64,000 nucleotides of DNA, from the IMG/VR virus record IMGVR_UViG_3300047440_000809, positions 40,564 to 104,563 of that record. The stretch is one strand, 5' to 3'. Within the stretch, counting starts at the first letter, position 1. Each line of letters opens with the position of its first letter. The notes beneath the pieces are model-generated. The model saw only the letters and a program-made list of their open reading frames with translations, had not been told where the DNA came from and ran no database searches. This DNA is from a virus. A program made the translations under genes and the position numbers. Below, one piece after another: positions 1 through 64,000 of this stretch.

Positions 1-4
1 CAAC

Positions 5-1033
5 ATGGGAGTCCAGAAGGACTTCTTCATGCAGATGATCGAGATGAAGGGCAGCGACAACACGCCCTGGTGGGGTAGCATGATCCAGGAAGGGTTGAAC
101 CGGGTTGGCGCGGTCGGGGAGATGATGGCCGCTCGGCAACAGCAGCAACAGCAAGAGCCGCAGTACGTGCCGCCCCCGCCGCGCCAACAGCAACAGCAGT
201 CGCGCGCGCAGACGGTGCCCGGCATCCCGGTCGCGCCCGCGATCCCGTCCGTCGGGCGCCCCGGCTTCATCGACACGGGGCTGCGCCCGCCGGGCGCCGA
301 GCACGACGTCGAGAACGACGAGTGGCTGCTCCCGGGCGGGCACCGCGTGAAGAACTCGCTCGTGCAGCAGCGTGGGTGGAAGTTCGCCCTCGACGACCTG
401 GCGAGGCGCGTGTCGCACGCGGCGCCGGTGATGGTGGTCCCTGCGCCGGCTCCCGCGGCCGACGTGCCGATGAACGGCGCCGGCAATGGCGTGGGTCATG
501 CCCCTCCCGCGGCGGCAGCTCCACCAGCGGCAGCTCCGCGCGGGCGGCGAGCAGCGACAGCGAGTGCCAGGAAGCCCCCCAGGCGGCGAGCGCCCGCAGC
601 TCCCCCGATGGCGCCGCCGGCAGACCCCAAGGGATACACCGGGGCGGAGGTCGCGGCAGCATCCATCCACGACGTGTTCGAGGCGACCAAGGTATCGCCC
701 GACCCGCAGTTCTTCGGCGAGGTCTGGAACTACGTGCAGCAGATGCGCGCGAATCCGCCAACACCGGAGGCAGCAGTCAGCTACATCATGCAGGCGCGGT
801 CGTACGTGCGCTCGCGGGGGAAGAACTCGCCGGCGATGGAACTGCTCGACGCCGAGCACTTCGAGGTGCTCGTGATGCGGCTCTTCCCCGAGCTGCCCGA
901 GGACTACCAGCACGCCGTCGTGGAGGGGCTGCGTGCGCAGTTGTCGGGCGGCGGCGGCGAGGAAGGTGGTGGCGAAGGCGGCGGGGAGGGTGAGGGCGAA
1001 GATGACGACGAAGGCGAGGAGGCACAACAATGA
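5..1033 (+). CDS. Q/P-rich protein with acidic tail, unknown function
   Basis: 342 aa from the first ATG; the gene may begin upstream of the window. Order: a short N-terminal segment (residues 1-45) with a WW pair, a Gln/Pro-rich stretch (about 45-80), a middle segment, an Ala/Pro/Arg-rich linker (about 165-205), a helical segment (about 210-310), and a Gly/Glu/Asp tail of about 30 residues. The modular, disordered look fits a virion or DNA-packaging accessory protein but no family was recognised. It overlaps the next gene by ATGA, so the two are probably co-translated. Confidence 0.7.
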   Translation: MGVQKDFFMQMIEMKGSDNTPWWGSMIQEGLNRVGAVGEMMAARQQQQQQEPQYVPPPPRQQQQQSRAQTVPGIPVAPAIPSVGRPGFIDTGLRPPGAEHDVENDEWLLPGGHRVKNSLVQQRGWKFALDDLARRVSHAAPVMVVPAPAPAADVPMNGAGNGVGHAPPAAAAPPAAAPRGRRAATASARKPPRRRAPAAPPMAPPADPKGYTGAEVAAASIHDVFEATKVSPDPQFFGEVWNYVQQMRANPPTPEAAVSYIMQARSYVRSRGKNSPAMELLDAEHFEVLVMRLFPELPEDYQHAVVEGLRAQLSGGGGEEGGGEGGGEGEGEDDDEGEEAQQ

Positions 1034-1584
1034 GCTTCGGCACGACGTTCATGGGTGAGGCGATTGCACACGAGAGTACGGATGCGGTCGACGACAGCGA
1101 AGAGTTGTTCAACGAGATGGAGTGGGTGCGCGAGATGTTCGCCGAGCACCCCGACGAGCTGACCACGGGACTGCACGTCAAAGCGCTGCTGGACAAGGTT
1201 CGCGCCGGCGCGGTTACCGTGACGGACGAAGACCGCGCGTGGCTGGAAGCGCTGGCGCCTGCGTACGACGCGCTGACGCAGGCGTGGGCCAGCGGTCAGT
1301 CTTTCCCGAAGCTGCGACTACCGGGAGGGCTGTTCGCCGGTCCTGATATCAGAGACGCCGGCCCGCTCTCGGGGTTTCCGAAGCCACCCTACCGTACGCG
1401 GCGTGATCCTCGGATCGAAGCCCATGCGGTGAACCAGGCGCGTGCAGCCGCGCGCTCCGTGCTACCAGGCATCGACATGCAGGTCGTGCTCAGTGGCATG
1501 GACGCCCTGCGCGTCACGGCCTACCGCGGGCTGCACGCGCTGTCGCAGAAGATCAGCGACCTCGCCAATCGCTTCGGCCCCTGA
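1030..1584 (+). CDS. hypothetical protein
   Basis: 184 aa. Acidic N-terminal half with predicted helices, basic C-terminal third (residues 118-184) rich in Arg and Ala. No catalytic motif or membrane segment seen. It overlaps both neighbours (ATGA at the start, TGATG at the stop), so it belongs to the same translationally coupled string. Function unknown. Confidence 0.7.
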   Translation: MSFGTTFMGEAIAHESTDAVDDSEELFNEMEWVREMFAEHPDELTTGLHVKALLDKVRAGAVTVTDEDRAWLEALAPAYDALTQAWASGQSFPKLRLPGGLFAGPDIRDAGPLSGFPKPPYRTRRDPRIEAHAVNQARAAARSVLPGIDMQVVLSGMDALRVTAYRGLHALSQKISDLANRFGP

Positions 1585-1757
1585 TGTTCGAGAACCCGAA
1601 AGTCGTAGCGCGCGGGTCGATCATCGGCGGCCTCGTCAACACCGCTCTCGCCGCCCGCTGCTTCTTCGTGCACGAGTACGTCGTCGGAGGCTGGCTTGCG
1701 CTCCTGTCGCTGGCGATGGTCGGGCAGTTCTATCTGGCGGGGAGCCAGGAGAAGTGA
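1584..1757 (+). CDS. small membrane protein
   Basis: 57 aa, starting at the ATG that overlaps the previous stop (TGATG). Two hydrophobic segments are visible, about residues 11-27 and 34-52, with a short charged tail ending QEK. Size and topology resemble phage holins or small virion membrane proteins, but nothing decides between them. It is followed immediately by a GTGA-coupled zinc-ribbon gene. Confidence 0.65.
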   Translation: MFENPKVVARGSIIGGLVNTALAARCFFVHEYVVGGWLALLSLAMVGQFYLAGSQEK

Positions 1758-1939
1758 GCGACGTCTGCGCGTGCGGCCCCGAGCGCGACACGAAGGACAA
1801 GGAGCTGGTCAGCAGGGGCGTGCCAGCCATGATGCTCTGGTTCTGTTGCGACTGCGGGAAGCCCCGGCCCGGGACGCCCGTCGCGCCCGGCGGCGAGATG
1901 TACAAGCCGGTCGATGGAAGCGCCACTCGAACGCCCTGA
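1754..1939 (+). CDS. small Cys-rich protein
   Basis: 61 aa, GTG start inside the previous stop (GTGA). It contains CAC near the N-terminus and CCDCGKP in the middle, a likely metal-binding knuckle. No enzyme motif. One of several tiny zinc-ribbon-like genes in this coupled string; role unknown. Confidence 0.6.
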   Translation: MSDVCACGPERDTKDKELVSRGVPAMMLWFCCDCGKPRPGTPVAPGGEMYKPVDGSATRTP

Positions 1940-2090
1940 CGCCGACGACATCCTCGTCGTGTGCGCGAACTGCGGCCACATCGAGGACTTCCACGCGGAG
2001 GAGAAGGAAGGGCAGGACCGCTGGTGCCTCGCGCTGAACTGTCACGGCTGTCCCGGCTGGGCGCCGAAGTCGACGCGCGCCGCGATTTGA
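1914..2090 (+). CDS. small zinc-ribbon protein
   Basis: 58 aa, ATG within the end of the preceding gene. CANCGH near residue 17 and CHGC near residue 43 form two Cys pairs separated by an acidic segment, the layout of a four-Cys zinc ribbon. Possible nucleic-acid or protein binder; function not assignable. Confidence 0.6.
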   Translation: MEAPLERPDADDILVVCANCGHIEDFHAEEKEGQDRWCLALNCHGCPGWAPKSTRAAI

Positions 2091-2116
2091 CGACCAGCGG
2101 CGCCTGGGCGTACGCT
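2087..2116 (+). promoter_or_regulatory. promoter, leaderless type
   Basis: TTGACG, 18 bp spacer, TACGCT. The ATG of the next gene starts 7 nt after the -10, so the transcript should begin at or near the start codon. The -35 overlaps the stop of the preceding gene. Confidence 0.55.
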
Positions 2117-2123
2117 CGTCTGC

Positions 2124-2333
2124 ATGGCACGACTCAGGCACCGTGGTCTCCGTAGGTTCATCTTCGGCGCCCCCAAGCGTCGCAAGCGGCGCGCCTCGGG
2201 CGTCGCTTCTCGCGCCAAGAACGCCCCCAAGCACTGCAAGGTGTCACTCGGCTCGTGCATGCGCGGGTCGGGCGGCCGGGCCAAGGCCAGCAAGTGCATG
2301 AAGGGCTACTGGCGCTGCATCAAGGGCGGCTGA
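2124..2333 (+). CDS. small basic Cys-containing protein
   Basis: 69 aa, very rich in Arg and Lys (RRFIFGAPKRRKRR near the N-terminus) with Cys at three spaced sites in the C-terminal half. It has its own promoter (2087-2116) with no room for a ribosome binding site. A nucleic-acid-binding or virion core role is plausible from charge alone. The small basic proteins at 25899-26129 and 27818-27925 have a similar composition. Confidence 0.6.
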   Translation: MARLRHRGLRRFIFGAPKRRKRRASGVASRAKNAPKHCKVSLGSCMRGSGGRAKASKCMKGYWRCIKGG

Positions 2334-2337
2334 CCGC

Positions 2338-2637
2338 GTGGCACGACGGCGGCGCGGCCTCGGCTCCGCAGGCGGTGACTGCGCCGTCTACGTGGGCACC
2401 AAGAACGACACGAACGGCAACCCGCGCCGCGGGTGGCTCGTCGATGTCGGCAGCACCACCGTGTTTGTGAACGAGGGCTACGTCGGGCGCGCCGCGCTCA
2501 AGAAGGCGTGCCCGAACGCCGTCGAGCGCTTCAGCCGCATCGAGATCACGCCGGGCGAGTACCGTTCGCTGCGGAAGCTGCCGAACGCGTGCTCGGGTGG
2601 GCAGGCACTGGACGGTGCTCGTCGTCGGAGGCGCTGA
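2338..2637 (+). CDS. hypothetical basic protein
   Basis: 99 aa, GTG start 4 nt after the previous stop. Basic at both ends (MARRRRG at the start, ARRRRR at the end) around a beta-rich core, with Cys residues near positions 15, 60 and 85. Coupled by TGATG to the next gene. Function unknown. Confidence 0.6.
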   Translation: MARRRRGLGSAGGDCAVYVGTKNDTNGNPRRGWLVDVGSTTVFVNEGYVGRAALKKACPNAVERFSRIEITPGEYRSLRKLPNACSGGQALDGARRRRR

Positions 2638-2942
2638 TGCGCGTCCAGAAGCACGGCAGGATCGTAGACATCCCGGTGCGCGCCGGCACCGTGGTCAAGC
2701 TGCGCGAGAACCGATCCGGCAACGTGACGGGGCAGAAGGCGATCGTCGTCGGCGCGATGAAGCCGAACGACTTTTCGCGGGCCTACGGCAAGCAGATCTA
2801 CGTCTGCACGGTCTACCGAGACGGCCCGAGCATCAGCGAGAAGGGCGCGGGCGACGTGTACCCTGTCGGACGCGCGAAGCGTGTTCCGAAGATGTGCAAG
2901 GAAGCGCTCGTGGACTACAAGAAGTCCTACGGGGATCGCTGA
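2637..2942 (+). CDS. hypothetical protein
   Basis: 101 aa, start fixed by TGATG overlap with the previous gene. The first half is strand-rich with an SH3-like look (VRAGTVVKLRENRSG, then GQKAIVVGAM), the end is basic. Could be a small barrel domain; no family recognised. Confidence 0.6.
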   Translation: MRVQKHGRIVDIPVRAGTVVKLRENRSGNVTGQKAIVVGAMKPNDFSRAYGKQIYVCTVYRDGPSISEKGAGDVYPVGRAKRVPKMCKEALVDYKKSYGDR

Positions 2943-3169
2943 TGGCGAAGAAGAGCTACAACGCAATGGCACAAGTCGTGTGCGCCATCCGTGGTGGCTC
3001 GCGAACATCGATCGGCTTGTCGACCATCCTCGACATCAAGGCGAAGACGAAGGCCGGCGCGGAGCGCATCGCGAAGAGGACATGGCGGTCGCGCGGCGAG
3101 CTTCCTGTGCCTGGCATGAAGTACAAGGCGAAGTGCGTGCTGCATCCGTCGGTCGAGGAAGCGTACTGA
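2942..3169 (+). CDS. hypothetical small basic protein
   Basis: 75 aa, TGATG-coupled on both sides. Basic, with single Cys residues near the start and end (QVVCAIRGG, KAKCVLHP) and a Lys/Arg-rich middle. No recognisable motif. Confidence 0.55.
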   Translation: MAKKSYNAMAQVVCAIRGGSRTSIGLSTILDIKAKTKAGAERIAKRTWRSRGELPVPGMKYKAKCVLHPSVEEAY

Positions 3170-3390
3170 TGGCCCGCCGCACCTACCGTCCGGGCTCGGG
3201 TATGCGTGAGATCGCCGCGCATCAGGTCCGGCGAGTTCGTCAGGCACTCGCGGCGGGGTTGTGCAAAGAAGCGGAGCTTCGTCTCGACAGCCTCGTGCAC
3301 AGCCGAGCCAACCGCGAGCGTGTGGTCCGCTCGGGGACGATCGCGCGGCTGCACGCGGCGGTTCGTCGTTGCCCTGTGGGGGGACGCTGA
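3169..3390 (+). CDS. hypothetical small basic protein
   Basis: 73 aa, TGATG-coupled on both sides. Arg-rich, predicted helical, ending RRCPVGGR. May bind nucleic acid by charge; otherwise unassigned. Confidence 0.55.
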   Translation: MARRTYRPGSGMREIAAHQVRRVRQALAAGLCKEAELRLDSLVHSRANRERVVRSGTIARLHAAVRRCPVGGR

Positions 3391-3731
3391 TGGCACGCAA
3401 GTGTGACTGGCACTACGCCCCGAAGACGATCCTGACGATGAAGGACGGCACGCGTCCCGTCGTGAGCGCACGCGTCTACCCTCCCGGGCAGCATCCGGCT
3501 GCATCGCCGATCGTGAAGACGGTGACGGCCGTGCAGCTCACTAACGATCGGGGCAATTCGCGCTGGTACGGCTTCGACGATGCGCGCATCGCGGCCAACC
3601 TGCGGCTCGTCGCGTGCGGGGGTTTCATCAACCCCCGGAACGAGATCGCGAAGGACTGGAAGCGCTGTGGGAAGATTTGCAACAACCTGTCTGGATCTCT
3701 CGCGGGGTCTCGACGCCGCCGCCGTCGATGA
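3390..3731 (+). CDS. hypothetical protein with Arg-rich tail
   Basis: 113 aa. Beta-rich first two thirds, C-terminal segment with KRCGKICNN and a terminal run of Arg. Coupled at the start by TGATG; the next gene's ATG lies inside its stop (ATGA). The repeated pattern of basic tails in this cluster suggests DNA- or RNA-associated proteins; no family known to me. Confidence 0.55.
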   Translation: MARKCDWHYAPKTILTMKDGTRPVVSARVYPPGQHPAASPIVKTVTAVQLTNDRGNSRWYGFDDARIAANLRLVACGGFINPRNEIAKDWKRCGKICNNLSGSLAGSRRRRRR

Positions 3732-3994
3732 GCCGCAAGCGCTACTGCCACGCCGGCTACGACGACGAGGGCCGGGCGCTCTTCACCGAGCACGGCTCTG
3801 ACGGCACCGAGATGCGCACCATCGTCGGGTCCCCCGAATCCGGCAAGCCCATACCACCGGGGCGCGGGCTCGCGCTCGTCACGGCGGAGGCGGATGGCAG
3901 GCACGTGACCATGGAAGACGTCGTCATGCCGGGGCCGGCGCAGGTGGCGACCGAGAGCTACCGGCGCGGCTGGGACGCGACGTTCAAGAACTGA
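3728..3994 (+). CDS. hypothetical protein
   Basis: 88 aa, ATGA overlap with the previous gene. Mixed alpha/beta with one Cys and no obvious motif. Last plus-strand gene before a convergent minus-strand operon; its end overlaps the remnant at 3984-4122 tail to tail. Confidence 0.55.
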   Translation: MSRKRYCHAGYDDEGRALFTEHGSDGTEMRTIVGSPESGKPIPPGRGLALVTAEADGRHVTMEDVVMPGPAQVATESYRRGWDATFKN

Positions 3995-4122
3995 TGAGCG
4001 CCGCGTAGGCGAGGAGAGCGTCGACGTCGGGGCCCGACCAGCCGCGTGCCCACACGATGCCCTCTTCGTGGACGAAGTCCCCGCTGGCCTGCCCGGTCGA
4101 GGCACTCCACCAAAACGTTCCG
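3984..4122 (-). pseudogene. start-less remnant of DEG-W-RGW small-barrel family
   Basis: Read on the minus strand this frame gives about 45 codons ending EEGIVWARGW, then DALLAYAALISS and a stop. That matches the C-terminal half of the small paralogues at 45027-45299 and 45698-45946 (F.W, then DEG..W.R, then a RALLAA-like helix). A TGA lies just upstream in frame and no ATG, GTG or TTG follows it, so the N-terminal half is missing. It is either a decayed copy or needs an unusual start. Confidence 0.6.
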
Positions 4123-4129
4123 CCTCAAG

Positions 4130-4243
4130 TCAAGAACTGAGTATCCAGAGCCAGCGGACCAGCACGCAGAAGCAGTACCCGAGCACGAGCACCAAGAAGA
4201 CGATGAGCCCGCCCCACCCGATCTTCTCTTTGTCCGGGTTCAT
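4130..4243 (-). CDS. tiny membrane protein
   Basis: 37 aa: short charged N-terminus (MNPDKEKIG), then one long hydrophobic helix (about residues 10-36) with aromatic residues near its end. The start follows the 29-bp repeat at 4244-4272. A holin-like or virion membrane peptide is possible. Confidence 0.55.
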   Translation of the reverse strand: MNPDKEKIGWGGLIVFLVLVLGYCFCVLVRWLWILSS

Positions 4244-4272
4244 CAGTTGCTCGCCGCGTGAAGTTGTTTGAC
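4244..4272. repeat. 29-bp direct repeat, copy 1
   Basis: 27 of 29 bases match 4715-4743. Both copies lie just upstream of a minus-strand start codon. Copy 2 also encodes the last residues of the gene ahead of it (VKQLHAGSN), so copy 1 is probably left from a duplication of that gene end. Confidence 0.6.
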
Positions 4273-4283
4273 GACGAGGCTGC

Positions 4284-4712
4284 CTAGCGCATGTACGGCC
4301 CGTAGTTCCGCGCGAGGCAGAACTCGAACGCCGTCTTGCGTAGCTCGCGGGGGAGCTTCGCGGCCGTGACGATCCGCCCGGCCTCCTGCAAGCGCTTGAT
4401 GGTCTGATAATTGGCCCCGCGTTCGCGCTTCGCCTCGGCGCGCTCGCGCTCGATCTTCTGCTTGCGCTCTTCGGCGGCCTTCGCGCGGACGGCCTTCTTG
4501 ATCGCGTTCACGGCCGCACCGGTCCACCCGCGGCACCACCCGTTGCTGTGGCCCTCGGCCGACAGGTAGTGCGATCCACCCGTACCGGCGGGTTTACCGT
4601 CCGTCCAGTCGAACGTGTGGCTGTCGATGTTCGTGACGGTCGCGCGGATCGTGTTGATGGCGATCAAGACCTTGTCGCCCTTCTTGAGTGCTACCTTCGC
4701 TATCGTCTCCAT
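4284..4712 (-). CDS. DEG-W-RGW family domain plus coiled coil
   Basis: 142 aa. Residues 8-70 show the dispersed small-barrel pattern: KKGDKVLIAI, then FDW, then a Gly-rich turn, then a W.RGW segment (WCRGW). Residues 75-105 are highly charged and helical with Glu/Lys/Arg repeats, a likely coiled coil, which no other copy carries. Start chosen at the ATG after the repeat copy at 4715-4743. Function unknown. Confidence 0.6.
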   Translation of the reverse strand: METIAKVALKKGDKVLIAINTIRATVTNIDSHTFDWTDGKPAGTGGSHYLSAEGHSNGWCRGWTGAAVNAIKKAVRAKAAEERKQKIERERAEAKRERGANYQTIKRLQEAGRIVTAAKLPRELRKTAFEFCLARNYGPYMR

Positions 4713-4713
4713 C

Positions 4714-5235
4714 TCAGTTGCTCCCGGCGTGAAGTTGTTTGACAGCGTCGCGTACCAGCAGCTCCTCCGACAGCGTGGGGTCGAGACCCGACACGACCGG
4801 CTCGAACTCGTACTTCTTGTAGCCCAGCTCCTTGAGCGCCCCGCGCACGGCATCGAGCTTCATGCGCTGCGCGGGGGCGACCTTGGGCTCGGCAGCGTCC
4901 TCCTCCAGCTTCTCCATGAAGTGCCGCTGGACAGTGCGCCGGCGCTCGGCCACGTGCATCTCGTCGACTACCCTCCCGACGCGTGCCTCGCGCCCGTGCC
5001 AGACCCACGAGAAGAACCCGCGGACCGCGCCGTGCGGGATCACGAGCATCAGCCCGACCCCGAGCATCACGAGCGCCACGAGCGTGGAGCCGGTCTGCCC
5101 GAGCAGCGTGGCCGAGGCGCGGGAGATGAGCTGCCCGATGAGACCGCACGTGCCGGCGAAGGCGTAGAAGAACGTGGCGGCGAGCAGCAAGAAGCCGATG
5201 AGGAGGCGCTTACGGGCGGGGTGGAGGTTCTTCAT
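4714..5235 (-). CDS. two-TM protein with RuvA-C-like helical tail
   Basis: 173 aa. Hydrophobic helices at about residues 12-30 and 46-66, a basic linker, then a helical C-terminus reading ALKELGYKKYEFEPVV, which resembles the three-helix bundle at the end of RuvA (ALxxLGYxxxEAxxAV). Such tails mediate protein-protein contacts in RuvA; that this one does is inference. Likely a membrane-tethered adaptor. Confidence 0.6.
   Translation of the reverse strand: MKNLHPARKRLLIGFLLLAATFFYAFAGTCGLIGQLISRASATLLGQTGSTLVALVMLGVGLMLVIPHGAVRGFFSWVWHGREARVGRVVDEMHVAERRRTVQRHFMEKLEEDAAEPKVAPAQRMKLDAVRGALKELGYKKYEFEPVVSGLDPTLSEELLVRDAVKQLHAGSN
4715..4743. repeat. 29-bp direct repeat, copy 2
   Basis: Matches 4244-4272 at 27 of 29 positions. 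On the minus strand it covers the end of the 4714-5235 gene and the upstream side of the 4284-4712 start. Confidence 0.6.
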
Positions 5236-5240
5236 GGGGG

Positions 5241-5435
5241 TTACTCCTCGCAGTCTTGGTTGCAGTCTTCGCAGTTGGCGCGTTCCTGGTCACGATGGTC
5301 AGGACACACCTCGGCTACGTGGGCGGTAGTGTCATCGGTGCAGTTAGCAGCCATCCACGCTTGTGCCGTCTCGGGCGAGTAGAACTCGTCGGCGACGACC
5401 CCCTCCTCGTCCGTGAAAACACCGTATTCAGTCAC
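5241..5435 (-). CDS. small acidic protein with Cys tail
   Basis: 64 aa, GTG start. Strongly acidic, with Cys residues clustered at the end (VCPDH, ANCEDCNQDC). The start follows TATAGT plus GTTGGCAC in the minus direction, a sequence shared with other starts in this window. No family recognised. Confidence 0.5.
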   Translation of the reverse strand: MTEYGVFTDEEGVVADEFYSPETAQAWMAANCTDDTTAHVAEVCPDHRDQERANCEDCNQDCEE

Positions 5436-5655
5436 GTGCCAACACTATATCAACATCCGTGCCAACCCTCTTGATATCAGCAGCCGCAGCTTCCTGGGCC
5501 ACCGTGACGGCAATCGTGCTCCCACAGATGATGCAATCCCGCCACACGAACAAGACTGTGCCCTTTTCGCCCCACTGGGCTCGGGGGTTGGAGGTCAGCG
5601 CGGCCAGCATCTTGGGGTTGCCGGCAATCACCTCGTGGTCTTCGGTCAGGTGCAT
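5428..5655 (-). CDS. small zinc-knuckle protein
   Basis: 75 aa. The centre holds CIICGST preceded by a beta segment (GTVLFVWRD). Its 3' end overlaps the next gene by 8 nt. Start taken at the ATG 3' of a GATATC site. Function unknown. Confidence 0.5.
   Translation of the reverse strand: MHLTEDHEVIAGNPKMLAALTSNPRAQWGEKGTVLFVWRDCIICGSTIAVTVAQEAAAADIKRVGTDVDIVLARD
5471..5480. promoter_or_regulatory. TGATATCA operator-like palindrome
   Basis: TTGATATCAG, one of the recurring TGATATCA words. It lies within the end of the 5428-5655 gene, upstream of the 5241-5435 start on the minus strand. Confidence 0.35.
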
Positions 5656-5701
5656 GGTCGTGATATCGACAGGTCGTGTTATGTCTTTAGCAGCGCCCGC
5701 T

Positions 5702-6046
5702 TCATGGCTTCTTGTCCGTCGTGAGCGCGTGCGCGGCGATAGCAGCTCGGAAGGACTCCACGGCACCATTGACGACGTCGAGGGTAGGAGCGAGCTTGGC
5801 GTGCGGCAAAGACGTAACCGCGAGAGCACACGACGAACAGATGGCCACCAAGGACCCCGCGGCGATGACCGTGCCCTGGGGTTCAACACGCAACTGCTGG
5901 GTAATCGACTGTCTGAAGTGGTCCTTGCACCGGTCCTGTTGGCAGAACGGACACACCGCAAAGAACGCCCGGTCGCACCGTGTTGAAGGCTCGCTGTGCG
6001 ATCCCGGAATCTCCTCGTCACACACGCGCATCGTCCGTGTCGACAT
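5702..6046 (-). CDS. double Cys-pair protein, paralogue of 53908-54321
   Basis: 114 aa. Cys pairs at CPFCQQDRC and CSSC are separated by a beta stretch, and the C-terminus is a helix ending FRAAIAAHAL. The protein at 53908-54321 has the same order (CPICDDDIC, CFEC, then LRAALAARAL), so they are probable paralogues. Likely zinc-binding. Start fixed by TGATG overlap with the upstream gene. Confidence 0.6.
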   Translation of the reverse strand: MSTRTMRVCDEEIPGSHSEPSTRCDRAFFAVCPFCQQDRCKDHFRQSITQQLRVEPQGTVIAAGSLVAICSSCALAVTSLPHAKLAPTLDVVNGAVESFRAAIAAHALTTDKKP

Positions 6047-6387
6047 CACTTCACCCCCAACAGCGCTCGGGCCGCCAAGAACGCCGCGCGAGCTTCGGGT
6101 CCGTGGCCGCGCGTCCAGGTGACCATCTCGTCGTTCTCCCAGACGCCGCCGGTACGTGCACCGCACTTCCAGTAGATGCGGTTACCGCGATCCGTGTGCC
6201 ACTGCGCCTCGTCGTTCGCGGTGACGGTAGCGCGCAACAGCCGCAACGGGCGGTCGAGAACCCATCGACGCGGTTGCTTCTTGCGCGGCTTCGTGAACCC
6301 GTTGCGCCCGCGCTCGAACACCTGCGTCGCATCGGAGCCCGAGTCCACCACCGTGATGCCGAAGCCGATGCAGGGCAGCTCGCTCAT
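6046..6387 (-). CDS. DEG-W-RGW family member
   Basis: 113 aa. C-terminal third matches the family: YWKCG, then a V..NDEMVTWTRGHG segment, then a helix EARAAFLAARALL. The N-terminal two thirds, including a basic patch KPRKKQPRR, is not shared. TGATG-coupled to the next gene. Function unknown. Confidence 0.6.
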   Translation of the reverse strand: MSELPCIGFGITVVDSGSDATQVFERGRNGFTKPRKKQPRRWVLDRPLRLLRATVTANDEAQWHTDRGNRIYWKCGARTGGVWENDEMVTWTRGHGPEARAAFLAARALLGVK

Positions 6388-6809
6388 CGCCTGATGGCCT
6401 CGCGGATCATCAAGCTCACGGCGTTGGCGGGCGTGCCGAGAGCGATTGCAGCTCGGATGGCGGGGAGGTGCTTGCTTAGCCTCGCAGCGAGCTTTTCAAC
6501 GCGCATGCAGCTGTAATCGGGGTACGTGTAGTCGATTGCCCCGATCAGGTATTTGTCTTCGTGACGTACGTACCAGGAGAAGTCGCTGGACCTCTCGTAA
6601 CGCACGAGTGGCATGCCAAGGGCCTCAGCAAGATCCTTGTGCTCGCCACCGATCTCAACAGCGTTGTCCCTGCCGCCGAGCACGTCGAACGCACGTTCTC
6701 GCGCCTCGGTGTACGCCTTACCAGCCGCTTGCTCAGCATTCCACCGCGCGCGTGTCTCCGGCGATGCTGGATGCTTCGGGCGAAACCGCGGGCCTCCTCC
6801 AGTCTTCAC
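6384..6809 (-). CDS. hypothetical protein
   Basis: 141 aa from a GTG overlapping the upstream stop (GTGA). Basic N-terminus, a charged helical middle (residues 20-60), a Tyr/Asp-rich segment around 85-105 (IDYTYPDY) and a helical C-terminus. No motif recognised. Confidence 0.55.
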   Translation of the reverse strand: MKTGGGPRFRPKHPASPETRARWNAEQAAGKAYTEARERAFDVLGGRDNAVEIGGEHKDLAEALGMPLVRYERSSDFSWYVRHEDKYLIGAIDYTYPDYSCMRVEKLAARLSKHLPAIRAAIALGTPANAVSLMIREAIRR

Positions 6810-7030
6810 CGCCGCACCACTCTCCAGCCCCCGGCGCCCACGTCGAGCACCACGGCGAGCCGGTGCATCCGGAGCGCGTACTGGAGCATCACCGCGAACT
6901 CCGCGACCAGCTCCTCCACGGCGGGCGTGAAGATGAAGCCGACGTGGCACACCCTCCCCACGAATGCCAGCGCGCGGAACTGCGTGCTCGGGGTGATCTC
7001 GATCGTCGGGTCGGTGGGGTTCGTGCTCAC
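6806..7030 (-). CDS. hypothetical protein
   Basis: 74 aa, GTG start with a good upstream AGGAGG-type ribosome binding site, coupled by GTGA to the RHH-like gene before it. Predicted beta then helix then beta; ends VGAGGWRVVRR. Function unknown. Confidence 0.55.
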   Translation of the reverse strand: MSTNPTDPTIEITPSTQFRALAFVGRVCHVGFIFTPAVEELVAEFAVMLQYALRMHRLAVVLDVGAGGWRVVRR

Positions 7031-7188
7031 GTTCTCCTCCTCGCTGGTGGTTTCCACTGCTCGAACGCCGCGCTGACGTACTCGCGCAGGGTCATCCCCT
7101 GCCAGCTCGCGCGGCGGACCATCGCCATGTACTCCGGACCGGAGAGCCGCACGATGAGGTAGCGCATGAGGCCGTCGAGCGTCTTCAT
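7027..7188 (-). CDS. ribbon-helix-helix-like small regulator
   Basis: 53 aa. The order strand (YLIVRLSG), helix (PEYMAMVRRASWQG), turn, helix (TLREYVSAAFEQW) fits a CopG/Arc-type ribbon-helix-helix domain, which binds DNA as a dimer. It sits in the minus-strand operon and could act on an operator such as the TGATATCA sites; that link is inference. Confidence 0.5.
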   Translation of the reverse strand: MKTLDGLMRYLIVRLSGPEYMAMVRRASWQGMTLREYVSAAFEQWKPPARRRT

Positions 7189-7439
7189 GACGACACCAGC
7201 GCCATCGCGACGCGGAGCGCACGAACCGTTGTCGAGTTCTTGTGGTGCCACCCGTGGACCCACGTGACGCCCTCGGCTGCAAGAGCGGCGTACGCACTCG
7301 CACCGTACTTCCAGGTGGCGCCAGACAGACGCGCGGTGTAGTAGCGGAAGTTGGGACCCCCATCGTTGATTGCGTCGACGACACCGTAGAGGACGCGGCC
7401 GTCCGTGCTCAGGCTCGTGATCTTGTCGCCGACCTTCAC
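7185..7439 (-). CDS. DEG-W-RGW family member
   Basis: 84 aa, close to a minimal copy of the family: VGDKITSLSTDG..LYGVV at the N-terminus, an aromatic strand in the middle, then AAEGVTWVHGWHHKN and a C-terminal helix RALRVAMALV. GTG start overlaps the upstream stop (GTGA). A small SH3-like barrel plus helix is my structural guess; the role is unknown. Confidence 0.65.
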   Translation of the reverse strand: MKVGDKITSLSTDGRVLYGVVDAINDGGPNFRYYTARLSGATWKYGASAYAALAAEGVTWVHGWHHKNSTTVRALRVAMALVSS

Positions 7440-7753
7440 GTCCCCCACCCCTCTACGTGCAGCGGCACCCGCCATGGGATCTCGGCTACCATCCGGTCGC
7501 GCGCTTCGTATCGCACCATCACCGCGTCGTACCCGCGGTCCATCGTGACCCGAGCGGCCCGCGCGCCGCAGCGCCGCCAGTTGCACGTGGGGCAGTGGCA
7601 GGGGTTGGTCAGCGAGGATGCGGCGTCGTGCTCGGGGAGGCGGTTGATGATTCGACGAGACGTGATGACGTCGAGAGCGGCCGTGCGGGCGTTCGCTAAC
7701 CCGTGGGCGAGCTTGAGCGTGGCAGCGCGGTAGTAGAGGTCGTGGATGGTCAT
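7436..7753 (-). CDS. hypothetical protein with Cys cluster
   Basis: 105 aa. Helical first half, then CHCPTCNWRRC, a likely metal-binding knuckle, then a beta-rich end. Coupled on both sides by ATGA/GTGA overlaps. No family recognised. Confidence 0.55.
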   Translation of the reverse strand: MTIHDLYYRAATLKLAHGLANARTAALDVITSRRIINRLPEHDAASSLTNPCHCPTCNWRRCGARAARVTMDRGYDAVMVRYEARDRMVAEIPWRVPLHVEGWGT

Positions 7754-8103
7754 GTGGCACCTCGGCAGACTGGACAGGGATCCACGGCGTGCCCGCGGAA
7801 CGTCAGGACACGAATCTTGCCGTCCGGCGTGGTGATGCGCTTCGTGACCTCGGGGCCTTTCGGCGGCAGACCGAACGTTGCATTCCACCACAGGCAACCG
7901 CCGAGTAGGCATGCGGCGTTGCGCTTAGCCTCGACCACCGGCAGACGATCGAACGCCCCTCTGACGTGCAACACGTGCCCAACAACGTCTCTCCAGCCGT
8001 CAGGCCACTGCACGGCGACGATGCGCCCACGGGCGAGCGCGACGGCGAGCGCGGGCGACCCGAGGTGGGTGAACATCACGGAGTCTGCTACGCCGACGAT
8101 CAC
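7750..8103 (-). CDS. hypothetical protein
   Basis: 117 aa, GTG start inside the upstream stop. Strand-rich N-terminus with alternating hydrophobics, C-terminal CPVC pair. No motif beyond the single Cys pair. Confidence 0.55.
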   Translation of the reverse strand: MIVGVADSVMFTHLGSPALAVALARGRIVAVQWPDGWRDVVGHVLHVRGAFDRLPVVEAKRNAACLLGGCLWWNATFGLPPKGPEVTKRITTPDGKIRVLTFRGHAVDPCPVCRGAT

Positions 8104-8396
8104 AGCGGCCTCACCGTCACGTAGGCGCTCGGCGGCGAGCGCAGCCCGGTGATGACATGCCAGCGGCCGTCCAGCTCGATGAGGTAACCGAACGGCGTCT
8201 CGGCTGGCAGCACCGTGTCGAGCTGGACGTGGACGTCCGGCCGGCGGCCGTTGTCGATATGGAGGACGACCCGGAGGATCTTCACGATGTGAATCCCGGG
8301 CAGCCGCACACGAACGTGCCAGATGGACCTGCGCTGTAGCGCGCGGTACAGCGCCGCCCACGATGGCGCGTCTTGAGGTGACGACACCGCAGACAC
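8100..8396 (-). CDS. hypothetical beta-rich protein
   Basis: 98 aa from a GTG. Rich in predicted strands (HVRVRLPGIHIVKILRVVL, then LIELDGRWHVITGL). No catalytic motif; overlaps the next gene by GTGA. Confidence 0.5.
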   Translation of the reverse strand: MSAVSSPQDAPSWAALYRALQRRSIWHVRVRLPGIHIVKILRVVLHIDNGRRPDVHVQLDTVLPAETPFGYLIELDGRWHVITGLRSPPSAYVTVRPL

Positions 8397-8412
8397 TTCT
8401 TCTCGCGCGGCT

Positions 8413-8769
8413 TCACGACTTGGCCTTCAAACGAAATCCCGCCTGTGCAGCCAGCAAGCCGAAGCGCCAGCCGTGGGTCTTCGAACAGAACGTGCCATCG
8501 CCGTTCGGACCGGGCTGTGTGTAGCGGTGCTTGCGGCTCACCACCTGACGGCGCCCGGCGTGCCCCGCGCGGCAGTCGGGGTCAGCACAGCGCCAATCCT
8601 CGGGCTCCCCTTTGAACTTCGTCGACTTGCAGGAGAAGGGCAGGTTGACGCCCTCATCGTAGTTCGACCGGCGAGCACCACAGATGCGCGGAGGCCGAGT
8701 TGCGTCTACGAAGTACGTCGTGTCGCAGACCCAACCGAGCTTCTTCTTGCAGTAGAGACAGTGGGCCAT
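8413..8769 (-). CDS. multi-Cys zinc-ribbon protein
   Basis: 118 aa. CLYCKKKLGWVC at the start and CADPDCRAGH in the middle suggest at least one zinc-binding fold; the rest is basic. TGATG-coupled to the first gene of the operon. Function unknown. Confidence 0.55.
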   Translation of the reverse strand: MAHCLYCKKKLGWVCDTTYFVDATRPPRICGARRSNYDEGVNLPFSCKSTKFKGEPEDWRCADPDCRAGHAGRRQVVSRKHRYTQPGPNGDGTFCSKTHGWRFGLLAAQAGFRLKAKS

Positions 8770-9092
8770 CAGACGCGCTCCAGTCGGCGGGCCCACCGCC
8801 GTGCGAACCGCCGGCGCTCTTCTGCGTTGACGTGTGTTCCTGGGTCAGTCGAAAGCCGTCGCAGCGACGTCGCGAGACACCCGCGGCGGCGGTAGCTGTA
8901 GCAGAGCGCCAACAGATTGCTAGCGGCCAACTCGGCCGCAGTGTGCCGCACGCCAGCGTGCGCGTTGACGCAAGCGTCGATCGGATCGACCGAGTTCTCG
9001 TACTTGCGTCGTGCACTGACAAGCTTCTGCGCCCAGGCGGGCCTTGGCTGCTTGGACTCCCAGAAGTCCAGATGCACTTGAGAAATCGTCAT
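8769..9092 (-). CDS. first gene of minus-strand operon, hypothetical
   Basis: 107 aa, helical and basic, ending in Arg-rich RRFARRWARRLERV. The ATG lies 6 nt from a TATTGT -10, so there is no space for a ribosome binding site and the message should be leaderless. Everything from here to about 4.0 kb on this strand is nearly gapless, so this promoter may drive the whole operon. Confidence 0.6.
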   Translation of the reverse strand: MTISQVHLDFWESKQPRPAWAQKLVSARRKYENSVDPIDACVNAHAGVRHTAAELAASNLLALCYSYRRRGCLATSLRRLSTDPGTHVNAEERRRFARRWARRLERV

Positions 9093-9098
9093 GCGCCA

Positions 9099-9126
9099 AC
9101 AATACAGCAACCTCCATGCCACGCAA
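9099..9126 (-). promoter_or_regulatory. promoter for minus-strand operon, leaderless type
   Basis: Minus strand: TTGCGT, 16 bp, TATTGT, then TGGCGC and ATG. An alternative reading is TGGCATggaggTTGCT, which has exact sigma-54 spacing (GG, 10 nt, GC). A TGATAT-containing site lies just upstream. Confidence 0.5.
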
Positions 9127-9130
9127 GCTT

Positions 9131-9206
9131 ATCCTATATCAGCATCGCCACACACCCTCCTGATATCACTTCGCCACACCCTCTCCGCCACACCCGTGCT
9201 GATATC
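9131..9206. promoter_or_regulatory. cluster of TGATATC operator-like sites
   Basis: Three related words occur in this divergent region: CTATATCAGCA (from 9134), CTGATATCAC (from 9160) and CTGATATCGC (from 9199), each followed closely by a CGCCAC word. They sit between the promoters of the minus operon and the MoxR gene, the expected place for a shared operator. Confidence 0.45.
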
Positions 9207-9244
9207 GCCACAGCAATCCCGAGTTCTCACCACACAAAAAGAAC

Positions 9245-9274
9245 TTGGCGATGGCCCGCGCCTTGCTGTACTGT
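9245..9274 (+). promoter_or_regulatory. promoter of MoxR gene
   Basis: TTGGCG, 18 bp, TACTGT, followed by TGGC. The stretch TGGCCcgcgccTTGCT within it also has sigma-54 spacing. A leader of about 40 nt ends in the ribosome binding site GGGAG and GATAGAG before the ATG, the same leader end as at 12452. Confidence 0.5.
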
Positions 9275-9316
9275 TGGCTCGTCGGGCGGCAGCAAACTTC
9301 AACCAGGGAGATAGAG

Positions 9317-10471
9317 ATGAACAACAGGATCATTCACGCGGCGCTTTTCACCCCCACCCCCGAAGGCTTCTGGGGCCTCCCCACCCTGGGCTGGGGCAAG
9401 CCGGGCACCGGCAAGACCAAAGGCATCGGCGCCGCCGCCGCTGCGGCCAACCTCCCCTTCTACCGGCTGTCACCGGCCGAGGCAGGCGAGGGACAGTTCG
9501 GCGTGGTCCCGGTCCCGGGCGCGGACGGCTTCCTCCACTACCCGGCGCCCGAGTGGGTGCAGAAGTTCAACACGGGCCGAGGCGGCGTGCTCTTCGTGGA
9601 CGAGATCTCCACCGCCCCGCCGGCGCTCCAGGCGCCGCTTCTCGGGCTCGTGCAGCTCCGCGTGATCGGGGCGTACACCTTCGGGCCGCGGGTGCGCATC
9701 ATCGCCGCCGCCAACGAGACCCAGGACGCCGCGGGCGGCTGGGACCTCGCTCCCGCGCTCGCCAACCGCTTCGGGCACTTCGACTTCGAGGGGCTCTCTT
9801 CCACCGACTGGGTCACGGGGCTCCTGGGGGGCTTCGCCAACACGGACGACACCCAGCACGTTGACGCCGAGGCCGAAGAGGCCCGCGTCATGCGCGAATG
9901 GCCGAGCGCCATCGCGATGGCCCGGGGGCTCGTCGCCGCGTTCATCAAGGTCCGCCCCGAGCTGCTGCACAAGCAGCCGTCGCGCGCCAGCAACAACACG
10001 AGTCGTGCGTGGCCGTCACACCGGTCGGTCGAGTACGCCACCCACGCCCTGGCGAGTGCCCGCGTGCACGGGCTCAACGAGGTCGACGCGGACGAGTTCG
10101 TGGGGGGCTTCGTGGGCCTCGCCTGGGTGACCGAGTTCGCCACCTTCCGCCAGAACCTCGACCTGCCCGACCCCGCCGAGCTGCTGGACGGCAAGGTGAC
10201 GTTCGAGCACAAGTCCCGCCGCCTCGACCGCACGATGGCCGTGCTGTCCTCGATCGCCGCCCTGGTGGTGCCCGAGAACGCCACGAAGCGCAAGGAGCGG
10301 GGCAACGCCGCCTGGCGGATCATCGAGACCGTGGTCAAGGACTCGGCGGACGTGGCGATGCCTGCCGCCACCGCCCTGGCGCGGGCCCGGATGGTCGGCC
10401 CCGACTTCCCCGCCCACAAGGGGCCCCTGTCGAAGCTGTTCCCCACCATGAAAGAGGCGAAGGTCGCGTAG
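9317..10471 (+). CDS. MoxR-type AAA+ ATPase
   Basis: 384 aa cytoplasmic ATPase. Walker A GKPGTGKT at residues 27-34, Walker B GVLFVDEIS at about 91-99, sensor 1 IIAAANET and an arginine-finger region ALANRFG. MoxR proteins act as chaperone-like remodellers together with a VWA partner, and the VWA gene is next. Similar pairs in large phages are often annotated as CobS/CobT-like. Start chosen at the ATG after GGGAGATAGAG. The phage substrate is unknown. Confidence 0.85.
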   Translation: MNNRIIHAALFTPTPEGFWGLPTLGWGKPGTGKTKGIGAAAAAANLPFYRLSPAEAGEGQFGVVPVPGADGFLHYPAPEWVQKFNTGRGGVLFVDEISTAPPALQAPLLGLVQLRVIGAYTFGPRVRIIAAANETQDAAGGWDLAPALANRFGHFDFEGLSSTDWVTGLLGGFANTDDTQHVDAEAEEARVMREWPSAIAMARGLVAAFIKVRPELLHKQPSRASNNTSRAWPSHRSVEYATHALASARVHGLNEVDADEFVGGFVGLAWVTEFATFRQNLDLPDPAELLDGKVTFEHKSRRLDRTMAVLSSIAALVVPENATKRKERGNAAWRIIETVVKDSADVAMPAATALARARMVGPDFPAHKGPLSKLFPTMKEAKVA

Positions 10472-10476
10472 GCGGC

Positions 10477-10490
10477 TCCTGATATCAGGA
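10477..10490. promoter_or_regulatory. 14-bp perfect palindrome (operator candidate)
   Basis: TCCTGATATCAGGA, the most complete copy of the recurring TGATATCA element, placed directly upstream of TGGCAT and the VWA gene. Confidence 0.5.
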
Positions 10491-10491
10491 C

Positions 10492-10507
10492 TGGCATCAG
10501 ACCTGCA
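10492..10507 (+). promoter_or_regulatory. possible sigma-54-like promoter of VWA gene
   Basis: TGGCATcagacCTGCAA: GG and GC are separated by exactly 10 nt, as in -24/-12 promoters. The predicted start would fall only a few bases before the ATG and inside the apparent ribosome binding site, so it may instead be part of the operator. Confidence 0.3.
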
Positions 10508-10520
10508 AAGGATGGGGACC

Positions 10521-11894
10521 ATGGCACTCGACGCACGAAGCAAGCTGGCAGCTGCAATCATCCGGGTGGTGGGCGTGGACCCCTACAACACCGACGCCAA
10601 CAAGCGCGGGCTGGCTCCGTACTTCGGGGCCATCCTGCGCGGGTTGGTACGGCGCGAGGCCCCCGGGCTCGGCACCATCGGCGTGTCCAAGGTCGGGGTG
10701 CTCTACTGGGACCCCGCCTTCGTGGACAAGACCACCACCGAGGAGCTGTCCGCGGGGCTCATCCACGAGGTCATGCACGTGGCGCTCAAGCACTGCCAGC
10801 GCTTCGAGGACATGGGCGTGGTCGCGGAGGCGACCTCGGACCAGGGTGCCAAGGCGTTCATCGCGAACATGGCGGCCGACCTCGCAATCAACCCGGACGT
10901 CGAGAAGATGGCGGCGCTGCCGAAGGGCGGTCTGTTCCCCAAGGACTTCGACCTGCCGGACGGGCTCGTGATGGAGGAGTATTACCGGCTGCTGCTCAAG
11001 CAGGCCGAGGAGCAACAGCAGCAGGATGGCGGCGGGGGACAGGGCGAAGAGGACGGTGAGGGCGAGGACGGTGAGGGACAAGGGCAAGGCAACAAGCAGG
11101 GCAAGCCCGCGGTCGGGAAGGGCTGGTGCGGATCGTGCGCCGGCCACCCGCTGCCCCAGGAGCCCGCGGCGCAGGGCAAGAAGGACGAGGAGGGACGCAG
11201 CGAGGCCGACATGGAGCGCTTCCGCAAGCAGAGCGCGGAGGCCGTGCGGGAGGCGGCGCAGAAGAACCGGGGGTTCGTGCCGGACTCGCTCAAGGTCTGG
11301 GCCGACCAGATCCTCTCGCCCCCGAAGATCCCGTGGCGGGAGAAGCTGGCGCGCATCGTGCGCGGGGCGGTCGCCTACAAGAGCGGCGCGGTGGACCTCA
11401 CCTGGAAGCGCCCGAGCCGGCGGCAGGCAGGCGTGGGCTACGGCATCGGGCGGCCCATCGTGCCGGCGATGCACGCGCCCGTGCCGGACGTGGCGGTGGT
11501 CGTGGACACGAGCGGGAGTATGGGCGACAGCGACCTCGCGGCGGCCGCGTCCGAGCTGGGCGGCGTGCTCGACGCGGTAGGCGCCAAGGTCACGGTGGTC
11601 GCCTGTGACGCCGAGGTACACGGGCTCCGCGAGTGCAAGACCATCCACGAGGCGGTGGAGCTGTTCGTGGGCGGGGGCGGCACCTCGATGGAGCCGGCGA
11701 TGCAGGCGCTCCTGGAGAAGCGGCCTCAGCCGAGCGTCGTCATCATCTGCACGGACGGACACATCGGGGACGGGTACTTGAAGCACGAGCCGCCCTACAA
11801 GGTGATCTGGTGCGTGGTCGGGGCGGGCGGCAACACGGAGCCGTGCCCCTACGGGGACGTGGTGGTCGTGGACGACAGCGCGGTGCAGTCATGA
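10521..11894 (+). CDS. VWA-domain protein with N-terminal metallopeptidase-like domain
   Basis: 457 aa. The N-terminal domain has HEVMH at residues 82-86, a zinc-peptidase-type HExxH. The centre is a Gln/Gly/Glu-rich linker (about 155-215) with a WCGSC motif. The C-terminal VWA domain has the MIDAS sequence DTSGSM followed by GGGGTSM and CTDGH. This order matches the DUF2201 type of VWA protein that partners MoxR ATPases. The second ATG was chosen because GATGGGG precedes it. Probably works with the 9317-10471 ATPase. Confidence 0.8.
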   Translation: MALDARSKLAAAIIRVVGVDPYNTDANKRGLAPYFGAILRGLVRREAPGLGTIGVSKVGVLYWDPAFVDKTTTEELSAGLIHEVMHVALKHCQRFEDMGVVAEATSDQGAKAFIANMAADLAINPDVEKMAALPKGGLFPKDFDLPDGLVMEEYYRLLLKQAEEQQQQDGGGGQGEEDGEGEDGEGQGQGNKQGKPAVGKGWCGSCAGHPLPQEPAAQGKKDEEGRSEADMERFRKQSAEAVREAAQKNRGFVPDSLKVWADQILSPPKIPWREKLARIVRGAVAYKSGAVDLTWKRPSRRQAGVGYGIGRPIVPAMHAPVPDVAVVVDTSGSMGDSDLAAAASELGGVLDAVGAKVTVVACDAEVHGLRECKTIHEAVELFVGGGGTSMEPAMQALLEKRPQPSVVIICTDGHIGDGYLKHEPPYKVIWCVVGAGGNTEPCPYGDVVVVDDSAVQS

Positions 11895-12385
11895 TCCGCG
11901 ACGTCAACAACTCCGACCTCGACAAGGCACTCCGCCGCCTGCGGAATCGCCTGACGAAGCTGCCCGCCACCACCGACCGTCCCATTGCTCGCCGCAACGC
12001 CCGGCGCTCGGTGCTCTCGGCCATGAGCCTGCTGAGGGCGGCAGTCGATCGGCTCTACCCGGCCATCGTCGAGCGCAAGGAGGTCGTGCGGCTCAAGACC
12101 ACGAAGGGCCGGCTCGACCGCATCCGGAAGGCGGGCTGGCGGGACGTCCCAGGCGACCCCGAGGATATCGCGCAGTACGCGGCGGCCGGGGTGCGCGTGC
12201 GGCGCATCGTCATCAAGGATCCGGTTGGTCCGCTTCAGCCCCGCGATTACGTAACTCGTACCTTCTGGTTCGTGCCCGGTTGGGCGGCGGCCATTGGGTC
12301 CGACAAGCATCGCGAGCTGGCCGAGGCCAAGCGGTCGCGGACGGCACAGCGTGCCGCCCTTGCGGCGGAGGCGCTCACCACGTAG
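11891..12385 (+). CDS. hypothetical protein in MoxR/VWA operon
   Basis: 164 aa, basic and mostly helical, with a beta-rich segment around residues 100-130 (VRVRRIVIKDP, then TRTFWFVPG). ATGA overlap with the VWA stop, so co-translated. Could be a third component of the MoxR/VWA unit; no family recognised. Confidence 0.65.
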   Translation: MIRDVNNSDLDKALRRLRNRLTKLPATTDRPIARRNARRSVLSAMSLLRAAVDRLYPAIVERKEVVRLKTTKGRLDRIRKAGWRDVPGDPEDIAQYAAAGVRVRRIVIKDPVGPLQPRDYVTRTFWFVPGWAAAIGSDKHRELAEAKRSRTAQRAALAAEALTT

Positions 12386-12389
12386 CTCG

Positions 12390-12397
12390 TGATATCA
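12390..12397. promoter_or_regulatory. TGATATCA operator-like palindrome
   Basis: CGTGATATCAGGACT, shared with the 10477 site as far as GATATCAGGACT, upstream of the 12452 gene. Confidence 0.45.
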
Positions 12398-12401
12398 GGA
12401 C

Positions 12402-12429
12402 TTGTACCTGGCATTCAGTTTGCTAATCT
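12402..12429 (+). promoter_or_regulatory. promoter of 12452 gene
   Basis: TTGTAC, 16 bp, TAATCT, followed by GTTGGCAC. It overlaps TGGCATtcagtTTGCT, which has perfect sigma-54 spacing. The 22-nt leader ends GGGAGATAGAG, identical to the MoxR leader end. Confidence 0.5.
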
Positions 12430-12451
12430 GTTGGCACGGAGGGAGATAGAG

Positions 12452-13369
12452 ATGAGCACAGCAAGAGTAACCGATTACGTCATCACCCCGGAGGCGGTCG
12501 AGACCGCCGGGTGCGTCACCTACTGGCGCGTGTCGGGCGACGTCAACATCGATGCGTTCACCAAGGCGTGGATCGACGCGGGCCTGGACGCGAAGTTCCT
12601 GCGCAAGGCGCCGGAGCCTGCGACCGCGCTGCGCCGTGCGGTCCTGGGCCTCGCTGATCGGAAGGCGGTCGGCGAGACGAAGGAAATCCGCACGCTCGTG
12701 CGTCCGCAGCAGGAGCCCCACTCCTGGGCGGTCGTCACCGAGGTCGTGGAGAAGGGCGAGGCGCCACGGTACAGCACGCAAGTCATCGTCAGCTTCGTGG
12801 ATGGTCACCCCCAGTTCGAGACGCTCACCCACAGCGAGGAGGACGCGTCGAACATCAGCGCTCGCGTCCTCCTCGCCTACAACAGCCAGCAGGGCTCGTT
12901 CGCCACGGAGGACATCACGGGCTGGCTGGTCAAGCTGGCGCGCCTCCAGGGCGCCATCACCCTGCGCGAGTCGGGCGGCGTCTACTTCATCCCCCGTCCG
13001 TCGATGGACTTCTGGACGAAGGCCGCCGACGTGGTCGAGGCGGTATCGGGCAAGGGCCATCAGGTCTTCCGCATCCCGGCCATGAAGAACTCAGAGGCCG
13101 TGGCCGCCATCGTGGACGCGATCCAGGCCGAGGCCGCCAAGGTCGCCGAGACGATGGAGGAGGAGCTGCTCGCGACCGGCGACGACCAGCTCGGCAAGCG
13201 CGCCGTCAAGACCCGGCAGACGGACGTCGAGGCGCTGCTCGGCAAGCTCGCCGACTACGAGACCCTGCTCGGTCTCCAGCTCGACGTGCGGGCGCGGGTC
13301 GAGGCGCTCCAGGCCAACCTCGCGGCGGCGGCCATGTTGGCGCTGCCGGGAGAGGCGGTGTCGTCGTGA
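12452..13369 (+). CDS. MoxR/VWA-associated protein
   Basis: 305 aa. Beta-rich N-terminal two thirds and a helical C-terminal third (residues 215-305) with long charged helices. Shares operator, promoter type and leader with the MoxR gene, implying co-regulation. It reminds me of a conserved phage protein often found beside MoxR/VWA genes (possibly DUF6744), from memory and unverified. Confidence 0.65.
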   Translation: MSTARVTDYVITPEAVETAGCVTYWRVSGDVNIDAFTKAWIDAGLDAKFLRKAPEPATALRRAVLGLADRKAVGETKEIRTLVRPQQEPHSWAVVTEVVEKGEAPRYSTQVIVSFVDGHPQFETLTHSEEDASNISARVLLAYNSQQGSFATEDITGWLVKLARLQGAITLRESGGVYFIPRPSMDFWTKAADVVEAVSGKGHQVFRIPAMKNSEAVAAIVDAIQAEAAKVAETMEEELLATGDDQLGKRAVKTRQTDVEALLGKLADYETLLGLQLDVRARVEALQANLAAAAMLALPGEAVSS

Positions 13370-13830
13370 CCATCACCGCCGATACGACGACAGGCGAGCT
13401 GGAGAGAGTGTTTGCATACCTCCGGTGCCCCTTCCGCGTCATCCCGCGCCGTCTGAGCGGAGGCGGCTTCACCTTCATCATCCAGGTGCAGGTGCCGGGC
13501 GGTAGCGCCACGTTCTCCAACGCCTCGTTCGCGGCGGCGCTCGACAGCTCCATCGCTTTCATGACGTTGCAGAAGCACGAGCGGGTCGCCACAGCCACCG
13601 CTGACCCGGAGGGCGCGCGCGTCGGCCCGGCGCCGATGCCCGATCCCACACGGGTTGGCTACGCGACCGCCCCCGCCCACTGCGCGGCGTGCGGGCACGG
13701 GGAGGACTCGGGCACGAGCTACAACCCGCTCGAACCGTGCATCAACTGCGGCGCCTCCACGCCGTGCACGTTGCCGAACGGCCACGAGGACGGCCAGCAC
13801 AGGGTGCATGAGGAAGAGGCCGTACAGTGA
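13366..13830 (+). CDS. protein with C-terminal zinc-ribbon-like segment
   Basis: 154 aa, GTG start overlapping the previous stop. N-terminal alpha/beta domain (residues 1-70), Pro-rich linker, then CAACGH and CINCGASTPC, which look like two zinc knuckles. Overlaps the next gene by GTGA. Function unknown. Confidence 0.6.
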   Translation: MTITADTTTGELERVFAYLRCPFRVIPRRLSGGGFTFIIQVQVPGGSATFSNASFAAALDSSIAFMTLQKHERVATATADPEGARVGPAPMPDPTRVGYATAPAHCAACGHGEDSGTSYNPLEPCINCGASTPCTLPNGHEDGQHRVHEEEAVQ

Positions 13831-14021
13831 CCTTCACCGGCGTCAAGACCTTCACGGGGACGACCTCGGGCGCGCGGGAGACACTCGGGGACAAGTTCAA
13901 CCTCTGGCTGCGTCAGCACCGCGAGGTCGAGGTGGTCGAGACGCGCGTTCTCCAGTCGTCAGATAACGCGTACCATTGCTTGACGATCATATGCTTCTAC
14001 AACACCAAGGAGTCGTCATGA
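13827..14021 (+). CDS. small hypothetical protein
   Basis: 64 aa, GTG start. A helix with NLWLRQH, then EVVETRVLQ and a strand ending YHCLTIICFY. The layout (WL, then a strand, then YHCLTI) resembles small proteins common in phages and Firmicutes (Cse60-like), a weak match. ATGA overlap with the lipoprotein gene. Confidence 0.55.
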   Translation: MTFTGVKTFTGTTSGARETLGDKFNLWLRQHREVEVVETRVLQSSDNAYHCLTIICFYNTKESS

Positions 14022-14683
14022 ACTTCTTCAGGGACACCTCGATCGGGTTCGGCGTCATGTTCACGCTCGTGCTCCTCTGCATGCTCGGCTGCGGGTCCGT
14101 GGATGCGCTGGCAGTGCCAGACGGCGGGGGCGAGGCAGCGGCGGGCAGCGGTGGCGCAGGCGGAGCGGCAGGGACGATGGGCATGGGCGGCTCGACGGGC
14201 GGCAGCATGGCCGGAGCCGGCGGGGGCGCCGCGGGCGCAAGTGGCGGAGCTACCGGTGCGGCAGGATCGGCCGGGCTGCCGCTCGGGGCTGCGTGCACGG
14301 CGAACAGCGCATGCAGCGCGCCGCACATCTGCGCGGCCGACGTCAACGGTGGGATGGCCTGCTGCGACGGGCACCCCGATGCCTGCAACGCGTGCGTGCA
14401 GGGCCACCTCCAGCCGGTAGCGGACGGCACGCTGTGCGGATCGGCGCCGCCGCCGGGGACCATCATCTGCACCGGCACGTACACGATGGCGCCGGGCAAC
14501 ATCGAAGTCTACCCGTCGATCAGCGCCAACGCGTGCACGGGCGGAACGTGCGGCCCCGCGGTCCTGTCGTGCGCCAGCCAGGTCACGTGCCCGTCCGGAC
14601 TGCACCCTGGATGCCGCGTGGACATCCTCTCCAGCGGCCCGGCCAAGATGGAAGGGGCGGGCTGCGGCTGCGCGATGTACTGA
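14018..14683 (+). CDS. Myxococcota-type Cys-rich lipoprotein
   Basis: 221 aa. Signal peptide (residues 1-26) with a lipobox ending LGC, then a low-complexity Gly/Ala/Ser/Met linker (about 40-90), then a Cys-rich domain with at least sixteen Cys. Lipidated surface proteins with this linker and Cys-rich repeats are typical of Myxococcota genomes. Probably an outer-membrane lipoprotein acquired from the host or used to alter the infected cell surface, for example in superinfection exclusion; the role is inference. Confidence 0.7.
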   Translation: MNFFRDTSIGFGVMFTLVLLCMLGCGSVDALAVPDGGGEAAAGSGGAGGAAGTMGMGGSTGGSMAGAGGGAAGASGGATGAAGSAGLPLGAACTANSACSAPHICAADVNGGMACCDGHPDACNACVQGHLQPVADGTLCGSAPPPGTIICTGTYTMAPGNIEVYPSISANACTGGTCGPAVLSCASQVTCPSGLHPGCRVDILSSGPAKMEGAGCGCAMY

Positions 14684-14684
14684 A

Positions 14685-15014
14685 ATGGGTCTTGGCAAGG
14701 ACGATCAAGGGCGCCGGCGCCCGTGGCGCGAAGTCGTGCACATCGATGACCGTGACACACGCGGTGGTGGATCGTGCTGGTTCTTGACGCTCGCGTGTGG
14801 CCACTACAAGACGGTGTCGGTGCCGCTGGCGAGCAATCCGTTCAGAGGGATACTGTGCCGGCCGCCTCGTGCCCCCTTCCGCGTCCGCTGTATTAGCTGC
14901 CCGTCCGAAGCCGATACGCCAGCTCCACCGCCGGCCGCGCGTCCTCGATCCCATGGCCGCGCCCGGCGAGCGTCTCGCGGTATACGGTCGAGTGGAGATT
15001 CTCGAAGCCAATGA
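14685..15014 (+). CDS. Cys/His protein, possible zinc binder
   Basis: 109 aa. Core WFLTLACGHY, then a single Cys and VRCISC, a pattern seen in small phage and bacterial zinc proteins. The last third is Arg/Ser/Pro-rich and overlaps the end of the convergent WbpB-like gene, so the true functional end may be earlier. Medium-low certainty. Confidence 0.5.
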   Translation: MGLGKDDQGRRRPWREVVHIDDRDTRGGGSCWFLTLACGHYKTVSVPLASNPFRGILCRPPRAPFRVRCISCPSEADTPAPPPAARPRSHGRARRASRGIRSSGDSRSQ

Positions 15015-15792
15015 GCTGCGTGCGGTATCCGTCCATGTCGATGTAGCGTTCCGCCTCGCCGTTCGCTGCATCCTGCCCATCGATCGAGAGTAGCCACTCT
15101 ACGTTTGCGCGTTCGAGCCGCAATACTCCCCTAGCGCGCGTTGCGGATCGCTGGACGTTCGCGATGGACTCGCCGGGGCCGAACAGCCACAGCAGAAGGT
15201 CGAGCATATGGATGCCGATGTTCGTGATGAGCCCACCGCTCTTCTCCTCAGCACCCTTCCAGCTTCGCGCGTACCAGCGGCCGCGCGGCGTGACGTAGTG
15301 GAGCTTCACCTGATCCGCACGGCGTGTACCAGGAAGACGAAGGGACTGACGTAGCGCTTTTAGCTTCTCTGCATGTCGGAGCTGCAAGACAGTGAAGACG
15401 CGCCGCTGGTCTTCTGCGCCGAGCCCGAACGCTGTCTCCACGTCGCTGAGCGCATCCAGGTTCTTCGGGTCGAGCACGAGCGGCTTCTCGCAGATCACCC
15501 GAGCACCAGCGCGCAGCCCGAGGCGCACGTGCGTGTCGTGCAGGTGATTCGGTGAGCACACCGAAAGCCAGTCGATGCCGTTGCCCTCGCGCCGCAGCTT
15601 CTCCAGGTGACGCTCGAACCGCTCGGGCTCAGTGAAGAACTCCGTGTCGCGATCGAACCTGTCTAGCACCCCCACCGCATCGTGGAGGTCGAGCGCGGCC
15701 ACGAGCTTGCCGCCGACGTCCTTGATGGCCTGTAGGTGGCGGGGGGCGACGAAGCCGGCGGCGCCGATGAGCGCGAAGCGCGGGGGGGTCAC
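14893..15792 (-). CDS. wbpB: WbpB-like UDP-sugar 3-dehydrogenase (Gfo/Idh/MocA)
   Basis: 299 aa cytoplasmic oxidoreductase. Rossmann start FALIGAAGFVAPRHLQAI (residues 6-23), then CSPNHLHD and CEKPLVLDP at about 78-108, then NIGIHMLDLLLWLFG. These segments are typical of WbpB/WlbA, which oxidises UDP-GlcNAcA at C3. It works with WbpE (59939-61051), WbpD (61048-61671) and WbpA (43795-45030), all present here. GTG start overlaps the upstream gene. Confidence 0.8.
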   Translation of the reverse strand: MTPPRFALIGAAGFVAPRHLQAIKDVGGKLVAALDLHDAVGVLDRFDRDTEFFTEPERFERHLEKLRREGNGIDWLSVCSPNHLHDTHVRLGLRAGARVICEKPLVLDPKNLDALSDVETAFGLGAEDQRRVFTVLQLRHAEKLKALRQSLRLPGTRRADQVKLHYVTPRGRWYARSWKGAEEKSGGLITNIGIHMLDLLLWLFGPGESIANVQRSATRARGVLRLERANVEWLLSIDGQDAANGEAERYIDMDGYRTQLIGFENLHSTVYRETLAGRGHGIEDARPAVELAYRLRTGS

Positions 15793-16181
15793 GCCGGCAC
15801 CGGAGGCGCCAGGAGCGCCTGCTCGCCCTTGAGCGCCAACGATGTCTCCTCGATCAGGTCGTCCTTGGCGCGAATGACCTCATCGGCTACCCCGGGGCGC
15901 CTCACGACGATGAACAGCTCGCGCCAGATGATCGTGACCATCTCCGGGTCAGCGCACTTGGCGTACTCCCCGAGCCACCATGCCCCGTTACCGGTCGAGC
16001 GGCTGTACGGCTCGTGCCGCCTCCAGACCTTGCCGATAACGGTGCCTGACGGGACGGTGCAGGAGTAGTCGTCGAGGTCTTCGAGGTGTTCGAGCGGGAT
16101 CGTGGCTGTCTTCTCGTCCAGCTTGAGCCCGAGATCGACGAGCTTCTGCTTCCACTTCTCCTCTTCCTTCGTCCAGTCCAT
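15789..16181 (-). CDS. hypothetical protein upstream of wbpB
   Basis: 130 aa, charged helical N-terminus (residues 1-30), beta-rich centre (CTVPSGTVIGKVWRR), helical C-terminus. Coupled to wbpB by GTGA. Has its own promoter 7 nt upstream of the ATG. No family recognised. Confidence 0.6.
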   Translation of the reverse strand: MDWTKEEEKWKQKLVDLGLKLDEKTATIPLEHLEDLDDYSCTVPSGTVIGKVWRRHEPYSRSTGNGAWWLGEYAKCADPEMVTIIWRELFIVVRRPGVADEVIRAKDDLIEETSLALKGEQALLAPPVPA

Positions 16182-16188
16182 GGCGCTC

Positions 16189-16217
16189 AGCCTATCCCAT
16201 TGACGCTGTGCCAACAA
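16189..16217 (-). promoter_or_regulatory. promoter, leaderless type
   Basis: Minus strand TTGTTG, 17 bp, TAGGCT, then 7 nt to the ATG of the 15789-16181 gene. Overlaps a TGTATTGTTGGCAC word found at other starts. Confidence 0.45.
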
Positions 16218-16239
16218 TACAGCATCATCGGTGACTGGC

Positions 16240-16389
16240 ATGGAGAAAAAGACGACGACGATCACCATTCGCCTCACCGTGGAGCTGAAGACTCAGATCT
16301 ACGAGGCGATGGCACGCGAGCGTCGCAGCCTGACCAACTTCGTCGTGTGTGCGCTAGAAGATCGAATCGCGGCCAAGAAGGACAGCTAG
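16240..16389 (+). CDS. ribbon-helix-helix (CopG/Arc-like) regulator
   Basis: 49 aa: TTTITIRLTVELKTQIYEAM, then a second helix beginning SLTNFVVCALEDRI. This is the strand-helix-helix layout of CopG/Arc repressors. It is divergent from the wbpB operon and directly ahead of the glycosyltransferase genes (the next GTG overlaps its TAG), so it is a good candidate local regulator of the glyco-region. Confidence 0.65.
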   Translation: MEKKTTTITIRLTVELKTQIYEAMARERRSLTNFVVCALEDRIAAKKDS

Positions 16390-17771
16390 TGAAGATCGTC
16401 GTCCTCGACTCCACCTCGATCCCTGGCGTCACACACGGCCCCGGGATGCCCGCCTACTTCAGCCGCCCTGCTATCGACTACCTCACGCAGCAACTCAAAC
16501 ACGAGGTCGTCATCGCCGACAGCTTCGACCCAGCGCTGTGCGCAGCCGCCGACGTGGTCTGGGCCGAGTGGATAACCGAGCCGGCGTACCAGGCGGCGGC
16601 CTCGGGTGTGTGCAAGCGGCTCGTGCTCCGCTGCAAGGGGTTCGACGCGCACGGCCCCCTCGACCAGCTCCGGTGGAACAACGTAGACGCGCTCGTGTAC
16701 GAGAGCCCGCACGTGCGCCGGTTGGCCGAGGTGCGCTTCCCTGCGCTCGCCGACTTCAAGCCGGTGTTTGTCTTCCCGAGCGGCCTCGACCTCACGGCCA
16801 TCCCGTTCAAGGAGCGCCAAGCGGGACCGGTCATCGCGTTCGTCGGACGCGCGGTGGCGGACAAGGGCTACCAGCTCGCGTACGAGTGGGCGCGCGAAAA
16901 GCCGCTGTTTCAGTTCCACATGACGTGCTCACTCGCCGAAGCGAACCCGCGCTTCATGGGCTACCTCGAACACGCGCGCCCACCGAACGTGACCTTGCAC
17001 GGCACCGTGGACGATCCGGTGAAGTGGCTCCAGCAGATTGACGCAAACTACTTCCTGTCGGCGTCCATCCAGGAGGCGCCGGGGTATGCGATTGCCGAGG
17101 CGATGGCGCTCGGGATCAAGCCGCTCATCCACGATGGCCCTGGGATCTCCGACCACTGGCCGCTCTACCTCACATGGCGGAGCTTCGACGATCTGAATCG
17201 GATGATGGCGCTACCCCACGACTCGGCGCTCTATCGGCAGATCGTCGATAACCAGTTCGACGCCTTCCAGCGCTCGAAGGAATTCGCGTCGGTGCTGCTC
17301 GATGCTCCTGCTCGCGACACCACCGCGGCCGTGAAGGTGGCGACGCAGCAGGCAGAGACCGTTACCACAGCGACAATCGAGCACGTGTTCGGCGCGATCC
17401 GCCGTGCGGTCGACAATCCCAACTATCCCATGGACGTGCTCGACGCCGGCGTCACCAGCTTCCGTGCACAGACCGAGTTGCACGGCGAATACGCGGAGCT
17501 GCGCTACGGCGCGGCACTCGGTGCGGCCATCGCGTTCTACAACCACAGCGATCTCGCCCGCGCTGAAGTGTGGGCGTGCCGTGCCCTCCTCGACTTCGCG
17601 CGGCCGGACGTGCTCGTCCTACTCGGGGAGATCGCGCTCGGCCGCGGAGATCGCCAGGGCGCCACCCAGTGGTTCAAGGCTGCGTGCGCAGTGGACGACG
17701 TGCCACATCCACATCGGAACGTGGGGCTGACCGAGCGCCGGCGGGAACGTCTGAAGGAAGCGCTGCGGTGA
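16389..17771 (+). CDS. GT4-type glycosyltransferase with C-terminal helical repeats
   Basis: 460 aa, GTG start overlapping the RHH stop. N-terminal and central parts fit a GT-B fold: FVGRAVADKGYQLA where the donor domain begins, then SIQEAPGYAIAEAMALGIKPL, the GT4 E-x7-E region. Residues about 350-460 are TPR-like helices with WACRALLDF and WFKAACAVDD, nearly the same as in 20143-21468. Likely transfers a sugar from a nucleotide donor; acceptor unknown. Confidence 0.7.
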   Translation: MKIVVLDSTSIPGVTHGPGMPAYFSRPAIDYLTQQLKHEVVIADSFDPALCAAADVVWAEWITEPAYQAAASGVCKRLVLRCKGFDAHGPLDQLRWNNVDALVYESPHVRRLAEVRFPALADFKPVFVFPSGLDLTAIPFKERQAGPVIAFVGRAVADKGYQLAYEWAREKPLFQFHMTCSLAEANPRFMGYLEHARPPNVTLHGTVDDPVKWLQQIDANYFLSASIQEAPGYAIAEAMALGIKPLIHDGPGISDHWPLYLTWRSFDDLNRMMALPHDSALYRQIVDNQFDAFQRSKEFASVLLDAPARDTTAAVKVATQQAETVTTATIEHVFGAIRRAVDNPNYPMDVLDAGVTSFRAQTELHGEYAELRYGAALGAAIAFYNHSDLARAEVWACRALLDFARPDVLVLLGEIALGRGDRQGATQWFKAACAVDDVPHPHRNVGLTERRRERLKEALR

Positions 17772-18427
17772 ACCCCGCCATCCCCAAGGTCTTCCACCAG
17801 ATCTGGATCGGGCCCAACCCGCTCCCCGACGAGTTCAGGCGCTACGCGCGCACGTGGCTCGAAAGCCATCCAGGCTGGGAGCTGGAGCTGCACACCGAAG
17901 CCACACTCAAGACGCGCTACCGACACATCATCTCGCAGTGTCGCGAGTACCGGCACGCCGCCAACATCTTCCGCTACGAGCTGATGCTCGAAACCGGCGG
18001 TGTCTATATCGACACGGACTTAGAGTGCCTGCGGAACATCGAAGAGCTGCTCGACGCCGACTTCGTGACGGCCGCTCAGCGAGACATCCTGTTCGGCCCT
18101 GATGCCATCAACAATGCCTTCTTCGCGTGCATCCCACGGCATCCCGTCCTGCAACGGCTAGTCGCGGCGATTCCGGTGACCTACGAAGAGAACCTGCACG
18201 CGGGTGCCTTCGGAAAATCCCACTTCGGCCCGGCGCTATTCACGCAGCATGTGATGCTCGGGTACGCGCGCAGCGTGGAAGACGTAATCATCCTCGACCG
18301 CAAGCTCTTCTACCCGTACGGCCCGCACGAGCTTGCTCGGCGCGACGAAGCCTTCCCCTATGCCTATGCCGTGCACCACTGGGCGTCGTCGAAGGGTCTC
18401 ACCGGTAAGGGCATCCTCTCGCTGTGA
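17768..18427 (+). CDS. GT32-type glycosyltransferase
   Basis: 219 aa, GTG start. N-terminal IPKVFHQIWIGPNPLP and the DXD motif GGVYIDTDLE, with HAANIFRYELM before it, are typical of the GT32/OCH1-like sugar-binding family. Cytoplasmic, metal-dependent retaining enzyme by family. Coupled on both sides by 4-nt overlaps, so it is part of a three-gene GT operon. Confidence 0.8.
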   Translation: MNPAIPKVFHQIWIGPNPLPDEFRRYARTWLESHPGWELELHTEATLKTRYRHIISQCREYRHAANIFRYELMLETGGVYIDTDLECLRNIEELLDADFVTAAQRDILFGPDAINNAFFACIPRHPVLQRLVAAIPVTYEENLHAGAFGKSHFGPALFTQHVMLGYARSVEDVIILDRKLFYPYGPHELARRDEAFPYAYAVHHWASSKGLTGKGILSL

Positions 18428-19422
18428 CCCTGCGCGTCCTCTACGTGTCAGCCTATCCCCTCCCCTATTCGGAGTCGTACACGCACACCGAGATTCGTTG
18501 GATGCAGGCGCAAGGAGTCGACGTGCGACTGTGGGCGAAGAGCAGGGCCAACGCCCCCGGGTATCCACTCGCCGCGCACGAGACAATCGGCGGTTCGGTC
18601 AGCACCGTCATCAACGAGTTCAAGCCCCACGTGATCCACAGCCATCGCGTGGACTCGGCGCTTGCTGTCTGGCCCACCGCCGACATGCGCGGCATCCCGC
18701 TGACGATCCGCGGGCACAGCGTGGACTTCGCCGAGCGTGACTACCGAAAGCTCACCGGTGCGGCGCGCATCTGGCTCTTCCCCCACATGGCGGTGCTCTT
18801 CCCCGACCAGCCAAACGTCGAGGCGATGCCCGTGGCCTACGACTCCACCTTGTTCTACCCCGAAGAGCCGGACCCGCGGCGCTACGTGGTGCGCGCTGGG
18901 TTCTGCAACACGAACAAGGACGTCTCGGGGTTCATGGCTGTCGCGCAGCTGTGCCCGACGTTAGCGTTCGAGCTGATCGTGACCGGTCCATACCGCGAGT
19001 TCATCGAGGAGGTCGAGGCAGCGGCACCACCGAACGTGCGCATGCACAAGACCAAGACGAACGAGGAGGCGGCCGCGATCGTGCGCAAGGCGTGGGTCTG
19101 CCTCCGGAGCCACGACACGGGCGCGCACGCCTACGGGATGCCCGTGTCGATCGCCGAGGCGATGGGCGCCGGACTGCCAGTCGTCGTGCGAGCGCGAGAT
19201 CCCTACGGTACGGCGCGCTTCGGTCCGGAGGACTACGTGGGAACCGCGGGATGCCTCTACCAGACCCACGTCGAGGGGGCAAGGTTCGTACACGAGGCGG
19301 TCGGGTGGGCGCGTGCCCGGTGGGAAAAGGTCCGGACGGAGACGGTCATGCAGGCCGCCCGGTACCGCGCAGACGTCGTGCTCCCCCGCATGCTCGATAC
19401 CTGGCTCGACCTCGCAACTTGA
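18424..19422 (+). CDS. GT4-type glycosyltransferase
   Basis: 332 aa, GTG start. VLYVSAYPLP at the N-terminus, IHSHRVDSAL, then RSHDTGAHAYGMPVSIAEAMGAGLPVV, the GT4 donor-binding region with its conserved Glu. Last gene of the GT operon; followed by a promoter and terminator region. Confidence 0.75.
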   Translation: MTLRVLYVSAYPLPYSESYTHTEIRWMQAQGVDVRLWAKSRANAPGYPLAAHETIGGSVSTVINEFKPHVIHSHRVDSALAVWPTADMRGIPLTIRGHSVDFAERDYRKLTGAARIWLFPHMAVLFPDQPNVEAMPVAYDSTLFYPEEPDPRRYVVRAGFCNTNKDVSGFMAVAQLCPTLAFELIVTGPYREFIEEVEAAAPPNVRMHKTKTNEEAAAIVRKAWVCLRSHDTGAHAYGMPVSIAEAMGAGLPVVVRARDPYGTARFGPEDYVGTAGCLYQTHVEGARFVHEAVGWARARWEKVRTETVMQAARYRADVVLPRMLDTWLDLAT

Positions 19423-19447
19423 CGGACGGTCGCCCTTCGGTTTCAAT
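19419..19447 (+). promoter_or_regulatory. sigma-70-like promoter ahead of 19614 gene
   Basis: TTGACG, 17 bp, TTCAAT, with a CACATAG word just downstream that also follows the promoter at 26968-26997. The next gene starts about 165 nt further on, beyond a hairpin and a terminator. Confidence 0.4.
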
Positions 19448-19461
19448 CGATCTCACATAGG

Positions 19462-19475
19462 GGGGAGCAATCCCC
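19462..19475 (+). other. leader hairpin
   Basis: GGGGA-gcaa-TCCCC. A short stem-loop right after CACATAG; an equivalent hairpin occurs at 27010-27031 in the leader before the 27123 gene. Confidence 0.4.
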
Positions 19476-19494
19476 TCGCCGCGACCTGAGTAAC

Positions 19495-19545
19495 AGGCGC
19501 CTATCGCTGGGGATGGTCCCCGGTGACGGGCGCCTTTTTGTTTTG
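19495..19545 (+). terminator. rho-independent terminator or attenuator
   Basis: AGGCGCC (19495-19501) pairs with GGCGCCT (19529-19535), enclosing an inner GGGGATGGTCCCC hairpin, followed by a T-rich tract. It could end the GT operon or attenuate the 19614 transcript. Confidence 0.65.
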
Positions 19546-19613
19546 GTCGTGGTCTCTGCTGCGATCGGGTCGCGGCCGAGCACGGGGGGCCCGCTCCCGA
19601 GGAGAACACACCA

Positions 19614-20111
19614 ATGGGAACCGCACAGAATTTCGGTCAGACGCACAAGAAGCTCTACTTCGACGTGACCTGGGGAACGACGGTGGGCGCGCAGGCGTTC
19701 GCCTGTACGGCATTCCGCACCGGCCTGACAGGCGACCGCTTCGGCGCGCTCATGAAGGCGATGCAGGCGTGCACGGGGGGCACACCGCAGTCGGTCATGG
19801 CGGAGAGCGAGTGCTCGGCCTGGTTCCAGTGTCTCCGCACCGCCACGGTCTCGGGCGGTGTCCACATCGGGTTCAACGTCTACTTCGCGGCTCCCACGGT
19901 CGGGAAGATCACCACCGGGCAGCTCCCGGCGACGGGACACTTCGCGGCGCTGCCGGCGGATCTCGTCGGGATGGTCGCGGGCCAGAGCGCCGTGTTCGGG
20001 ACGGTGGGGACCGCGCGGAACTTCTCGGTCGTCGTCGCGAAGCAGCAGGCGACGACCGCGGCCGTCTCGGGCGTGCTCTACGTCCAGCGGCAGCACTCGA
20101 TCGAGGTCTGA
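19614..20111 (+). CDS. putative virion protein
   Basis: 165 aa, ribosome binding site GAGGAGAA upstream. Beta-rich, Gly/Ala/Thr-rich, with four Cys (CTAF, ACTGG, ECSAWFQC) that could form disulphides. Isolated between terminator and its own leader, arranged like the capsid candidates at 28659 and 29570, which suggests high expression. No homologue recognised. Confidence 0.55.
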   Translation: MGTAQNFGQTHKKLYFDVTWGTTVGAQAFACTAFRTGLTGDRFGALMKAMQACTGGTPQSVMAESECSAWFQCLRTATVSGGVHIGFNVYFAAPTVGKITTGQLPATGHFAALPADLVGMVAGQSAVFGTVGTARNFSVVVAKQQATTAAVSGVLYVQRQHSIEV

Positions 20112-20142
20112 TCCAGCATAAAGCTGGTAGACTCCGGGGCGG

Positions 20143-21468
20143 ATGACACATCCGATTCTCGAAGTCGTCGACCTCGACAAGCTCCGTCCGTTAGACCTTC
20201 CAGCGCCGATCCGCCTCGTCTTTCTGTCCCCAAAGCGAGGCGGACCGGCGCTGAGTGCTATCCGCGAGGCCCTCTCCAAGAAGGGACAACTGCGGTTCTC
20301 CGCGACGGCAACGCGGACATTCGTCGATGTCACGTCCGAAGAGCCAGAAGCGCCGCTGATCGCCCTGGACACGATCGTGCGCGACGACGCCGCGGGCTTG
20401 GAGCGCATGCTGTTCAGCGTGATCCCGCACGTCGACGAGATCGTGCTTGGCGTGGATGGCCGCAGCGACAAGGAGACGCTGAAGGTCGCCCAGCAGTATG
20501 CGGACTGCGTGTACGTGTTCGAGGCCATCGACATCGGCATGAGGCCCGAAGACTGGGCGCCGACCGCCGCGAACCCCCGGGGGAAGATCGACTTCGCCGC
20601 TGCACGGAACATCGGGCGGAGCCGCGTGCAAGCCCCGTGGGCGCTCGTGCTCGATAGCGACGAGTACCTGATCGCCGAGGACTTCCGGGACGCCGTCAAG
20701 AACGCCAGGCCATCGCAGGGGGCGTTCTTCATCAACGTGGTCATGGCGGACACCGGCGTTCGGCAGTTCGTGAGCCGTGACCACCAGAGGCTCGCGCGGA
20801 CGGGCTACGTGTGGTCGGGCGCGAAGGACAATCAGCTAGACTGCAAGGGCAGCGAATCACCCGCAGCGCTTCCGGTAGAGATCCTGCACGACACACGGCT
20901 CCGCGCCGACCAGGACCAACGAGACGCGCAGCGCGAGGCGGCCACGGAGGACTTGGTTGCGCGGGCCGAGCGTGGCGACCTCAACGCGCTCTTTCACCTT
21001 GCGAAGCACCGCATCGGCGGCTCGACGGCCATCGAAGAGGCCGTGCGTCTGACGGAGGATTTTCGGCTGCGTGTGGAGCCGAACTCGCCAATCGCGTTTC
21101 AGCGCCAGTGGGTCGCGCTCGGCCTCGCCTTCCGGTTCTACAACGAGGACAACCACCACGAGGCGAATCGCTGGGCGTGCCGCGTTCTGCTTGATGGTCC
21201 GTCGATCGCCGCCTTCTGCCTTCTCGGCGACGTGGCCGAATGCGAAGGGGACCTCGAACGAGCGTGCAACTGGTACGAGGCGGCGTGCGCCGTGATCGAC
21301 ACGCGCGGCATCACGTGGCCTGGCTTCTCAGAGCTGCGGTGGGGTCGCCTGGTCGCTCTTCGGTTCGTCCTTGCCGAGGGCAAGAAGCTCGCGCTCAACG
21401 CCGCGGGGCCGGACAGTCCTCACGGCGCTTCAACATCCACAGGCCCGACAGCAGAAACTTCAGGCTGA
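20143..21468 (+). CDS. GT2-like glycosyltransferase with TPR-like C-terminus
   Basis: 441 aa. Residues about 65-240 look like a GT-A domain: LIALDTIVRDDAAGLERML, then VDEIVLGVDGRSD, then ALVLDSDEYL, the DXD-type motif. The C-terminal 180 residues are TPR-like, with WACRVLLDG and WYEAACAVID closely matching the end of 16389-17771. A TAGACT word ends 9 nt before the ATG. Confidence 0.65.
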   Translation: MTHPILEVVDLDKLRPLDLPAPIRLVFLSPKRGGPALSAIREALSKKGQLRFSATATRTFVDVTSEEPEAPLIALDTIVRDDAAGLERMLFSVIPHVDEIVLGVDGRSDKETLKVAQQYADCVYVFEAIDIGMRPEDWAPTAANPRGKIDFAAARNIGRSRVQAPWALVLDSDEYLIAEDFRDAVKNARPSQGAFFINVVMADTGVRQFVSRDHQRLARTGYVWSGAKDNQLDCKGSESPAALPVEILHDTRLRADQDQRDAQREAATEDLVARAERGDLNALFHLAKHRIGGSTAIEEAVRLTEDFRLRVEPNSPIAFQRQWVALGLAFRFYNEDNHHEANRWACRVLLDGPSIAAFCLLGDVAECEGDLERACNWYEAACAVIDTRGITWPGFSELRWGRLVALRFVLAEGKKLALNAAGPDSPHGASTSTGPTAETSG

Positions 21469-21628
21469 GCAGGAAGCCGCCCAGCCAGATCGTGTCGACA
21501 CCGATCACCGCTGCCGCATCGTCGATAGGCGCGTCGTAGATGTCTACGAAGTCGCTTGCGTAGCCCTTTACGCGTTCCCAGTTCGATGGTGCCGGCGCGG
21601 GGGGCGCCACAGGCGTCTGGCCGATCAT
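21395..21628 (-). CDS. small membrane protein, MIGQTP type
   Basis: 77 aa. Begins MIGQTPVAPPAP, similar to MIGATPQPQP of the 22482-23081 protein. One hydrophobic segment at about 48-66, then a basic tail KRRED. Its end overlaps the convergent GT gene by 74 nt. Probable minor virion or assembly membrane protein. Confidence 0.55.
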   Translation of the reverse strand: MIGQTPVAPPAPAPSNWERVKGYASDFVDIYDAPIDDAAAVIGVDTIWLGGFLLSLKFLLSGLWMLKRREDCPAPRR

Positions 21629-22383
21629 GCGGCCTTTTTCTTGTCGCCACCCTTGAGCATCACGACGAGCACGAGACCGAGCGCGACGGCGCCACCGATC
21701 ATCAGGTACGACTGCTTCACGCGGCCCACGCCGGGGAGCTTGACGGACTTGCCACCGCCGCGGACCTTGTCAGCCACGTTCTGGACGGCATCGGCGGCCG
21801 CGTCCTGTGCCGGTTGCAGGTCGGTCACACCGGGTGGCGGTCCTTGATCGGCGGCAGCGGCCTGCGCGTCAGCGCCAGGGTCCGCGGGGGCCTCGCCGGA
21901 CTTGCTGAACCGGGAGAGCAGGTTCTGCATCACCGCCATGAAAACGGGGATGGCTGCTGCCACGACCGCCGGGGCGATGCCGAGCTGCACGTTCTCGTAG
22001 TAGCCGAGCATCGCCGCGTCCGAGCCGGCGAAGAGTGCCAAGATCGGCCCGTGCGGGAGCTGATGGTTGAGCGTGTGCTTCGTCCAGGACTTCGCCTCGG
22101 CAAGCTCCTGGGCGTTGGGCGTCTTCGACTTGCGCTTGTCCCACGCGAGCTTCACCGCGCGGCGGTGTTCGAGCCTGAGCACGAGACCTTTAATCGGTCG
22201 TGCTGCCTGGTGCGCTAGCCACTGCGTGGGCTTGATGAGCGTCCACTCGACAGGGAAGTAGGCCGCCTTCCCGACGACCTTCGCGCCCTTCTTGATGCCG
22301 TGGCCGGTGGCCTGTACGCCGCTCTTGATCCCTCGCCCGACAGACCGGATCGAGAACCCGAGCGGCGAGTTCGAGACGATCAC
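21625..22383 (-). CDS. putative virion membrane protein with NSPLGF start
   Basis: 252 aa, GTG start. The N-terminus VIVSNSPLGFSI matches VIVNSSLGFNPF of 23093-23440. Then an amphipathic Gly/Lys segment, a hydrophobic segment at about 131-152, a disordered Ala/Pro/Asp linker, a second TM at about 226-245 and a GGDKKKAA tail. The shared start and tail-anchor layout suggest a common role in virion membrane assembly. Confidence 0.6.
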   Translation of the reverse strand: MIVSNSPLGFSIRSVGRGIKSGVQATGHGIKKGAKVVGKAAYFPVEWTLIKPTQWLAHQAARPIKGLVLRLEHRRAVKLAWDKRKSKTPNAQELAEAKSWTKHTLNHQLPHGPILALFAGSDAAMLGYYENVQLGIAPAVVAAAIPVFMAVMQNLLSRFSKSGEAPADPGADAQAAAADQGPPPGVTDLQPAQDAAADAVQNVADKVRGGGKSVKLPGVGRVKQSYLMIGGAVALGLVLVVMLKGGDKKKAA

Positions 22384-22386
22384 CGG

Positions 22387-22467
22387 TTACCGCAGCTTGA
22401 AGCCGATGAAGATGCTCGCGCCCGCGAGGAGCGCGCCGAACAGAATCTTGCCGTAGTCGCCTTGCAT
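22387..22467 (-). CDS. very small membrane protein
   Basis: 26 aa: short polar start MQGDYGK then one hydrophobic helix ending in GFKLR. Preceded by an AAAGG ribosome binding site. It fills the gap between two membrane-protein genes of the same operon. Confidence 0.5.
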   Translation of the reverse strand: MQGDYGKILFGALLAGASIFIGFKLR

Positions 22468-22481
22468 GGGTCGGAACCTTT

Positions 22482-23081
22482 CTAGTCGCCCGAGGACGAC
22501 TTCTTCTTTTTCTTGTGCAGGAGGACGTACCCGCCGATCCCGGCCGCCGCGACGATGCCGCCGATCAGCAGCCAGTGCTGCTTCTTCGGGCCCGGGACTT
22601 CCTGCCCCTCGGAGGCCGCCGACGCGTCCTGCGTGGGGCCGAGGTCGGCCGCGGGCGAGCCGGGCGCCACGGACGCCTGGGGGATCTGCGAGGGCATCGG
22701 GTTCAGGATTGCCTGTTGCTGCGTCAGCTGCGCTTGCGCCTGCGCGGCCTGCGCTGCCGCTGCCGCCTGCTGCGACGCCATGAGCTGTTGCTGAAGCATC
22801 TGGAGACGCGCCGCCGCCCGAGCGTCGTGTCCTGCGCGCCGCTGGAGGTCGAAGCGCTCGCGATCGTAGGCGCGCTGTGCGTCCCGCGCGCGGTTGATCG
22901 CGGCGAAGTCGATGACCGGACGGTAGATGGTGCGGACCGGGCCGGGCGTGTAGACCGTCCGCGGCTGCGCGTAGACCGGACGGGGAGGTGCGAAGGCGGG
23001 GCGCATGGGAATTGGTGCGCGATAGGCCGGGGGGCGATACGCCGAGCGCCAGGGTTGTGGTTGCGGGGTGGCTCCAATCAT
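22482..23081 (-). CDS. putative virion protein, P/Q-rich with C-terminal TM
   Basis: 199 aa. Pro/Arg/Tyr-rich N-terminus, a helical Gln/Ala stretch (about 95-135), a Pro-rich linker, a TM at about 169-186 (WLLIGGIVAAAGIGGYVLL), then KKKKKSSSGD. Tail-anchored topology like several neighbours. Confidence 0.6.
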   Translation of the reverse strand: MIGATPQPQPWRSAYRPPAYRAPIPMRPAFAPPRPVYAQPRTVYTPGPVRTIYRPVIDFAAINRARDAQRAYDRERFDLQRRAGHDARAAARLQMLQQQLMASQQAAAAAQAAQAQAQLTQQQAILNPMPSQIPQASVAPGSPAADLGPTQDASAASEGQEVPGPKKQHWLLIGGIVAAAGIGGYVLLHKKKKKSSSGD

Positions 23082-23092
23082 CGGAAGGTCTC

Positions 23093-23440
23093 CTACTTTT
23101 TGAGCATGAAGAGGACGACGAGCGCCGCGCCGCCGATCAGCGCGAGGGGAAGCAGGTTGCCCTTCTTGACGGGGGCCATCGTCGCGGTGCCGTCGTCGTT
23201 CGCGACCTCATCACCCGTGGCGGGCGGTCCGGGCGGCATCTGGCCCGGCTGAGGCTGCGTGAACTGCTGGGCGTAATTGGCGTACGAGCCTGCACGGCCG
23301 CCGTATGCCTGACCAGCGGCAATCGCAGCCTGCTGCACCCTCGGATTCTGGATCGCCTTCGCGATGGCCCGGGTGCCGACGACGTGGGCGTGCACGATCG
23401 CGCGGAACGGGTTGAAGCCGAGCGACGAATTGACGATCAC
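23093..23440 (-). CDS. putative virion membrane protein with NSSLGF start
   Basis: 115 aa, GTG start placed 7 nt after a TAGGAT -10, so probably leaderless. VIVNSSLGFNPFRAI at the N-terminus, an Ala/Gln-rich middle, Pro-rich linker, and a C-terminal TM (LLPLALIGGAALVVLFML) ending KK. Paralogous in design to 21625-22383. Confidence 0.6.
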   Translation of the reverse strand: MIVNSSLGFNPFRAIVHAHVVGTRAIAKAIQNPRVQQAAIAAGQAYGGRAGSYANYAQQFTQPQPGQMPPGPPATGDEVANDDGTATMAPVKKGNLLPLALIGGAALVVLFMLKK

Positions 23441-23447
23441 GAAGACT

Positions 23448-23477
23448 ATCCTACGGGCGACACGGCACACCCGTCAA
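23448..23477 (-). promoter_or_regulatory. promoter, leaderless type
   Basis: Minus strand TTGACG, 18 bp, TAGGAT, 7 nt, GTG start of the 23093-23440 gene. Drives the minus-strand membrane-protein operon. Confidence 0.65.
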
Positions 23478-23487
23478 ATCGCCCGAT

Positions 23488-23517
23488 TTGCCTCGGTCGC
23501 ACTCGCCGTGGCATTCT
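23488..23517 (+). promoter_or_regulatory. promoter, leaderless type
   Basis: TTGCCT, 18 bp, CATTCT, 7 nt, GTG start of the transglutaminase-like gene. Back to back with the promoter at 23448-23477. Confidence 0.55.
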
Positions 23518-23524
23518 GTACTTC

Positions 23525-24106
23525 GTGCTCCGCGACGCAACGGCACCGATGCTTCGTGCTCACCGCGTCGGCACGCTCGATGACCGCGTGAAGCTGCTCA
23601 CGCGGATGGTGTGGCTAGGCGCGCAGGCGGTAGACCCCCGGGAACCTCCCGTCGGGGGGCTACGTGATCCGAAGATGCGCGAGATCGGCCTGCGCGCCAC
23701 GCAGAGCTGTCCCGAGCGGAACGACATGTGCGAACTGGAAGCGATCTACACGTTCGTGACGATGACCGCGCCGGACGGTCACCCAAACGTGCGCTACACC
23801 GGCGACATCGCGCTCAAGGACACGTACCAGACGGCGTACCGGACCTTGCAGTATCGCGGCGGCGACTGTGACGACCACGCCGTGCTCAGCGCCGTGCTCG
23901 CGATGGAGAACGGCTTCCAGACGCGCTTCCGGATCACGTCGAACACCGGCGCGAGCTGGGACCACATCTACTGCATGGCGGGCTACCCGAAGAACGGCCC
24001 CACGCGCTGGATCGCGCTCGACACCACGCTCGGCCCGCGGCGCTTCGCAAAGCAGCCGCCCGAGGCCAAGCATCGCGATTTCAACGTCAGCGAAGTCACA
24101 CGATGA
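23525..24106 (+). CDS. transglutaminase-like papain-fold protein
   Basis: 193 aa. The triad context is visible: GGDCDDHAVL (Cys), SWDHIYCM (His), RWIALDTTLG (Asp). In bacteria this fold includes peptidoglycan or isopeptide-cleaving Cys enzymes. Among virion-type membrane proteins it could help the particle or genome pass the cell wall; that role is inference. Start chosen at the GTG after the promoter. Confidence 0.7.
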   Translation: MLRDATAPMLRAHRVGTLDDRVKLLTRMVWLGAQAVDPREPPVGGLRDPKMREIGLRATQSCPERNDMCELEAIYTFVTMTAPDGHPNVRYTGDIALKDTYQTAYRTLQYRGGDCDDHAVLSAVLAMENGFQTRFRITSNTGASWDHIYCMAGYPKNGPTRWIALDTTLGPRRFAKQPPEAKHRDFNVSEVTR

Positions 24107-24315
24107 GTCGTGCCGGTGACACGACAGCGCTTTCGCTCCCGGACGGTGGCGTCATGGAGATCCCGTTGCCCGGGAGCAAGGGGCGCTTCGCCGTGCGTGC
24201 ACCTTCGCTGCTCGGGCAAGACGGCAGCTCGCGCCTTCCGATCGTCATTGGCATCGTGGTCGGCGTCGCTGTCGGTGTCGCGGCAACCGCCTGGTACATG
24301 AGCCGGCGGCGCTGA
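24103..24315 (+). CDS. small tail-anchored membrane protein
   Basis: 70 aa. Polar Gly/Ser-rich N-terminus, TM at about 45-64 (LPIVIGIVVGVAVGVAATAW), tail MSRRR. ATGA and TGATG overlaps on either side. Probable virion membrane protein. Confidence 0.6.
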   Translation: MSRAGDTTALSLPDGGVMEIPLPGSKGRFAVRAPSLLGQDGSSRLPIVIGIVVGVAVGVAATAWYMSRRR

Positions 24316-24512
24316 TGCTCGGCGGACGGCCAGCACCTCCCGCGCGGCCACGGGAAGGGTTCGAGGTGTTCTGGATGCGGTTAGGACGTATCGTCATGAA
24401 GCAGTGCCAGCAGAAGGCCCACTGCGACGTCGTCATCACGCTCAAGGACGGATCGGTGCAGCTCGTGCGCGTGAACGAGTCGTTCCTACCGACCACGCTG
24501 CCCGACGTCTGA
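24315..24512 (+). CDS. small hypothetical protein
   Basis: 65 aa, TGATG-coupled. Pro/Arg-rich start, one Cys pair (QCQQKAHC), C-terminal strand VVITLKDGSVQLVRV. Function unknown. Confidence 0.5.
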   Translation: MLGGRPAPPARPREGFEVFWMRLGRIVMKQCQQKAHCDVVITLKDGSVQLVRVNESFLPTTLPDV

Positions 24513-24515
24513 GAT

Positions 24516-24545
24516 TTGCCGGGTCGGCGGGCCCGGTGTTAGCCT
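24516..24545 (+). promoter_or_regulatory. promoter, leaderless type
   Basis: TTGCCG, 18 bp, TAGCCT, 7 nt, GTG start of the 24553 gene. Confidence 0.6.
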
Positions 24546-24552
24546 GGTATCC

Positions 24553-25413
24553 GTGCTCGCGCAGGACGCACCGACGCAGTCGCTCTTTCCTCATCGCAAG
24601 CAGTGCGAGTGGATCGACCAGGGTCATGGGCTGTCCGCGCGCGTCTGTGACGATGGCGAAGTGCTCATGTGGCACGACGCCGAGACGCGCGAGACCTGGA
24701 TTCACGGCGAAACCCCGCCGAATAAGTGGCAGGTCTTTTTCCGCCGTCACCACAACTTCAACGGCTTCGGAGCGACGGAAGCGGCGGTCGGCGTGTGCCC
24801 TCCCCGACCGCATATCGCGCCGCGCCCGTCCTCGACCATTCAGCGCCTGCAAGCGGCAATCGTCGGGCTCGGGAAACGCGTCGGCGACACCATGCTGCGC
24901 ATCGCCTCGGACGGGCTCGTCGGTCCCCACACCGTCAAGGCGACCAATCGCGCGCTCTACATGTACGCCGGGGGCGGCGCAGCGCCGGCGCAGTTCACGA
25001 CGGGCGCGCTCACGCACGCCCAAGTCGTGGCATTCGCGCCGCAGCTCACTTCGATCGTGCAGCGTGCGCCCTACCCCGAGTCGCTGCACTCGACCAACGC
25101 CGCGACCTATTCTCCACCACCGCCAACCGCGCCGGCCTTGCCGTCGCAAGGAGCCTCGACGATGCCGTACTACCAGCCGGGACCCGCGTACTACCCGCCT
25201 CCGCCACCGCCGGGCTACGGGCCTGCCTACTACGGACCCCAGCGAGTCGGGCGTGGTGGGCTCCCCACGGACCAGGCGTCGGTCGACGTGCGTGCCTTCA
25301 TCCCGGCGCAGTACGAACACGTGCGGATCAATCCGGGCACGGTCGCGACGGTGATCGGCCTCGTCGTGATCGTGGCGCTGGTGTTGGACCGGAAGAAAAA
25401 GAAGGGAGACTGA
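24553..25413 (+). CDS. peptidoglycan-binding-like, C-tail-anchored protein
   Basis: 286 aa, GTG start directly after its promoter. Order: a beta-rich N-terminal domain (1-85), a helical module at about 95-140 with DGLVGPHTVKATNRAL, matching the conserved part of peptidoglycan-binding repeats, a Pro/Tyr-rich linker, then a TM at about 262-278 and tail RKKKKGD. The 63196-63744 protein has DGAIGPATVKATNYAF and the same tail anchor, so the two are paralogues. Probably bridges virion membrane and cell wall. Confidence 0.6.
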   Translation: MLAQDAPTQSLFPHRKQCEWIDQGHGLSARVCDDGEVLMWHDAETRETWIHGETPPNKWQVFFRRHHNFNGFGATEAAVGVCPPRPHIAPRPSSTIQRLQAAIVGLGKRVGDTMLRIASDGLVGPHTVKATNRALYMYAGGGAAPAQFTTGALTHAQVVAFAPQLTSIVQRAPYPESLHSTNAATYSPPPPTAPALPSQGASTMPYYQPGPAYYPPPPPPGYGPAYYGPQRVGRGGLPTDQASVDVRAFIPAQYEHVRINPGTVATVIGLVVIVALVLDRKKKKGD

Positions 25414-25415
25414 CC

Positions 25416-25892
25416 ATGAGCCTCGTTGTCGTTCCGACCAGCACGGGGTATCCGACGGGGGGCTACAGCCTTCCCGAGCGTGTGTCGTTCGCGATCTCGG
25501 ATACGGACGGGACTGGCGGGACCATCTACATCAACGGTCAGGGGGTCAAGAACGGTGACGTCGCGGGCGCGTATGACCTCAAAGACATCTTCGTGTCGGC
25601 CGGTCTGCTATTCAGCTCCACCCCGCTGCTCGGACCGTTTCGTCTTCTGAAGCCCGGATCGAGCCTCCTGGACGTGCAGAACCAGCTGCTCAAGGGGCTC
25701 AGCTTCAGCTTCTACGGTGTCACCGCCAACGCGCCCGCGCCGCTGAACCTGCGCTTCGGAACACTGAACGCGATCGGCGGCCAGCCGGACAGCATCCCCT
25801 TCCTGGAGATCATCGCGCCGAACGGCGGCGAGGGATACACCGGCGACACCTGGCGCATCGACATCAACCTCCGCCACTCGATCACGAACTAG
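25416..25892 (+). CDS. candidate capsid-type beta protein
   Basis: 158 aa, ribosome binding site GAAGGGAG. Almost entirely predicted strands with Gly turns; contains FLEIIAPNGGEGY and ends WRIDINLRHSITN. A single jelly-roll virion protein is possible. Starts 2 nt after the tail-anchored protein's stop. Confidence 0.5.
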   Translation: MSLVVVPTSTGYPTGGYSLPERVSFAISDTDGTGGTIYINGQGVKNGDVAGAYDLKDIFVSAGLLFSSTPLLGPFRLLKPGSSLLDVQNQLLKGLSFSFYGVTANAPAPLNLRFGTLNAIGGQPDSIPFLEIIAPNGGEGYTGDTWRIDINLRHSITN

Positions 25893-25898
25893 GCGGCC

Positions 25899-26129
25899 AT
25901 GGCCCGGCGGATCAAGGGCAGCTTCTGCGAGCGCGTGATGCTCCCCAAGAGCGCATTCGACCGTAAGAGCTTTCGGTGGAAGCGGAGCGGCCGTTCGTGG
26001 GTGCTGACGGGCTGTCGACGCAGGCACTTCAAGGGCGGCCGCTGCGACAACGGGCTGCGTGCACACGTGGTACTCGTGAAGTCGAACGGGTCGTGCCCGA
26101 TGGGCGGTCGTGCGGTCCGGAAGGGTTGA
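25899..26129 (+). CDS. small basic Cys protein
   Basis: 76 aa, Arg/Lys-rich with four Cys (FCER, TGCRRR, GRCDN, SCPMGG). Similar in composition to 2124-2333 and 27818-27925. Possibly binds the genome inside the particle. Confidence 0.55.
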   Translation: MARRIKGSFCERVMLPKSAFDRKSFRWKRSGRSWVLTGCRRRHFKGGRCDNGLRAHVVLVKSNGSCPMGGRAVRKG

Positions 26130-26130
26130 C

Positions 26131-26319
26131 GTGGATAAGCCGGATCGCGAAATCACGTGCCGCTGCGGCGGGAGCATCTGCTTCTGGGATCGCGATAGGC
26201 GCGTCGCCCATACGGTTCCGCTTTGCGCCTGGTACGAGGCCGCAGTGGAAACTGCGGGAGGACAGCGCGATCCAGGGGTGATCATCGAGACCGATGCAGG
26301 GCGGTACGTGCGAGGATGA
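26131..26319 (+). CDS. small Cys-rich protein
   Basis: 62 aa, GTG start 1 nt after the previous stop. CRCGGSICFW at the N-terminus resembles a zinc knuckle. ATGA overlap with the next gene. Confidence 0.5.
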   Translation: MDKPDREITCRCGGSICFWDRDRRVAHTVPLCAWYEAAVETAGGQRDPGVIIETDAGRYVRG

Positions 26320-26567
26320 TCGTCCAGCCGTGCGGGCTGCCCCGCGAGACCGTCGCGCGCATGCAGTGGGAGGCCGGGCTACCGCCCCACGTGATTCAGG
26401 AGACGCTCACCCAGCGCCCCCTCGGTAGCTTCTCCACCGACGCCCGCCAGGCGATCACCGTGTCGCCCGACTACTTCGTGCGTTGGTACACCCTCAAGTC
26501 AATCGGGCTTGGAGTCGCGGTCGGGATCATCGGGTACCTGCTTGGGCGTGCGACGGCGAAGCGCTGA
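26316..26567 (+). CDS. small tail-anchored membrane protein
   Basis: 83 aa. Soluble N-terminal 60 residues and one C-terminal TM (SIGLGVAVGIIGYLLG) with tail RATAKR. Overlaps the end of the convergent 26499-26714 gene. Confidence 0.6.
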   Translation: MIVQPCGLPRETVARMQWEAGLPPHVIQETLTQRPLGSFSTDARQAITVSPDYFVRWYTLKSIGLGVAVGIIGYLLGRATAKR

Positions 26568-26714
26568 CCGCAGCCACTTCAGCATGTCGATGAGGCCGTT
26601 GATCCGGATGATTACCGCCGCCTCGACGAGGCGCACGTCGGCCAGCTCCTTCTTCAGCGCTTCGACTTCGACCAGCAGCGCTGCGTAGCGCGGGTCTTCC
26701 TTCGCGTCGGGCAC
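26499..26714 (-). CDS. small coiled-coil protein
   Basis: 71 aa, GTG start. Residues 8-50 form a long charged helix (LVEVEALKKELADVRLVEAAV), followed by a basic-to-acidic tail. Probable coiled coil, second gene of a two-gene minus-strand unit. Confidence 0.5.
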   Translation of the reverse strand: MPDAKEDPRYAALLVEVEALKKELADVRLVEAAVIIRINGLIDMLKWLRSALRRRTPKQVPDDPDRDSKPD

Positions 26715-26718
26715 ACGG

Positions 26719-26946
26719 TCAGTGTACTCGGCGCTGTCGCAACACGAACATGAGCCCACCGACGAGCATGAACACGCCGGCGTTCACGACGGCTGCCGCG
26801 GTGTCCTTCGTCGCATCGTGCTCACCGTCCATCGCCTTGCGCGCGAGTACGCCGGCGATGAAACCCGCGACGCTGCCGATGCTCACGGGAATCATGAAGT
26901 CGGAGAGACGCACGGGCTGTGCGTCGGCGAGGAGGTAGCGACTCAC
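26719..26946 (-). CDS. two-TM small membrane protein
   Basis: 75 aa, GTG start 7 nt after a TAGAGT -10. Hydrophobic segments at about 17-34 and 50-67 and a basic end RQRRVH. Phage holin-like topology, or a virion membrane protein. Confidence 0.55.
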   Translation of the reverse strand: MSRYLLADAQPVRLSDFMIPVSIGSVAGFIAGVLARKAMDGEHDATKDTAAAVVNAGVFMLVGGLMFVLRQRRVH

Positions 26947-26953
26947 GCGTTCC

Positions 26954-26982
26954 ACTCTAACGCCAATTTGACAGCACCCCAA
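26954..26982 (-). promoter_or_regulatory. promoter, leaderless type
   Basis: Minus strand TTGGGG, 17 bp, TAGAGT, 7 nt, GTG of the 26719-26946 gene. Overlaps the divergent promoter at 26968-26997. Confidence 0.5.
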
Positions 26983-26997
26983 ACTCGCCCGCATACT
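26968..26997 (+). promoter_or_regulatory. sigma-70-like promoter of 27123 gene
   Basis: TTGACA, 18 bp, CATACT, then GGCCTCCACATAG. Unlike most promoters here it has a long leader (about 120 nt) with a hairpin and a terminator. Confidence 0.6.
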
Positions 26998-27009
26998 GGC
27001 CTCCACATA

Positions 27010-27031
27010 GCGGTTCTCTCACCGGAACCGC
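27010..27031 (+). other. leader hairpin
   Basis: GCGGTT pairs with AACCGC around a 10-nt loop, right after CACATA, paralleling 19462-19475. Confidence 0.45.
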
Positions 27032-27055
27032 CACTCTGAGCGAACCAGAGCAACT

Positions 27056-27097
27056 GGGCGCTTTCCGTCGGACCTCCCGACAGGAAGCGCCCTTTTT
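27056..27097 (+). terminator. terminator or attenuator in leader
   Basis: GGGCGCTTTCC pairs with GGAAGCGCCC and is followed by TTTTT. It lies between the promoter and the 27123 gene, so it may be an attenuator. Confidence 0.65.
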
Positions 27098-27122
27098 CTA
27101 TTTCAACCACAGGAGCCAAAAG

Positions 27123-27773
27123 ATGCTGACCCCATCAGGACCAGGCGGACGCGGCTCCATCCCTGCGCTCGTGATGCGCACGGGTCTCATCCAGCCGGTG
27201 TCGCCCGATAACGCCCGGCGTGATATCAGCGCGCGGCACGTCGACAACGTGACGACCTACGTGACGGGGCAGCTGCCCTACACGCCGCCCGGTCTCCCCG
27301 CCTCGATGCCGCCGATCGTGCCCGTGCCGGCACCGCCGTCCAACGCCACGAGCGCCGTCGCGGCCACCGTCGTGGCGACGCCGCCGCGCCCGCTGCCGAA
27401 CGCACCCGCCGCGCTCCCGGGCCCCGGACACTCGGGGCTGCACCACTGGCATCACGCCCAACGGCGCATGCACCCGATGGTCGCCGAGATCCAGCGGCTC
27501 CACCCGCACGCGAACATCCACGGCTCCTCGGAGCCCGAGCTGGGTGAGTTCGGCGGCTTCCCGCTCGCGAAGTTCGAGATCGCCGCGAGCGTCCCGGCCA
27601 TCACCGCCCAGAGCGCGGCGATCAACCTCCGCCTCGCCGCCCGCGCGCTCTACGAGCGCGGTCTCGGCGCCCTGCCCGCCCAGCTGGTGGGCGGTCCGCT
27701 CGCGGCGCTCATGCAGGGCGGCGCCGTCGAGCTGCATTTTCAGAATGGGGTCGTCGTGAGGGCGACGCCCTGA
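27123..27773 (+). CDS. putative virion protein, Pro/His-rich
   Basis: 216 aa. Pro/Ala-rich middle, a His cluster (HHWHHAQRRMHP), then a helical C-terminal domain (about 145-205) rich in Ala and Leu. Good ribosome binding site (AGGAG). Start of the main capsid-type operon. No homologue recognised. Confidence 0.55.
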   Translation: MLTPSGPGGRGSIPALVMRTGLIQPVSPDNARRDISARHVDNVTTYVTGQLPYTPPGLPASMPPIVPVPAPPSNATSAVAATVVATPPRPLPNAPAALPGPGHSGLHHWHHAQRRMHPMVAEIQRLHPHANIHGSSEPELGEFGGFPLAKFEIAASVPAITAQSAAINLRLAARALYERGLGALPAQLVGGPLAALMQGGAVELHFQNGVVVRATP

Positions 27774-27817
27774 AGCAGTAGCACCCAACCCTCGATGACC
27801 CCACCAAGGAGAGACAC

Positions 27818-27925
27818 ATGAAGAGACACTGCCGGTACGGCGTGAACAAGCGCACCCACCGCTGCCTGAAGTCGAAGCGGTCCCACCCGCTCTCCGGGCA
27901 CCGCCGGCGTCGGCGGCGGCGGTAA
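27818..27925 (+). CDS. tiny Arg-rich protein
   Basis: 35 aa, ribosome binding site AAGGAGAG. Half of all residues are Arg, Lys or His, with two Cys and a C-terminal run of seven Arg. Composition fits a DNA-condensing virion peptide. Confidence 0.6.
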   Translation: MKRHCRYGVNKRTHRCLKSKRSHPLSGHRRRRRRR

Positions 27926-27982
27926 CGAGGGGGAAGCGAAACAAAACCGTCAACCCTCACGCAGCAAGAAAGAAGACTTCCA

Positions 27983-28498
27983 ATGGCTCGTCACAGATTT
28001 CGTGGCTTCGGAGAAGGCGACAGCCACGCTGCCATCGCAGGACCGCTGATCGGCGGTGGTGCGACGCAGATCGGCATCATGCTGGCGCACCTTCACGCCA
28101 GAAAGAACCCCGCAGCGCTCCGGCACGCTGGTGTGCACGGCGCGGTGGTGGGGTTGCTCGTGGGCGGTGGCTTGGCCATGACGAAGTCCTATCGTCAGAC
28201 CGGCTACTCGGCTCTCGCGACGGTCGCCATCATGACCATCCCTCGCATCCTGGAGGGATTCATGGGCCTCGGCCACCGCGAAGAGACGGCCGCGATGCAC
28301 GGCCTCGGCATCATCACGCCGCAGGCGCTCCAGGGCGCGGGTGAAGAGCCCGTCGTGCAGCTCCTCGACTCCAACGAGATGAACGGCGCCCTCGGCGTTC
28401 ACGTCGCTGAGGAGTTGCACGGAGCGGGCGGCAACGCGAGCGAGTACGTGGAGATGATGGGTTCTGGCTTCGGCCACAACTTCCTCCAGGCCGCCTGA
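27983..28498 (+). CDS. putative virion membrane protein
   Basis: 171 aa. Hydrophobic segments at about 18-34, 47-63 and 72-88 within Gly/Ala-rich sequence, then a soluble acidic C-terminal half. Directly upstream of the terminator and the 28659 capsid candidate. Confidence 0.55.
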   Translation: MARHRFRGFGEGDSHAAIAGPLIGGGATQIGIMLAHLHARKNPAALRHAGVHGAVVGLLVGGGLAMTKSYRQTGYSALATVAIMTIPRILEGFMGLGHREETAAMHGLGIITPQALQGAGEEPVVQLLDSNEMNGALGVHVAEELHGAGGNASEYVEMMGSGFGHNFLQAA

Positions 28499-28502
28499 TC
28501 GA

Positions 28503-28538
28503 AGCGGCGCTCGGGGGCTACCTCGGGCGCCGCTTTTC
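28503..28538 (+). terminator. rho-independent terminator
   Basis: AGCGGCGC (28503-28510) pairs with GCGCCGCT (28527-28534), followed by TTTT. Ends the 27123-28498 unit. Confidence 0.7.
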
Positions 28539-28547
28539 AACCCTCTG

Positions 28548-28575
28548 CACGTCGGCATTCTCCCGCACCGACGTG
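28548..28575 (+). other. leader stem-loop upstream of 28659 gene
   Basis: CACGTCGG pairs with CCGACGTG around a 12-nt loop, between the terminator and the next gene. Could stabilise or regulate that message. Confidence 0.45.
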
Positions 28576-28658
28576 GGTGACAACGCGGGGAACACACCAT
28601 TCAGCTTCGAGACCACACCGGCCCAGCCGACCCTCGGGGCAGAAACGAGACAGCTACC

Positions 28659-29447
28659 ATGTCGAATCCCGGCACCCTGACCGTTCGCGTCCGCGGCGTT
28701 CCGTTCCCGATCGAGTTCGCGGACTGGACCCACGACCGCCTCTACCACACCGTCGAGTTCGAAGGGACCGACGCCCAGATCATCCAGACGTTCATCGGAG
28801 CGGCTGGCTCTCCGATCCCGGGCGGGCAGCGCGTCCTGACGATCGTCGACACCAACATCCCGCGCTCGGGTGACACCGGGTTGCAGGAGGGTTGGGAGAT
28901 GCTGATCTACAGCATCCAGATCCAGGTCACGCGCGAGATGGCGCGGAACGCGGCTCAGCAGAGCTTCGCTCTCCAGGACCAGACCAACGTCGGGGGGATG
29001 ACCCAGTTCTCCCGGAACGTGCACCTCGGCGGGTACGACCCGACCAACACGGCCGGCGGCGTGCTGTTCGACTTCATGCGGAAGACCTACCACCGCTTCC
29101 AGGTGAACCAGAAGGTTCAGTCCGAGGGGCCGGTGGAGAAGTACCCGCAGGGGTCGGGCATCTCGGTGTTCGGCACCACCACCAACCTGGAGAACGCCAA
29201 CAACGGTCTCCCGTCGCCCCGCGACCAGTCGGCGTTCGTCCTGCCGATCTGGCTGCGGCCGAACATCGCCTACGTGGGCATCCTCGCCCCCCAGGCGGCG
29301 CTCGGCATCGGCGGCGCCTCGGCGGCGGTGGGCCCGCCCTTCGCGACGGTCGAGGGGTACTTCGACTGGTCGGGCATCCCGGCGACGAACCTCGGGTTCG
29401 ACGTGCGGGAGACCCTGGAGGGTCTGCTGAAGCGCCCGGTCGTCTGA
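28659..29447 (+). CDS. major capsid protein candidate
   Basis: 262 aa, insulated by terminators on both sides, which suggests strong single-gene expression. Beta-rich throughout: WEMLIYSIQIQV around residue 88, then FVLPIWLRPNIAYVGIL and ATVEGYFDW near the end. The ending resembles the smaller 29570-30061 protein. No HK97-fold hallmark is visible; a jelly-roll fold is my inference. Confidence 0.5.
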   Translation: MSNPGTLTVRVRGVPFPIEFADWTHDRLYHTVEFEGTDAQIIQTFIGAAGSPIPGGQRVLTIVDTNIPRSGDTGLQEGWEMLIYSIQIQVTREMARNAAQQSFALQDQTNVGGMTQFSRNVHLGGYDPTNTAGGVLFDFMRKTYHRFQVNQKVQSEGPVEKYPQGSGISVFGTTTNLENANNGLPSPRDQSAFVLPIWLRPNIAYVGILAPQAALGIGGASAAVGPPFATVEGYFDWSGIPATNLGFDVRETLEGLLKRPVV

Positions 29448-29472
29448 TCGACGCAGCAACCAACTAGCAAGA

Positions 29473-29508
29473 GGGCGCGGTGGCTTCGGCTGCCGCGCCC
29501 TTTTTCTT
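29473..29508 (+). terminator. rho-independent terminator
   Basis: GGGCGCGG (29473-29480) pairs with CCGCGCCC (29493-29500), followed by TTTTTCTTT. Strong terminator after the capsid candidate. Confidence 0.8.
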
Positions 29509-29533
29509 TGCTCCGACGGCGCACGCCGCGGAT

Positions 29534-29563
29534 TTGCCTTCCACCCCCACCCCGTCCTATCAT
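29534..29563 (+). promoter_or_regulatory. promoter, leaderless type
   Basis: TTGCCT, 18 bp, TATCAT, 6 nt, ATG of the 29570 gene. Confidence 0.6.
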
Positions 29564-29569
29564 CTCCTC

Positions 29570-30061
29570 ATGAGTCTTTCTCCCGGCCTCGAAGCGATGC
29601 TCAGTCAGCTCGGCCCGTATCTCAAGGGCTTCATGGACAAGATCGAGCCGCTGCTGAACCAGCCGGTCGTTCGCGTGCCGTACTCGCTGACGCTCGCGGA
29701 GAGCACCGTGATCCCGCCGGGTCAGCAGGGCTTCGTTCTCTCGAACAACGACTTCAACAACAACCTGGAGTGGCCGATCGAGATCCACAACGTGAAGTTC
29801 TCGCAGGACGTCGCGCACAGCTTCCGCGACTGGCGCGTGAACTTCCAGGACCAGATCGTCAACCAGCCGATGCAGAAGGCGAACAGCGGCTCGATGGTCG
29901 CCGAGCTGGTCGAGGACAACACAGGCATGTGGCAGTGGCAGTACCCGTGGGTCGTGCGCCCGAAAGGCGGTGCGATTCTCATCGTCGCCACCAACCTCGA
30001 CACCGTCAACCCCATCACGGTCGACCTGAGCCTCAACGGCTACCTGATGATCCCGCGCTGA
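29570..30061 (+). CDS. candidate jelly-roll virion protein
   Basis: 163 aa. After a helical N-terminus (1-30), the rest is strands: EWPIEIHNVKFSQDV, a W-rich turn (MWQWQYPWVVRP), then ILIVATNLDTVNPITVDLSL ending GYLMIPR. Strand spacing suits a single jelly-roll. Pairing with 28659-29447 recalls viruses that use two small capsid proteins, but this is unproven. Confidence 0.5.
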   Translation: MSLSPGLEAMLSQLGPYLKGFMDKIEPLLNQPVVRVPYSLTLAESTVIPPGQQGFVLSNNDFNNNLEWPIEIHNVKFSQDVAHSFRDWRVNFQDQIVNQPMQKANSGSMVAELVEDNTGMWQWQYPWVVRPKGGAILIVATNLDTVNPITVDLSLNGYLMIPR

Positions 30062-30074
30062 GCCTACGCTGACC

Positions 30075-30554
30075 ATGCGCAGCTTCGGCCAGATGCTCGG
30101 TCGCGGCCACGGTGGTGGCGGCGCAGACCTGGGCAACCCGAGCCCCGGGATCATCCCCGGCGTTCGCACGACGCCCAACGTCTACGAGCCGGCGCCGAAT
30201 GCGGAGCCCGTCGGTGCCGACACCGGTGCGCCGCCGCGCACGCAGTTCTTCAGCAGGCTCGTGGTACCGGCCTCGACCACCAAGGACAACGCCACGCTGC
30301 TCGTCCTGGGAACCCCCGAAAACCGCGTCGCGCTCATCACGGCGCCGGCGGTGGGCTTCACGGTCTACATTGGCGACTCGGGTGTCTCGCCCGACAACGG
30401 CGCGCCGCTCACCCCCGGTGTCCCCTACGAGGCCATCCTGCCGGGGCTCCAGCCGCTCTACGCTGTGACGGACGCGCCTGTGTACCTTCGTGTGGGCGTG
30501 CAGGTCGCGATCGTGCTGGCGGCAGAGCGACAGCGGAAAACGGACGGCCTGTGA
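30075..30554 (+). CDS. putative minor virion protein
   Basis: 159 aa. Gly-rich, disordered N-terminus (1-55), then a beta domain (RLVVPASTTKDNATLLVLG, VALITAPAVGFTVYIGD). The beta part could be a spike or vertex domain. No family recognised. Confidence 0.5.
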   Translation: MRSFGQMLGRGHGGGGADLGNPSPGIIPGVRTTPNVYEPAPNAEPVGADTGAPPRTQFFSRLVVPASTTKDNATLLVLGTPENRVALITAPAVGFTVYIGDSGVSPDNGAPLTPGVPYEAILPGLQPLYAVTDAPVYLRVGVQVAIVLAAERQRKTDGL

Positions 30555-30555
30555 A

Positions 30556-31125
30556 GTGCTGCCCCTTGCGGTGGTCGCGCTCACCGGGCTCGTCATCGCC
30601 GCAGTCGGCCTGACGCACGGCCCGAACCTCAGTCACGTCGCCGCCGGTCTCGGGCTGCCGCTCCTGTACGTGCAGCAGGCGGCCAAGTGGGCGCGCCGGC
30701 GCGGGCTGCCGCTCGAATGGGTGCTGTCGACCATCCTCGTGGAGAGCGGCGGCAAGCCGAACGTGCGTGGTGACGCTGACGGCCGCTCGGTGGGGCTCAT
30801 GCAGGTGAACGTCATGACGCCAGCGCACGTGCGAGACGGCGTAACAGTCGCCTTGATGCTCGACCCGGCCAAGAACATCGAGTGGGGCACCAAGTACCTG
30901 AAGCAGTTCCGCGACGACGTACTGACGGCGCTCGGGGGGCGCAACCCGCCTATCCCCCTCGACCAGATCGTGCGTCTCGCCTACAAGGGCCCCACGACGG
31001 TGGAGGACGCGCTTAGACGTGGGCAGAACCCAGCAAACATCTCGTGGGCACCGGAGGCGCTAGCGCGGTGGAGGAACGCTCTGGCACGCGTCAGCGCTTT
31101 GACCCGCGGCCGATTGACGGCGTAG
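30556..31125 (+). CDS. membrane-anchored SLT lytic transglycosylase
   Basis: 189 aa, GTG start. N-terminal hydrophobic segment (about 1-22), then the SLT/goose-lysozyme-like core: WVLSTILVESGG with the catalytic Glu, then GRSVGLMQVNVMT and NIEWGTKYLKQF. Cleaves peptidoglycan by family. In a virion gene cluster it probably serves genome entry rather than lysis. Confidence 0.8.
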   Translation: MLPLAVVALTGLVIAAVGLTHGPNLSHVAAGLGLPLLYVQQAAKWARRRGLPLEWVLSTILVESGGKPNVRGDADGRSVGLMQVNVMTPAHVRDGVTVALMLDPAKNIEWGTKYLKQFRDDVLTALGGRNPPIPLDQIVRLAYKGPTTVEDALRRGQNPANISWAPEALARWRNALARVSALTRGRLTA

Positions 31126-31128
31126 GAT
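31099..31128 (+). promoter_or_regulatory. promoter, leaderless type
   Basis: TTGACC, 18 bp, TAGGAT, 6 nt, ATG of the 31135 gene. It lies inside the end of the transglycosylase gene. Confidence 0.6.
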
Positions 31129-31134
31129 GAAGGC

Positions 31135-31620
31135 ATGAAGGGCATCCTCGGCTTCCTGCTCGCGGTCGGCGCGGTCGGTGGAGGCGTGTTCTTGATGCGT
31201 GGCGGGAAGCTGCCGGGGTTGTCGGGCGCACGTGGGCGCCGGCGCCGCACGCAGCTGCGGGGCGAACACGAGATAGGTGAGCTGAAGCTCTATATCGACA
31301 ACGAAGGTGATCTGTACCGGCAGCAGACGACGCCGATCATGAAGAACCTCGCCACGAAGCTGGCGAAGGGCATCTACGACCGCGCGAAGGCGGAGAAGCT
31401 GTGGATGTACCTCGTCGAGAGCGGCGCCAAGAAGTACGAGCAAGAGTTCGGCAGCCAGTTCACCTCCGAGCGCTCCGGCGTGCCGTGGCACAAGATGTTC
31501 TCGATGGCTGACCGCAAGACCGTCGCCAAAGAGTTGAACGACGATTTTCTCGCCGCCTGGAAGGATGGTCAGTACGACCACCTCCTCCCCAAGAAGTACG
31601 CGCGCGCGCCCGGCCGCTGA
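31135..31620 (+). CDS. N-terminally anchored conserved phage-type protein
   Basis: 161 aa. TM or signal at about 4-22, a basic linker (RGRRRRTQLRG), then a soluble domain: LKLYIDNEGDLYRQ, KNLATKLAKGIYDRAKAEKLWMYL in pieces, then KYEQEFG and WHKMFSMADRK. I recall this domain as a conserved protein of unknown function in many phages. Ends in a basic RAPGR. Confidence 0.6.
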   Translation: MKGILGFLLAVGAVGGGVFLMRGGKLPGLSGARGRRRRTQLRGEHEIGELKLYIDNEGDLYRQQTTPIMKNLATKLAKGIYDRAKAEKLWMYLVESGAKKYEQEFGSQFTSERSGVPWHKMFSMADRKTVAKELNDDFLAAWKDGQYDHLLPKKYARAPGR

Positions 31621-31623
31621 GTT

Positions 31624-31653
31624 TTGACCCCCAGGCACCCTCGGGTGTAGCCT
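31624..31653 (+). promoter_or_regulatory. promoter, leaderless type
   Basis: TTGACC, 18 bp, TAGCCT, 6 nt, ATG of the 31660 gene. Confidence 0.65.
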
Positions 31654-31659
31654 AATCCC

Positions 31660-32121
31660 ATGCTCAGCCGCCTGTACGTGGTGCAGATGCCCGAGGAGAC
31701 CCCGACGACTCCCCTCGACATCTTGGTGCAGTCGGCTCCCGGATCGGTCGACGCGCCCGCGCTCCCCGGCGAGGGGAAGTATTACGAGTGGCGCGGGCGG
31801 CCACTGCGCCTCGAATCGCTAGCGGCAGACGGCGTCGCGGGCGGCTTCGTGCCGCGCCTGCGCCTCGGGTTCGAGGTGTCGATCACGGCGTACGTGGGGG
31901 CGGTATCGGCGAACCTCCCCGGCGTGCAGCTCTCGGAGTCGCTCGCGGGAGACCTCTCGTCCACGGACAGCGGCCCGTCGATCTCGATCCCGCTGCTCTC
32001 CGACCCGGGCGGCGAGCCCGCGATCCGGTTGGTGGGAAGCGCCGACACCGCGGGGCTCTTCTACCTCGTGTCGCTCCAGTGCCCCGAGGCGAAGGAAGAC
32101 AACGCGCCGCGGGGGAGCTGA
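31660..32121 (+). CDS. putative beta-rich virion protein
   Basis: 153 aa, mostly strands (YYEWRGRPLRLESLA, RLGFEVSITAYVGAV, GLFYLVSLQC). No membrane segment. Placed among virion candidates with its own promoter. Confidence 0.5.
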   Translation: MLSRLYVVQMPEETPTTPLDILVQSAPGSVDAPALPGEGKYYEWRGRPLRLESLAADGVAGGFVPRLRLGFEVSITAYVGAVSANLPGVQLSESLAGDLSSTDSGPSISIPLLSDPGGEPAIRLVGSADTAGLFYLVSLQCPEAKEDNAPRGS

Positions 32122-32124
32122 CGC

Positions 32125-32277
32125 ATGAAGCTCTGCTGGGCGGTCGAGCAAGTGCGTGGAGGAAGGTGGAAGCGCACCGTGCGCATGCCGACGAAGGCGT
32201 TGGCCGATACCACGGCACGGAGCCTCGAACGCAAGTGGGGTTCAACCACGCGCGTGAAGAACGTGTGCAAGCGATGA
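32125..32277 (+). CDS. small basic protein
   Basis: 50 aa, Arg/Lys-rich with one Trp-containing strand (WAVEQVRGGRWKRTVRM), then a helix and a basic end. ATGA overlap with the next gene. Confidence 0.45.
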   Translation: MKLCWAVEQVRGGRWKRTVRMPTKALADTTARSLERKWGSTTRVKNVCKR

Positions 32278-32732
32278 TCTCCCGCTCCAACCTCGGCGCC
32301 GGCCACGCGCTCGTTTACGTCGCGCCGGACGACAACCCGAACTCCGGGGGTGGGCCCATCCGCCGCGCCCCCGGCTCGAACGTCGTCTACGCACACGCCG
32401 GCAGCCGCGTGGAGCGCTCGCCGCTCCTGGTCGTGAACGAGGCGGAGCCCGGCGCGGGCTGGCCCGAAGACCTCTCCGCCACGCGCATGTTCCTGCCCGA
32501 CGGGCGCCTCGTGCCGCAGACCTCCGCCGTCGTGGACATGTTCCGCGGCGCCGGCGAGCCCGCCACCGTGGTCTACGCGCGGCCGCCCGTTACCGGGCTG
32601 CGAGCGCTCGTGCCGGCAATCGGCATGTTCGCGGGCGCGGCCGCCGGCTACAAGTTCTCGACGCGCCGCCCGGGGTGGGGCACGCTCGGCGGTGCAGTCG
32701 TGGGGGGCATCCTCGGGCTGATCTTCAGGTAG
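32274..32732 (+). CDS. putative virion protein with C-terminal TM hairpin
   Basis: 152 aa. Soluble N-terminal 105 residues, then two Gly/Ala-rich hydrophobic segments (LVPAIGMFAGAAAGY and LGGAVVGGILGLIF) flanking a basic turn. Probable membrane protein of the particle. Confidence 0.55.
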   Translation: MISRSNLGAGHALVYVAPDDNPNSGGGPIRRAPGSNVVYAHAGSRVERSPLLVVNEAEPGAGWPEDLSATRMFLPDGRLVPQTSAVVDMFRGAGEPATVVYARPPVTGLRALVPAIGMFAGAAAGYKFSTRRPGWGTLGGAVVGGILGLIFR

Positions 32733-32745
32733 GAGCCACGCGCCC

Positions 32746-33405
32746 GTGATCGACAAGGACGGCCGGCGCCTCATCGCGATTCGCAACGGCCTCGGCCGCA
32801 CGACGACGGCGCCCGAGGACGCGCAGCTCCTAGCGCGGATGCAGACGAACCGGCAGGCGCGCGCCGTGCTCGGCGTCGTAGCGCAGTACCTGCGCCGGGG
32901 CTACGAGGTCGCGCAGACCGTGCCGTCCTTCATCTCGCCGATCGACGGGACCAAGCTGGCGGCAGAGGCGATGCGAGGCAATCTCGACTCCGATAACCGC
33001 TGGTCACAGAAGGTCTACGCCGCCATTCCGGACGACGACGCCCCGATCAGCGACTTGAACCGCAAGAAGGTCACGATCGCCCTGACGCAGGCGCGTGGCA
33101 CGCTTGCGCTCGTGAGCAGCAGCGCTGAGGACTTGAATCGCGGCCTGTTCGGCTCGCTCTCGGATCTGCTCGCGGAGCACTTGTTGCCCTCATGGGCCCA
33201 GCCGAACCCGAAGGCCCGCGACCTCGCGCTCAAGATCGGCATCGGTGTGGCCGTGCTCGTGGGGCTTATCGTCGCCGGCAAGCTCGTACACACCATCGTC
33301 CTCGGCCGATCGACGGCGCTCGGTGAGGCCGAGGCCGCTGTGATGGCGCTCGCGAACGCACAGCGGCGAAAACACCATGCCCGGTCCGTGATCTCCGTGT
33401 CGTAG
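32746..33405 (+). CDS. putative virion membrane protein
   Basis: 219 aa, GTG start. Helical soluble domain (1-160), one TM at about 164-184 (IGIGVAVLVGLIVAGKLVHTI), then a helical basic tail. No enzyme motif. Confidence 0.55.
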   Translation: MIDKDGRRLIAIRNGLGRTTTAPEDAQLLARMQTNRQARAVLGVVAQYLRRGYEVAQTVPSFISPIDGTKLAAEAMRGNLDSDNRWSQKVYAAIPDDDAPISDLNRKKVTIALTQARGTLALVSSSAEDLNRGLFGSLSDLLAEHLLPSWAQPNPKARDLALKIGIGVAVLVGLIVAGKLVHTIVLGRSTALGEAEAAVMALANAQRRKHHARSVISVS

Positions 33406-33411
33406 GCGGTT

Positions 33412-33441
33412 TTGGGCCTCACACGTCCCTCGGTGTAAGAT
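33412..33441 (+). promoter_or_regulatory. promoter, leaderless type
   Basis: TTGGGC, 18 bp, TAAGAT, 6 nt, ATG of the 33448 gene. The -10 and the preceding CGGTG are shared with the promoter at 37995-38024. Confidence 0.65.
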
Positions 33442-33447
33442 GCTGGG

Positions 33448-33624
33448 ATGCAGTCTGGCCAGCCGAAGTCGAACGTAGGAACCTGGGCCGCCGTGCTTGG
33501 TGGTGTGGCCGTGCTCGGCGGTGTCGCGGCGGCTGCGCTCGGTGCCGGCGGCAGGAAGCCCGCACCGAAGTTCGGCGGAGCGCGCCGCCCCATCGCGAAG
33601 AAGCCGTGCGGCTGTGGCCGGTGA
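33448..33624 (+). CDS. small membrane protein
   Basis: 58 aa. TM at about 13-33 (AAVLGGVAVLGGVAAAAL), then a basic tail ending KKPCGCGR. Lies immediately upstream of the collagen-like fibre; possible anchor or chaperone. Confidence 0.55.
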   Translation: MQSGQPKSNVGTWAAVLGGVAVLGGVAAAALGAGGRKPAPKFGGARRPIAKKPCGCGR

Positions 33625-33629
33625 CGTGA

Positions 33630-35714
33630 ATGGGCGACGGACCACTGCCGGGCTCCGAGGGTGGCTACGCGGGCCCTACCGTACCGGGTGGCGGTAGCGG
33701 GTCACAGGGGGCTCAGGGCACGCAAGGTGCCCAAGGCGCTCAGGGAAGCGGCGGACAAGGCGCTCAGGGCCCGCAAGGAGCTACCGGCGTCCAAGGGTCG
33801 CAGGGCGCGCAAGGATTCCAGGGCGGTGGGTTTCAAGGGGCGCAGGGCGCCACCGGCGTGCAGGGGTTCCAAGGTGCCCAGGGCTTCCAGGGCGGGGGCT
33901 TCCAAGGCGCGCAGGGCTCCACGGGCACGCAAGGTCCCGGTGGTGGCGCACAGGGCGCGCAGGGTGCGACCGGCACGCAAGGGTTCCAAGGCGCGCAGGG
34001 GTTCCAGGGTGGTGGTTTTCAGGGGGCGCAGGGCTTCCAGGGCGCTGACGGCACGCAGGGGTTCCAAGGCGCGACTGGTGCGGGTGCTCAGGGAGCGCAA
34101 GGCGCACAGGGAGCGGACGGCACTGCGGGTGCTCAGGGAGCACAAGGTGCAGCGGGTGTCGACGGTGCTCAAGGTGCCCAGGGCGCGACGGGAAACACCG
34201 GCGCCACCGGCGCGACGGGCGCGCAAGGATTCCAGGGTGCCACCGGAACGACCGGGACGCAGGGGTTCCAAGGCGCAACTGGGGTAACAGGCGCACAGGG
34301 TTCGCAGGGCGCGTCGGGCGCCGACGGTGCACAAGGAGCACAAGGTGCAACCGGTGTGACGGGAGCCCAGGGTGCACAAGGCTCGACGGGCGTGACCGGT
34401 GCGCAAGGAGCCCAAGGGGCTTCCGGTGTCGACGGAGCGCAGGGTGCACAAGGAGCCACCGGTGTGACCGGCGCTCAAGGAGCCACCGGCACCACTGGCG
34501 CTCAAGGAGCGCAAGGCGCTCAAGGCGCAACGGGAGTGACTGGAGCGCAGGGCGCACAGGGCGCGACCGGCACCGGCACGCAAGGCGCACAAGGTGGAAC
34601 TGGAGCGCAAGGTGGCACGGGCGCTCAGGGCTTCCAGGGTGGTTCGGGTGGAGGTGGTGCGAGCACGCTGGGATTCTTCGCGCTCGGCAACACCACGCAG
34701 AACACCTCCACGACGCTCGCCGGCAGCGCCATTTCGTTCAACGTCGCCGGCGGCGTGTCGATGGGCTTCTCGAACTCGTCCATCCAGGTCTCGTCGCCAC
34801 CTGTGTCGTCGCTGTCGGGCGTGAGCGGGATCGGCTTCACCACCAACGGCAGCACGATCTCCGTCGGCGGTCCACAGGTTACTGACTTCGAGCCGGAGCC
34901 ACTGCTCGCCACGACGTCATGGGCGCCGGGCGCGGGGTCCTGGTACGTCGAGCCCTTCGCGGTACCGAACGCCTTCAGCGGACAGCTCATAAACGCTGTC
35001 GCGAGCTTCGCCAACGTGGGCTCTGCCGGGATCTTCGCACCGGTCGCGTCGTCTCGAATCAACTCGGGAAGCCGATCCGCGAGCTGCATCTTCAACATGT
35101 CCGCTGCGGTGTACTCGCGTGGTGCTGGAGGCAATAGCACCCGGATCGAATCGGTGTGGTCGAACTCATTCTCGTTCGGTGGGGCGTGCTCGCTGTCTGC
35201 GGCAACGGCCGGCGCCACCACCATCACGGTCACCTACGCCGGCACGCTGTCCTACATCACCCAGATGAACTCGGGGGGCTACACGACCACGTCGTTCTCC
35301 GAGTCGGGGTCACGTACAAGCGCCGCCTCCACGATGTCCACATCGGCCGTCACCAGCGCGCTCACCGACATCTACAACCTGCTCTCGGGCCCGACGCTCG
35401 TGCCGATCCCGTTCAACACCACGCTCAACCCCGGCAACTACTACTTCGCCTTTGCGTTCAACACCAGCTCGACGTCAGCAGGGACCGACGGGCAGGTTCT
35501 CGCCATGTCGGCATTCGTGGGCATCAGCGCCCCGAATCAGTTTGCGACGAGAAACCTCGGAAAGTCTGTGAGCACATCGAACCAACCGATCTTCGCGGGA
35601 GCGGGCGTGTTCTCTGTGTCATCGGCGTCCCCACCCGTGTCCATGGCCTTTGTCGATTTGCGCTCGTACGCCGCCGCGAAGGTCTACTTCAACGTGCAGG
35701 CTTCTACGATTTGA
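33630..35714 (+). CDS. collagen-like fibre/spike protein
   Basis: 694 aa. N-terminal [16 protein letters not shown] (an anchor motif shared with 38033-39355), then about 100 Gly-X-Y triplets (residues about 24-345), mostly GAQ, GFQ and GAT, forming a trimeric collagen-like stalk, then a beta-rich C-terminal region (345-694) that probably binds receptor. Such triplets are known in phage tail and spike fibres. The stalk is rich in Gln and Thr, which could be glycosylation sites for the GTs here. Confidence 0.8.
33700..34645 (+). repeat. tandem short repeats encoding Gly-X-Gln triplets
   Basis: Degenerate 9- and 18-bp units of the type GGCGCRCAA and GGNGCNCAG repeated throughout. Prone to slippage and recombination, so fibre length may vary among isolates. 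Confidence 0.8.
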
Positions 35715-35725
35715 CGGACTGATCG

Positions 35726-36673
35726 GTGTCCTTCGTCGTAGTTCAGATCGTCCAGGCGAAGGTCGGTGCAACGGCATCGTCGGTGGCGGTGTCGGCTTTC
35801 GTGACGAAGGGCAACGTCCTGGTCGCCTACGCGAATGGCGACAGCGTCGTATCTATCGCCTTCTCCGATTCACTGAACGGCTCCTGGGGAGCCAACTTAG
35901 ATTCGTTCTCGAATCCACACGAAGGATCGTCCAACTACATCCACGCGACTGGCAGACTTGCCGGTACGACGCTCGGAGGAGCGCTTCGACTGACGGCCAC
36001 GTACGGCGCCTCCACGGGAGCCGGCTCTGTCACGCTCATGGAGTTCGCGAACGTCGGAGCGACAGACGGGCACACGGGGCAGGCCCAGCTCAGCTTCGAC
36101 GGTACTCCGACAGATGCAGTCACGTCTGGCACCGTATCGCCCACGAAGTTTCCGTCAGTCGTCATCGCCCCCGCTGCATGCAACCAGGCAACCGAGGGCG
36201 GTGGGACCGTATCAAGAGTTGCCGGAACAGGATTCACGCAGCAGTTCGACGGCACGGACAACCTGGGTACGCGTGTCGAGACGAAGCGGACGCTCGCCGC
36301 GGGCGCTGTGGGGGGCACGTGGACTGCATCGGGCACTGGGGCGAACAACAACGACTACGACTCATTCGTCATCGTCCTGAACGAGATTCCGACGATCACG
36401 GTGCAGCCGGCCACACAGCGCGTCCGTGAAGGACTGACTGCGACGTTCAACATCACAGCGACGGCTGCGGCGGGCTCGCTCCACTACCAGTGGAAGCAGA
36501 ACGGTTCAAACGTCGGCACGGATAGCAGCTCCTACACGACGCCTGCCAACACGATCGCCAACAACCTCGACGCGTACACCTGCGTGGTCACCGACGACAA
36601 CGGTAGCGCAACAAGCCAGACCGCATATCTGTTAGTCTACGAGGTACCCGGGATTGCCTGGGTGCGTGCATGA
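35726..36673 (+). CDS. Ig-domain virion surface protein
   Basis: 315 aa, GTG start. Two beta domains; the C-terminal one (about 218-305) reads as an Ig-like fold: TVQPATQRVREGLTATFNI, LHYQWKQNGSNV, then DAYTCVVTDDNG. Ig domains commonly decorate phage particles and bind carbohydrate or host surfaces. ATGA overlap with a GT gene. Confidence 0.65.
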   Translation: MSFVVVQIVQAKVGATASSVAVSAFVTKGNVLVAYANGDSVVSIAFSDSLNGSWGANLDSFSNPHEGSSNYIHATGRLAGTTLGGALRLTATYGASTGAGSVTLMEFANVGATDGHTGQAQLSFDGTPTDAVTSGTVSPTKFPSVVIAPAACNQATEGGGTVSRVAGTGFTQQFDGTDNLGTRVETKRTLAAGAVGGTWTASGTGANNNDYDSFVIVLNEIPTITVQPATQRVREGLTATFNITATAAAGSLHYQWKQNGSNVGTDSSSYTTPANTIANNLDAYTCVVTDDNGSATSQTAYLLVYEVPGIAWVRA

Positions 36674-37401
36674 AACCCGAACTCGTCGTACAGGACTTAG
36701 GCGGTGCGCACAACGCCGACCTCGACGCCACGAGAGCGCGGCTCATTCGTGGAGGGTCGTGGAAGAACCAGCGCATCGTCGTGATCCTACCGTCGGCCGA
36801 CCTCATACCGGCGCGCGTCGCGCTCTCGCACTGGAATCTCGCGTTCCCGCCGAACAATGGCGTCGTCAGGATTCTCGCGCAGGGGATGGAGGTCGGCGAC
36901 GCCTACACGCGCGCGGTCGAGGGCGTTCTGGGCGATCCGAACTTGTCCCAGTGGGAGTACATCCTCACGATCGAGCATGACAACTGCCCGCCACCCGACG
37001 GCGTCATCAAGCTCGTCGAGCGCATGGAGGAGCACCCCGAGCTGTCGTGTGTCGGCGGGCTCTACTTCACGAAGGGGCCGGGCGGCATCGCACAGATTTG
37101 GGGCGACGCGTCCGACCCGATGGTCAACTTCAGGCCACAGCTACCGGACACGAGCGGTGGGCTGGTCGAGTGCCACGGCACGGGCATGGGCTTCAACCTG
37201 TGGCGCCTGTCGATGTTCAAGGACTCGAAGCTGCGAAGGCCGTGGTTCAAGACGCAGACGAAGGATGGCGTCGCGACGCAAGACCTGTACGCATGGAGCG
37301 ACTTTAGGAAGAACGGGTACCGCTGCGCCGTCGACTGCTCCGTCAAGGTCGGCCACTTCGACTTCAAGGGGGACTTCGGGATCCCCGAGTTCATGTGGTA
37401 G
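36670..37401 (+). CDS. GT2-like glycosyltransferase
   Basis: 243 aa. VVILPSADLIPARVALSHW near the start, YILTIEHDNCPPPDG with a DXD-like HDN, GGLYFTKG and HGTGMGFNLW. A GT-A-type enzyme is likely. Its place between fibre genes suggests it glycosylates virion proteins; this is inference. Confidence 0.6.
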   Translation: MKPELVVQDLGGAHNADLDATRARLIRGGSWKNQRIVVILPSADLIPARVALSHWNLAFPPNNGVVRILAQGMEVGDAYTRAVEGVLGDPNLSQWEYILTIEHDNCPPPDGVIKLVERMEEHPELSCVGGLYFTKGPGGIAQIWGDASDPMVNFRPQLPDTSGGLVECHGTGMGFNLWRLSMFKDSKLRRPWFKTQTKDGVATQDLYAWSDFRKNGYRCAVDCSVKVGHFDFKGDFGIPEFMW

Positions 37402-37417
37402 GAGAGAGGAGAAGCGC

Positions 37418-37975
37418 ATGACCGCCGCGAACGTCGCACCCCCGGCCGCTGCACTCGCCAAGCCGCTGAAGCTCGACCTCGGCTGTGGCATCAGGAAGGT
37501 GTCGCCCGACTTCACCGGCGTGGACATTCACAAGTTCGACGGCGTCGACGTGGAGTGTGATCTCGCCAAGCAGTGGCCGTGGGAGGACAACAGCGTCGAG
37601 GAGGTGCACTGCTCGCATCTGATCGAGCACCTTGGACCCGAGGATCGCATCCACTTCGTCAACGAGCTGTATCGCGTGTTGAAGCCTGGTGGAAAGGCCA
37701 ACATCGCCTGCCCGGACTACTCCTCGGGGCGTGCCTACGGCGACCTCACGCACAAGTGGCCGCCGATCTCGTCCTTCTGGTTCTACTACCTGTCGGCCGA
37801 CTGGCGTTCGACAAACGCGCCGCACAACGACAAGTACACCTGCAACTTCTCGGTGACCGGCGGCTACATCCTCCGCCAGGATGTCATCGTCCGGAACCAG
37901 CAGTACCAGGAGTTCGCGATCAACAACTTCAAGGACGTCTGCCAGGACATCACGGCCATCTTCACGAAGCTGTAG
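37418..37975 (+). CDS. class I SAM-dependent methyltransferase
   Basis: 185 aa, ribosome binding site AGGAGAAG. LDLGCGIRKVSP (SAM-binding motif I), HCSHLIEHLG and LYRVLKPGGKANI, the standard Methyltransf_11-type order. Substrate unknown; with the neighbouring GT it may modify a sugar or fibre. Confidence 0.75.
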   Translation: MTAANVAPPAAALAKPLKLDLGCGIRKVSPDFTGVDIHKFDGVDVECDLAKQWPWEDNSVEEVHCSHLIEHLGPEDRIHFVNELYRVLKPGGKANIACPDYSSGRAYGDLTHKWPPISSFWFYYLSADWRSTNAPHNDKYTCNFSVTGGYILRQDVIVRNQQYQEFAINNFKDVCQDITAIFTKL

Positions 37976-37994
37976 GGGGACGATCTCGGCGGAT

Positions 37995-38024
37995 TTGGGG
38001 GCGTCACTCCCCCCGGTGTAAGAT
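37995..38024 (+). promoter_or_regulatory. promoter, leaderless type
   Basis: TTGGGG, 18 bp, TAAGAT, 8 nt, ATG of the second collagen-like gene. Confidence 0.65.
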
Positions 38025-38032
38025 GGCACGAC

Positions 38033-39355
38033 ATGGGTGATGGACCTCTGCCCGGCGCCGAAGGCGGTGGCTTCCTAGGACCCACCGCGGTGCCGAGCGG
38101 CGGCGCGCAGGGCACGCAGGGCCCACAGGGCGCGCAAGGTTCGAGCGGAGGCCCACAGGGGGCTCAGGGCAGGCAAGGCGCACAAGGGTCGCAGGGGGCG
38201 CAGGGCGCGCGTGGCGTCCAGGGGTCACAGGGGTCGACGGGGGCCGGGACGCAAGGGGCTCAGGGCGACACCGGCGCGCAGGGGGCCCAGGGTGCCTCTG
38301 CCGGTAGCACGCTCGCGGCGCTCTACACGTTCGGGCTCGGCGACGTCCCCACCGTCGACAACCGGCTCGTGGGGGCCATCTCGAACATCTACTTCGACAC
38401 CGACGGCCGCGTGGTCATCGAGACCAACACCGGCCACGAGGGGAACACCGATCCATTCGTGCGGCTCATTCACGACGTCCTCGCCCAGGGCGAGCAGACC
38501 TTCAACAACCAGGAGATCCACTACCTCCCTGCCGCGGGGTTGAACGGGCTCGCGGCCACGACGCCGACGGGGTTCCGCACCGACTACGACCTCGTGGACT
38601 CGGGCGGCTCGACGTTCCACTTCGCGCACGAGCGCTACGAGAGTGGCAACGTGGTCATGGGCAACCCGTTCACACCTGACCCGTTCCCCGTGCCATCAGG
38701 CGCGCCGTACATCGCGCACGAGGTCTACCTGCTTCAGCCCGACGGCTCGACGGAGACGCTGCACCAGTGGAATGCTCTCGGCACGTACACGCAGAACGCC
38801 TACGTGCCGAACGGCGGCGTGCCAGAGACGCTCGCTACCATCATGACGCTCATGCACGCGAACGCGGGAGGCGGCGTGCTCCAGGTCGGCAGCGGCGTCG
38901 GATGGACCGTCAACTGGACGTCGGGGACGCTGCCCGTGCTCGGACGGCTGAACGTAATCCTCGACAACAACGGCTTCCTGACGGAGGAGGCCCATTGGCT
39001 CTTCCAGGCGCAGCGGTCCGGCGCTGGCGTCGTCGACATCGCACGGATGGACCCCAACCTGGGCATCGACAGCCTCCTCGGGTTGTTCACGTTCAGCAGT
39101 GACGGAACCGCCGCGAGCGCTGCCGCAGCCGGAGCCGCCAAGATGATCTACAACGACACGCGGAAGACGGCACAGCTCAGCGTCGACACCGGTGGCTATG
39201 TTGATCTCTTGACCGGATCTGCTGTCGCCAACGGCGGTGTGACAGTGACTTTCGGCGCCGCCACAGCGCCGGCAGGCAGCAGCGCAACGCCTACTCGGTG
39301 GCTCAGCGTGCCGGACGGCGCCGGTGGTACCTTCACAATGGCCAGCTTCAGTTGA
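38033..39355 (+). CDS. second collagen-like fibre protein
   Basis: 440 aa. Starts [17 protein letters not shown] like 33630-35714, then a shorter Gly-X-Y region (residues about 23-92, many GAQ), then a beta-rich C-terminal domain of about 345 residues. The shared N-terminus and different tips suggest two fibres attached at the same virion site. Confidence 0.75.
   Translation: MGDGPLPGAEGGGFLGPTAVPSGGAQGTQGPQGAQGSSGGPQGAQGRQGAQGSQGAQGARGVQGSQGSTGAGTQGAQGDTGAQGAQGASAGSTLAALYTFGLGDVPTVDNRLVGAISNIYFDTDGRVVIETNTGHEGNTDPFVRLIHDVLAQGEQTFNNQEIHYLPAAGLNGLAATTPTGFRTDYDLVDSGGSTFHFAHERYESGNVVMGNPFTPDPFPVPSGAPYIAHEVYLLQPDGSTETLHQWNALGTYTQNAYVPNGGVPETLATIMTLMHANAGGGVLQVGSGVGWTVNWTSGTLPVLGRLNVILDNNGFLTEEAHWLFQAQRSGAGVVDIARMDPNLGIDSLLGLFTFSSDGTAASAAAAGAAKMIYNDTRKTAQLSVDTGGYVDLLTGSAVANGGVTVTFGAATAPAGSSATPTRWLSVPDGAGGTFTMASFS
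38101..38310 (+). repeat. tandem short repeats encoding Gly-X-Y triplets
   Basis: Same kind of GGCGCRCAG units as 33700-34645, far fewer copies. Confidence 0.7.
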
Positions 39356-39369
39356 AAGGACTTGCCTCC

Positions 39370-39696
39370 ATGCTTCCAGGACCGACGAGCGGAATGACCG
39401 AACAGCAAGCCGAGGCGACGCTCCGCACGACTGCCGAGATGACCGAAGACGAGATCGAGTTTCGTGCCACGCACGAGAGTGACGTCGCCGTCATGAGCAT
39501 GCGCCAGACGCGTGAGGTGCTGTTGCTCAAGGCCAGAGGCGCCAACAAGGACATCCCTGCGGATACGCCCGGTATGCTGACGGACGAAGAGATCGAGCTG
39601 AAGAGAGGGCACACCAAGGACTTCATCGCCCTCCGCCTGCGGGCCAATCGTGACCTCGCGAAGCTGAAGTTGAGACAGGCAGGTAAGGGCGGCTAG
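39370..39696 (+). CDS. hypothetical helical protein downstream of fibre
   Basis: 108 aa, ribosome binding site GAAAGGA. Highly charged, all-helical (MTEDEIEFRATHESDV, then REVLLLKARG, ending RDLAKLKLRQAGKGG). Two similar segments, MTEDEIEFR and LTDEEIELKRGH, hint at an internal repeat. Possible fibre chaperone. Confidence 0.5.
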   Translation: MLPGPTSGMTEQQAEATLRTTAEMTEDEIEFRATHESDVAVMSMRQTREVLLLKARGANKDIPADTPGMLTDEEIELKRGHTKDFIALRLRANRDLAKLKLRQAGKGG

Positions 39697-39977
39697 ACGC
39701 CTTCGAGCAGCTCGCGGATCGCCGCCTCGGCCAGCGCACCCACGTGCCTGCGGATGTGACCGCGGCTCATCACCACCGTGGTGGGCGTGGCCTTGATGTT
39801 GAGGGTCGTGGCCAGCTCTTGGACGCGTTGGCCGCCCCGCGCGAGGTCGTAGACGCCGATGGGAAAGCGCCGGCGGAAGGCGGCGGCTATGCGCTGGAAT
39901 CGCGGGATGTACTCCGAACAGGCGGGGCATCCCGCCTGACCGAAGACGAAGACGCCGACGGGAGCCGGGCGGGACAT
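39693..39977 (-). CDS. thioredoxin-like protein
   Basis: 94 aa. GVFVFGQAGCPACSEYIPRF carries the CxxC redox motif (CPAC), and IKATPTTVVM contains the cis-Pro of the thioredoxin fold. Short for thioredoxin, closer to glutaredoxin or NrdH size. Could reduce disulphides in Cys-rich virion proteins or support nucleotide reduction. ATG chosen over an upstream TTG. Confidence 0.7.
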   Translation of the reverse strand: MSRPAPVGVFVFGQAGCPACSEYIPRFQRIAAAFRRRFPIGVYDLARGGQRVQELATTLNIKATPTTVVMSRGHIRRHVGALAEAAIRELLEGV

Positions 39978-39982
39978 GGGGA

Positions 39983-40282
39983 TCAGCGGCGGGGGAAGCA
40001 ACGATTGCGGAATGTGTCGTCGGCGTGCTGAAGTGCCTGATCGAACTGCGTCAACGTAGCGCCGCCAGCGCGGCCGGCGCCGCCAGCGTCACGATGCGCC
40101 CAGGCGGCGCCGTTGTCCCAGCGTGCTTGCTTCAGGGCCTCGTACGCAACGGCACAGCGCCCTTCCTGCGCCGCGAGCAGCCCACTCTGTGCGCGCGCGA
40201 TGCCGCTCTCGACATGACGATCTCTGCGCTGCGAGTGCGCCGCTGCGCTCGACCCGAGCCCACCGCGCCGGCGCCGCTTCAC
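39983..40282 (-). CDS. hypothetical basic helical protein
   Basis: 99 aa, GTG start overlapping the upstream stop. RRRRGG near the start, then Ala/Gln-rich helices and FRNRCFPRR at the end. No family recognised. Confidence 0.5.
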   Translation of the reverse strand: MKRRRRGGLGSSAAAHSQRRDRHVESGIARAQSGLLAAQEGRCAVAYEALKQARWDNGAAWAHRDAGGAGRAGGATLTQFDQALQHADDTFRNRCFPRR

Positions 40283-40578
40283 CGCGACATCCCCTTGCAC
40301 ATCTGGAAGTTGCGCAGCGCCGAGTTCACCAGGCGGCCGCCGAAGTACCAGAGACCTACCGCAGCGGCCGCACCCAGGAAGCCCGTGCCGACGCGCTTCT
40401 GCCCGAACTTGTAGATCGAGAAGACGCCTGCCCCGAGGCCCCCGAGCGCGGCCATGCCTCCCGTGATGACCAGTGGCTTGACCTGCATGGCGCAGAGCAG
40501 GTCACCTGTGGACGGGGGCGGGATCGCCGGTCCAACGTCGCCCGGGTCTGCACCGCTGATCGTGAACACGGTCTCCAT
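40279..40578 (-). CDS. two-TM membrane protein (holin candidate)
   Basis: 99 aa, ATG 6 nt after a TACTAT -10. Polar first 32 residues, hydrophobic helices at about 36-55 and 67-86, basic end. Size and topology fit a class II holin; near a small lipoprotein and a second TM/lipobox protein, which supports a lysis cluster. Confidence 0.5.
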   Translation of the reverse strand: METVFTISGADPGDVGPAIPPPSTGDLLCAMQVKPLVITGGMAALGGLGAGVFSIYKFGQKRVGTGFLGAAAAVGLWYFGGRLVNSALRNFQMCKGMSR

Positions 40579-40584
40579 GCACAG

Positions 40585-40614
40585 ATAGTACCGCGGGGGC
40601 GCGGCCCCTGTCGA
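40585..40614 (-). promoter_or_regulatory. promoter, leaderless type
   Basis: Minus strand TCGACA, 18 bp, TACTAT, 6 nt, ATG of the 40279-40578 gene. Confidence 0.55.
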
Positions 40615-40615
40615 A

Positions 40616-40774
40616 TCAGCGCCCGCCGTCGGGGAGGTGCTCGTCGGTCAGCGGAGGCGGCGTCGTGGGGTCGTTGCAGTTCTCGATGTTCGCGCACGGC
40701 TTGACCGGTGTGTTGTGGCTGTAACAGCCCGTGGCGACAGTGGCGAGGAGAAACAGCAGCGTGAACTGGCGCAT
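40616..40774 (-). CDS. small lipoprotein (spanin candidate)
   Basis: 52 aa. Signal MRQFTLLFLLATVATGC with lipobox ATGC at residues 14-17, then a 35-residue Pro/Asn/Asp-rich mature peptide. Rz1-type outer-membrane spanins are small Pro-rich lipoproteins, so this is a candidate o-spanin. A TAGGCT word ends 6 nt before the ATG. Confidence 0.6.
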   Translation of the reverse strand: MRQFTLLFLLATVATGCYSHNTPVKPCANIENCNDPTTPPPLTDEHLPDGGR

Positions 40775-40792
40775 GCCAACAGCCTACCACTT

Positions 40793-40820
40793 TTGACTTC
40801 GCCCCGTGCAGCGGTACCAT
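40793..40820 (+). promoter_or_regulatory. promoter, leaderless type
   Basis: TTGACT, 16 bp, TACCAT, 7 nt, ATG of the 40828 gene. Confidence 0.55.
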
Positions 40821-40827
40821 CGAAGGC

Positions 40828-41412
40828 ATGAAGAACCTCTGGAACAGCAAGGCCGCGCACGTGCTCATCCTGGTCGCTTCGGTCGCTGTCGGTGCGCTGC
40901 TGTCGCTCCAGCACGATCACCCGGCGTTCCATGCACACCTCATCGCGAACGCGCTCGTCGCGGTCTACGCGCTGGAGAAGATCCTCACGGACAAGCCCAC
41001 CACGGTGGCCGGCGCAGTCAAGGACGTGCTCGACAAGGCGCCTCCAGCGGCCGTGCTCCTGCTTGCCATGCTGCTGCCGCTCTCGGGTTGCCCGAAGCCG
41101 GTCCCGGGCCCGAACACGCCTGACGCGGCTGACGCGGCCGCAGGGCCCACGGCCGGTGGAGCCTTCAGCGCGTGCACCACGGACGCCATCAAGACTACCG
41201 CCCAGGGACTGCTCGGGAAGGTCGCCAACGCGCTCGCCACGGGCGACTACGTGACACAGCTCGCCCAGCTCGGAATCGACTTCGGCACGGCCGAGGTCAA
41301 GTGCGCCGTGCAGCTCGCCGTCGATTCGCTGCACCGGAAGGCGTCGGCCGACCCACTCGCCGGAACGCAGCTGTCGCACGGGAACGCCTGGCTCAAGATG
41401 CAGGGCCTGTGA
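40828..41412 (+). CDS. TM protein with internal lipobox-like segment
   Basis: 194 aa. N-terminal TM (about 10-28), a second hydrophobic stretch at 37-50, then VLLLAMLLPLSGC at about 75-87, which reads as a complete lipoprotein signal preceded by an in-frame GTG (VLDKAPP). The C-terminal 100 residues are soluble with two more Cys. It may be one membrane protein, or encode a nested lipoprotein from the internal start. TGATG-like junction with the next gene. Confidence 0.55.
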   Translation: MKNLWNSKAAHVLILVASVAVGALLSLQHDHPAFHAHLIANALVAVYALEKILTDKPTTVAGAVKDVLDKAPPAAVLLLAMLLPLSGCPKPVPGPNTPDAADAAAGPTAGGAFSACTTDAIKTTAQGLLGKVANALATGDYVTQLAQLGIDFGTAEVKCAVQLAVDSLHRKASADPLAGTQLSHGNAWLKMQGL

Positions 41413-42107
41413 TGCAGATCGGGGTCGTCAACAAGTCGTCGACGCTCAGCGCGACCGCCCTGGCGTTCATCGTTGACGCCTGGGATCGCCAGGCCAAGGA
41501 GTTCGCCGACGACTGGGGCGTGCCCTACACCCCAGTCGTCCTCTACGACACCGAGAACGGCCTGCCGACCGACACGGGCGAGGTGCGCCTCCTGACCATC
41601 CAGGACGTGCTCGACGCGCCAGACGCACTGGGGTACCACGACGACGTACTGGGCGTCATCTTCGCGCGCATCCTCGCCGATAACAACGCCGAGGCGGGGC
41701 CGCACGAGGTCTGCGAGGAGGAAGGCGACCCCACGTGCGACCTCTGGATGCCGATGGGTGACGGCCGCGAGGTGGCGAAAGAGAGCTGTGATCCGGTAGA
41801 GGGCGACAGCTACGACCAGGAGGCCACGGTCGGCGACGAGACCCGCCAGGTGCCCGTCTCGAACTACGTGCTGCCGTCCTGGTTCGACCCGAACGGCAAG
41901 GCGCCGTACGACAAGAAGGGGCTGCTCAAAGCGCCGCTGACCATGACCCCCGGCGGGTACATGATCGTGCGCGACGCGGCGGGCGATGTGGAGGACGTGT
42001 TCGCACAGAACCGCCGTGTGGAGCCCGGGGGCGAGGAAGGCCGACTGATGGCGGAGCGGAAGAAGGCGCGGCCGGACTCGCGCCTGGCACGCCGGCTACG
42101 TGGTTAG
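41412..42107 (+). CDS. putative HExxE-type metallopeptidase-like protein
   Basis: 231 aa. A GPHEVCEEEGDP segment and then SCDPVEGDSY, PVSNYVLPSWFD and MTPGGYMIV follow the order I know from a phage family with SHE..E..DP, CDPVE, SNFV.P.WF and GGY. The histidine-glutamate motif suggests a zinc site. Role in the virus unknown. Confidence 0.5.
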   Translation: MQIGVVNKSSTLSATALAFIVDAWDRQAKEFADDWGVPYTPVVLYDTENGLPTDTGEVRLLTIQDVLDAPDALGYHDDVLGVIFARILADNNAEAGPHEVCEEEGDPTCDLWMPMGDGREVAKESCDPVEGDSYDQEATVGDETRQVPVSNYVLPSWFDPNGKAPYDKKGLLKAPLTMTPGGYMIVRDAAGDVEDVFAQNRRVEPGGEEGRLMAERKKARPDSRLARRLRG

Positions 42108-42115
42108 GGCGACCT

Positions 42116-42292
42116 TCAGTTCGCCTGCATCCGCCCCACCGCCAGCAGGTACTCCTCGATCGACAGCTTCTTGAACGTCTCGCACGGAGGGTGCGTGTGA
42201 AAGAGCTGTGGCGGGGTCTCCGTCGCGATCACGCTCTGCTTGCAGAAGGGGCATTCGAACTGGACGCCTTCGCCGGTCTTTACCCGTTCCAC
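42116..42292 (-). CDS. small zinc-binding protein
   Basis: 58 aa, GTG start 7 nt after a TACAAT -10. CPFCKQSV then HTHPPCETF and EYLLAVGRM; a Cys-pair/His/Cys pattern common in short bacterial proteins of unknown function. Confidence 0.6.
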   Translation of the reverse strand: MERVKTGEGVQFECPFCKQSVIATETPPQLFHTHPPCETFKKLSIEEYLLAVGRMQAN

Positions 42293-42299
42293 ACCGACG

Positions 42300-42328
42300 A
42301 TTGTACCGCCGTCACGCCGAGCCCCGAA
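42300..42328 (-). promoter_or_regulatory. promoter, leaderless type
   Basis: Minus strand TTCGGG, 17 bp, TACAAT, 7 nt, GTG of the 42116-42292 gene. It lies inside the end of the upstream gene. Confidence 0.55.
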
Positions 42329-42521
42329 GTGCGCGGGTGAACACCCCGGGGATGTTCACGTGTTCGTAGATCCAGTCGAGGCACGCGTCCTCCAGCTCCT
42401 TGGCTGACCACGTGCCCATCCCGATCGTGGCGAGCACCTCGGCGATCCCCGTCCACTCGCCACCAGAGCCTCGCAGGCCCGCGGCGTAGGCGACGACGTG
42501 CTCGGGGATCGGCGCGCTCAT
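42312..42521 (-). CDS. hypothetical protein
   Basis: 69 aa, helical, single Cys, ending RALRGSA. Its ATG overlaps the KGG gene's stop. Function unknown. Confidence 0.5.
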   Translation of the reverse strand: MSAPIPEHVVAYAAGLRGSGGEWTGIAEVLATIGMGTWSAKELEDACLDWIYEHVNIPGVFTRALRGSA

Positions 42522-42691
42522 GGGGTCTTGCGCCTGTTCTTTCCCGAGGCCGCACCGCCCTTGCGTCCGGCCGCGCGGGCTTCTTCCGCGTCGAACTCGT
42601 GTGCGGTGCCCTTCACGTGCGCCGCCTTGCCACCCTTCGAGCTGATCTCGCGGCGGCGCTCGGGCGTCAGCGCACCGAACCCACGCGGCAT
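42518..42691 (-). CDS. KGG-repeat stress-type small protein
   Basis: 57 aa. ISSKGGKAAHVKG and EEARAAGRKGGAASG are two copies of the GG-K motif found in Con-10/YciG-like stress proteins, with the connecting GTAHEFDAEEA. Such proteins bind nothing known; in phages their role is unclear. TGATG-coupled to its neighbour. Confidence 0.65.
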   Translation of the reverse strand: MPRGFGALTPERRREISSKGGKAAHVKGTAHEFDAEEARAAGRKGGAASGKNRRKTP

Positions 42692-42945
42692 CAGAGGGCC
42701 ACCATCATCACTTCGACGACGGCCACGTCGCCATCGAGCGCCTTGTACTCGACGGCCACGTAGTCCTTCTCGGCGCCGTCCTCGTCGTTGTCCTCGACCT
42801 TGAGGTGTTCGAGCGCGCGCTTGCGCAGGCGGGCGATGACAGCGAACGCCTGGCGAACCTCCTCGGGGTTGTCGATGGGGATGCGCATCTCGGCGTGCTG
42901 CACGAAGTTCTCGTTGCTGATCTCGCGCACGGTGATTTCAGGCAT
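42691..42945 (-). CDS. hypothetical protein
   Basis: 84 aa. Beta start (ITVREISNENFVQHAEMRI), helical middle with basic residues, beta end (VAVEYKALDGDVAVVEV). The ATG is 6 nt past an AAGCTT -10 candidate. Confidence 0.55.
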   Translation of the reverse strand: MPEITVREISNENFVQHAEMRIPIDNPEEVRQAFAVIARLRKRALEHLKVEDNDEDGAEKDYVAVEYKALDGDVAVVEVMMVAL

Positions 42946-42951
42946 GACGAG

Positions 42952-42981
42952 AAGCTTGCCAGCTTGTTGGCAGGTGGTCAA
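42952..42981 (-). promoter_or_regulatory. promoter, leaderless type
   Basis: Minus strand TTGACC, 18 bp, AAGCTT, 6 nt, ATG of the 42691-42945 gene. The -10 is weak. Confidence 0.4.
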
Positions 42982-43433
42982 CGGCGGAAGCGCCGGCTGC
43001 CGGTGTACGTCGTCACTGTCGTCGTCCGCGTTGTGCCGGGGAGATTGCCGAGGGTCTTCTCGAAGTCCTGGATGATCTTTTCGGCATTGCCCATGAGGGC
43101 GTCGAACGACTTCTTGAACTCCGCCGACTCATTCTGCTCGGCGGTTTTGTGCATGCTGATCCCGTGACCCGGCGCGAGCGCCTCGGCGGCGTGCATGGCA
43201 CGGAGAGCGCGACGATGCGGCGGCCACCATCGGTGCAGGATCCCGCAGGACCACACGACGCCTTCATCCTCTGCGTGCAACACGAACGTGGGGCCACCGA
43301 CACGACCGTAGCCGAGCACGTAGCCTGCGAAGGCGAACCGGCCAGCGTCGAGGTGTTTGACGACGACTCCGAACCACGTGCGCGCGTCGGTGAACAAGGC
43401 AGTGATGCGCGTGCCGATCGGCGGGAGAGCCAT
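42978..43433 (-). CDS. DEG-W-RGW family member, extended
   Basis: 151 aa. N-terminal 90 residues follow the family: PIGTRITALFTDART..FGVVV, then a Gly-rich strand, then HAEDEGVVWSCGILHRWW and a helix with RALRAMHAAEALA. The remaining 60 residues form an added charged helix. ATGA-coupled to the next copy. Confidence 0.6.
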   Translation of the reverse strand: MALPPIGTRITALFTDARTWFGVVVKHLDAGRFAFAGYVLGYGRVGGPTFVLHAEDEGVVWSCGILHRWWPPHRRALRAMHAAEALAPGHGISMHKTAEQNESAEFKKSFDALMGNAEKIIQDFEKTLGNLPGTTRTTTVTTYTGSRRFRR

Positions 43434-43798
43434 CAGCGCTTCGTGCCTGTAGAGAAGCCGCCGATAAAGGGGACGCCGCCGCTGACCATGGAGCCGACGT
43501 AAGACGTCATCGGGTTCGGATACATGCTTGCAGTCACGGCAGAACCAGGGCTCTGTGTGGCAGGAGCCGACACGATCAGCGCATACGCGGCCTGCGCCGC
43601 CTTCGCCTCGTCAGAGCCGAGCAGGTGATGCCCACGCAGCCACATGGCGCCCTCGTCTTCGTGCTTCAGCAGCGAGCCACCGAAGTCGATCGTGGAGAAG
43701 CCTTGCCGGTTCACCGTCTCGACGACTTCGAGAACCACGCTGTTCGGCAAGATCCGTGTGATCGGATCGTCGACGGTTACGCGCTTGGGCGCGCTCAC
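43433..43798 (-). CDS. DEG-W-RGW family member, extended
   Basis: 121 aa, GTG start overlapping the wbpA-like stop. DDPITRILPNSVVL, then LLKHEDEGAMWLRGHHLLG, then a helix AKAAQAAYALIV; a 35-residue Pro/Ser/Gly tail follows. Divergent but with the full signature. Confidence 0.6.
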   Translation of the reverse strand: MSAPKRVTVDDPITRILPNSVVLEVVETVNRQGFSTIDFGGSLLKHEDEGAMWLRGHHLLGSDEAKAAQAAYALIVSAPATQSPGSAVTASMYPNPMTSYVGSMVSGGVPFIGGFSTGTKR

Positions 43799-45030
43799 AG
43801 CGTCACCGTCCGGGGCCCGCGGGCTACGTCCTGGCAGTCGACGATCGCCTGGGCGTGCTCGGCCAAGTACGCATAGTCGACATCGGTGTGGGCCGTCACG
43901 ATGACCACGCAGTCGTACTCGGCCACGGCGTCGAACTCCACGCTTGTCATCCCCGCGAACTGGAACACGCGATGGTCGTAGTAGCGCACGTGTGCATGCT
44001 GCTTCCGTAGCAACTCCAGAATCGTCAGTGCCGGCGACTCGCGCACGTCGTCGACGTCGGGCTTGTAGGCGACACCCATAAGCAGCACCTTGGAACCGTT
44101 CAGGGGCTTGCGTCGTGCATTCAAGACCTCCGCCACGCGCGACACCACGAACGCGGGCATCTCCCGATTGACCTCGTCGGCGAGCGCGATGAAGCGCGAC
44201 GTGTAGTGGAGCGTCTTGAGCTTCCACGCCAGGTAGAGCGGGTCGACCGGGATGCAGTGGCCCCCGAGCCCTGGGCCCGGGTAGAAGGGCATGAACCCGT
44301 AGGGCTTGGTGGCGGCCGCACGGATGACCTCCCAGACGTTGAGCCCGAGGCGATGGCACATGAGAGCCGTCTCGTTGACGAGCCCGATGTTCACGGCGCG
44401 GAACGTGTTCTCCAGGAGCTTGACCATCTCGGCCGCGTCGGTGGACGACATCGGCACCACGTAGTCGACGAATGTCGCGTAGAGCTTGATGGCCATCGTC
44501 ATACTTGCCGGCGACGCTCCCCCGAGCACCTTGGGCGTGTTCCGCACGCCGTAGGTCTTGTTGCCTGGGTCGGTGCGCTCGGGCGAGAAGGCCACGAAGA
44601 CGTCGCGGTCGAGAACGAACCCAGCGGCTTCGAGCTTGGGCACGAGCACCTCGCGCGTGAAGCCGGGGAAGGTGGTGCTCTCCAGGACAACGAGGCAGGG
44701 CGCGCGCATGTGGGCGACGACCGTGTCGAGCGCGGCGATGATGTAGGAGTTGTCCGGGTCGCGCGTCTTGGACAGCGGCGTAGGCACGCAGATGATGATG
44801 GCGTCCGCGTCGGCGAGGATGGCCGGATCGGTGCTCGCTTGAACCATGCCGCTGCCGGCGCTCAAGTCGACGCCCGGGATGTACGAGCGTCCGTAGTTGA
44901 TCTCGTCGACCTTATCCCGGTCCGTGTCGAGCACGAGCGTGGTGTGCCCTGCGTTTGCAATCTCGACGGCCAGCGGGAGCCCCACGTAGCCCGCACCGAT
45001 GACCACGACCGTGGCGACGTCGTTGGTCAT
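43795..45030 (-). CDS. wbpA: WbpA-like UDP-GlcNAc 6-dehydrogenase
   Basis: 411 aa. NAD-binding GAGYVG at residues 12-17, LESTTFPGFT at 116-125, AEMVKLLENTFR at about 200-211, and GPGLGGHCIPVDP with the catalytic Cys near 259, all hallmarks of the UDP-glucose/UDP-GlcNAc dehydrogenase family. The presence of WbpB, E and D homologues favours UDP-GlcNAc to UDP-GlcNAcA, the first step of that pathway. Flanked on both sides by small DEG-W-RGW paralogues. Confidence 0.8.
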   Translation of the reverse strand: MTNDVATVVVIGAGYVGLPLAVEIANAGHTTLVLDTDRDKVDEINYGRSYIPGVDLSAGSGMVQASTDPAILADADAIIICVPTPLSKTRDPDNSYIIAALDTVVAHMRAPCLVVLESTTFPGFTREVLVPKLEAAGFVLDRDVFVAFSPERTDPGNKTYGVRNTPKVLGGASPASMTMAIKLYATFVDYVVPMSSTDAAEMVKLLENTFRAVNIGLVNETALMCHRLGLNVWEVIRAAATKPYGFMPFYPGPGLGGHCIPVDPLYLAWKLKTLHYTSRFIALADEVNREMPAFVVSRVAEVLNARRKPLNGSKVLLMGVAYKPDVDDVRESPALTILELLRKQHAHVRYYDHRVFQFAGMTSVEFDAVAEYDCVVIVTAHTDVDYAYLAEHAQAIVDCQDVARGPRTVTL

Positions 45031-45299
45031 CTGGTCACGAGCGCTCGCGCGACCAGTAACGCCTGGACGGCTTCGGAGGCATCGTCGTGCCAGCCGCGCG
45101 TCCACGTGATGCCCTCGTCATCGACAAGGACGGTCTCGCTGTAGACGGCGCCGTTGTACCACCGGAAGATCGTGCCGGATCGAATCGGATTTCTCGTGGC
45201 CCACCCGTCTACGGTAGCCCGATGCACGTGCCCCGCGGCGCTCACGACGGTGACGTACGGCCAGTCCGTGCGCTCGTACGTCACCGCCGCGGTTGACAT
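45027..45299 (-). CDS. DEG-W-RGW family member (archetype)
   Basis: 90 aa with the clearest signature: a strand-rich first half, FRWYNG, then LVDDEGITWTRGWHDDASEAVQAL and a helix ending VARALV. No Cys or catalytic residue is conserved across copies, suggesting a binding rather than enzymatic role. Confidence 0.65.
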   Translation of the reverse strand: MSTAAVTYERTDWPYVTVVSAAGHVHRATVDGWATRNPIRSGTIFRWYNGAVYSETVLVDDEGITWTRGWHDDASEAVQALLVARALVTR

Positions 45300-45303
45300 C
45301 AGC

Positions 45304-45450
45304 TCAGCGCCCCAGCAGCCGCCGGTTGTGGTTGGGGCAGTAGCTCCCGCACAGCCCGCCGGCCTTGACGTGGGTTCGAACGCGGAAGCGGCCGGGGGGA
45401 ATCGTGTCCCAGGTCTCTCGTGCCTTTCGGATCGTGGTGCTGACTCTCAT
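45304..45450 (-). CDS. small basic Cys protein
   Basis: 48 aa. RVSTTIRKARETWD helix, then GGLCGSYCPNHNRR, a probable zinc knuckle. ATGA overlap with the upstream copy of the small-barrel family. Confidence 0.5.
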   Translation of the reverse strand: MRVSTTIRKARETWDTIPPGRFRVRTHVKAGGLCGSYCPNHNRRLLGR

Positions 45451-45701
45451 GTCGGTTCTCCTTGTTGGGTGTTGGTTTCGAGTAAGGTGTTCGCGATGAT
45501 CAGCGCACGCAGCTCCTCACTATCCTTGCCGTGGAAGCCCCGAATCCAGTACATGCCTTCGTCGTCGGGGCTCAGGCGCCAGCCGCCGGGGAACGCCTCT
45601 ATCACACCGTCCTTGTCGATCGCGCGTACGCGCCCGCGCGCTATGAACATACCGTCCAGCAGCACCGTGATGTCATCGCCGACGATGAGGGGCGTGCTCA
45701 C
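45447..45701 (-). CDS. DEG-W-RGW family member
   Basis: 84 aa, GTG start. VGDDITVLLDG..IARGRVRAID, then SPDDEGMYWIRGFHGKDSE and helix ELRALIIANTLL. Full-length, close to consensus. Confidence 0.65.
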   Translation of the reverse strand: MSTPLIVGDDITVLLDGMFIARGRVRAIDKDGVIEAFPGGWRLSPDDEGMYWIRGFHGKDSEELRALIIANTLLETNTQQGEPT

Positions 45702-45946
45702 GCAGCCCCTCCTACCAGCGCGTGCGCGGCGAGCAATGCTCTGGCCTCGGGTGCGTCAGGCTCGTGGTGATCGCGAATCCAGTGCGTGCCTTCGTCGCGC
45801 AGCACGAGTTCGCCGTACGTGCCGGTGCCGCCCCGCCAACGGAAGCATCCAGGTTCGTGCCACTGGTACACGTTCGCTCGACGCAAGTGCCCACCTACAA
45901 CAATCGTGATGGCGTTGCCGAGCCGGAGTTGTCGCCGGCTCCTCAC
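45698..45946 (-). CDS. DEG-W-RGW family member
   Basis: 82 aa, GTG start. LGNAITIVVGGHLRRANV, CFRWRG, then LVLRDEGTHWIRDHH and PEARALLAAHALV. Full-length; coupled by GTGA overlaps on both sides. Confidence 0.65.
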   Translation of the reverse strand: MRSRRQLRLGNAITIVVGGHLRRANVYQWHEPGCFRWRGGTGTYGELVLRDEGTHWIRDHHEPDAPEARALLAAHALVGGAA

Positions 45947-46377
45947 TTCCCTGCTCCGTGGAACGTGTCGCTGCGCCCCTGGTAGACATCGGCCAGCGCG
46001 GTGAACCCCGCTTCGCGCTTCACCGACTCCGCCTCGGACATGCCCAGCCCACGTCGAATGAAGTGACGGGCGAGCCCGGCCTTCGACATCTCGCGACGGG
46101 CAGCGCCAATCACCAGCAGCGCGATTGTGGCGGCGTCGAGGCTGAGCCCGGCGAGCCCGCTGGAGATGACGTTCTCGGTCTCTTCGAGGTGATTCGCCTG
46201 CGCCGCGGTGGCGCCGAGCCCCCGGCGGATGTGGAAGCGCGCCAGCTCGGCGACGTTGCCCTGGGCGTTCGTGGTGGCCTGGTCGCACAGCGCCTGGGCG
46301 ACGTCGCGTTCGAGACGCAGCCCCGTAAGGACGGAACCACCCTTGATGCCCTTGTCGCGGCGCCGGGCGGCGGTCAC
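45943..46377 (-). CDS. hypothetical protein with internal duplication
   Basis: 144 aa, GTG start. Two similar segments occur: LARFHIRRGLGATAAQAN around residue 45 and LARHFIRRGLGMSEAES around residue 103, each after a hydrophobic helix. The repeat suggests a duplicated helical unit. Function unknown. Confidence 0.55.
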   Translation of the reverse strand: MTAARRRDKGIKGGSVLTGLRLERDVAQALCDQATTNAQGNVAELARFHIRRGLGATAAQANHLEETENVISSGLAGLSLDAATIALLVIGAARREMSKAGLARHFIRRGLGMSEAESVKREAGFTALADVYQGRSDTFHGAGK

Positions 46378-46646
46378 GGCAAGAGCACACGCGCCAGGAA
46401 GATGAGCACCAGCCCGAGGACGTTCTTGGTGATGCGGTAGCTCACGAACAGCGCCGGGGGGAACCAGAGCGGCGCCAGGACGATCCGCCAGGGCGTGGCA
46501 ACGAGATGTGCAGCACGGAGGAGGATCAAGACGGCCAAGACGAGCAACCAGACACCGGCGTAGCGGTCGCAGCGATGTCCGGCGGCGAGAACGCGGGCTC
46601 TGCCAGCGTCGATGGAGGACGGGCTCGCTGAGGGCTGTTTTTCCAC
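46374..46646 (-). CDS. two-TM membrane protein
   Basis: 90 aa from a GTG (upstream starts are possible). Polar start, then hydrophobic helices at about 32-50 and 54-72, then another hydrophobic end (VLGLVLIFLARVLLP). First gene of the minus-strand operon that continues to about 43 kb. Confidence 0.5.
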   Translation of the reverse strand: MEKQPSASPSSIDAGRARVLAAGHRCDRYAGVWLLVLAVLILLRAAHLVATPWRIVLAPLWFPPALFVSYRITKNVLGLVLIFLARVLLP

Positions 46647-46701
46647 CGTGAGAATCGTGCCCCAATCCCGTAGTGGCCGCCATCCTGAACATTCGCTCAG
46701 T

Positions 46702-46717
46702 CTTAGCAATTGCTAAG
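46702..46717. promoter_or_regulatory. 16-bp perfect palindrome (operator candidate)
   Basis: CTTAGCAATTGCTAAG in an AT-rich gap between divergent genes, just upstream of the promoter at 46725-46754. A dimeric regulator site is likely. Confidence 0.5.
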
Positions 46718-46724
46718 ATTTATC

Positions 46725-46754
46725 TTGCGCAAAACATATATTCTGCGCTAGGGT
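46725..46754 (+). promoter_or_regulatory. promoter of the 46.8 kb operon
   Basis: TTGCGC, 18 bp, TAGGGT, 9 nt, ATG of the 46764 gene. The spacer is unusually AT-rich for this genome. Confidence 0.6.
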
Positions 46755-46763
46755 GTCCCCAAG

Positions 46764-47099
46764 ATGAGCCAGAAAACGAAGCCGGTCAAGAGGGGCGGAA
46801 ACGATACGGCCTCGGGCGGCCCACCCAGCGCCGACCACGTCTACGGTATCAAGCGCGATCGGGGCCGCACAGGCTTCGGCAGCGGTCTTGTCCCGCCCGC
46901 TGCCGTCAAGCTCACCAAGGCCCAGCTCGACGAGCTGAAGCGCCTGGCGAACGGACCGCAGCACTCGTACGGGAAGGGACGCGTGCGCGTCCACAACAAC
47001 CTGCGCCGCCACGGGCTCGCGATGATCGGGCACTCCGACGGCTTCATGTGTTGGATCACGCAGGCGGGGCGGGACTTCCTCGCGAAGGCGGCGCGATGA
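46764..47099 (+). CDS. possible winged-helix DNA-binding protein
   Basis: 111 aa. Basic disordered N-terminus, then LTKAQLDELKRLANG, VHNNLRRHGLAMI and the strand-like end FMCWITQAGRDFLAKAAR, the layout of a small winged-helix domain ending in ITxxGRxxL. First gene of the operon next to a palindrome, so possibly autoregulatory. Confidence 0.55.
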   Translation: MSQKTKPVKRGGNDTASGGPPSADHVYGIKRDRGRTGFGSGLVPPAAVKLTKAQLDELKRLANGPQHSYGKGRVRVHNNLRRHGLAMIGHSDGFMCWITQAGRDFLAKAAR

Positions 47100-47551
47100 G
47101 CTGCCCCGCGACGTTCATGACTCGGAAGGGCACGGCGCTTCGTTGTCAGTCCTCAGCGACTGGAGGTGCCGAGCACGCTCCCGCGCCTTACTTTCCACAC
47201 GCCAGGCACTACGCCCACTCCGCCGAACACGCCGGCACGGTCGCGTGGGACGGGCTGTGGGGCTATGAGGACCCCCAGCTCCACACGCACGTCGCGACGC
47301 TCTGCACGGCCGCGTGCACGCCAGAGAAGCACATCGGCGGTGCAACGGCACCGGGGCTAGACCCTCCGGCTGATCGTGCCCGCCAGCTCCTACGCGACAC
47401 CATCGACGTCGAGGACAAGGCCGTGGTCGAGGGCGCCGCCATGCTCGCCGCCGGGCACGGCGTACGGTTCGTCTTCACGGTGCGGAACGGTGTGCACGTG
47501 GACGTGCGGGCGGAGCGCGTCGACTACGACGCGAAGGGAAGGATTCGATGA
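47096..47551 (+). CDS. hypothetical Cys/His protein
   Basis: 151 aa, ATGA overlap. His-rich middle (HARHYAHSAEHAG, LHTHVATLC), several Cys and a beta-rich C-terminus. Possibly metal-binding. Function unknown. Confidence 0.5.
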   Translation: MSCPATFMTRKGTALRCQSSATGGAEHAPAPYFPHARHYAHSAEHAGTVAWDGLWGYEDPQLHTHVATLCTAACTPEKHIGGATAPGLDPPADRARQLLRDTIDVEDKAVVEGAAMLAAGHGVRFVFTVRNGVHVDVRAERVDYDAKGRIR

Positions 47552-47814
47552 AGACCATCTACAAGTACGCAGCACCGATCGACGACGATCTGACCATCAT
47601 GATGCCCGCAGCCGCCGAGGTGCTCTGCGTGCAGCTACAAGGTGCCGGTCCGCAAATCTGGGCGCTGGTCGACCCGAGCGCGCCTCACGAGTTGCGGCGC
47701 TTTCACTGGCGTGGCACCGGGCATCCCGCCGATGGGCTCGGCCGCTACGTCGGCACGGTGCAGGGGGCAGGCGGCGCGCTCATCTTCCATCTGTTCGAGA
47801 GGAGAATCGGATGA
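47548..47814 (+). CDS. conserved small protein (DUF7352-like)
   Basis: 88 aa. IYKYAAPIDDDLTIMMP, VLCVQLQG, ALVDPSAPHELRRF, GTGHPADG, YVGTVQ and FHLFE follow the order of a small family I recall as DUF7352, common in phages and bacteria. No function is known for it. Confidence 0.6.
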   Translation: MKTIYKYAAPIDDDLTIMMPAAAEVLCVQLQGAGPQIWALVDPSAPHELRRFHWRGTGHPADGLGRYVGTVQGAGGALIFHLFERRIG

Positions 47815-48074
47815 CCTCGCCCTCCAAATACTTTGCGCCGCAGGCGCCGGTGTCCGAAGACGAAGACGTCACCATCGAAGCACTCCAGCGCGCTGGCATC
47901 GTCAGCAGCGCCCCGACGCTTGCCAAGCCCGCTGGCAGCTCCCCCGCCCTGCGCATCGCCTGCCCGGTGTGCGCCGCGCCGCCCGGCGCCTACTGCATGA
48001 AGGGGCACGGCAAGATCCAGGTGATCGCCCACAAGCGTCGACGCGAGATGGAGGAGGCAACCCGTGGCACGTAA
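47811..48074 (+). CDS. zinc-finger protein (CPxC-PGxxC-H type)
   Basis: 87 aa. Acidic linker, then CPVCAAPPGAYCMKGHGK and IAHKRR, matching the short zinc finger CPxC..PGxxC..H..R seen in many actinobacterial and phage proteins. Overlaps the next gene by 11 nt. Confidence 0.6.
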   Translation: MTSPSKYFAPQAPVSEDEDVTIEALQRAGIVSSAPTLAKPAGSSPALRIACPVCAAPPGAYCMKGHGKIQVIAHKRRREMEEATRGT

Positions 48075-48372
48075 GGCCCCGAAGCTCCCCGTCTTCGGCG
48101 CAACAGCCAAGCCGGGGCTCGTCGTCATCGTCGGTGGCGCCGGCTACAACTTCGGCTGCGGGACCTGCGGACGGCGCTGGGATATGCCCTATGGTGGCTA
48201 CGCCGTGGGCTTCGTGAAGGCGGCTGCGAATACGCACACCTGGCGATGCGCTCGGCTGACCCCGCAGGAGCGCCGCAAGCAGAACGCTCGGGATGAGCGT
48301 CGGTGGGCAAAGACGCCGCCCAAGAACGCAACGGTCTACAACATGCCTGACCACCCGGGGCTACGCGAATGA
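48064..48372 (+). CDS. hypothetical Cys protein
   Basis: 102 aa, GTG start. NFGCGTCGRRWDM is a Cys-pair knuckle; the C-terminal part is basic with RRKQNARDERR. ATGA overlap with the next gene. Confidence 0.5.
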   Translation: MARKAPKLPVFGATAKPGLVVIVGGAGYNFGCGTCGRRWDMPYGGYAVGFVKAAANTHTWRCARLTPQERRKQNARDERRWAKTPPKNATVYNMPDHPGLRE

Positions 48373-48872
48373 CGAAGCATCTCGACGTCGCCGGCACCAC
48401 GTACAACGACATCGTCACCTGGCGCTGGGAGCGCTCGCGCATGCGCTGGGTGTCGACCCTGAGCGACGGCACTGAGCTGGTGGTTGCGCTCCAGCGCTTC
48501 GGCCGACGGTCGTTCTGGAACCCGTCGGTCAACGGCAAGGCGCTACCGAACAACGGGTTCCACGATCCCGAGGCGGCACAGCACGCCGCATTCGTAGCGT
48601 GGCAGACCCGCGTTCCGGTGAAGCTTGCCGACATCGCTTCCAAGATCCGCGCGCACCTCAAACGGTTCGAGGCCGACCCCAAGATCAACACCAAGCGCCG
48701 TGGCCTATCTCGCTACTACGGTGCAGGCGCACACGCCAGCGGCGCTCGTGTCGGCATGCGGTACATCGCGTTCCAGGGCGTTACCTACGTGTCCAAGGCC
48801 GACGCACTTCGATACCTGGCGTGGCTCGACGCAGGCAACGTGGGTCGGCACTTCGAGGCGCTGCGCGAATGA
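48369..48872 (+). CDS. hypothetical DNA-associated protein
   Basis: 167 aa. Beta N-terminus (YNDIVTWRWERSRMRWVST), a helical middle, then YYGAGAHASGARVGMRY and a C-terminal helix. Basic, no catalytic motif. Function unknown. Confidence 0.5.
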   Translation: MTKHLDVAGTTYNDIVTWRWERSRMRWVSTLSDGTELVVALQRFGRRSFWNPSVNGKALPNNGFHDPEAAQHAAFVAWQTRVPVKLADIASKIRAHLKRFEADPKINTKRRGLSRYYGAGAHASGARVGMRYIAFQGVTYVSKADALRYLAWLDAGNVGRHFEALRE

Positions 48873-49063
48873 CCTCTCGCAGGCGTCCGAAGCTTCCCCA
48901 CGGCTACTGCCCGCGCTGCTTTCGGTGGATCGCGCTCGTCGTTCCCGCAGGCGGTGACGGGTCAATCCTGGTCTTCCGCACGCACGTGGGGAAGGTCGCA
49001 CCGCCGGTAACGCTTCCGAGGAGGTGTGACGGGTCGCGCATGGAAGGGACACCGACGCGATGA
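48869..49063 (+). CDS. small zinc-ribbon-like protein
   Basis: 64 aa. YCPRCFRWIALV pair near residue 13 and one more Cys (RRCDG) toward the end. Basic. ATGA overlap upstream. Confidence 0.5.
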   Translation: MTSRRRPKLPHGYCPRCFRWIALVVPAGGDGSILVFRTHVGKVAPPVTLPRRCDGSRMEGTPTR

Positions 49064-49101
49064 GCTGGTTCAACTACAGCAAGCCCCAGAGGACGCAATG
49101 A
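49060..49101 (+). CDS. 13-aa micro-ORF
   Basis: ATGA-coupled reading frame MSWFNYSKPQRTQ followed by a second ATG and an AAAGGA site. It may be a coupling peptide leading into 49114; very low certainty as a product. Confidence 0.2.
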   Translation: MSWFNYSKPQRTQ

Positions 49102-49113
49102 TGAAAGGACCAC

Positions 49114-50052
49114 ATGAAAGCTAAGAAGACCGATCGTACTGCTGCACGCACACTGGACACGGCTGTCGAAGCTCTTGGGAACCAACCCTCGAAAGCGACT
49201 GTGCGCCGTGCGCTTGGAAAGCCCATAGACGGTCCGCCCACAGCGGGCCGTCCCGGTGCGGGGGGAAAGACACGTGAGCGCACCACGATCCAGATCGCGC
49301 TACCACGTTTTGGCGTCGTGCCGCTGTACGTAACAGGTCAGCTCGGCTCACCGTTGATCATGCATCGGTGGGGCAAGAAGGCGATCCGCGAGATGTTGGG
49401 AAAGCACATGGGGCACGACATCCCGCAGGCTGACAAGCAGCCGTTCGAGGACTTCGTGGACACGCTCTATCGTGAGCCGAAGACGGGCGAGATGGCTGTG
49501 CGCTCGGTCATGTTCAAGGCTGCGATGCTCGCCGCGCTTCGTGAAACGCCGGGCGTGACACGCGCTGATGCTATCACCGGCATTTCGATTCTCGGCGAGC
49601 TTTCTCCCATCTATGGGCAACCGACCAACCGATTGGACCCAGTGAAGATCGGTCCGTGGGATGCACGGGTATCCGATCTCCGCTTCCGTGGCGAATACGC
49701 CGACTGGCTGGCCGTGCTCACGTTCCGTTACAACACGGCGGCGATTTCACTGACCGCGATTCACAACCTGCTGGCGACCGCAGGTGCACTCTATGGCGTC
49801 GGCGAGTGGCGCCCGACGCGCAACGGTGTGAACGGGCTTTTCTCTGTTGTTGAGAAGACCGAAGCCGAGAAGCTGATGAAGCGGCTCGGGCGCTGGAAGG
49901 TGGCTAATTTAACACCGGAAAATACCGGTACGATGGCGATTCTGGAAGAGTACGGTCTCGATGCCGCCACACTGGCCAAGCTCAAGACTGCCCCTCGATC
50001 CACAGTCGACCCCGCGAACGGGGGCGCAAACGGCACGAGCATTCACCCGTGA
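49114..50052 (+). CDS. conserved phage protein of a known gene pair
   Basis: 312 aa, ribosome binding site AAAGGA. Disordered basic N-terminus (1-60), then PLIMHRWGKKAIREML, KQPFEDFVDTLY, VMFKAAMLAALRETPGV, ISILGELSPIYGQP and GVGEWRPTRNGVNGLF. I recall this order from a conserved protein in many phages, always followed by a gene like 50049. Base composition looks less GC-rich than neighbours. Function unknown to me; a nucleic-acid role is likely from its linkage to replication modules. Confidence 0.65.
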   Translation: MKAKKTDRTAARTLDTAVEALGNQPSKATVRRALGKPIDGPPTAGRPGAGGKTRERTTIQIALPRFGVVPLYVTGQLGSPLIMHRWGKKAIREMLGKHMGHDIPQADKQPFEDFVDTLYREPKTGEMAVRSVMFKAAMLAALRETPGVTRADAITGISILGELSPIYGQPTNRLDPVKIGPWDARVSDLRFRGEYADWLAVLTFRYNTAAISLTAIHNLLATAGALYGVGEWRPTRNGVNGLFSVVEKTEAEKLMKRLGRWKVANLTPENTGTMAILEEYGLDAATLAKLKTAPRSTVDPANGGANGTSIHP

Positions 50053-50549
50053 GGGGCACCGAGCTGCTGGTGGCAAAGAAGTACCGCTGGAAATCTGGGT
50101 TCCGGCTGCGCGGCAACCCTGCACTTGTCGGACAACGCATCGAGCAGATCACGCAGCGAAGAGGCCGCTGCACCCGGGAGGACATCTACACAGACGCGCG
50201 GCAACGCGCGTCGCCCTTCCGTGCAGATCTGTATTCGAAGACGACCGATGCCATGATTCGCGAATGGCGATTGGAAAAAGCGAGTGAGATCCTCCGCGCA
50301 ATTCAAGTGGTGGAGATCGAAATGGTCGGAGGTGCCGAGACAGAAGTTGCAGCCCCACTTGTGTCGTTCATCCCTGAACGCGAGTACATGTTGACGACGC
50401 GCGTACTACACGACGTCGACCTGAGAAAGGAGCGGTTGGCGCAGATTGTTCGCGAGCTGGAGACATTTCGCTACAAGTTGCACGGCTTCAAGCTGCTCGT
50501 GGCGATGATCGATCGTGTGATTGCACGGGCGAAGAAGCTGAAGAAGTAG
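50049..50549 (+). CDS. partner of the 49114 protein
   Basis: 166 aa, GTG start, ATGA-type overlap. LVGQRIEQITQRRGRCTREDIYTDAR, in the family the first helical segment, then SPFRADLYSKT, then REYMLTTRVL-like EREYMLTTRVL and a helical end ELETFRYKLHGF. This is the usual neighbour of the preceding family. Helical scaffold or DNA-associated role is inference. Confidence 0.65.
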   Translation: MRGTELLVAKKYRWKSGFRLRGNPALVGQRIEQITQRRGRCTREDIYTDARQRASPFRADLYSKTTDAMIREWRLEKASEILRAIQVVEIEMVGGAETEVAAPLVSFIPEREYMLTTRVLHDVDLRKERLAQIVRELETFRYKLHGFKLLVAMIDRVIARAKKLKK

Positions 50550-50553
50550 TTCT

Positions 50554-50841
50554 GTGGCAGGCAGGGATCGGCGTCCAAGGAACGGCATTGTGCTGTGCAG
50601 GTATAAAGCGGACCGGTTCGATTCGGCAGGCACGGCAGAATCCGGATCGATCGCATCGGGTGCAATCGGGAATGGAAGAGGTAGTTCACATGGAGCGGCA
50701 GGCAGGTTCCGGCACGGTCGTCACCTGTGTGCGTTCGTAGTAGGGAAGAGTGCGGGATGGAGCGGCAGGCTTGGCAGTGCAGTGTTCGTACATGGCGCGG
50801 ATCGGTGGCTGATCAGGTACGGTCCGGTTTTGGCCGGATAA
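50554..50841 (+). CDS. possible low-complexity protein over GGCAGGC repeats
   Basis: 95 aa from a GTG. Gly/Ala/Arg/Ser-rich, no domain. It covers the 364-nt interval between the 50049 gene and the integrase, where the word CGGCAGGC recurs. The interval could equally be non-coding; no promoter or ribosome binding site decides it. Confidence 0.3.
   Translation: MAGRDRRPRNGIVLCRYKADRFDSAGTAESGSIASGAIGNGRGSSHGAAGRFRHGRHLCAFVVGKSAGWSGRLGSAVFVHGADRWLIRYGPVLAG
50556..50777. repeat. dispersed GGCAGGC repeats
   Basis: GGCAGGC occurs at 50556, 50625, 50697 and 50764, spaced about 66-72 nt, three times preceded by C and twice followed by GGCAG. Could be recombination arms, a protein-binding array or coding repeats. 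Confidence 0.5.
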
Positions 50842-50913
50842 ATCACGCGGGGCGTCCAGCGCGACATCTGGGCGCAACTTTCATCGAAGAGAACCGCAAA
50901 TGAGACCCAACAG

Positions 50914-51633
50914 ATGACCGCCCTCCAACGCAAGCGCAAGAAGCGTGCGGTCCTCCAGACCGACGACCTGAAGCGCATCAGGCAAGCCGCCAAGGAGATC
51001 GGCCCGCGCGAGCACGCCCTCATCGAGTGGCTCTACACGAACGGTGCCCGCGCCTCCGAGCCCGGTCTCGCCCGCCTCGATGACCTCGACCTCCACAACG
51101 GCACCGTGATGCTCACGCACCTCAAGGGCGGGCTCGCCGCGGAGCCGGTGCCGCTGTCGAAGACGTGCCTCGCGGCGCTCAAGAAGTGGCTGCCCCTCCA
51201 CGCGAACGGCAAGTCGGCGGCCGCCATCCACTACGTGTTCCCCGGCGAGCGCCCCATCGCCTGCTACCCCTGCGGCGGCACGAAGGTCGTCGTCGAGAAG
51301 CGGCGCAAGGGCCCCGGCGGGCTGCCGCTCACCACGTCCGTCCCCTGTCCCCACTGCCACGCGACCGGGACCCGCTGGGGCATCACGCGGCACGAGGTTA
51401 GACGGATCATCTCGACCGTGTTCACGCACGCCGGCATCCCCAAGGAGTTTCACTTCGCCCACGTGCTCCGGCACTCGGCCGTCACGCACATGCTCGACGA
51501 CGGCGCGTCCCCCGCTGCCATCCAGGAGCGCGTGGGGCACAAGGCACTAGCCACGACGTTCGGGTACGTGCACACGACCAAGAAGGCGCGCGCGATGGTG
51601 TCCAAGACGTTCGACGAGGAGGACGAGACGTGA
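50914..51633 (+). CDS. int: tyrosine recombinase with zinc-ribbon insertion
   Basis: 239 aa. Catalytic residues visible: Arg46 (NGARASE), Lys71 (THLKGG), His183/Arg186 (HVLRHS), His209 (VGHKA) and Tyr218 (FGYVH). Between Lys71 and the HxxR box sits an insertion with Cys117, Cys120, Cys145 and Cys148 (CYPCGG and CPHCHATG), a four-Cys zinc ribbon. Lacks a recognisable arm-binding or core-binding N-terminal domain. Could integrate the virus, resolve dimers or move a cassette. Confidence 0.8.
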   Translation: MTALQRKRKKRAVLQTDDLKRIRQAAKEIGPREHALIEWLYTNGARASEPGLARLDDLDLHNGTVMLTHLKGGLAAEPVPLSKTCLAALKKWLPLHANGKSAAAIHYVFPGERPIACYPCGGTKVVVEKRRKGPGGLPLTTSVPCPHCHATGTRWGITRHEVRRIISTVFTHAGIPKEFHFAHVLRHSAVTHMLDDGASPAAIQERVGHKALATTFGYVHTTKKARAMVSKTFDEEDET

Positions 51634-51848
51634 CGACCGAGACTGCGACTGTTCCCTGCGAGACCTGCGGCACGCCGACACCGATGCTCGGCACCAAGCG
51701 CTGCACCAACTGCTGGGAGGTCGAGAAGCGCCTGCTCGAATACCTACGCAGCATCAATGGACGCAAGTTCGTACGCAAGTGCTACGCGCGGCGCCGGGTA
51801 GCACCGGGCGTGCGGGCAAACATCGACAACCCGGAAGAGGGAGACTGA
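51630..51848 (+). CDS. small zinc-ribbon protein
   Basis: 72 aa, GTG start overlapping the recombinase stop. CETCGTPTPMLGTKRCTNCWEVEKR is a clean four-Cys ribbon followed by a helix (RLLEYL) and basic end. A widespread phage mini-protein type; function unknown. Confidence 0.65.
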   Translation: MTTETATVPCETCGTPTPMLGTKRCTNCWEVEKRLLEYLRSINGRKFVRKCYARRRVAPGVRANIDNPEEGD

Positions 51849-51850
51849 AC

Positions 51851-52141
51851 ATGGACGACGGTGAGTTTGGATACGTGGTTCTCTGGGTGCTGCTCTCGGT
51901 GCTCGTCGGCGTATGGGCAGGGAGGCGAGGGCGCAGCGGTGGACGGTGGGTGCTTCTCAGCCTGCTGATCTCGCCGGCGGTGACGGCCGTATGCATCTTG
52001 TGCTTCGGGAACCTCGCCGCGAGAACCTGCCCGGCGTGTGCCGAGGATGTCAGAAAAGAGGCGACCGTCTGCAAGCACTGTCACAGACCGCTGCCGGTCG
52101 AGGCGCTCAACGACGCCGCCCAGAGGTTCTTAGGGCGATGA
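51851..52141 (+). CDS. membrane protein with C-terminal zinc ribbon
   Basis: 96 aa. TM helices at about 8-24 and 33-53, then CPACAEDVRKEATVCKHC, a zinc ribbon of the YajQ-independent double-CxxC type, and a helix. Found in many bacteria as small two-TM zinc-ribbon proteins. Confidence 0.65.
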   Translation: MDDGEFGYVVLWVLLSVLVGVWAGRRGRSGGRWVLLSLLISPAVTAVCILCFGNLAARTCPACAEDVRKEATVCKHCHRPLPVEALNDAAQRFLGR

Positions 52142-52380
52142 GCAAACGCATCGCGTATACAGCCGTCAACCGTGTACCTGACGATGCCTCGGAATGGGTC
52201 GTGGCTGTTGCCACCGAGGGCACGCGTGGCATGGTCCCGTCGCCCGAGTACGGCTGCTTCGACAACATCGGTAGCGCCTCTACGGTAGCGCGGCGGCTCA
52301 ATGAACAACTCGGGCTAACACCGCTAACGGCCATGAAGATCCTCATGGATTGCATGCGTGACACAGGCGAGGAGTCCTGA
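52138..52380 (+). CDS. small hypothetical protein
   Basis: 80 aa, ATGA overlap. Beta first half, helical second half (ASTVARRLNEQLGLTPLTAM). Possibly nucleic-acid associated; no family recognised. Confidence 0.5.
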   Translation: MSKRIAYTAVNRVPDDASEWVVAVATEGTRGMVPSPEYGCFDNIGSASTVARRLNEQLGLTPLTAMKILMDCMRDTGEES

Positions 52381-52730
52381 TGGGCGTCACCGGGCACAAG
52401 CCGCTGGCTGAGATCAAGTATCAGCCGCTCAAATTCTCTACGGAGCGGTTCAAGGTGGAGTGCCCGGTTTGCGGCGCGTCCATTCACTACGTGCAGTTCG
52501 CGCCAGTGCATCCGTCGGGGCACTGGGAAGAATTCGTGGTGTACAAGTGCCGCGCCAACTACGCCTACACAGAGCGCGAGGGGCTTCACATCGTAGGCGA
52601 GTGCCCGACGGTCCGACCGTTCTGCTTGCACTGCAAGGAACGGCGTACGACCGAAGAGTCGCGCTTCTGTAGTGATCGATGCGGCCGCGCGTGGGCCGAT
52701 GAAGAAATGTCTAAGGGTGCCGCTCGATGA
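52380..52730 (+). CDS. multi zinc-finger protein
   Basis: 116 aa, TGATG-coupled. ECPVCGAS near residue 28 and FCLHCKERRTTEESRFCSDRCG near the end; the latter is a complete FxxHC...CSxxC ribbon. Function unknown. Confidence 0.55.
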   Translation: MGVTGHKPLAEIKYQPLKFSTERFKVECPVCGASIHYVQFAPVHPSGHWEEFVVYKCRANYAYTEREGLHIVGECPTVRPFCLHCKERRTTEESRFCSDRCGRAWADEEMSKGAAR

Positions 52731-53059
52731 GCCGTCGGCAGTGCGCGAAGTGCCCGTGGCGCAAGGACGTCGATCCGAACGACATCCCGAACGGCTACTG
52801 CGCGACCAAGCACGCCAACCTGAAGAACACCATCGCGCACCCGGACGTCATCAACGTCGGCATGCTCAGGATGATGGCCTGCCACGAGAGCAAGCCCGGA
52901 AAGGAGGTCGCCTGCGTGGGCTGGCTCGCGAACCAGCTCGGGCCCGGCAACAACATCGGCCTGCGCATCAAGGCGATGCGCGACCGCACGTTGACTGACT
53001 TCGAGCTGGTGGGCGAGCAGCACGAGACGTTCGAGGACACACTGCCGGAGGGACGCTGA
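52727..53059 (+). CDS. DUF6283-like Cys protein
   Basis: 110 aa. CAKCPWRKD, then IPNGYCATKHANL, MMACHES and CVGWLA follow the order CxxCPWR, H, MACH, CxGW that I associate with DUF6283, a phage/bacterial family of unknown function with a likely metal site. Confidence 0.65.
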   Translation: MSRRQCAKCPWRKDVDPNDIPNGYCATKHANLKNTIAHPDVINVGMLRMMACHESKPGKEVACVGWLANQLGPGNNIGLRIKAMRDRTLTDFELVGEQHETFEDTLPEGR

Positions 53060-53244
53060 TGTTGAGCGCCAACCAGCGCCGCAACCTGGAGCGCATCCTG
53101 ACCGACCTCAAGGAGGTGCAGGCGGACATGCACATCACGGACGCGTACACCCGCACGGTTGTACCGCAGCTAGAAGACGCCGAAGGCTACGTGGGCGAGG
53201 CCATCGGTGCTGTCGGGATGGCGCTCGGGAGGCTCGTACCGTAA
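53059..53244 (+). CDS. small helical protein
   Basis: 61 aa, TGATG-type overlap. One long helix (NLERILTDLKEVQADMHITD) then a second. No motif. Confidence 0.5.
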   Translation: MLSANQRRNLERILTDLKEVQADMHITDAYTRTVVPQLEDAEGYVGEAIGAVGMALGRLVP

Positions 53245-53519
53245 TGCCACGCTTCCTTCGTCGCCTCTGGCTGCGGCTCACCTACCTGCCCGTGCCCTGC
53301 GAGAGCTGCAACGGCACGGGCATCTGCGCCACGCTCCAGGCCGGTAGGCCCCCGAGCCGCCCCCACTCCTGCTGTGGTGACTGCGGGCGCAAGTACGTCA
53401 CGCAGGCGGACGTGCCGCCGGGATTCTGTGACAGCCCGGACGAGCGCCCGATCATCGGCGACGGCATCATGTGGCGGAGGCCGTGGTCGAAGCAGCAGGT
53501 GTTGAGGCCGGACCGATGA
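53244..53519 (+). CDS. zinc-knuckle protein (DnaJ-like CxxCxGxG)
   Basis: 91 aa. CESCNGTGIC followed by CCGDCGRKY resembles DnaJ-type zinc repeats (CxxCxGxG). The rest is Pro/Arg-rich. Possibly a small adaptor. Confidence 0.5.
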   Translation: MPRFLRRLWLRLTYLPVPCESCNGTGICATLQAGRPPSRPHSCCGDCGRKYVTQADVPPGFCDSPDERPIIGDGIMWRRPWSKQQVLRPDR

Positions 53520-53911
53520 AGACCATCATCATCACTGTCGCGGGGTTTGCCGCCACCGCGAACATCGTCGTCCTCATCGACTACTTCCGACTTCGCCTCA
53601 AGCGCAACGCCAGCTGCGATACGTGCGCGCAGCTGGCGGCGGAGGCGCTGGCGGGAGACGTCGTAGACGGTATACGCATGCCAGAGCCGAACGATCCGAG
53701 GTGGGCACCGGTAGACATCATAGTCATGCTCCAATCGGGAAAAGAATCAAAGATGAAAGCCATTGCCTTAGGCGATGTGCGCGTGTGCCTGGGCAACGAT
53801 CCGACCGTGTTCTTCGGCAACGGTCCTGGAGTAAACGGTGGTGGCTACGCAGCACGCGTGGTCCGCGCCTATCGACAGCGCCTCGCCGACAATGCCCGAG
53901 GTACCTCATGA
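53516..53911 (+). CDS. N-terminally anchored hypothetical protein
   Basis: 131 aa. TM at about 3-21, a CDTC pair, then an alpha/beta soluble domain. ATGA overlap upstream and downstream. Confidence 0.5.
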   Translation: MKTIIITVAGFAATANIVVLIDYFRLRLKRNASCDTCAQLAAEALAGDVVDGIRMPEPNDPRWAPVDIIVMLQSGKESKMKAIALGDVRVCLGNDPTVFFGNGPGVNGGGYAARVVRAYRQRLADNARGTS

Positions 53912-54321
53912 GCAAGCGCGAGGCGGTTCTGTGTGACAAGGCGACGGCGGGGTCTGAGCGGTTCGTCGGGGACGGCAAGCCGAACGTCAAAACACCGGGG
54001 AAGAAGTGCCCGAACATGGCCATCGGGCAGTGCCCGATCTGTGACGACGACATCTGTGTGGCGCACGCGCTGCACCCGAAGGGCGGACTGGCGATCACGC
54101 TGAAGCTCACCGGGGTCAACACGAGCACGAACCCACCGCTGGACAAGACCATGGCGGATAATCACTGCGCGCTGCCCGTCTGCTTCGAATGTGGTGTGAA
54201 GATCAGCGGCTATACCTACTTCGAAGATGCCGCCCGCGACGTCATCGAGATGACTGCGACGAACCTTCGAGCCGCACTGGCGGCTCGGGCGCTCAAGCTG
54301 GCAGAGTCGGAGAAGCCGTAA
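53908..54321 (+). CDS. double Cys-pair protein, paralogue of 5702-6046
   Basis: 137 aa. CPICDDDICVAH and CFECGV pairs, beta middle, and C-terminal helix LRAALAARAL. Same Cys spacing and ending as the 5702-6046 protein. Its helix also resembles the last helix of the DEG-W-RGW family. Probably zinc-binding. Confidence 0.6.
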   Translation: MSKREAVLCDKATAGSERFVGDGKPNVKTPGKKCPNMAIGQCPICDDDICVAHALHPKGGLAITLKLTGVNTSTNPPLDKTMADNHCALPVCFECGVKISGYTYFEDAARDVIEMTATNLRAALAARALKLAESEKP

Positions 54322-54949
54322 TCCGCGCGTACGCCTGAAGCGCCGCGAGGTCACCCTGGAAGTAGTCCGCGTCGCACTCGCCCACGCCGGGGCACGCGTA
54401 CTCGGGGCCCGTCTCGCCGCCGTCGGTCCACTGCCAGATCGACCACGTGTCCCACGGTGCCGGCACCACGGGCTCGGCGCCCGAGGCGTTGTACCGCGGC
54501 AGCCACAGGTCGGGCTTCACCACGTCGGCTGGCCACGCCGGAGACCCGATCTGCTTCCACACTCGGTTTGACCAGTATAGGATCGGCTTCCGGTCCTTGT
54601 ACGTCTGGGCGATCTCGTGCATCCACATCGCGATCCAGTCGATGTTGGGCGGCGTCTTCCCCTCGACGTCGAGCGCGAGCCGCTCGTTGTTGCGCAGAGG
54701 CCCCACGGCGTCGAGGAGGCGTTCTGCCTGGTGGGTGGGATCGCCCTCGGTCGCGTAGTGGAAGTAGATGCCCAGCTCGAATGGCTGCTGCCGGAAGCCG
54801 TCCCGGTGGGAGCGCAGCGTGGGGTCAACGCTCAGGTTGCCCTGCGTGGCCTTGATCCCCATGAAGGTGACGCCGGCGTCTTGGATGAGCCCCCAGTCCC
54901 TGACCGGGTGGAAGTGGTTGACGTCTATGCCGCGAGCACGATCAGCCAT
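54293..54949 (-). CDS. GH25 muramidase (endolysin)
   Basis: 218 aa. GIDVNHF at residues 7-13 with the GH25 Asp, FMGIKATQGN, LGIYFHYATEGD, LALDVEG with the D-x-E pair, and WQWTDGG near the end: the complete Chalaropsis-type lysozyme order. No signal peptide, so export needs a holin or SAR-like route. Leaderless-type promoter 6 nt upstream. Confidence 0.85.
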   Translation of the reverse strand: MADRARGIDVNHFHPVRDWGLIQDAGVTFMGIKATQGNLSVDPTLRSHRDGFRQQPFELGIYFHYATEGDPTHQAERLLDAVGPLRNNERLALDVEGKTPPNIDWIAMWMHEIAQTYKDRKPILYWSNRVWKQIGSPAWPADVVKPDLWLPRYNASGAEPVVPAPWDTWSIWQWTDGGETGPEYACPGVGECDADYFQGDLAALQAYARITASPTLPA

Positions 54950-54955
54950 GACGAA

Positions 54956-54985
54956 AGTCTCCGGCCGGACGGGGTGTGGCGTCAA
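54956..54985 (-). promoter_or_regulatory. promoter, leaderless type
   Basis: Minus strand TTGACG, 18 bp, GAGACT, 6 nt, ATG of the muramidase gene. Confidence 0.55.
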
Positions 54986-55053
54986 ATCCACAGGTGGGGT
55001 GTGATAACTTGTTGGCACCTGGGGGTGGCGTGGTGATATAGCCACATGGTGTC

Positions 55054-55063
55054 CTGATATCAG
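55054..55063. promoter_or_regulatory. TGATATCA operator-like palindrome
   Basis: CTGATATCAG in the muramidase/55108 divergent gap, followed directly by CATGGCAT. A partial site, TGATATAG, lies 22 nt upstream. Confidence 0.5.
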
Positions 55064-55065
55064 CA

Positions 55066-55082
55066 TGGCATGGGGGGTGCAT
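55066..55082 (+). promoter_or_regulatory. possible sigma-54-like promoter of 55108 gene
   Basis: TGGCATggggggTGCAT: GG and GC with exactly 10 nt between. An 18-nt leader with AAGGAG follows the predicted start. Confidence 0.35.
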
Positions 55083-55107
55083 TCTCTAGAGAGCAAGGAG
55101 ACGCGCC

Positions 55108-56055
55108 ATGACAAAGACCACCAAGCGAACCGACATTCACCGCCCCGGGGCCATCATCCCCGCCGACTACTCGTGCTGGGGGTTCTTCGACTTCGGCGGC
55201 GCCAACGAGCCGCCGTGGGGCACCGAGATCCTGTCCTCGCCTGCCGTCCACGCGGCCGGCTACGCGCGCAGCGGTGACGACATCAAGGGCAACTGCCACG
55301 TCTGCGGCGCGCGCTTCCGCTTCGGTGCGCTCTTCCAGCACACCCCGACCGGCAAGTTCATCATCTTCGGCCACGACTGCGCGAGCAAGTACGAGATGCT
55401 CGCCGACTTCGCGGCCGCCGAGGAGACTCGGGAGATGCACCGCCGCGCGAACGCCCCGGCCATCCAGGCGGCGAAGCGCGCCCGCGACTACGAGCGCTAT
55501 CTCGACCGCAACCCGGGCCTCCGCGAGGCGCTCGCTTGCGGCCATCGCATCACGAACGACCTCGCCGAGAAGCTCCGGCAGTACCGCTCGCTCTCGCCCG
55601 CGCAGATCGCGCTCGCGCACAAGCTCCACAGCGAGCTGTTCTGCCCTGCCCGCCCGACCGAGGCCAACGTCCCCGCCCCCGTCGGCCGTCAGACGGTCCG
55701 TGGCATCGTGGTGAGCTGCAAGACCTACGATAGCGACTTCGGCGTCACGCTCAAGATGACGGTCAAGGTCACCACGGCCGCCGGCACCTGGCTCTGCTGG
55801 GGCACCGTCCCCGAGTCGCTCCGGGATGCCTGCCACGCTGCCGCGCATGGCCCCGGCCACATCAAGGGCGCCGAGGTCGAGTTCACGGCCACGCTCAAGA
55901 AGGGCCGCGAGGCGCACTTCGCCATCTTCTCGCGCCCGACTAACGGCAGTCTCATCACCCCGTCGCCGGCGGCCGAGGAGTCGGCGAGGCTGTCAGTTCG
56001 GCCGGGCCTGGCGGTCACGCTGTGCGAGAAGATGAACGCGGAGATGGCGTCGTGA
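55108..56055 (+). CDS. zinc-binding phage protein
   Basis: 315 aa, ribosome binding site AAGGAG. CHVCGARFRFGALF and GHDCASKYEM suggest a treble-clef-type zinc site at residues about 61-95; a helical middle (100-190); then a beta domain (VRGIVVSCKTYDSDFGVTL and on) that looks like an OB- or SH3-type nucleic-acid-binding fold. I recall similar proteins in actinophages. Operator and own promoter upstream. Confidence 0.6.
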   Translation: MTKTTKRTDIHRPGAIIPADYSCWGFFDFGGANEPPWGTEILSSPAVHAAGYARSGDDIKGNCHVCGARFRFGALFQHTPTGKFIIFGHDCASKYEMLADFAAAEETREMHRRANAPAIQAAKRARDYERYLDRNPGLREALACGHRITNDLAEKLRQYRSLSPAQIALAHKLHSELFCPARPTEANVPAPVGRQTVRGIVVSCKTYDSDFGVTLKMTVKVTTAAGTWLCWGTVPESLRDACHAAAHGPGHIKGAEVEFTATLKKGREAHFAIFSRPTNGSLITPSPAAEESARLSVRPGLAVTLCEKMNAEMAS

Positions 56056-56267
56056 AGAGCTGCCCCATCTGCACGTCTGCTGTTACTCGCATCGGGTTCA
56101 CCACGTGCGGTCGTTCGCGCTGCCAGGAAGCGGCCTACCGTGCAAACCTGGCGCGGAACGCACGCAAGGGTGCGCGCAAGACGCAGCTCGAACGTGAGGC
56201 ACACGATGCGGCCTTGCGTGCATGCGCCGACGTTCACGGCATCGCGGGCGCGGCCACCTTCGTCTGA
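56052..56267 (+). CDS. small zinc-finger protein
   Basis: 71 aa, GTG start overlapping the previous stop. CPICTSAV, then GFTTCGRSRCQEAAYR, a four-Cys finger, then a basic helix. Confidence 0.55.
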   Translation: MKSCPICTSAVTRIGFTTCGRSRCQEAAYRANLARNARKGARKTQLEREAHDAALRACADVHGIAGAATFV

Positions 56268-56286
56268 AAGGAGCAATCTGACCACC

Positions 56287-56571
56287 ATGAAAATCGAGCG
56301 CACATGTCCTGGGTGTCGGCGCCGTCTGTACGTCAGGGTGCGGATCATGGACCGCGATGTGCCGCTGGCGACGTGCGACAACTGCGGTAAGGAGTGGAAA
56401 ACAAGGCTGACACGCGAAGAATGGCAAGACCTGCACTCGATCCCTCTGGAGGCCACGCGCGTGCCCGCGCGGCACGCCTGGCGAGCGTCGGACATCGGAG
56501 ACGTCTGTCTCAAGTGTCATCGCATGCTCGGCGAGGTCGCCGAGGATTCTGCGTGCCCCCACGCGGGGTGA
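56287..56571 (+). CDS. double zinc-ribbon protein
   Basis: 94 aa. CPGCRRRLYV and CDNCGKEW form one ribbon, and CLKCHRML with CPHAG a second partial one. Function unknown. Confidence 0.55.
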   Translation: MKIERTCPGCRRRLYVRVRIMDRDVPLATCDNCGKEWKTRLTREEWQDLHSIPLEATRVPARHAWRASDIGDVCLKCHRMLGEVAEDSACPHAG

Positions 56572-56600
56572 TTGCTGGCACGACGAGTGCAACAGCGAGA

Positions 56601-56873
56601 ATGACCATGGCCAACCACATGACCCTTCCAGTGCTTCCATACGAGAAGTTCCGACGGCTCAGCCCTGCCCAGCAGGTCTTCTTGAACGTGCTCAGCCTCT
56701 ACGGAGACTCGCGACCTCCGTACGGGCAGCACGATTCAGGGCGGCATGCTTCCGCGTGGCACCGAACAGCGCGGTCCTTGGCCCGGCTTGGCTACGCCAA
56801 CGTGGCCCGCGAAGGGCGCGGCTACGTGGTGTGCCCTCTCGTGCGCACGACCTCGTACTCGTCTGAGATGTAA
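56601..56873 (+). CDS. possible winged-helix protein
   Basis: 90 aa (a second ATG two codons later is possible). LSPAQQVFLNVLSLYG, WHRTARSLARLGYANVA and EGRGYVVCPL follow a helix-helix-strand pattern typical of small winged-helix domains. Confidence 0.5.
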   Translation: MTMANHMTLPVLPYEKFRRLSPAQQVFLNVLSLYGDSRPPYGQHDSGRHASAWHRTARSLARLGYANVAREGRGYVVCPLVRTTSYSSEM

Positions 56874-56887
56874 CGGAAAGGACCCCA

Positions 56888-57118
56888 ATGACCCTCATCA
56901 TCTTCGCCCTCCTCATCGGCATGGCGCTCGGCGCGATCCTCAAGGGCGCGCTCAAGATCGCCATCGTGGTCACGCTCGCGGTAGCGGCCGTCGTCTTCAC
57001 CTGCCGCGAGCTGAAGATCGACTGGCACAACCTGCTGAACGTAGCGGCCGATCAGGCGGTCGAGCAGTATCACCACGTGGAGCCCCCACGGCAACACCGA
57101 ACCGGAGGTTACCTATGA
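56888..57118 (+). CDS. small membrane protein
   Basis: 76 aa, AAAGGA ribosome binding site. Hydrophobic segments at about 3-18 and 22-40 with a conserved-looking Gly/Ala pattern, then a soluble tail. Overlaps the next gene by ATGA. Confidence 0.55.
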   Translation: MTLIIFALLIGMALGAILKGALKIAIVVTLAVAAVVFTCRELKIDWHNLLNVAADQAVEQYHHVEPPRQHRTGGYL

Positions 57119-57258
57119 CACACATCGCGGCCGCGGGACTTCTCGTCATCAGCTTCGTACGGTATGGGCAGGGCAAGACTCTCGACGCGATCTACGCTGC
57201 GTGCTGTGCAGCCGTTCTGCTCCTCGGCCAGATCGCGATCAACACGAACAAGAAGTAG
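57115..57258 (+). CDS. tiny membrane protein
   Basis: 47 aa. Two hydrophobic stretches (about 4-16 and 24-42), ends NTNKK. Coupled to the previous membrane protein; the two may form a complex. Confidence 0.5.
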   Translation: MTHIAAAGLLVISFVRYGQGKTLDAIYAACCAAVLLLGQIAINTNKK

Positions 57259-57268
57259 TATCGGCAGC

Positions 57269-57484
57269 GTGAGCTGCTGGTTCTTGTCCTTCTTCTGGAA
57301 GCGCGGCGATGACCCTGTCTGGCGTCCCGAGAACGCCACGACCAAGGGCGAGCACCCCCTCGCCTACATGAACCGAGCGCGCGACGCCTACCCCGATCGC
57401 GAGTACAAGCTGTTGTTCTTCTACGAAATCCCCCCGGAGGTCTTCGCCTTCGCGCGCGGCGCCGCTACCACGGACGATCAGTGA
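57269..57484 (+). CDS. small hypothetical protein
   Basis: 71 aa, GTG start 7 nt after TAGTAT, no ribosome binding site. Aromatic start (SCWFLSFFWKRG), then a helix-strand segment (YKLLFFYEIPPEVFAFA). Convergent with the methyltransferase-GT gene, overlapping it by 20 nt. Confidence 0.45.
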   Translation: MSCWFLSFFWKRGDDPVWRPENATTKGEHPLAYMNRARDAYPDREYKLLFFYEIPPEVFAFARGAATTDDQ

Positions 57485-58787
57485 GCCGCTGGTACGGCGG
57501 CATCGCTCTGAACCGGTTGTCCTCGGCGCGCTCCGCGACTCGTTCGACCTCATTGCGGTTCGCCCACCAGGAGGCGTCGAAGTTGTAGGTGCAGACGATC
57601 TTGTCGATGCAGGCGTAGCGCTCGCCGGCCATCTCCAAGAGCGGATACATCACGGCGTGATCGATGGCGAGGTCGCACCACGAGCCGTCCGGCTTGTGCA
57701 GATCCTTCGGGTCGATCTTCTTCACGAGCCCCGCGCGGAACGTCTTGAGGTGCGTGGCCCGCCAGTCCATCTTGCGCACGAGTGATCCCGCCGGGTAGCG
57801 TGAGGCGAAGCCCACGGTGCCGTCTGGCTGCATGAACTGCCCGTATGTGAGCCAGGCGCCCGCCTGGTACGCCGCAGCCACGACTTCGAGTGCGCGGTCG
57901 TGCGCCAGCCAGTCGTCGCCGTCGAGCCACACGATGACCTCGTCGTCGGGGAGTTCGACCCAGATGTCCCACGCGTTTTGGAGCGCCGCCTCCCGCACGG
58001 GGTTCTTCATCAGCCGCGTTCGCGTGTCCTGCGGGGCCATCTGCGCGTGCACGTACGTCCTGTCGTCGCTCGCGGCATCAACGTAGTAGTGCGTCCAATC
58101 CATGAAGGTCTGCCGGTACACACTCTCGATGCAACGCCTCGCCCACTTCTCTGCGTTCAGCGCCGTCGATGTGACTGTCATATGGAGAGGGCGCGGGGGC
58201 TCGCCCGGCACGAGCACGAAGAAGTTGTCGGCCGCTCCCACGTGCTGGGCGTCCGTCGCGCGCATCAGCTCGCGCAGCAGCTCGGTCTTCCGGTCGTCGG
58301 GGATCCAACCGCGCGTGCCGAACTTCGACAGCCAGTAGGAGGGTGGCTGGAGGTTCACGTGGCCCGGCCACTCCTGCCCTGGTACCGCGGCGGACCAGAC
58401 GATGTAACGACGGGCTAGCGCCGTCACGTTCGACACGATGGTGTCAGCGTACTCAGCAGGGATGTGCTCGGCGGTCTCGGTGCAGATCACCGTTGCGTAC
58501 CCGGGGTGATTGAAAGCGGCCGTGTCCAGGATGGCCCGCACCGTCAGGTCGAATGGCACGATCTCGATGTTTGGTTCGCACAGCTCTTGCGCTGCCGGCG
58601 CGTAGTCGGCTCCCAAGACATTCCACCCCAGCTCTAGCAGCCGCTTTGTCTGGAGTCCGATCCCACAACCGATGTCGAGCGCCGTCTGCACTCCCAGCAC
58701 GTTGTGGATGCAGTTCGCCAGCCGCCTATACGGCTCCCGGCGGGTTCTCATCTGCTCAAAGAAGGCCGAATCGTGCGCCTCAGCCAT
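57465..58787 (-). CDS. methyltransferase-glycosyltransferase fusion
   Basis: 440 aa. Residues 1-200: class I SAM methyltransferase with LDIGCGIGLQTKRLLELGW, ICTETAEHI and a Trp-rich end. Residues about 210-440: GT-A domain with MTVTSTALNAEKWARRCIESV, a metal-binding EVIVWLDGDDWLAHD and then DHAVMYPLLEM. Two enzyme domains in one chain suggest coupled methylation and transfer of a sugar. Other GTs in the window are not fused this way. Confidence 0.7.
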   Translation of the reverse strand: MAEAHDSAFFEQMRTRREPYRRLANCIHNVLGVQTALDIGCGIGLQTKRLLELGWNVLGADYAPAAQELCEPNIEIVPFDLTVRAILDTAAFNHPGYATVICTETAEHIPAEYADTIVSNVTALARRYIVWSAAVPGQEWPGHVNLQPPSYWLSKFGTRGWIPDDRKTELLRELMRATDAQHVGAADNFFVLVPGEPPRPLHMTVTSTALNAEKWARRCIESVYRQTFMDWTHYYVDAASDDRTYVHAQMAPQDTRTRLMKNPVREAALQNAWDIWVELPDDEVIVWLDGDDWLAHDRALEVVAAAYQAGAWLTYGQFMQPDGTVGFASRYPAGSLVRKMDWRATHLKTFRAGLVKKIDPKDLHKPDGSWCDLAIDHAVMYPLLEMAGERYACIDKIVCTYNFDASWWANRNEVERVAERAEDNRFRAMPPYQRLTDRPW

Positions 58788-58806
58788 GTGCGGTAGACTC
58801 TCCGTT

Positions 58807-59154
58807 GTGGACCCAGTGACGCCAGGCGCTGATTTCGGCCGGCTGATGCAGTACGGAGCCGTGGGTACCATCGCAGCGGGGCTGCTGGCGCTGGTCGTGG
58901 TCTTGGTCCGGCAGTTCGTGAACCACGCGCTCGAACAGAACAAGAAGCTCCTGGAGCGCCACGACGAGATGATGGAGCGCCACGACAAGATGCAGGAGAA
59001 GCACGTGGAGGCGATCCACGCTCTTACGAGGGCAATTCACGAGCTGAGCCGCGACGTCGGTCTCCTCTTCAACGAGGTCTCGGCTATGTCGGAAGGCTCG
59101 CGCGTGGAGGTGACGGGGCGCCATCGGATCAAGCCCCCGCGCGGCAGCGGGTAG
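58807..59154 (+). CDS. TM plus coiled-coil protein
   Basis: 115 aa, GTG start 7 nt after TAGACT. TM at about 16-36 (YGAVGTIAAGLLALVVVLV), then a coiled coil with heptads (KLLERHDEMMERHDKMQEKH) and a helical end. Possible virion or lysis-complex membrane protein. Confidence 0.55.
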   Translation: MDPVTPGADFGRLMQYGAVGTIAAGLLALVVVLVRQFVNHALEQNKKLLERHDEMMERHDKMQEKHVEAIHALTRAIHELSRDVGLLFNEVSAMSEGSRVEVTGRHRIKPPRGSG

Positions 59155-59156
59155 CA

Positions 59157-59624
59157 TCACACCGCCTTGAGCTTGGGCGCCTCGGTCAGCTCCTTGAGCG
59201 CCTGCTTGACGTCCTTGTTCCCGTGCGCCAGCTCCGCGGCGACCCACCCTGCGATGGCCGCCTGGCGCTGCCCCGAGAGCTTCTCCCACAGCACGCAGTT
59301 CGTCAGGCGCGTGGTGCGCGTCTCGGCCGTGTAGTCGGCGATCCGCCGCAGCACGATGGCCATGAGCTGCTTGAACTCCTCGACGCGCGAGGGGTCGAGC
59401 AGCGTGCCGTACGGTGTCCGCAGGATGACGATCCCGCGAAGCTTTCGCATGTAGTCGGTCACGATCACGTTCGCCGCCCGTCGGTCCTTCGAGACCGTGC
59501 GATCCGTGATGACCTTCATGGTGTTGCCCGCGCGCGTCGAGTCCTCGTTCCGCACGCGGTTCTTCTCGCCACCCTCGACGCGGATGGTCCCTGTGATGAG
59601 AATCAGCGGCCGCAGATCGACCAT
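59157..59624 (-). CDS. hypothetical protein
   Basis: 155 aa. Beta start (LILITGTIRVEGGE), basic helical middle, DPSRVEEFKQLMAIVLRRI and a helical end. No motif recognised. Confidence 0.5.
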   Translation of the reverse strand: MVDLRPLILITGTIRVEGGEKNRVRNEDSTRAGNTMKVITDRTVSKDRRAANVIVTDYMRKLRGIVILRTPYGTLLDPSRVEEFKQLMAIVLRRIADYTAETRTTRLTNCVLWEKLSGQRQAAIAGWVAAELAHGNKDVKQALKELTEAPKLKAV

Positions 59625-59642
59625 CCGGGAGAAGGTATCTTA

Positions 59643-59672
59643 TTGCTGTACTGCTGGCAAATCTGCTAGCCT
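59643..59672 (+). promoter_or_regulatory. promoter, leaderless type
   Basis: TTGCTG, 18 bp, TAGCCT, 9 nt, ATG of the 59682 gene; the gap contains the recurring GTTGGCAC word. Confidence 0.6.
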
Positions 59673-59681
59673 GTTGGCACC

Positions 59682-59933
59682 ATGAACAAGGGCGATGCTG
59701 TCACGGTCAACACGCAGCACGGAATCGGCAAGGGCACGGTCCACACGGTGGCGACAGCGAAGGGCGGAAAGCACTTCGCACAGATCAAGGCGCCGACGGG
59801 CTACGGCCACACCCTCGTCAACATCTACCTCGACCCCGAGGACGAAGGGAAGACGTGGGCAGCCGGTGACGACGAGGCCGCGCTCGACAGCGTTCAGGCG
59901 CACCTCGCGGGCAAGGCGCTGAGCGGCCGGTAG
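59682..59933 (+). CDS. DEG-W-RGW family member
   Basis: 83 aa. KGDAVTVNTQHGIGKGTV at the N-terminus, LDPEDEGKTWAAGDDEAA, and a helix VQAHLAGKAL. Same layout as the minus-strand copies but with the RGWH segment changed to AAGDD. The only plus-strand copy seen. Confidence 0.6.
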   Translation: MNKGDAVTVNTQHGIGKGTVHTVATAKGGKHFAQIKAPTGYGHTLVNIYLDPEDEGKTWAAGDDEAALDSVQAHLAGKALSGR

Positions 59934-59938
59934 TCGCC

Positions 59939-61051
59939 GTGGACGTCCCGTTCATCGATCTGCGGCCGTACGGCGAGCTGGTGCGTAGCGGTCACTGGCA
60001 CCCCACCCGTGCGCCGTTCGACGAGGATGCCGCATACCTCCTCAACACCCGCGAGTTCATCGGCGGCGGCCCGACCACCCAGCGCTTCGAGACCGCGCTC
60101 GCCACCAAGCTCGGCGCCCAGCACGCCATCGCGGTCGCAAACGGCACCGACGCCCTGATGCTCGCGCTGCGCGCCGCCGGCATCGAGCGGGGCCACCGGG
60201 TCGCGATGCCCAACCTCACCTTCTGGGCCACCTTCGAGGCGATCGTGAACGTGGGCGCCACGCCCGTGCTGCTCGACGTCGACCCCGTCGATCTCCAGAT
60301 GGACTTCGACGAGTTCGTGCGGGCGCGCAACAACAAGCGGTTCGACGCTGCCATCCTCGTGCACCTCTACGGGTGGTGCTCGACGAAGCTCGACCAGTTC
60401 CGATCCTTCTGCCGAGACAAGCGCGTCACGCTGATCGAGGACGGCGCCCAGGCGTTCGGTGTGAAGTTCGCCGGCAAGAGCATCTTCGAGGACGCCGATG
60501 CCATCACGCTGTCCTTCCACCCGGCGAAGGTCATCGGCGGGATCGGCGACGGCGGCGCGGTCTTGACCCGGAGCGCGCGGACCGCAGGGCGGGTGCGGCT
60601 CCTAGCAAATCACGGGCGCATCGCCCACCAGGAGCACGCCGTGGTGGGGTGGAATTCGCGCATGGACGCGATCCAGGCCGCGTGGCTGCTGCGGGCGCTG
60701 GAGGTTTCTGACAAGGTGATCGATGCGCGGCGGGACATCACGCACCTCTACGGGGCGCACAGGCACGAGACGGTCCGTGGCAACGGCTACCTGGACGTGC
60801 GCCACCCCGATCACGTCGAGGCCAAAGAGGTGTTGAAGCGCCTCGCAGCCGCTGGCGTCGAGGCTCGTCAGGTCTACCCACTCACGATCGCGGACCAGCC
60901 GGGTGCGCGGCAGTATGCACTCACGATCGGGGAGCTGTCAGTGAGCCGCCACTTCGTCGAGCGCGTCGTCAACCTGCCAGTCTGGTACGGGATGACCGCC
61001 GAGGACGTGGACCGGTGCGTGGTTGCTTGGGAGAAGGCGGCGCGGGGGTGA
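59939..61051 (+). CDS. wbpE: WbpE-like PLP aminotransferase (DegT/DnrJ)
   Basis: 370 aa, GTG start. NGTDALMLALRA (PLP phosphate loop), LIEDGAQAFGVKF with Asp168, and LSFHPAKVIGGIGDGGAV with the Schiff-base Lys197 are all present, so it should be active. In the Wbp pathway this enzyme aminates the 3-keto sugar made by WbpB. GTGA-coupled to wbpD. Confidence 0.8.
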   Translation: MDVPFIDLRPYGELVRSGHWHPTRAPFDEDAAYLLNTREFIGGGPTTQRFETALATKLGAQHAIAVANGTDALMLALRAAGIERGHRVAMPNLTFWATFEAIVNVGATPVLLDVDPVDLQMDFDEFVRARNNKRFDAAILVHLYGWCSTKLDQFRSFCRDKRVTLIEDGAQAFGVKFAGKSIFEDADAITLSFHPAKVIGGIGDGGAVLTRSARTAGRVRLLANHGRIAHQEHAVVGWNSRMDAIQAAWLLRALEVSDKVIDARRDITHLYGAHRHETVRGNGYLDVRHPDHVEAKEVLKRLAAAGVEARQVYPLTIADQPGARQYALTIGELSVSRHFVERVVNLPVWYGMTAEDVDRCVVAWEKAARG

Positions 61052-61671
61052 CCGTGAATGATCTCGGACGCGGTATCCAAGCGCACGCGACGGCCGTCAT
61101 CGAGTGTCGGTGGAACGACATCGGCGACGACACCAAAATCTGGCACTTCACCCACGTGATGGCCGGCGCCGATATCGGCAAGAACTGCATGCTCGGGCAG
61201 GGCGTGCACGTCGGACCGGGCGTTCACATCGGTGACGGCTGCCGCATACAGAATGGCGCACAGCTGTTCGACGGCGTGGTGCTCGAAGACAACGTCTTCG
61301 TCGGCCCGTGCGTGGTGTTCACGAACGTCAAGACACCCCGGGCCTTCGTCAAGCGCGCAAGCGCCTTCGACCGCATCGTCGTCAAGCGCGGCGCCTCCAT
61401 CGGTGCGAACGCCACCATCCTGCCCGGCGTCACGATCGGCGAGTACGCGATGGTCGGCGCCGGTGCGGTGGTGGCAGATCACGTGTCGGCACACGGCATC
61501 GTGCTGGGGAACCCCGCGCGCTGGCGCGGGTGGGTGTGCGAATGCGGCGAGGTGCTCAGCTATCCCCCCGATGTGGCCGCCGCGTGCCCGAGCTGCCACG
61601 CTCGGTACACGACCGCCGGTGATACACTCAAGCGCCTGGAGGAATCACCCAGTGGCCAAAGCTCCACCTGA
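61048..61671 (+). CDS. wbpD: WbpD-like N-acetyltransferase with zinc ribbon
   Basis: 207 aa, GTG start. Left-handed beta-helix hexapeptides (IWHFTHVMAGADIG, GVHVGPGVHIGDG, NVFVGPCVVFTN, GASIGANATILPGVTIG) with the NPAR.. end typical of WbpD/WlbB, which acetylates the 3-amino group. An added C-terminal zinc ribbon (CECGEV and CPSCHARY) matches several bacterial WbpD homologues. Completes the route to UDP-GlcNAc(3NAc)A. Confidence 0.8.
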   Translation: MTVNDLGRGIQAHATAVIECRWNDIGDDTKIWHFTHVMAGADIGKNCMLGQGVHVGPGVHIGDGCRIQNGAQLFDGVVLEDNVFVGPCVVFTNVKTPRAFVKRASAFDRIVVKRGASIGANATILPGVTIGEYAMVGAGAVVADHVSAHGIVLGNPARWRGWVCECGEVLSYPPDVAAACPSCHARYTTAGDTLKRLEESPSGQSST

Positions 61672-61861
61672 CCCGCGCCATGTCGTCCTGCGCGCCGTCA
61701 AGCGTGGAGAGGTCATCGAGCGCCCGGCGCGGACAGGTGAAGGGTATGTGAAGGAGAAAATCCACGACGAGGGGCTCTACTTTTTGCCGACCGGCGCCAC
61801 GCACGGGTTCTTCGTCGAGGCGCCAAAACTGTGGGAAGAGCTGGACAAACTGCTCGACTAG
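61652..61861 (+). CDS. small hypothetical protein
   Basis: 69 aa, GTG start within the end of wbpD. Short alpha/beta protein with EKIHDEGLYFLP, which echoes the DEG motif but lacks the W.RGWH part. Function unknown. Confidence 0.5.
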   Translation: MAKAPPDPRHVVLRAVKRGEVIERPARTGEGYVKEKIHDEGLYFLPTGATHGFFVEAPKLWEELDKLLD

Positions 61862-61871
61862 GAGGTTCGCC

Positions 61872-62027
61872 ATGGGATTACTGCTCGCGCTGCTGCTCCT
61901 CGGTCTCATCCTCTACGCGCTGCCGCTCCACCCGAAGGTGTGCGAGATCGGCAAGCTCACGTTCTTCGCCGCGCTCCTCGGCTTCTGCATTCGCTATCAC
62001 GGCGAGTTCATGCACGCGCTCCGATGA
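61872..62027 (+). CDS. small membrane protein
   Basis: 51 aa, ribosome binding site GGAGG. Leu-rich TM at about 2-19 and a second at 28-42; resembles small membrane proteins found next to phage methylases. ATGA overlap with the Dam gene. Confidence 0.6.
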   Translation: MGLLLALLLLGLILYALPLHPKVCEIGKLTFFAALLGFCIRYHGEFMHALR

Positions 62028-62887
62028 CGCTCGCACTCGTGCCCGACGTCCGTGCAGTACCGAACGCGCCGAAGCGTGTGCAGCCGTTCCTTCGCTGGAC
62101 GGGAGGAAAGCGGCAGCTCGTCGATGAGATTCGCACGTGGCTGCCGCCGCAGTGGAAGGCGTACCACGAGCCCTTCCTCGGATCGGGCGCGCTGTTCTTC
62201 GCGGTCAAGCCTGTCCTCGCCTATCTGTCGGACGCGAACAACCGCCTGACTTGCACGTTCGGCGCGGTTCAGCGCGAGCTGCCCAAGGTCGTCGAGTCGC
62301 TGAAGGTCTACGCCTCGATGTACGAACAGCACGGGCCCTCGTTCTACACGTACGTGCGTGACATCGACCCTGACACCATGGAGGCACACGAGCTGGCCGC
62401 CTGGTTCATCTTCATGAACAAGACAGGCTTCAACGGGATCTGGCGCGTGAACGCCTCGGGCAAGTACAACGTGCCGGCGGGAAAGTTCACGACCCCGCCG
62501 AAGGTCTGCGACGAGGAGACGCTCGGGGCGTGCTCGAAGGCGCTCGGGGGCGCCACCGTCATCAACGCCGACTTCCGCTCGGTCGAGCAGCGCGCGATGG
62601 CGGGGGACTTCGTCTACTTCGATCCGCCGTACGTGCCGCTCTCCACCACGGCCGACTTCACCGCGTACACTGCCGAAGGCTTCAAGCATGGCGATCAGGT
62701 GGCTCTGCGCGACGTCGCCCGGCGGCTCAAGAAGAAGGGCGTCTACGTGATCCTCTCGAACTCCGCAGCGCCACTCGTGCGCGAGCTGTACGCAGACGGC
62801 TTCGAGATTCGCGAGGTGAGTCGGAAGGGCTCGATCAGCGCCAAGACCGAAGACCGCGGGCGCGTCACTGAGCTGCTGATCCGCTAG
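62024..62887 (+). CDS. dam: Dam-type D12 class N6-adenine methyltransferase
   Basis: 287 aa. RWTGGKRQL (motif X), EPFLGSGALFF (motif I, SAM binding), FNGIWRVNASGKYNVPAG and DFVYFDPPYVPL (catalytic DPPY) in the order of the D12 class. Probably methylates adenine in a short site of viral or host DNA, for protection from restriction or timing. No restriction partner is adjacent. Confidence 0.85.
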   Translation: MTLALVPDVRAVPNAPKRVQPFLRWTGGKRQLVDEIRTWLPPQWKAYHEPFLGSGALFFAVKPVLAYLSDANNRLTCTFGAVQRELPKVVESLKVYASMYEQHGPSFYTYVRDIDPDTMEAHELAAWFIFMNKTGFNGIWRVNASGKYNVPAGKFTTPPKVCDEETLGACSKALGGATVINADFRSVEQRAMAGDFVYFDPPYVPLSTTADFTAYTAEGFKHGDQVALRDVARRLKKKGVYVILSNSAAPLVRELYADGFEIREVSRKGSISAKTEDRGRVTELLIR

Positions 62888-63162
62888 AGGTGCCCGCGGT
62901 CCGTGGTGATGGCCACCTTCGCGCGCGCCCAGCCGTCCATCATGTTTTTGAGGATGTAGTCGATGTCAGCGATGAAAGTCTGCTGATCACCTTGTCCGTA
63001 CGTCGGATACAGTTGCGAAAGGCGGAGCAGGCGCTCTCCCACATCGATAACGCATCGACCTGCTGTTGCAATCGCCGAGCTGATCCGCGAGTCGCGGTAC
63101 TCCCGCGTGCGCTTGTGTGGAGGGATGGGTTTCTCGCCATTGCCGTTTTCACCGTTTGCCAT
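62884..63162 (-). CDS. hypothetical helical protein
   Basis: 92 aa. Basic disordered start (GEKPIPPHKRTREYRDSR), then helices with IDVGERLLRLSQLYPTYG. Overlaps the dam stop by 4 nt. Function unknown. Confidence 0.5.
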   Translation of the reverse strand: MANGENGNGEKPIPPHKRTREYRDSRISSAIATAGRCVIDVGERLLRLSQLYPTYGQGDQQTFIADIDYILKNMMDGWARAKVAITTDRGHL

Positions 63163-63195
63163 CCTTTAACGCTCATCTGAGTTTCTGCAAGCCCC

Positions 63196-63744
63196 TCACG
63201 CCGCCGCCGTCTGCTTTCGCTTGCGCACTGCGCTAGCGGCCATCGCCAGGATGAGCAGAACGGACCCACCACCCACTACCCACCAGATCCAGCGGTTCTC
63301 GTCGCCGAGCGCCCCCGAGGATGCATCCGCGCCGGGTGTGGGCGCGAATGACACAGCGGTTCTAAGAGCACGCAGCGCCTTCTGCGCGGACGCAGGCGTC
63401 GGGATCACACCCCCGTGAGACTCGACGTACTGGGTGACTTGCGTCGCGAGGTAGTTGACGTGCTGACGGACGTACGTGAGTGACATCGGCGCGGGGGCGC
63501 CGAGGTAGGTCGCGAAGGCATAGTTCGTGGCCTTGACAGTGGCCGGACCTATGGCGCCGTCGACCTTGAGCCTAGACAGCGTCGAGTCACCGTTCGCAGT
63601 ACCGAGCGCCTTCAAGGCGTTTTGGAGCAGCGTGGCGGGCGATATGCGTGAGCGGATCTGCTGCCGCGCGATCACCTGTGCATTCTTATGCTGAAGCAGA
63701 TCGAGCTGCTCGGCAGTCGGCTGGCCAAATCCGCCGGTGATCAT
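63196..63744 (-). CDS. peptidoglycan-binding-like, C-tail-anchored protein
   Basis: 182 aa. Helical N-terminus with LLQHKNAQVIARQQ, then DGAIGPATVKATNYAF, the PG-binding-like core shared with 24553-25413, a helical domain, a Pro/Gly linker and a C-terminal TM (WIWWVVGGGSVLLILAMA) ending RKRKQTAAA. Paralogue of the 24553 protein without its first domain. Confidence 0.6.
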   Translation of the reverse strand: MITGGFGQPTAEQLDLLQHKNAQVIARQQIRSRISPATLLQNALKALGTANGDSTLSRLKVDGAIGPATVKATNYAFATYLGAPAPMSLTYVRQHVNYLATQVTQYVESHGGVIPTPASAQKALRALRTAVSFAPTPGADASSGALGDENRWIWWVVGGGSVLLILAMAASAVRKRKQTAAA

Positions 63745-64000
63745 GACGCAGGTGCGGGCGGAGTCGATCCGGAGGGCGTGGTGATGGTGGCGGTCGCGGC
63801 GCCGGCGGTCACACGTGCCTGCACGCGCCCGAACGGCGCCTTGCGCACGAGCTGCGTCGATAGCAGATGAGTGCCGTCCTGGAGGCCCGTGCTGGCGTTG
63901 TTCTCGTTGAACGTGCGGACAGCCTTGGACATCTTGACGACGCCGAGGCCCGTGTCCTGCTCGTCGACCTCGCGGAACCACGTGGCGTTCTTGACGACCG
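63741..64000 (-). CDS. partial gene, possible virion protein
   Basis: The C-terminal 86 or so residues of a gene that continues beyond the window. TWFREVDEQDTGLGVVKMS, then NENNASTGLQDGTHLLS, then a beta segment RVQARVTAGAATATI and a Thr/Pro-rich end. Overlaps the next gene by ATGA-type junction. Looks like a beta-rich structural protein. Confidence 0.5.
   Translation of the reverse strand, partial: VVKNATWFREVDEQDTGLGVVKMSKAVRTFNENNASTGLQDGTHLLSTQLVRKAPFGRVQARVTAGAATATITTPSGSTPPAPAS

Follow-up and report, generated by a model that had tools for sequence, protein, structure and literature searches.

The phage PRD1 carries, within the block of its virion genes, a transglycosylase anchored by a transmembrane (TM) helix, together with small membrane proteins, and, to our knowledge, the genomes of the known tailless membrane phages are small, much below 90-120 kb. 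Further points of comparison are provided by the sphaerolipoviruses, which have genomes of 16-31 kb (PMC5332951), and by HCIV-1, in which the penton protein VP9 is a single beta-barrel that follows an N-terminal alpha-helix (PMC6414509). The stretch analysed here (the window) makes up the final 64 kb of a virus record of IMG/VR (G000; 104,563 bp), and the original prediction had proposed that two adjacent small beta proteins, of 262 and 163 aa, form a pair of single jelly-roll major capsid proteins (MCPs) known from the Sphaerolipoviridae-like lineage. The reading that we come to favour, by somewhat more than an even chance, is that these proteins come from a lineage of large dsDNA phages that has not been described before, the virions of which probably lack a tail and contain a membrane; the MCP would be the 262-aa protein, and the 163-aa protein would be a further capsid protein with a single beta-sandwich (small MCP or penton).

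Both open reading frames (28659-29447 and 29570-30061) exist as predicted, with fitting coding statistics, and seven further viral contigs have conserved counterparts of them. These relatives, which are of 89-122 kb (G001-G007), were recovered from IMG/VR, six of them directly through the 262-aa protein and the seventh (96 kb) through the 163-aa protein, and both proteins are found in all eight genomes, including the divergent G004 and G006. As G001 spans both ends of G000, the genome is either circular or circularly permuted, and little of it is missing from G000. In the relatives, the missing part occupies 5-14 kb between the same genes and codes, as read by eye, for small membrane proteins, a sigma-like factor, and a peptidase-like protein. 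Given that IMG/VR lists all of the contigs as linear, the absences of genes are read with that limit, though G001 bridges the ends of G000, and the genes of G004 were under-called by the simple gene caller, so that tblastn was used for this genome and the cluster table was not relied on alone. Neither protein has a homologue among 50,697 phage records or in 84,980 bacterial and archaeal genomes, and no description of the lineage was found in the open-access literature searched, which is not proof of its absence.

The 262-aa protein shows the highest conservation of any protein of the lineage, with identities of 88, 87, 88, 69, 86, and 69% to its counterparts in G001-G006, respectively; the values for PolA are 63, 67, 65, 25, and 65% in G001-G005, and PolA is absent from G006. 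In codon bias, the gene ranks at or near the top of each genome (3/82, 1/82, 7/62, 3/43, 1/6, 2/69, and 4/55 in G000-G006, with few genes called in G004). A side observation concerns the two most distant of these genomes, G004 and G006 (L050-L059), which retain the capsid block, largely without recognisable counterparts of the replication genes of G000. In G004, these genes, including the polymerase and the helicase, match at only 25-28%, and in G006, which has neither the polymerase nor the helicase of G000, they are mostly undetected, which suggests that the replication module has been exchanged in both.

All of the features between 27983 and 33405 described here lie on the plus strand. The 262-aa gene is, as had been claimed, enclosed by strong terminators, that is, an upstream hairpin at 28501-28536 with a 16-bp stem, a 4-nt loop, and a UUUU tract (-32.5 kcal/mol, z = -7.1), and a downstream hairpin at 29469-29504 (z = -5.3). 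A terminator-like hairpin follows the stop codon in seven of the eight genomes (that of G006 was read by eye), and in the eighth, G001, where an intron interrupts the gene, a hairpin sits after the second exon. Given terminators on both sides, the 262-aa gene constitutes its own transcription unit.

Between the upstream terminator and the start codon, the leader forms a further RNA hairpin (28607-28640), which has a covarying outer stem, an invariant internal loop of GACCANAC/ACC, and an invariant CGGC/GCCG inner stem, with a core that reads GACCANACCGGC-nnn-GCCGACC inside the covarying stem. Changes on both sides of a pair were counted 11 times, against 4.4 in shuffles, and they involve four of the six outer pairs. 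With a covariance model, this hairpin is found exactly once in each of seven genomes, in every case immediately before the 262-aa gene, and it is not found in G007. When the pattern was searched across all of IMG/VR, 35 contigs were returned and the full structure was present only in six relatives; the other 29 contigs, which do not match the full structure, were set aside as chance matches. No Rfam family matches the hairpin above its gathering score, and the weak Rfam matches in the region, all below their gathering scores, were rejected.

The genes in which group I introns reside are typically conserved and essential. In G001, the 262-aa gene carries such an intron near its 3' end (L002 10766-11070; RF00028, 83.4 bits, E = 3.1e-21), and the excision of these 305 nt restores the conserved C-terminus TLEGLLRRPVV, so that the intron is identified both by the match to the Rfam covariance model and by the exact joining of the exons. 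In some relatives, the 262-aa gene is directly followed by a minus-strand ORF (L002 11171-12481, L003 11199-11630, and L005 10767-11462), which by eye resembles a LAGLIDADG homing endonuclease, and a Pfam scan of these ORFs returned no match.

The top conservation, the codon bias, the terminator of its own, the unique leader hairpin, and the intron in G001 together make it very likely, by inference, that the 262-aa protein is the MCP. This protein has no match in Pfam, PHROG, or the PDB, and AlphaFold2, run with seven homologues, produced no usable model (pLDDT 29.4). This leaves room for the reading that the 262-aa protein is some other abundant component of the virion, such as a spike, a membrane-associated shell, or a scaffold, and that the true MCP is another protein of the block, in which several other small proteins are also conserved. 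This is decidedly unlikely, however, as the 262-aa protein clearly tops all of these in conservation, has a near-top codon bias, and is the sole bearer of the leader RNA.

The 163-aa gene, for its part, has its own promoter, as predicted, in which TTGCCT-N18-TATCAT (29534-29563) ends 6 nt before the ATG, an arrangement expected to yield a leaderless mRNA. A similar -10 element precedes the gene in G001, G002, G003, and G005 (L002, L016, L004, and L019, respectively). Promoters of this kind are far commoner than chance, given that in 33 of 879 genes a -10 ends 6-7 nt ahead of the start codon, against 0.27 per position elsewhere, and they form a leaderless sigma70-type class, TTG[AC]..-N16-19-TAnnnT, that precedes many small virion or membrane genes in several genomes. 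In the window, the genes at 23440-23093 (minus), 24553, 26946-26719 (minus), 29570, 31135, 31660, and 33448 have such promoters.

The AlphaFold2 model of the 163-aa protein (pLDDT 69.9, pTM 0.56) consists of an N-terminal helix (residues 5-29), followed by about eight strands. In the PDB, Foldseek relates the model to the capsid proteins of a nodavirus, a circovirus, BFDV, CCMV, BMV, and PLRV, and to that of the cyanophage Pam1, all of them weak matches (E 0.02-0.13, TM-score up to 0.46), and no match in the PDB has an E-value below 0.012. Among the predicted structures of viral proteins, the best match (E = 9e-4) is an uncharacterised protein of a Dickeya phage. Some of the Foldseek matches are tail proteins. 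The claim of a single jelly-roll fold is weakly supported for the 163-aa protein, for which this medium-confidence model suggests a jelly-roll-like sandwich, and the predicted capsid role of the pair, which by inference is well supported for the 262-aa protein, is reasonably supported for the 163-aa protein as a second capsid protein, either a small MCP or a penton.

The relationship that had been seen between the two proteins was not supported. An hhalign comparison of the profiles of the two families gave a probability of 0.1%, which lends no support to a shared C-terminal strand pattern, and the supposed common GY ending is contradicted by the 262-aa protein, which ends in LEGLLKRPVV; only a short W.RP string is common to both by eye. 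Their adjacency applies to G000 and, overall, to six of the eight genomes, but in G002 and G005 the genes are about 25-39 kb apart, and a fixed operon of the two was rejected on account of this separation and of the terminator that lies between them. Neither did hhalign find a relationship between the 163-aa and 159-aa families.

These results bear on the proposal of a Sphaerolipoviridae-like pair, in which a small (163 aa) and a large (262 aa) MCP, each a vertical single jelly roll, would form heterodimeric capsomers. Such a pair would account for two small proteins encoded side by side in most of the genomes, for the jelly-roll-like model of the 163-aa protein, and for the combination of the HerA-type ATPase, present in five of the eight genomes, with a lytic transglycosylase (SLT) and TM proteins. 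Nevertheless, it is unlikely, given that an hmmsearch of the profiles of both families against the PDB returned nothing at E <= 10, though VP16 and VP17 of P23-77 (3ZN4/3ZMN) are present there, that the families have no similarity to each other and are unlinked in two relatives, that the genomes, at 89-122 kb, are 3-7 times larger than those of the sphaerolipoviruses, and that the N-terminal helix of the 163-aa protein suits a penton equally well. The lineage may work like the Sphaerolipoviridae, but membership in this family is not supported.

The genes around the two candidates fit a block of virion genes. A 171-aa hydrophobic protein (27983-28498), possibly a membrane or assembly protein, co-occurs with the 262-aa gene, and a 159-aa beta-looking protein (30075-30554), possibly a decoration or spike, travels with the 163-aa gene. 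The next gene (30556-31125) encodes an SLT (PF01464, 8.7e-11) with an N-terminal TM helix, which is likely to be the entry enzyme of the virion and is also found near the 163-aa gene in the relatives. A conserved 153-aa protein with a leaderless promoter (31660-32121) and two small proteins with hydrophobic segments (32274-33405) belong to the same block as the 163-aa gene. Further upstream, at 21625-25413, there are small proteins that end in a TM helix and a Lys/Arg tail (22383-21625, 23006-22482, and 23440-23093 on the minus strand; 24154-24315 and 24553-25413 on the plus strand). The 163-, 159-, 153-, and 171-aa proteins have no match in Pfam or PHROG, and the same searches, with the 262-aa protein included, revealed no double jelly-roll MCP of the Tectiviridae, Corticoviridae, or Autolykiviridae.

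Other genes were noted in passing. Collagen-like Gly-X-Y proteins of up to 2191 aa (window 33630-39355; L008 248-6823), which beyond the type of repeat are not conserved between relatives, are probably receptor-binding fibres. A Gln/Arg-rich coiled-coil protein of 727 aa (L009 414-2597) is matched in part by proteins of five relatives but by no Pfam family. A pair formed by an AAA ATPase and a DUF2201/VWA protein (window 9317-11894) is found in five of the six relatives checked (not in G004; G007 is outside this count) and, distantly, in jumbo tailed phages.

To establish the kind of virus, PHROGs were used to scan every ORF of G000 that reaches 140 aa, and Pfam to scan the majority of them, which brought out PolA, helicases, a primase-like protein, a thymidylate kinase, glycosyltransferases, a GH25 endolysin, the SLT, an integrase, and a HerA-like ATPase. 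Among these ORFs, the scans detected no terminase, portal, HK97 MCP, or tail tube, for which divergent homologues are possible, and the profiles of Terminase_6N (PF03237) and Phage_portal (PF04860) had no match in the eight contigs, while their controls matched. The sole "terminase" match of PHROG in G000 is the HerA-like ATPase, and the fibre and tail matches come from the collagen-like and Ig-like proteins.

A tailed phage so divergent that the HK97 fold of its 262-aa MCP lies beyond detection, with the 163-aa protein as a decoration or tail protein, would be consistent with the tail proteins among the Foldseek matches and with the AAA/DUF2201 pair, the collagen-like fibres, and the PolA module, all of which recall large tailed phages. 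It seems quite unlikely, in that the searches detected no terminase, portal, tube, or tape-measure protein, and that those large proteins which are conserved across most of the genomes are assigned otherwise, except for the coiled-coil protein of about 690-730 aa that has no Pfam match. The simplest reading would be a particle that has no tail and contains a membrane. The two genes very probably encode capsid proteins of a hitherto undescribed group of large viruses of bacteria, with genomes of about 90-120 kb in which no genes for the assembly of tailed phages were detected.

The HerA/DUF87-type ATPase, which has 600 aa in the copy at L008 7664-9466 (minus), has counterparts only in G001 (cut at the end of the contig), G002, G005, and G007, which gives five of the eight genomes, and it was not found in G003, G004, or G006; a HerA-like gene is also present in a record labelled Caudoviricetes. 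Together with the conserved tyrosine recombinase, this ATPase might also suggest that the element is not a virus but a plasmid-like replicon, with the proteins forming a surface structure. This is very improbable, as the element encodes a GH25 endolysin, an SLT, and fibre-like proteins, the contigs come from a virus collection, and the 262-aa protein has no match among 72,556 plasmids.

If the MCP of a tailless phage is indeed the 262-aa protein, its abundant synthesis would be directed by a separate transcript bounded by terminators, the translation or stability of which would be set by the leader hairpin, perhaps through the binding of the coat protein, and the 163-aa gene and several of its neighbours would be transcribed separately as leaderless mRNAs. 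The 262-aa protein would then tile a shell over a vesicle that carries the small transmembrane proteins, with the 163-aa protein, anchored by its N-terminal helix, either at the vertices or alternating with the 262-aa protein. At entry, the SLT enzyme would open the cell wall, and the HerA-type ATPase would package the DNA where it is present. The missing ATPase of G003, G004, and G006 is the weakest point of this mechanism.

The full picture, that is, tailless, membrane-containing bacterial viruses of about 100 kb with an MCP of a new type (262 aa) and a dedicated mRNA hairpin, the neighbouring virion genes being read from leaderless mRNAs, falls somewhat short of an even chance. If the viruses are tailless, the 262-aa protein would provide a concrete marker for finding and imaging members of the lineage, and the unique leader RNA, together with the leaderless late promoters, offers a testable case of how the dosage of capsid proteins is set.

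When set against the known systems, the lineage shares traits with each of them. It resembles the large tailed phages (Caudoviricetes) in its PolA, AAA/DUF2201 pair, collagen-like fibres, and endolysin, but differs in that no terminase, portal, HK97 MCP, or tail machinery was detected. With the Tectiviridae and other double jelly-roll phages (PRD1, PM2), it shares the TM-anchored transglycosylase in the virion block and the small membrane proteins, whereas no double jelly-roll MCP was recognised here and the genome is much larger. The Sphaerolipoviridae and Helvetiavirae (P23-77, SH1, HCIV-1, HHIV-2) likewise have two small non-enzymatic capsid proteins, of which candidates are found here, a HerA/FtsK-type ATPase, seen here in five of the eight genomes, and many small TM proteins, and no tail genes were detected here, but there is no detectable sequence similarity to them, their genomes are far smaller, and the pair is not always linked here. 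The 163-aa model resembles VP9 of HCIV-1 in layout only, a medium-confidence model being compared with a published description. If these viruses of 90-120 kb are tailless, they would take the design of the tailless membrane phages to dimensions that are otherwise found in viruses of eukaryotes, several times larger than the known tailless phages and nearing the scale of iridovirus capsids.
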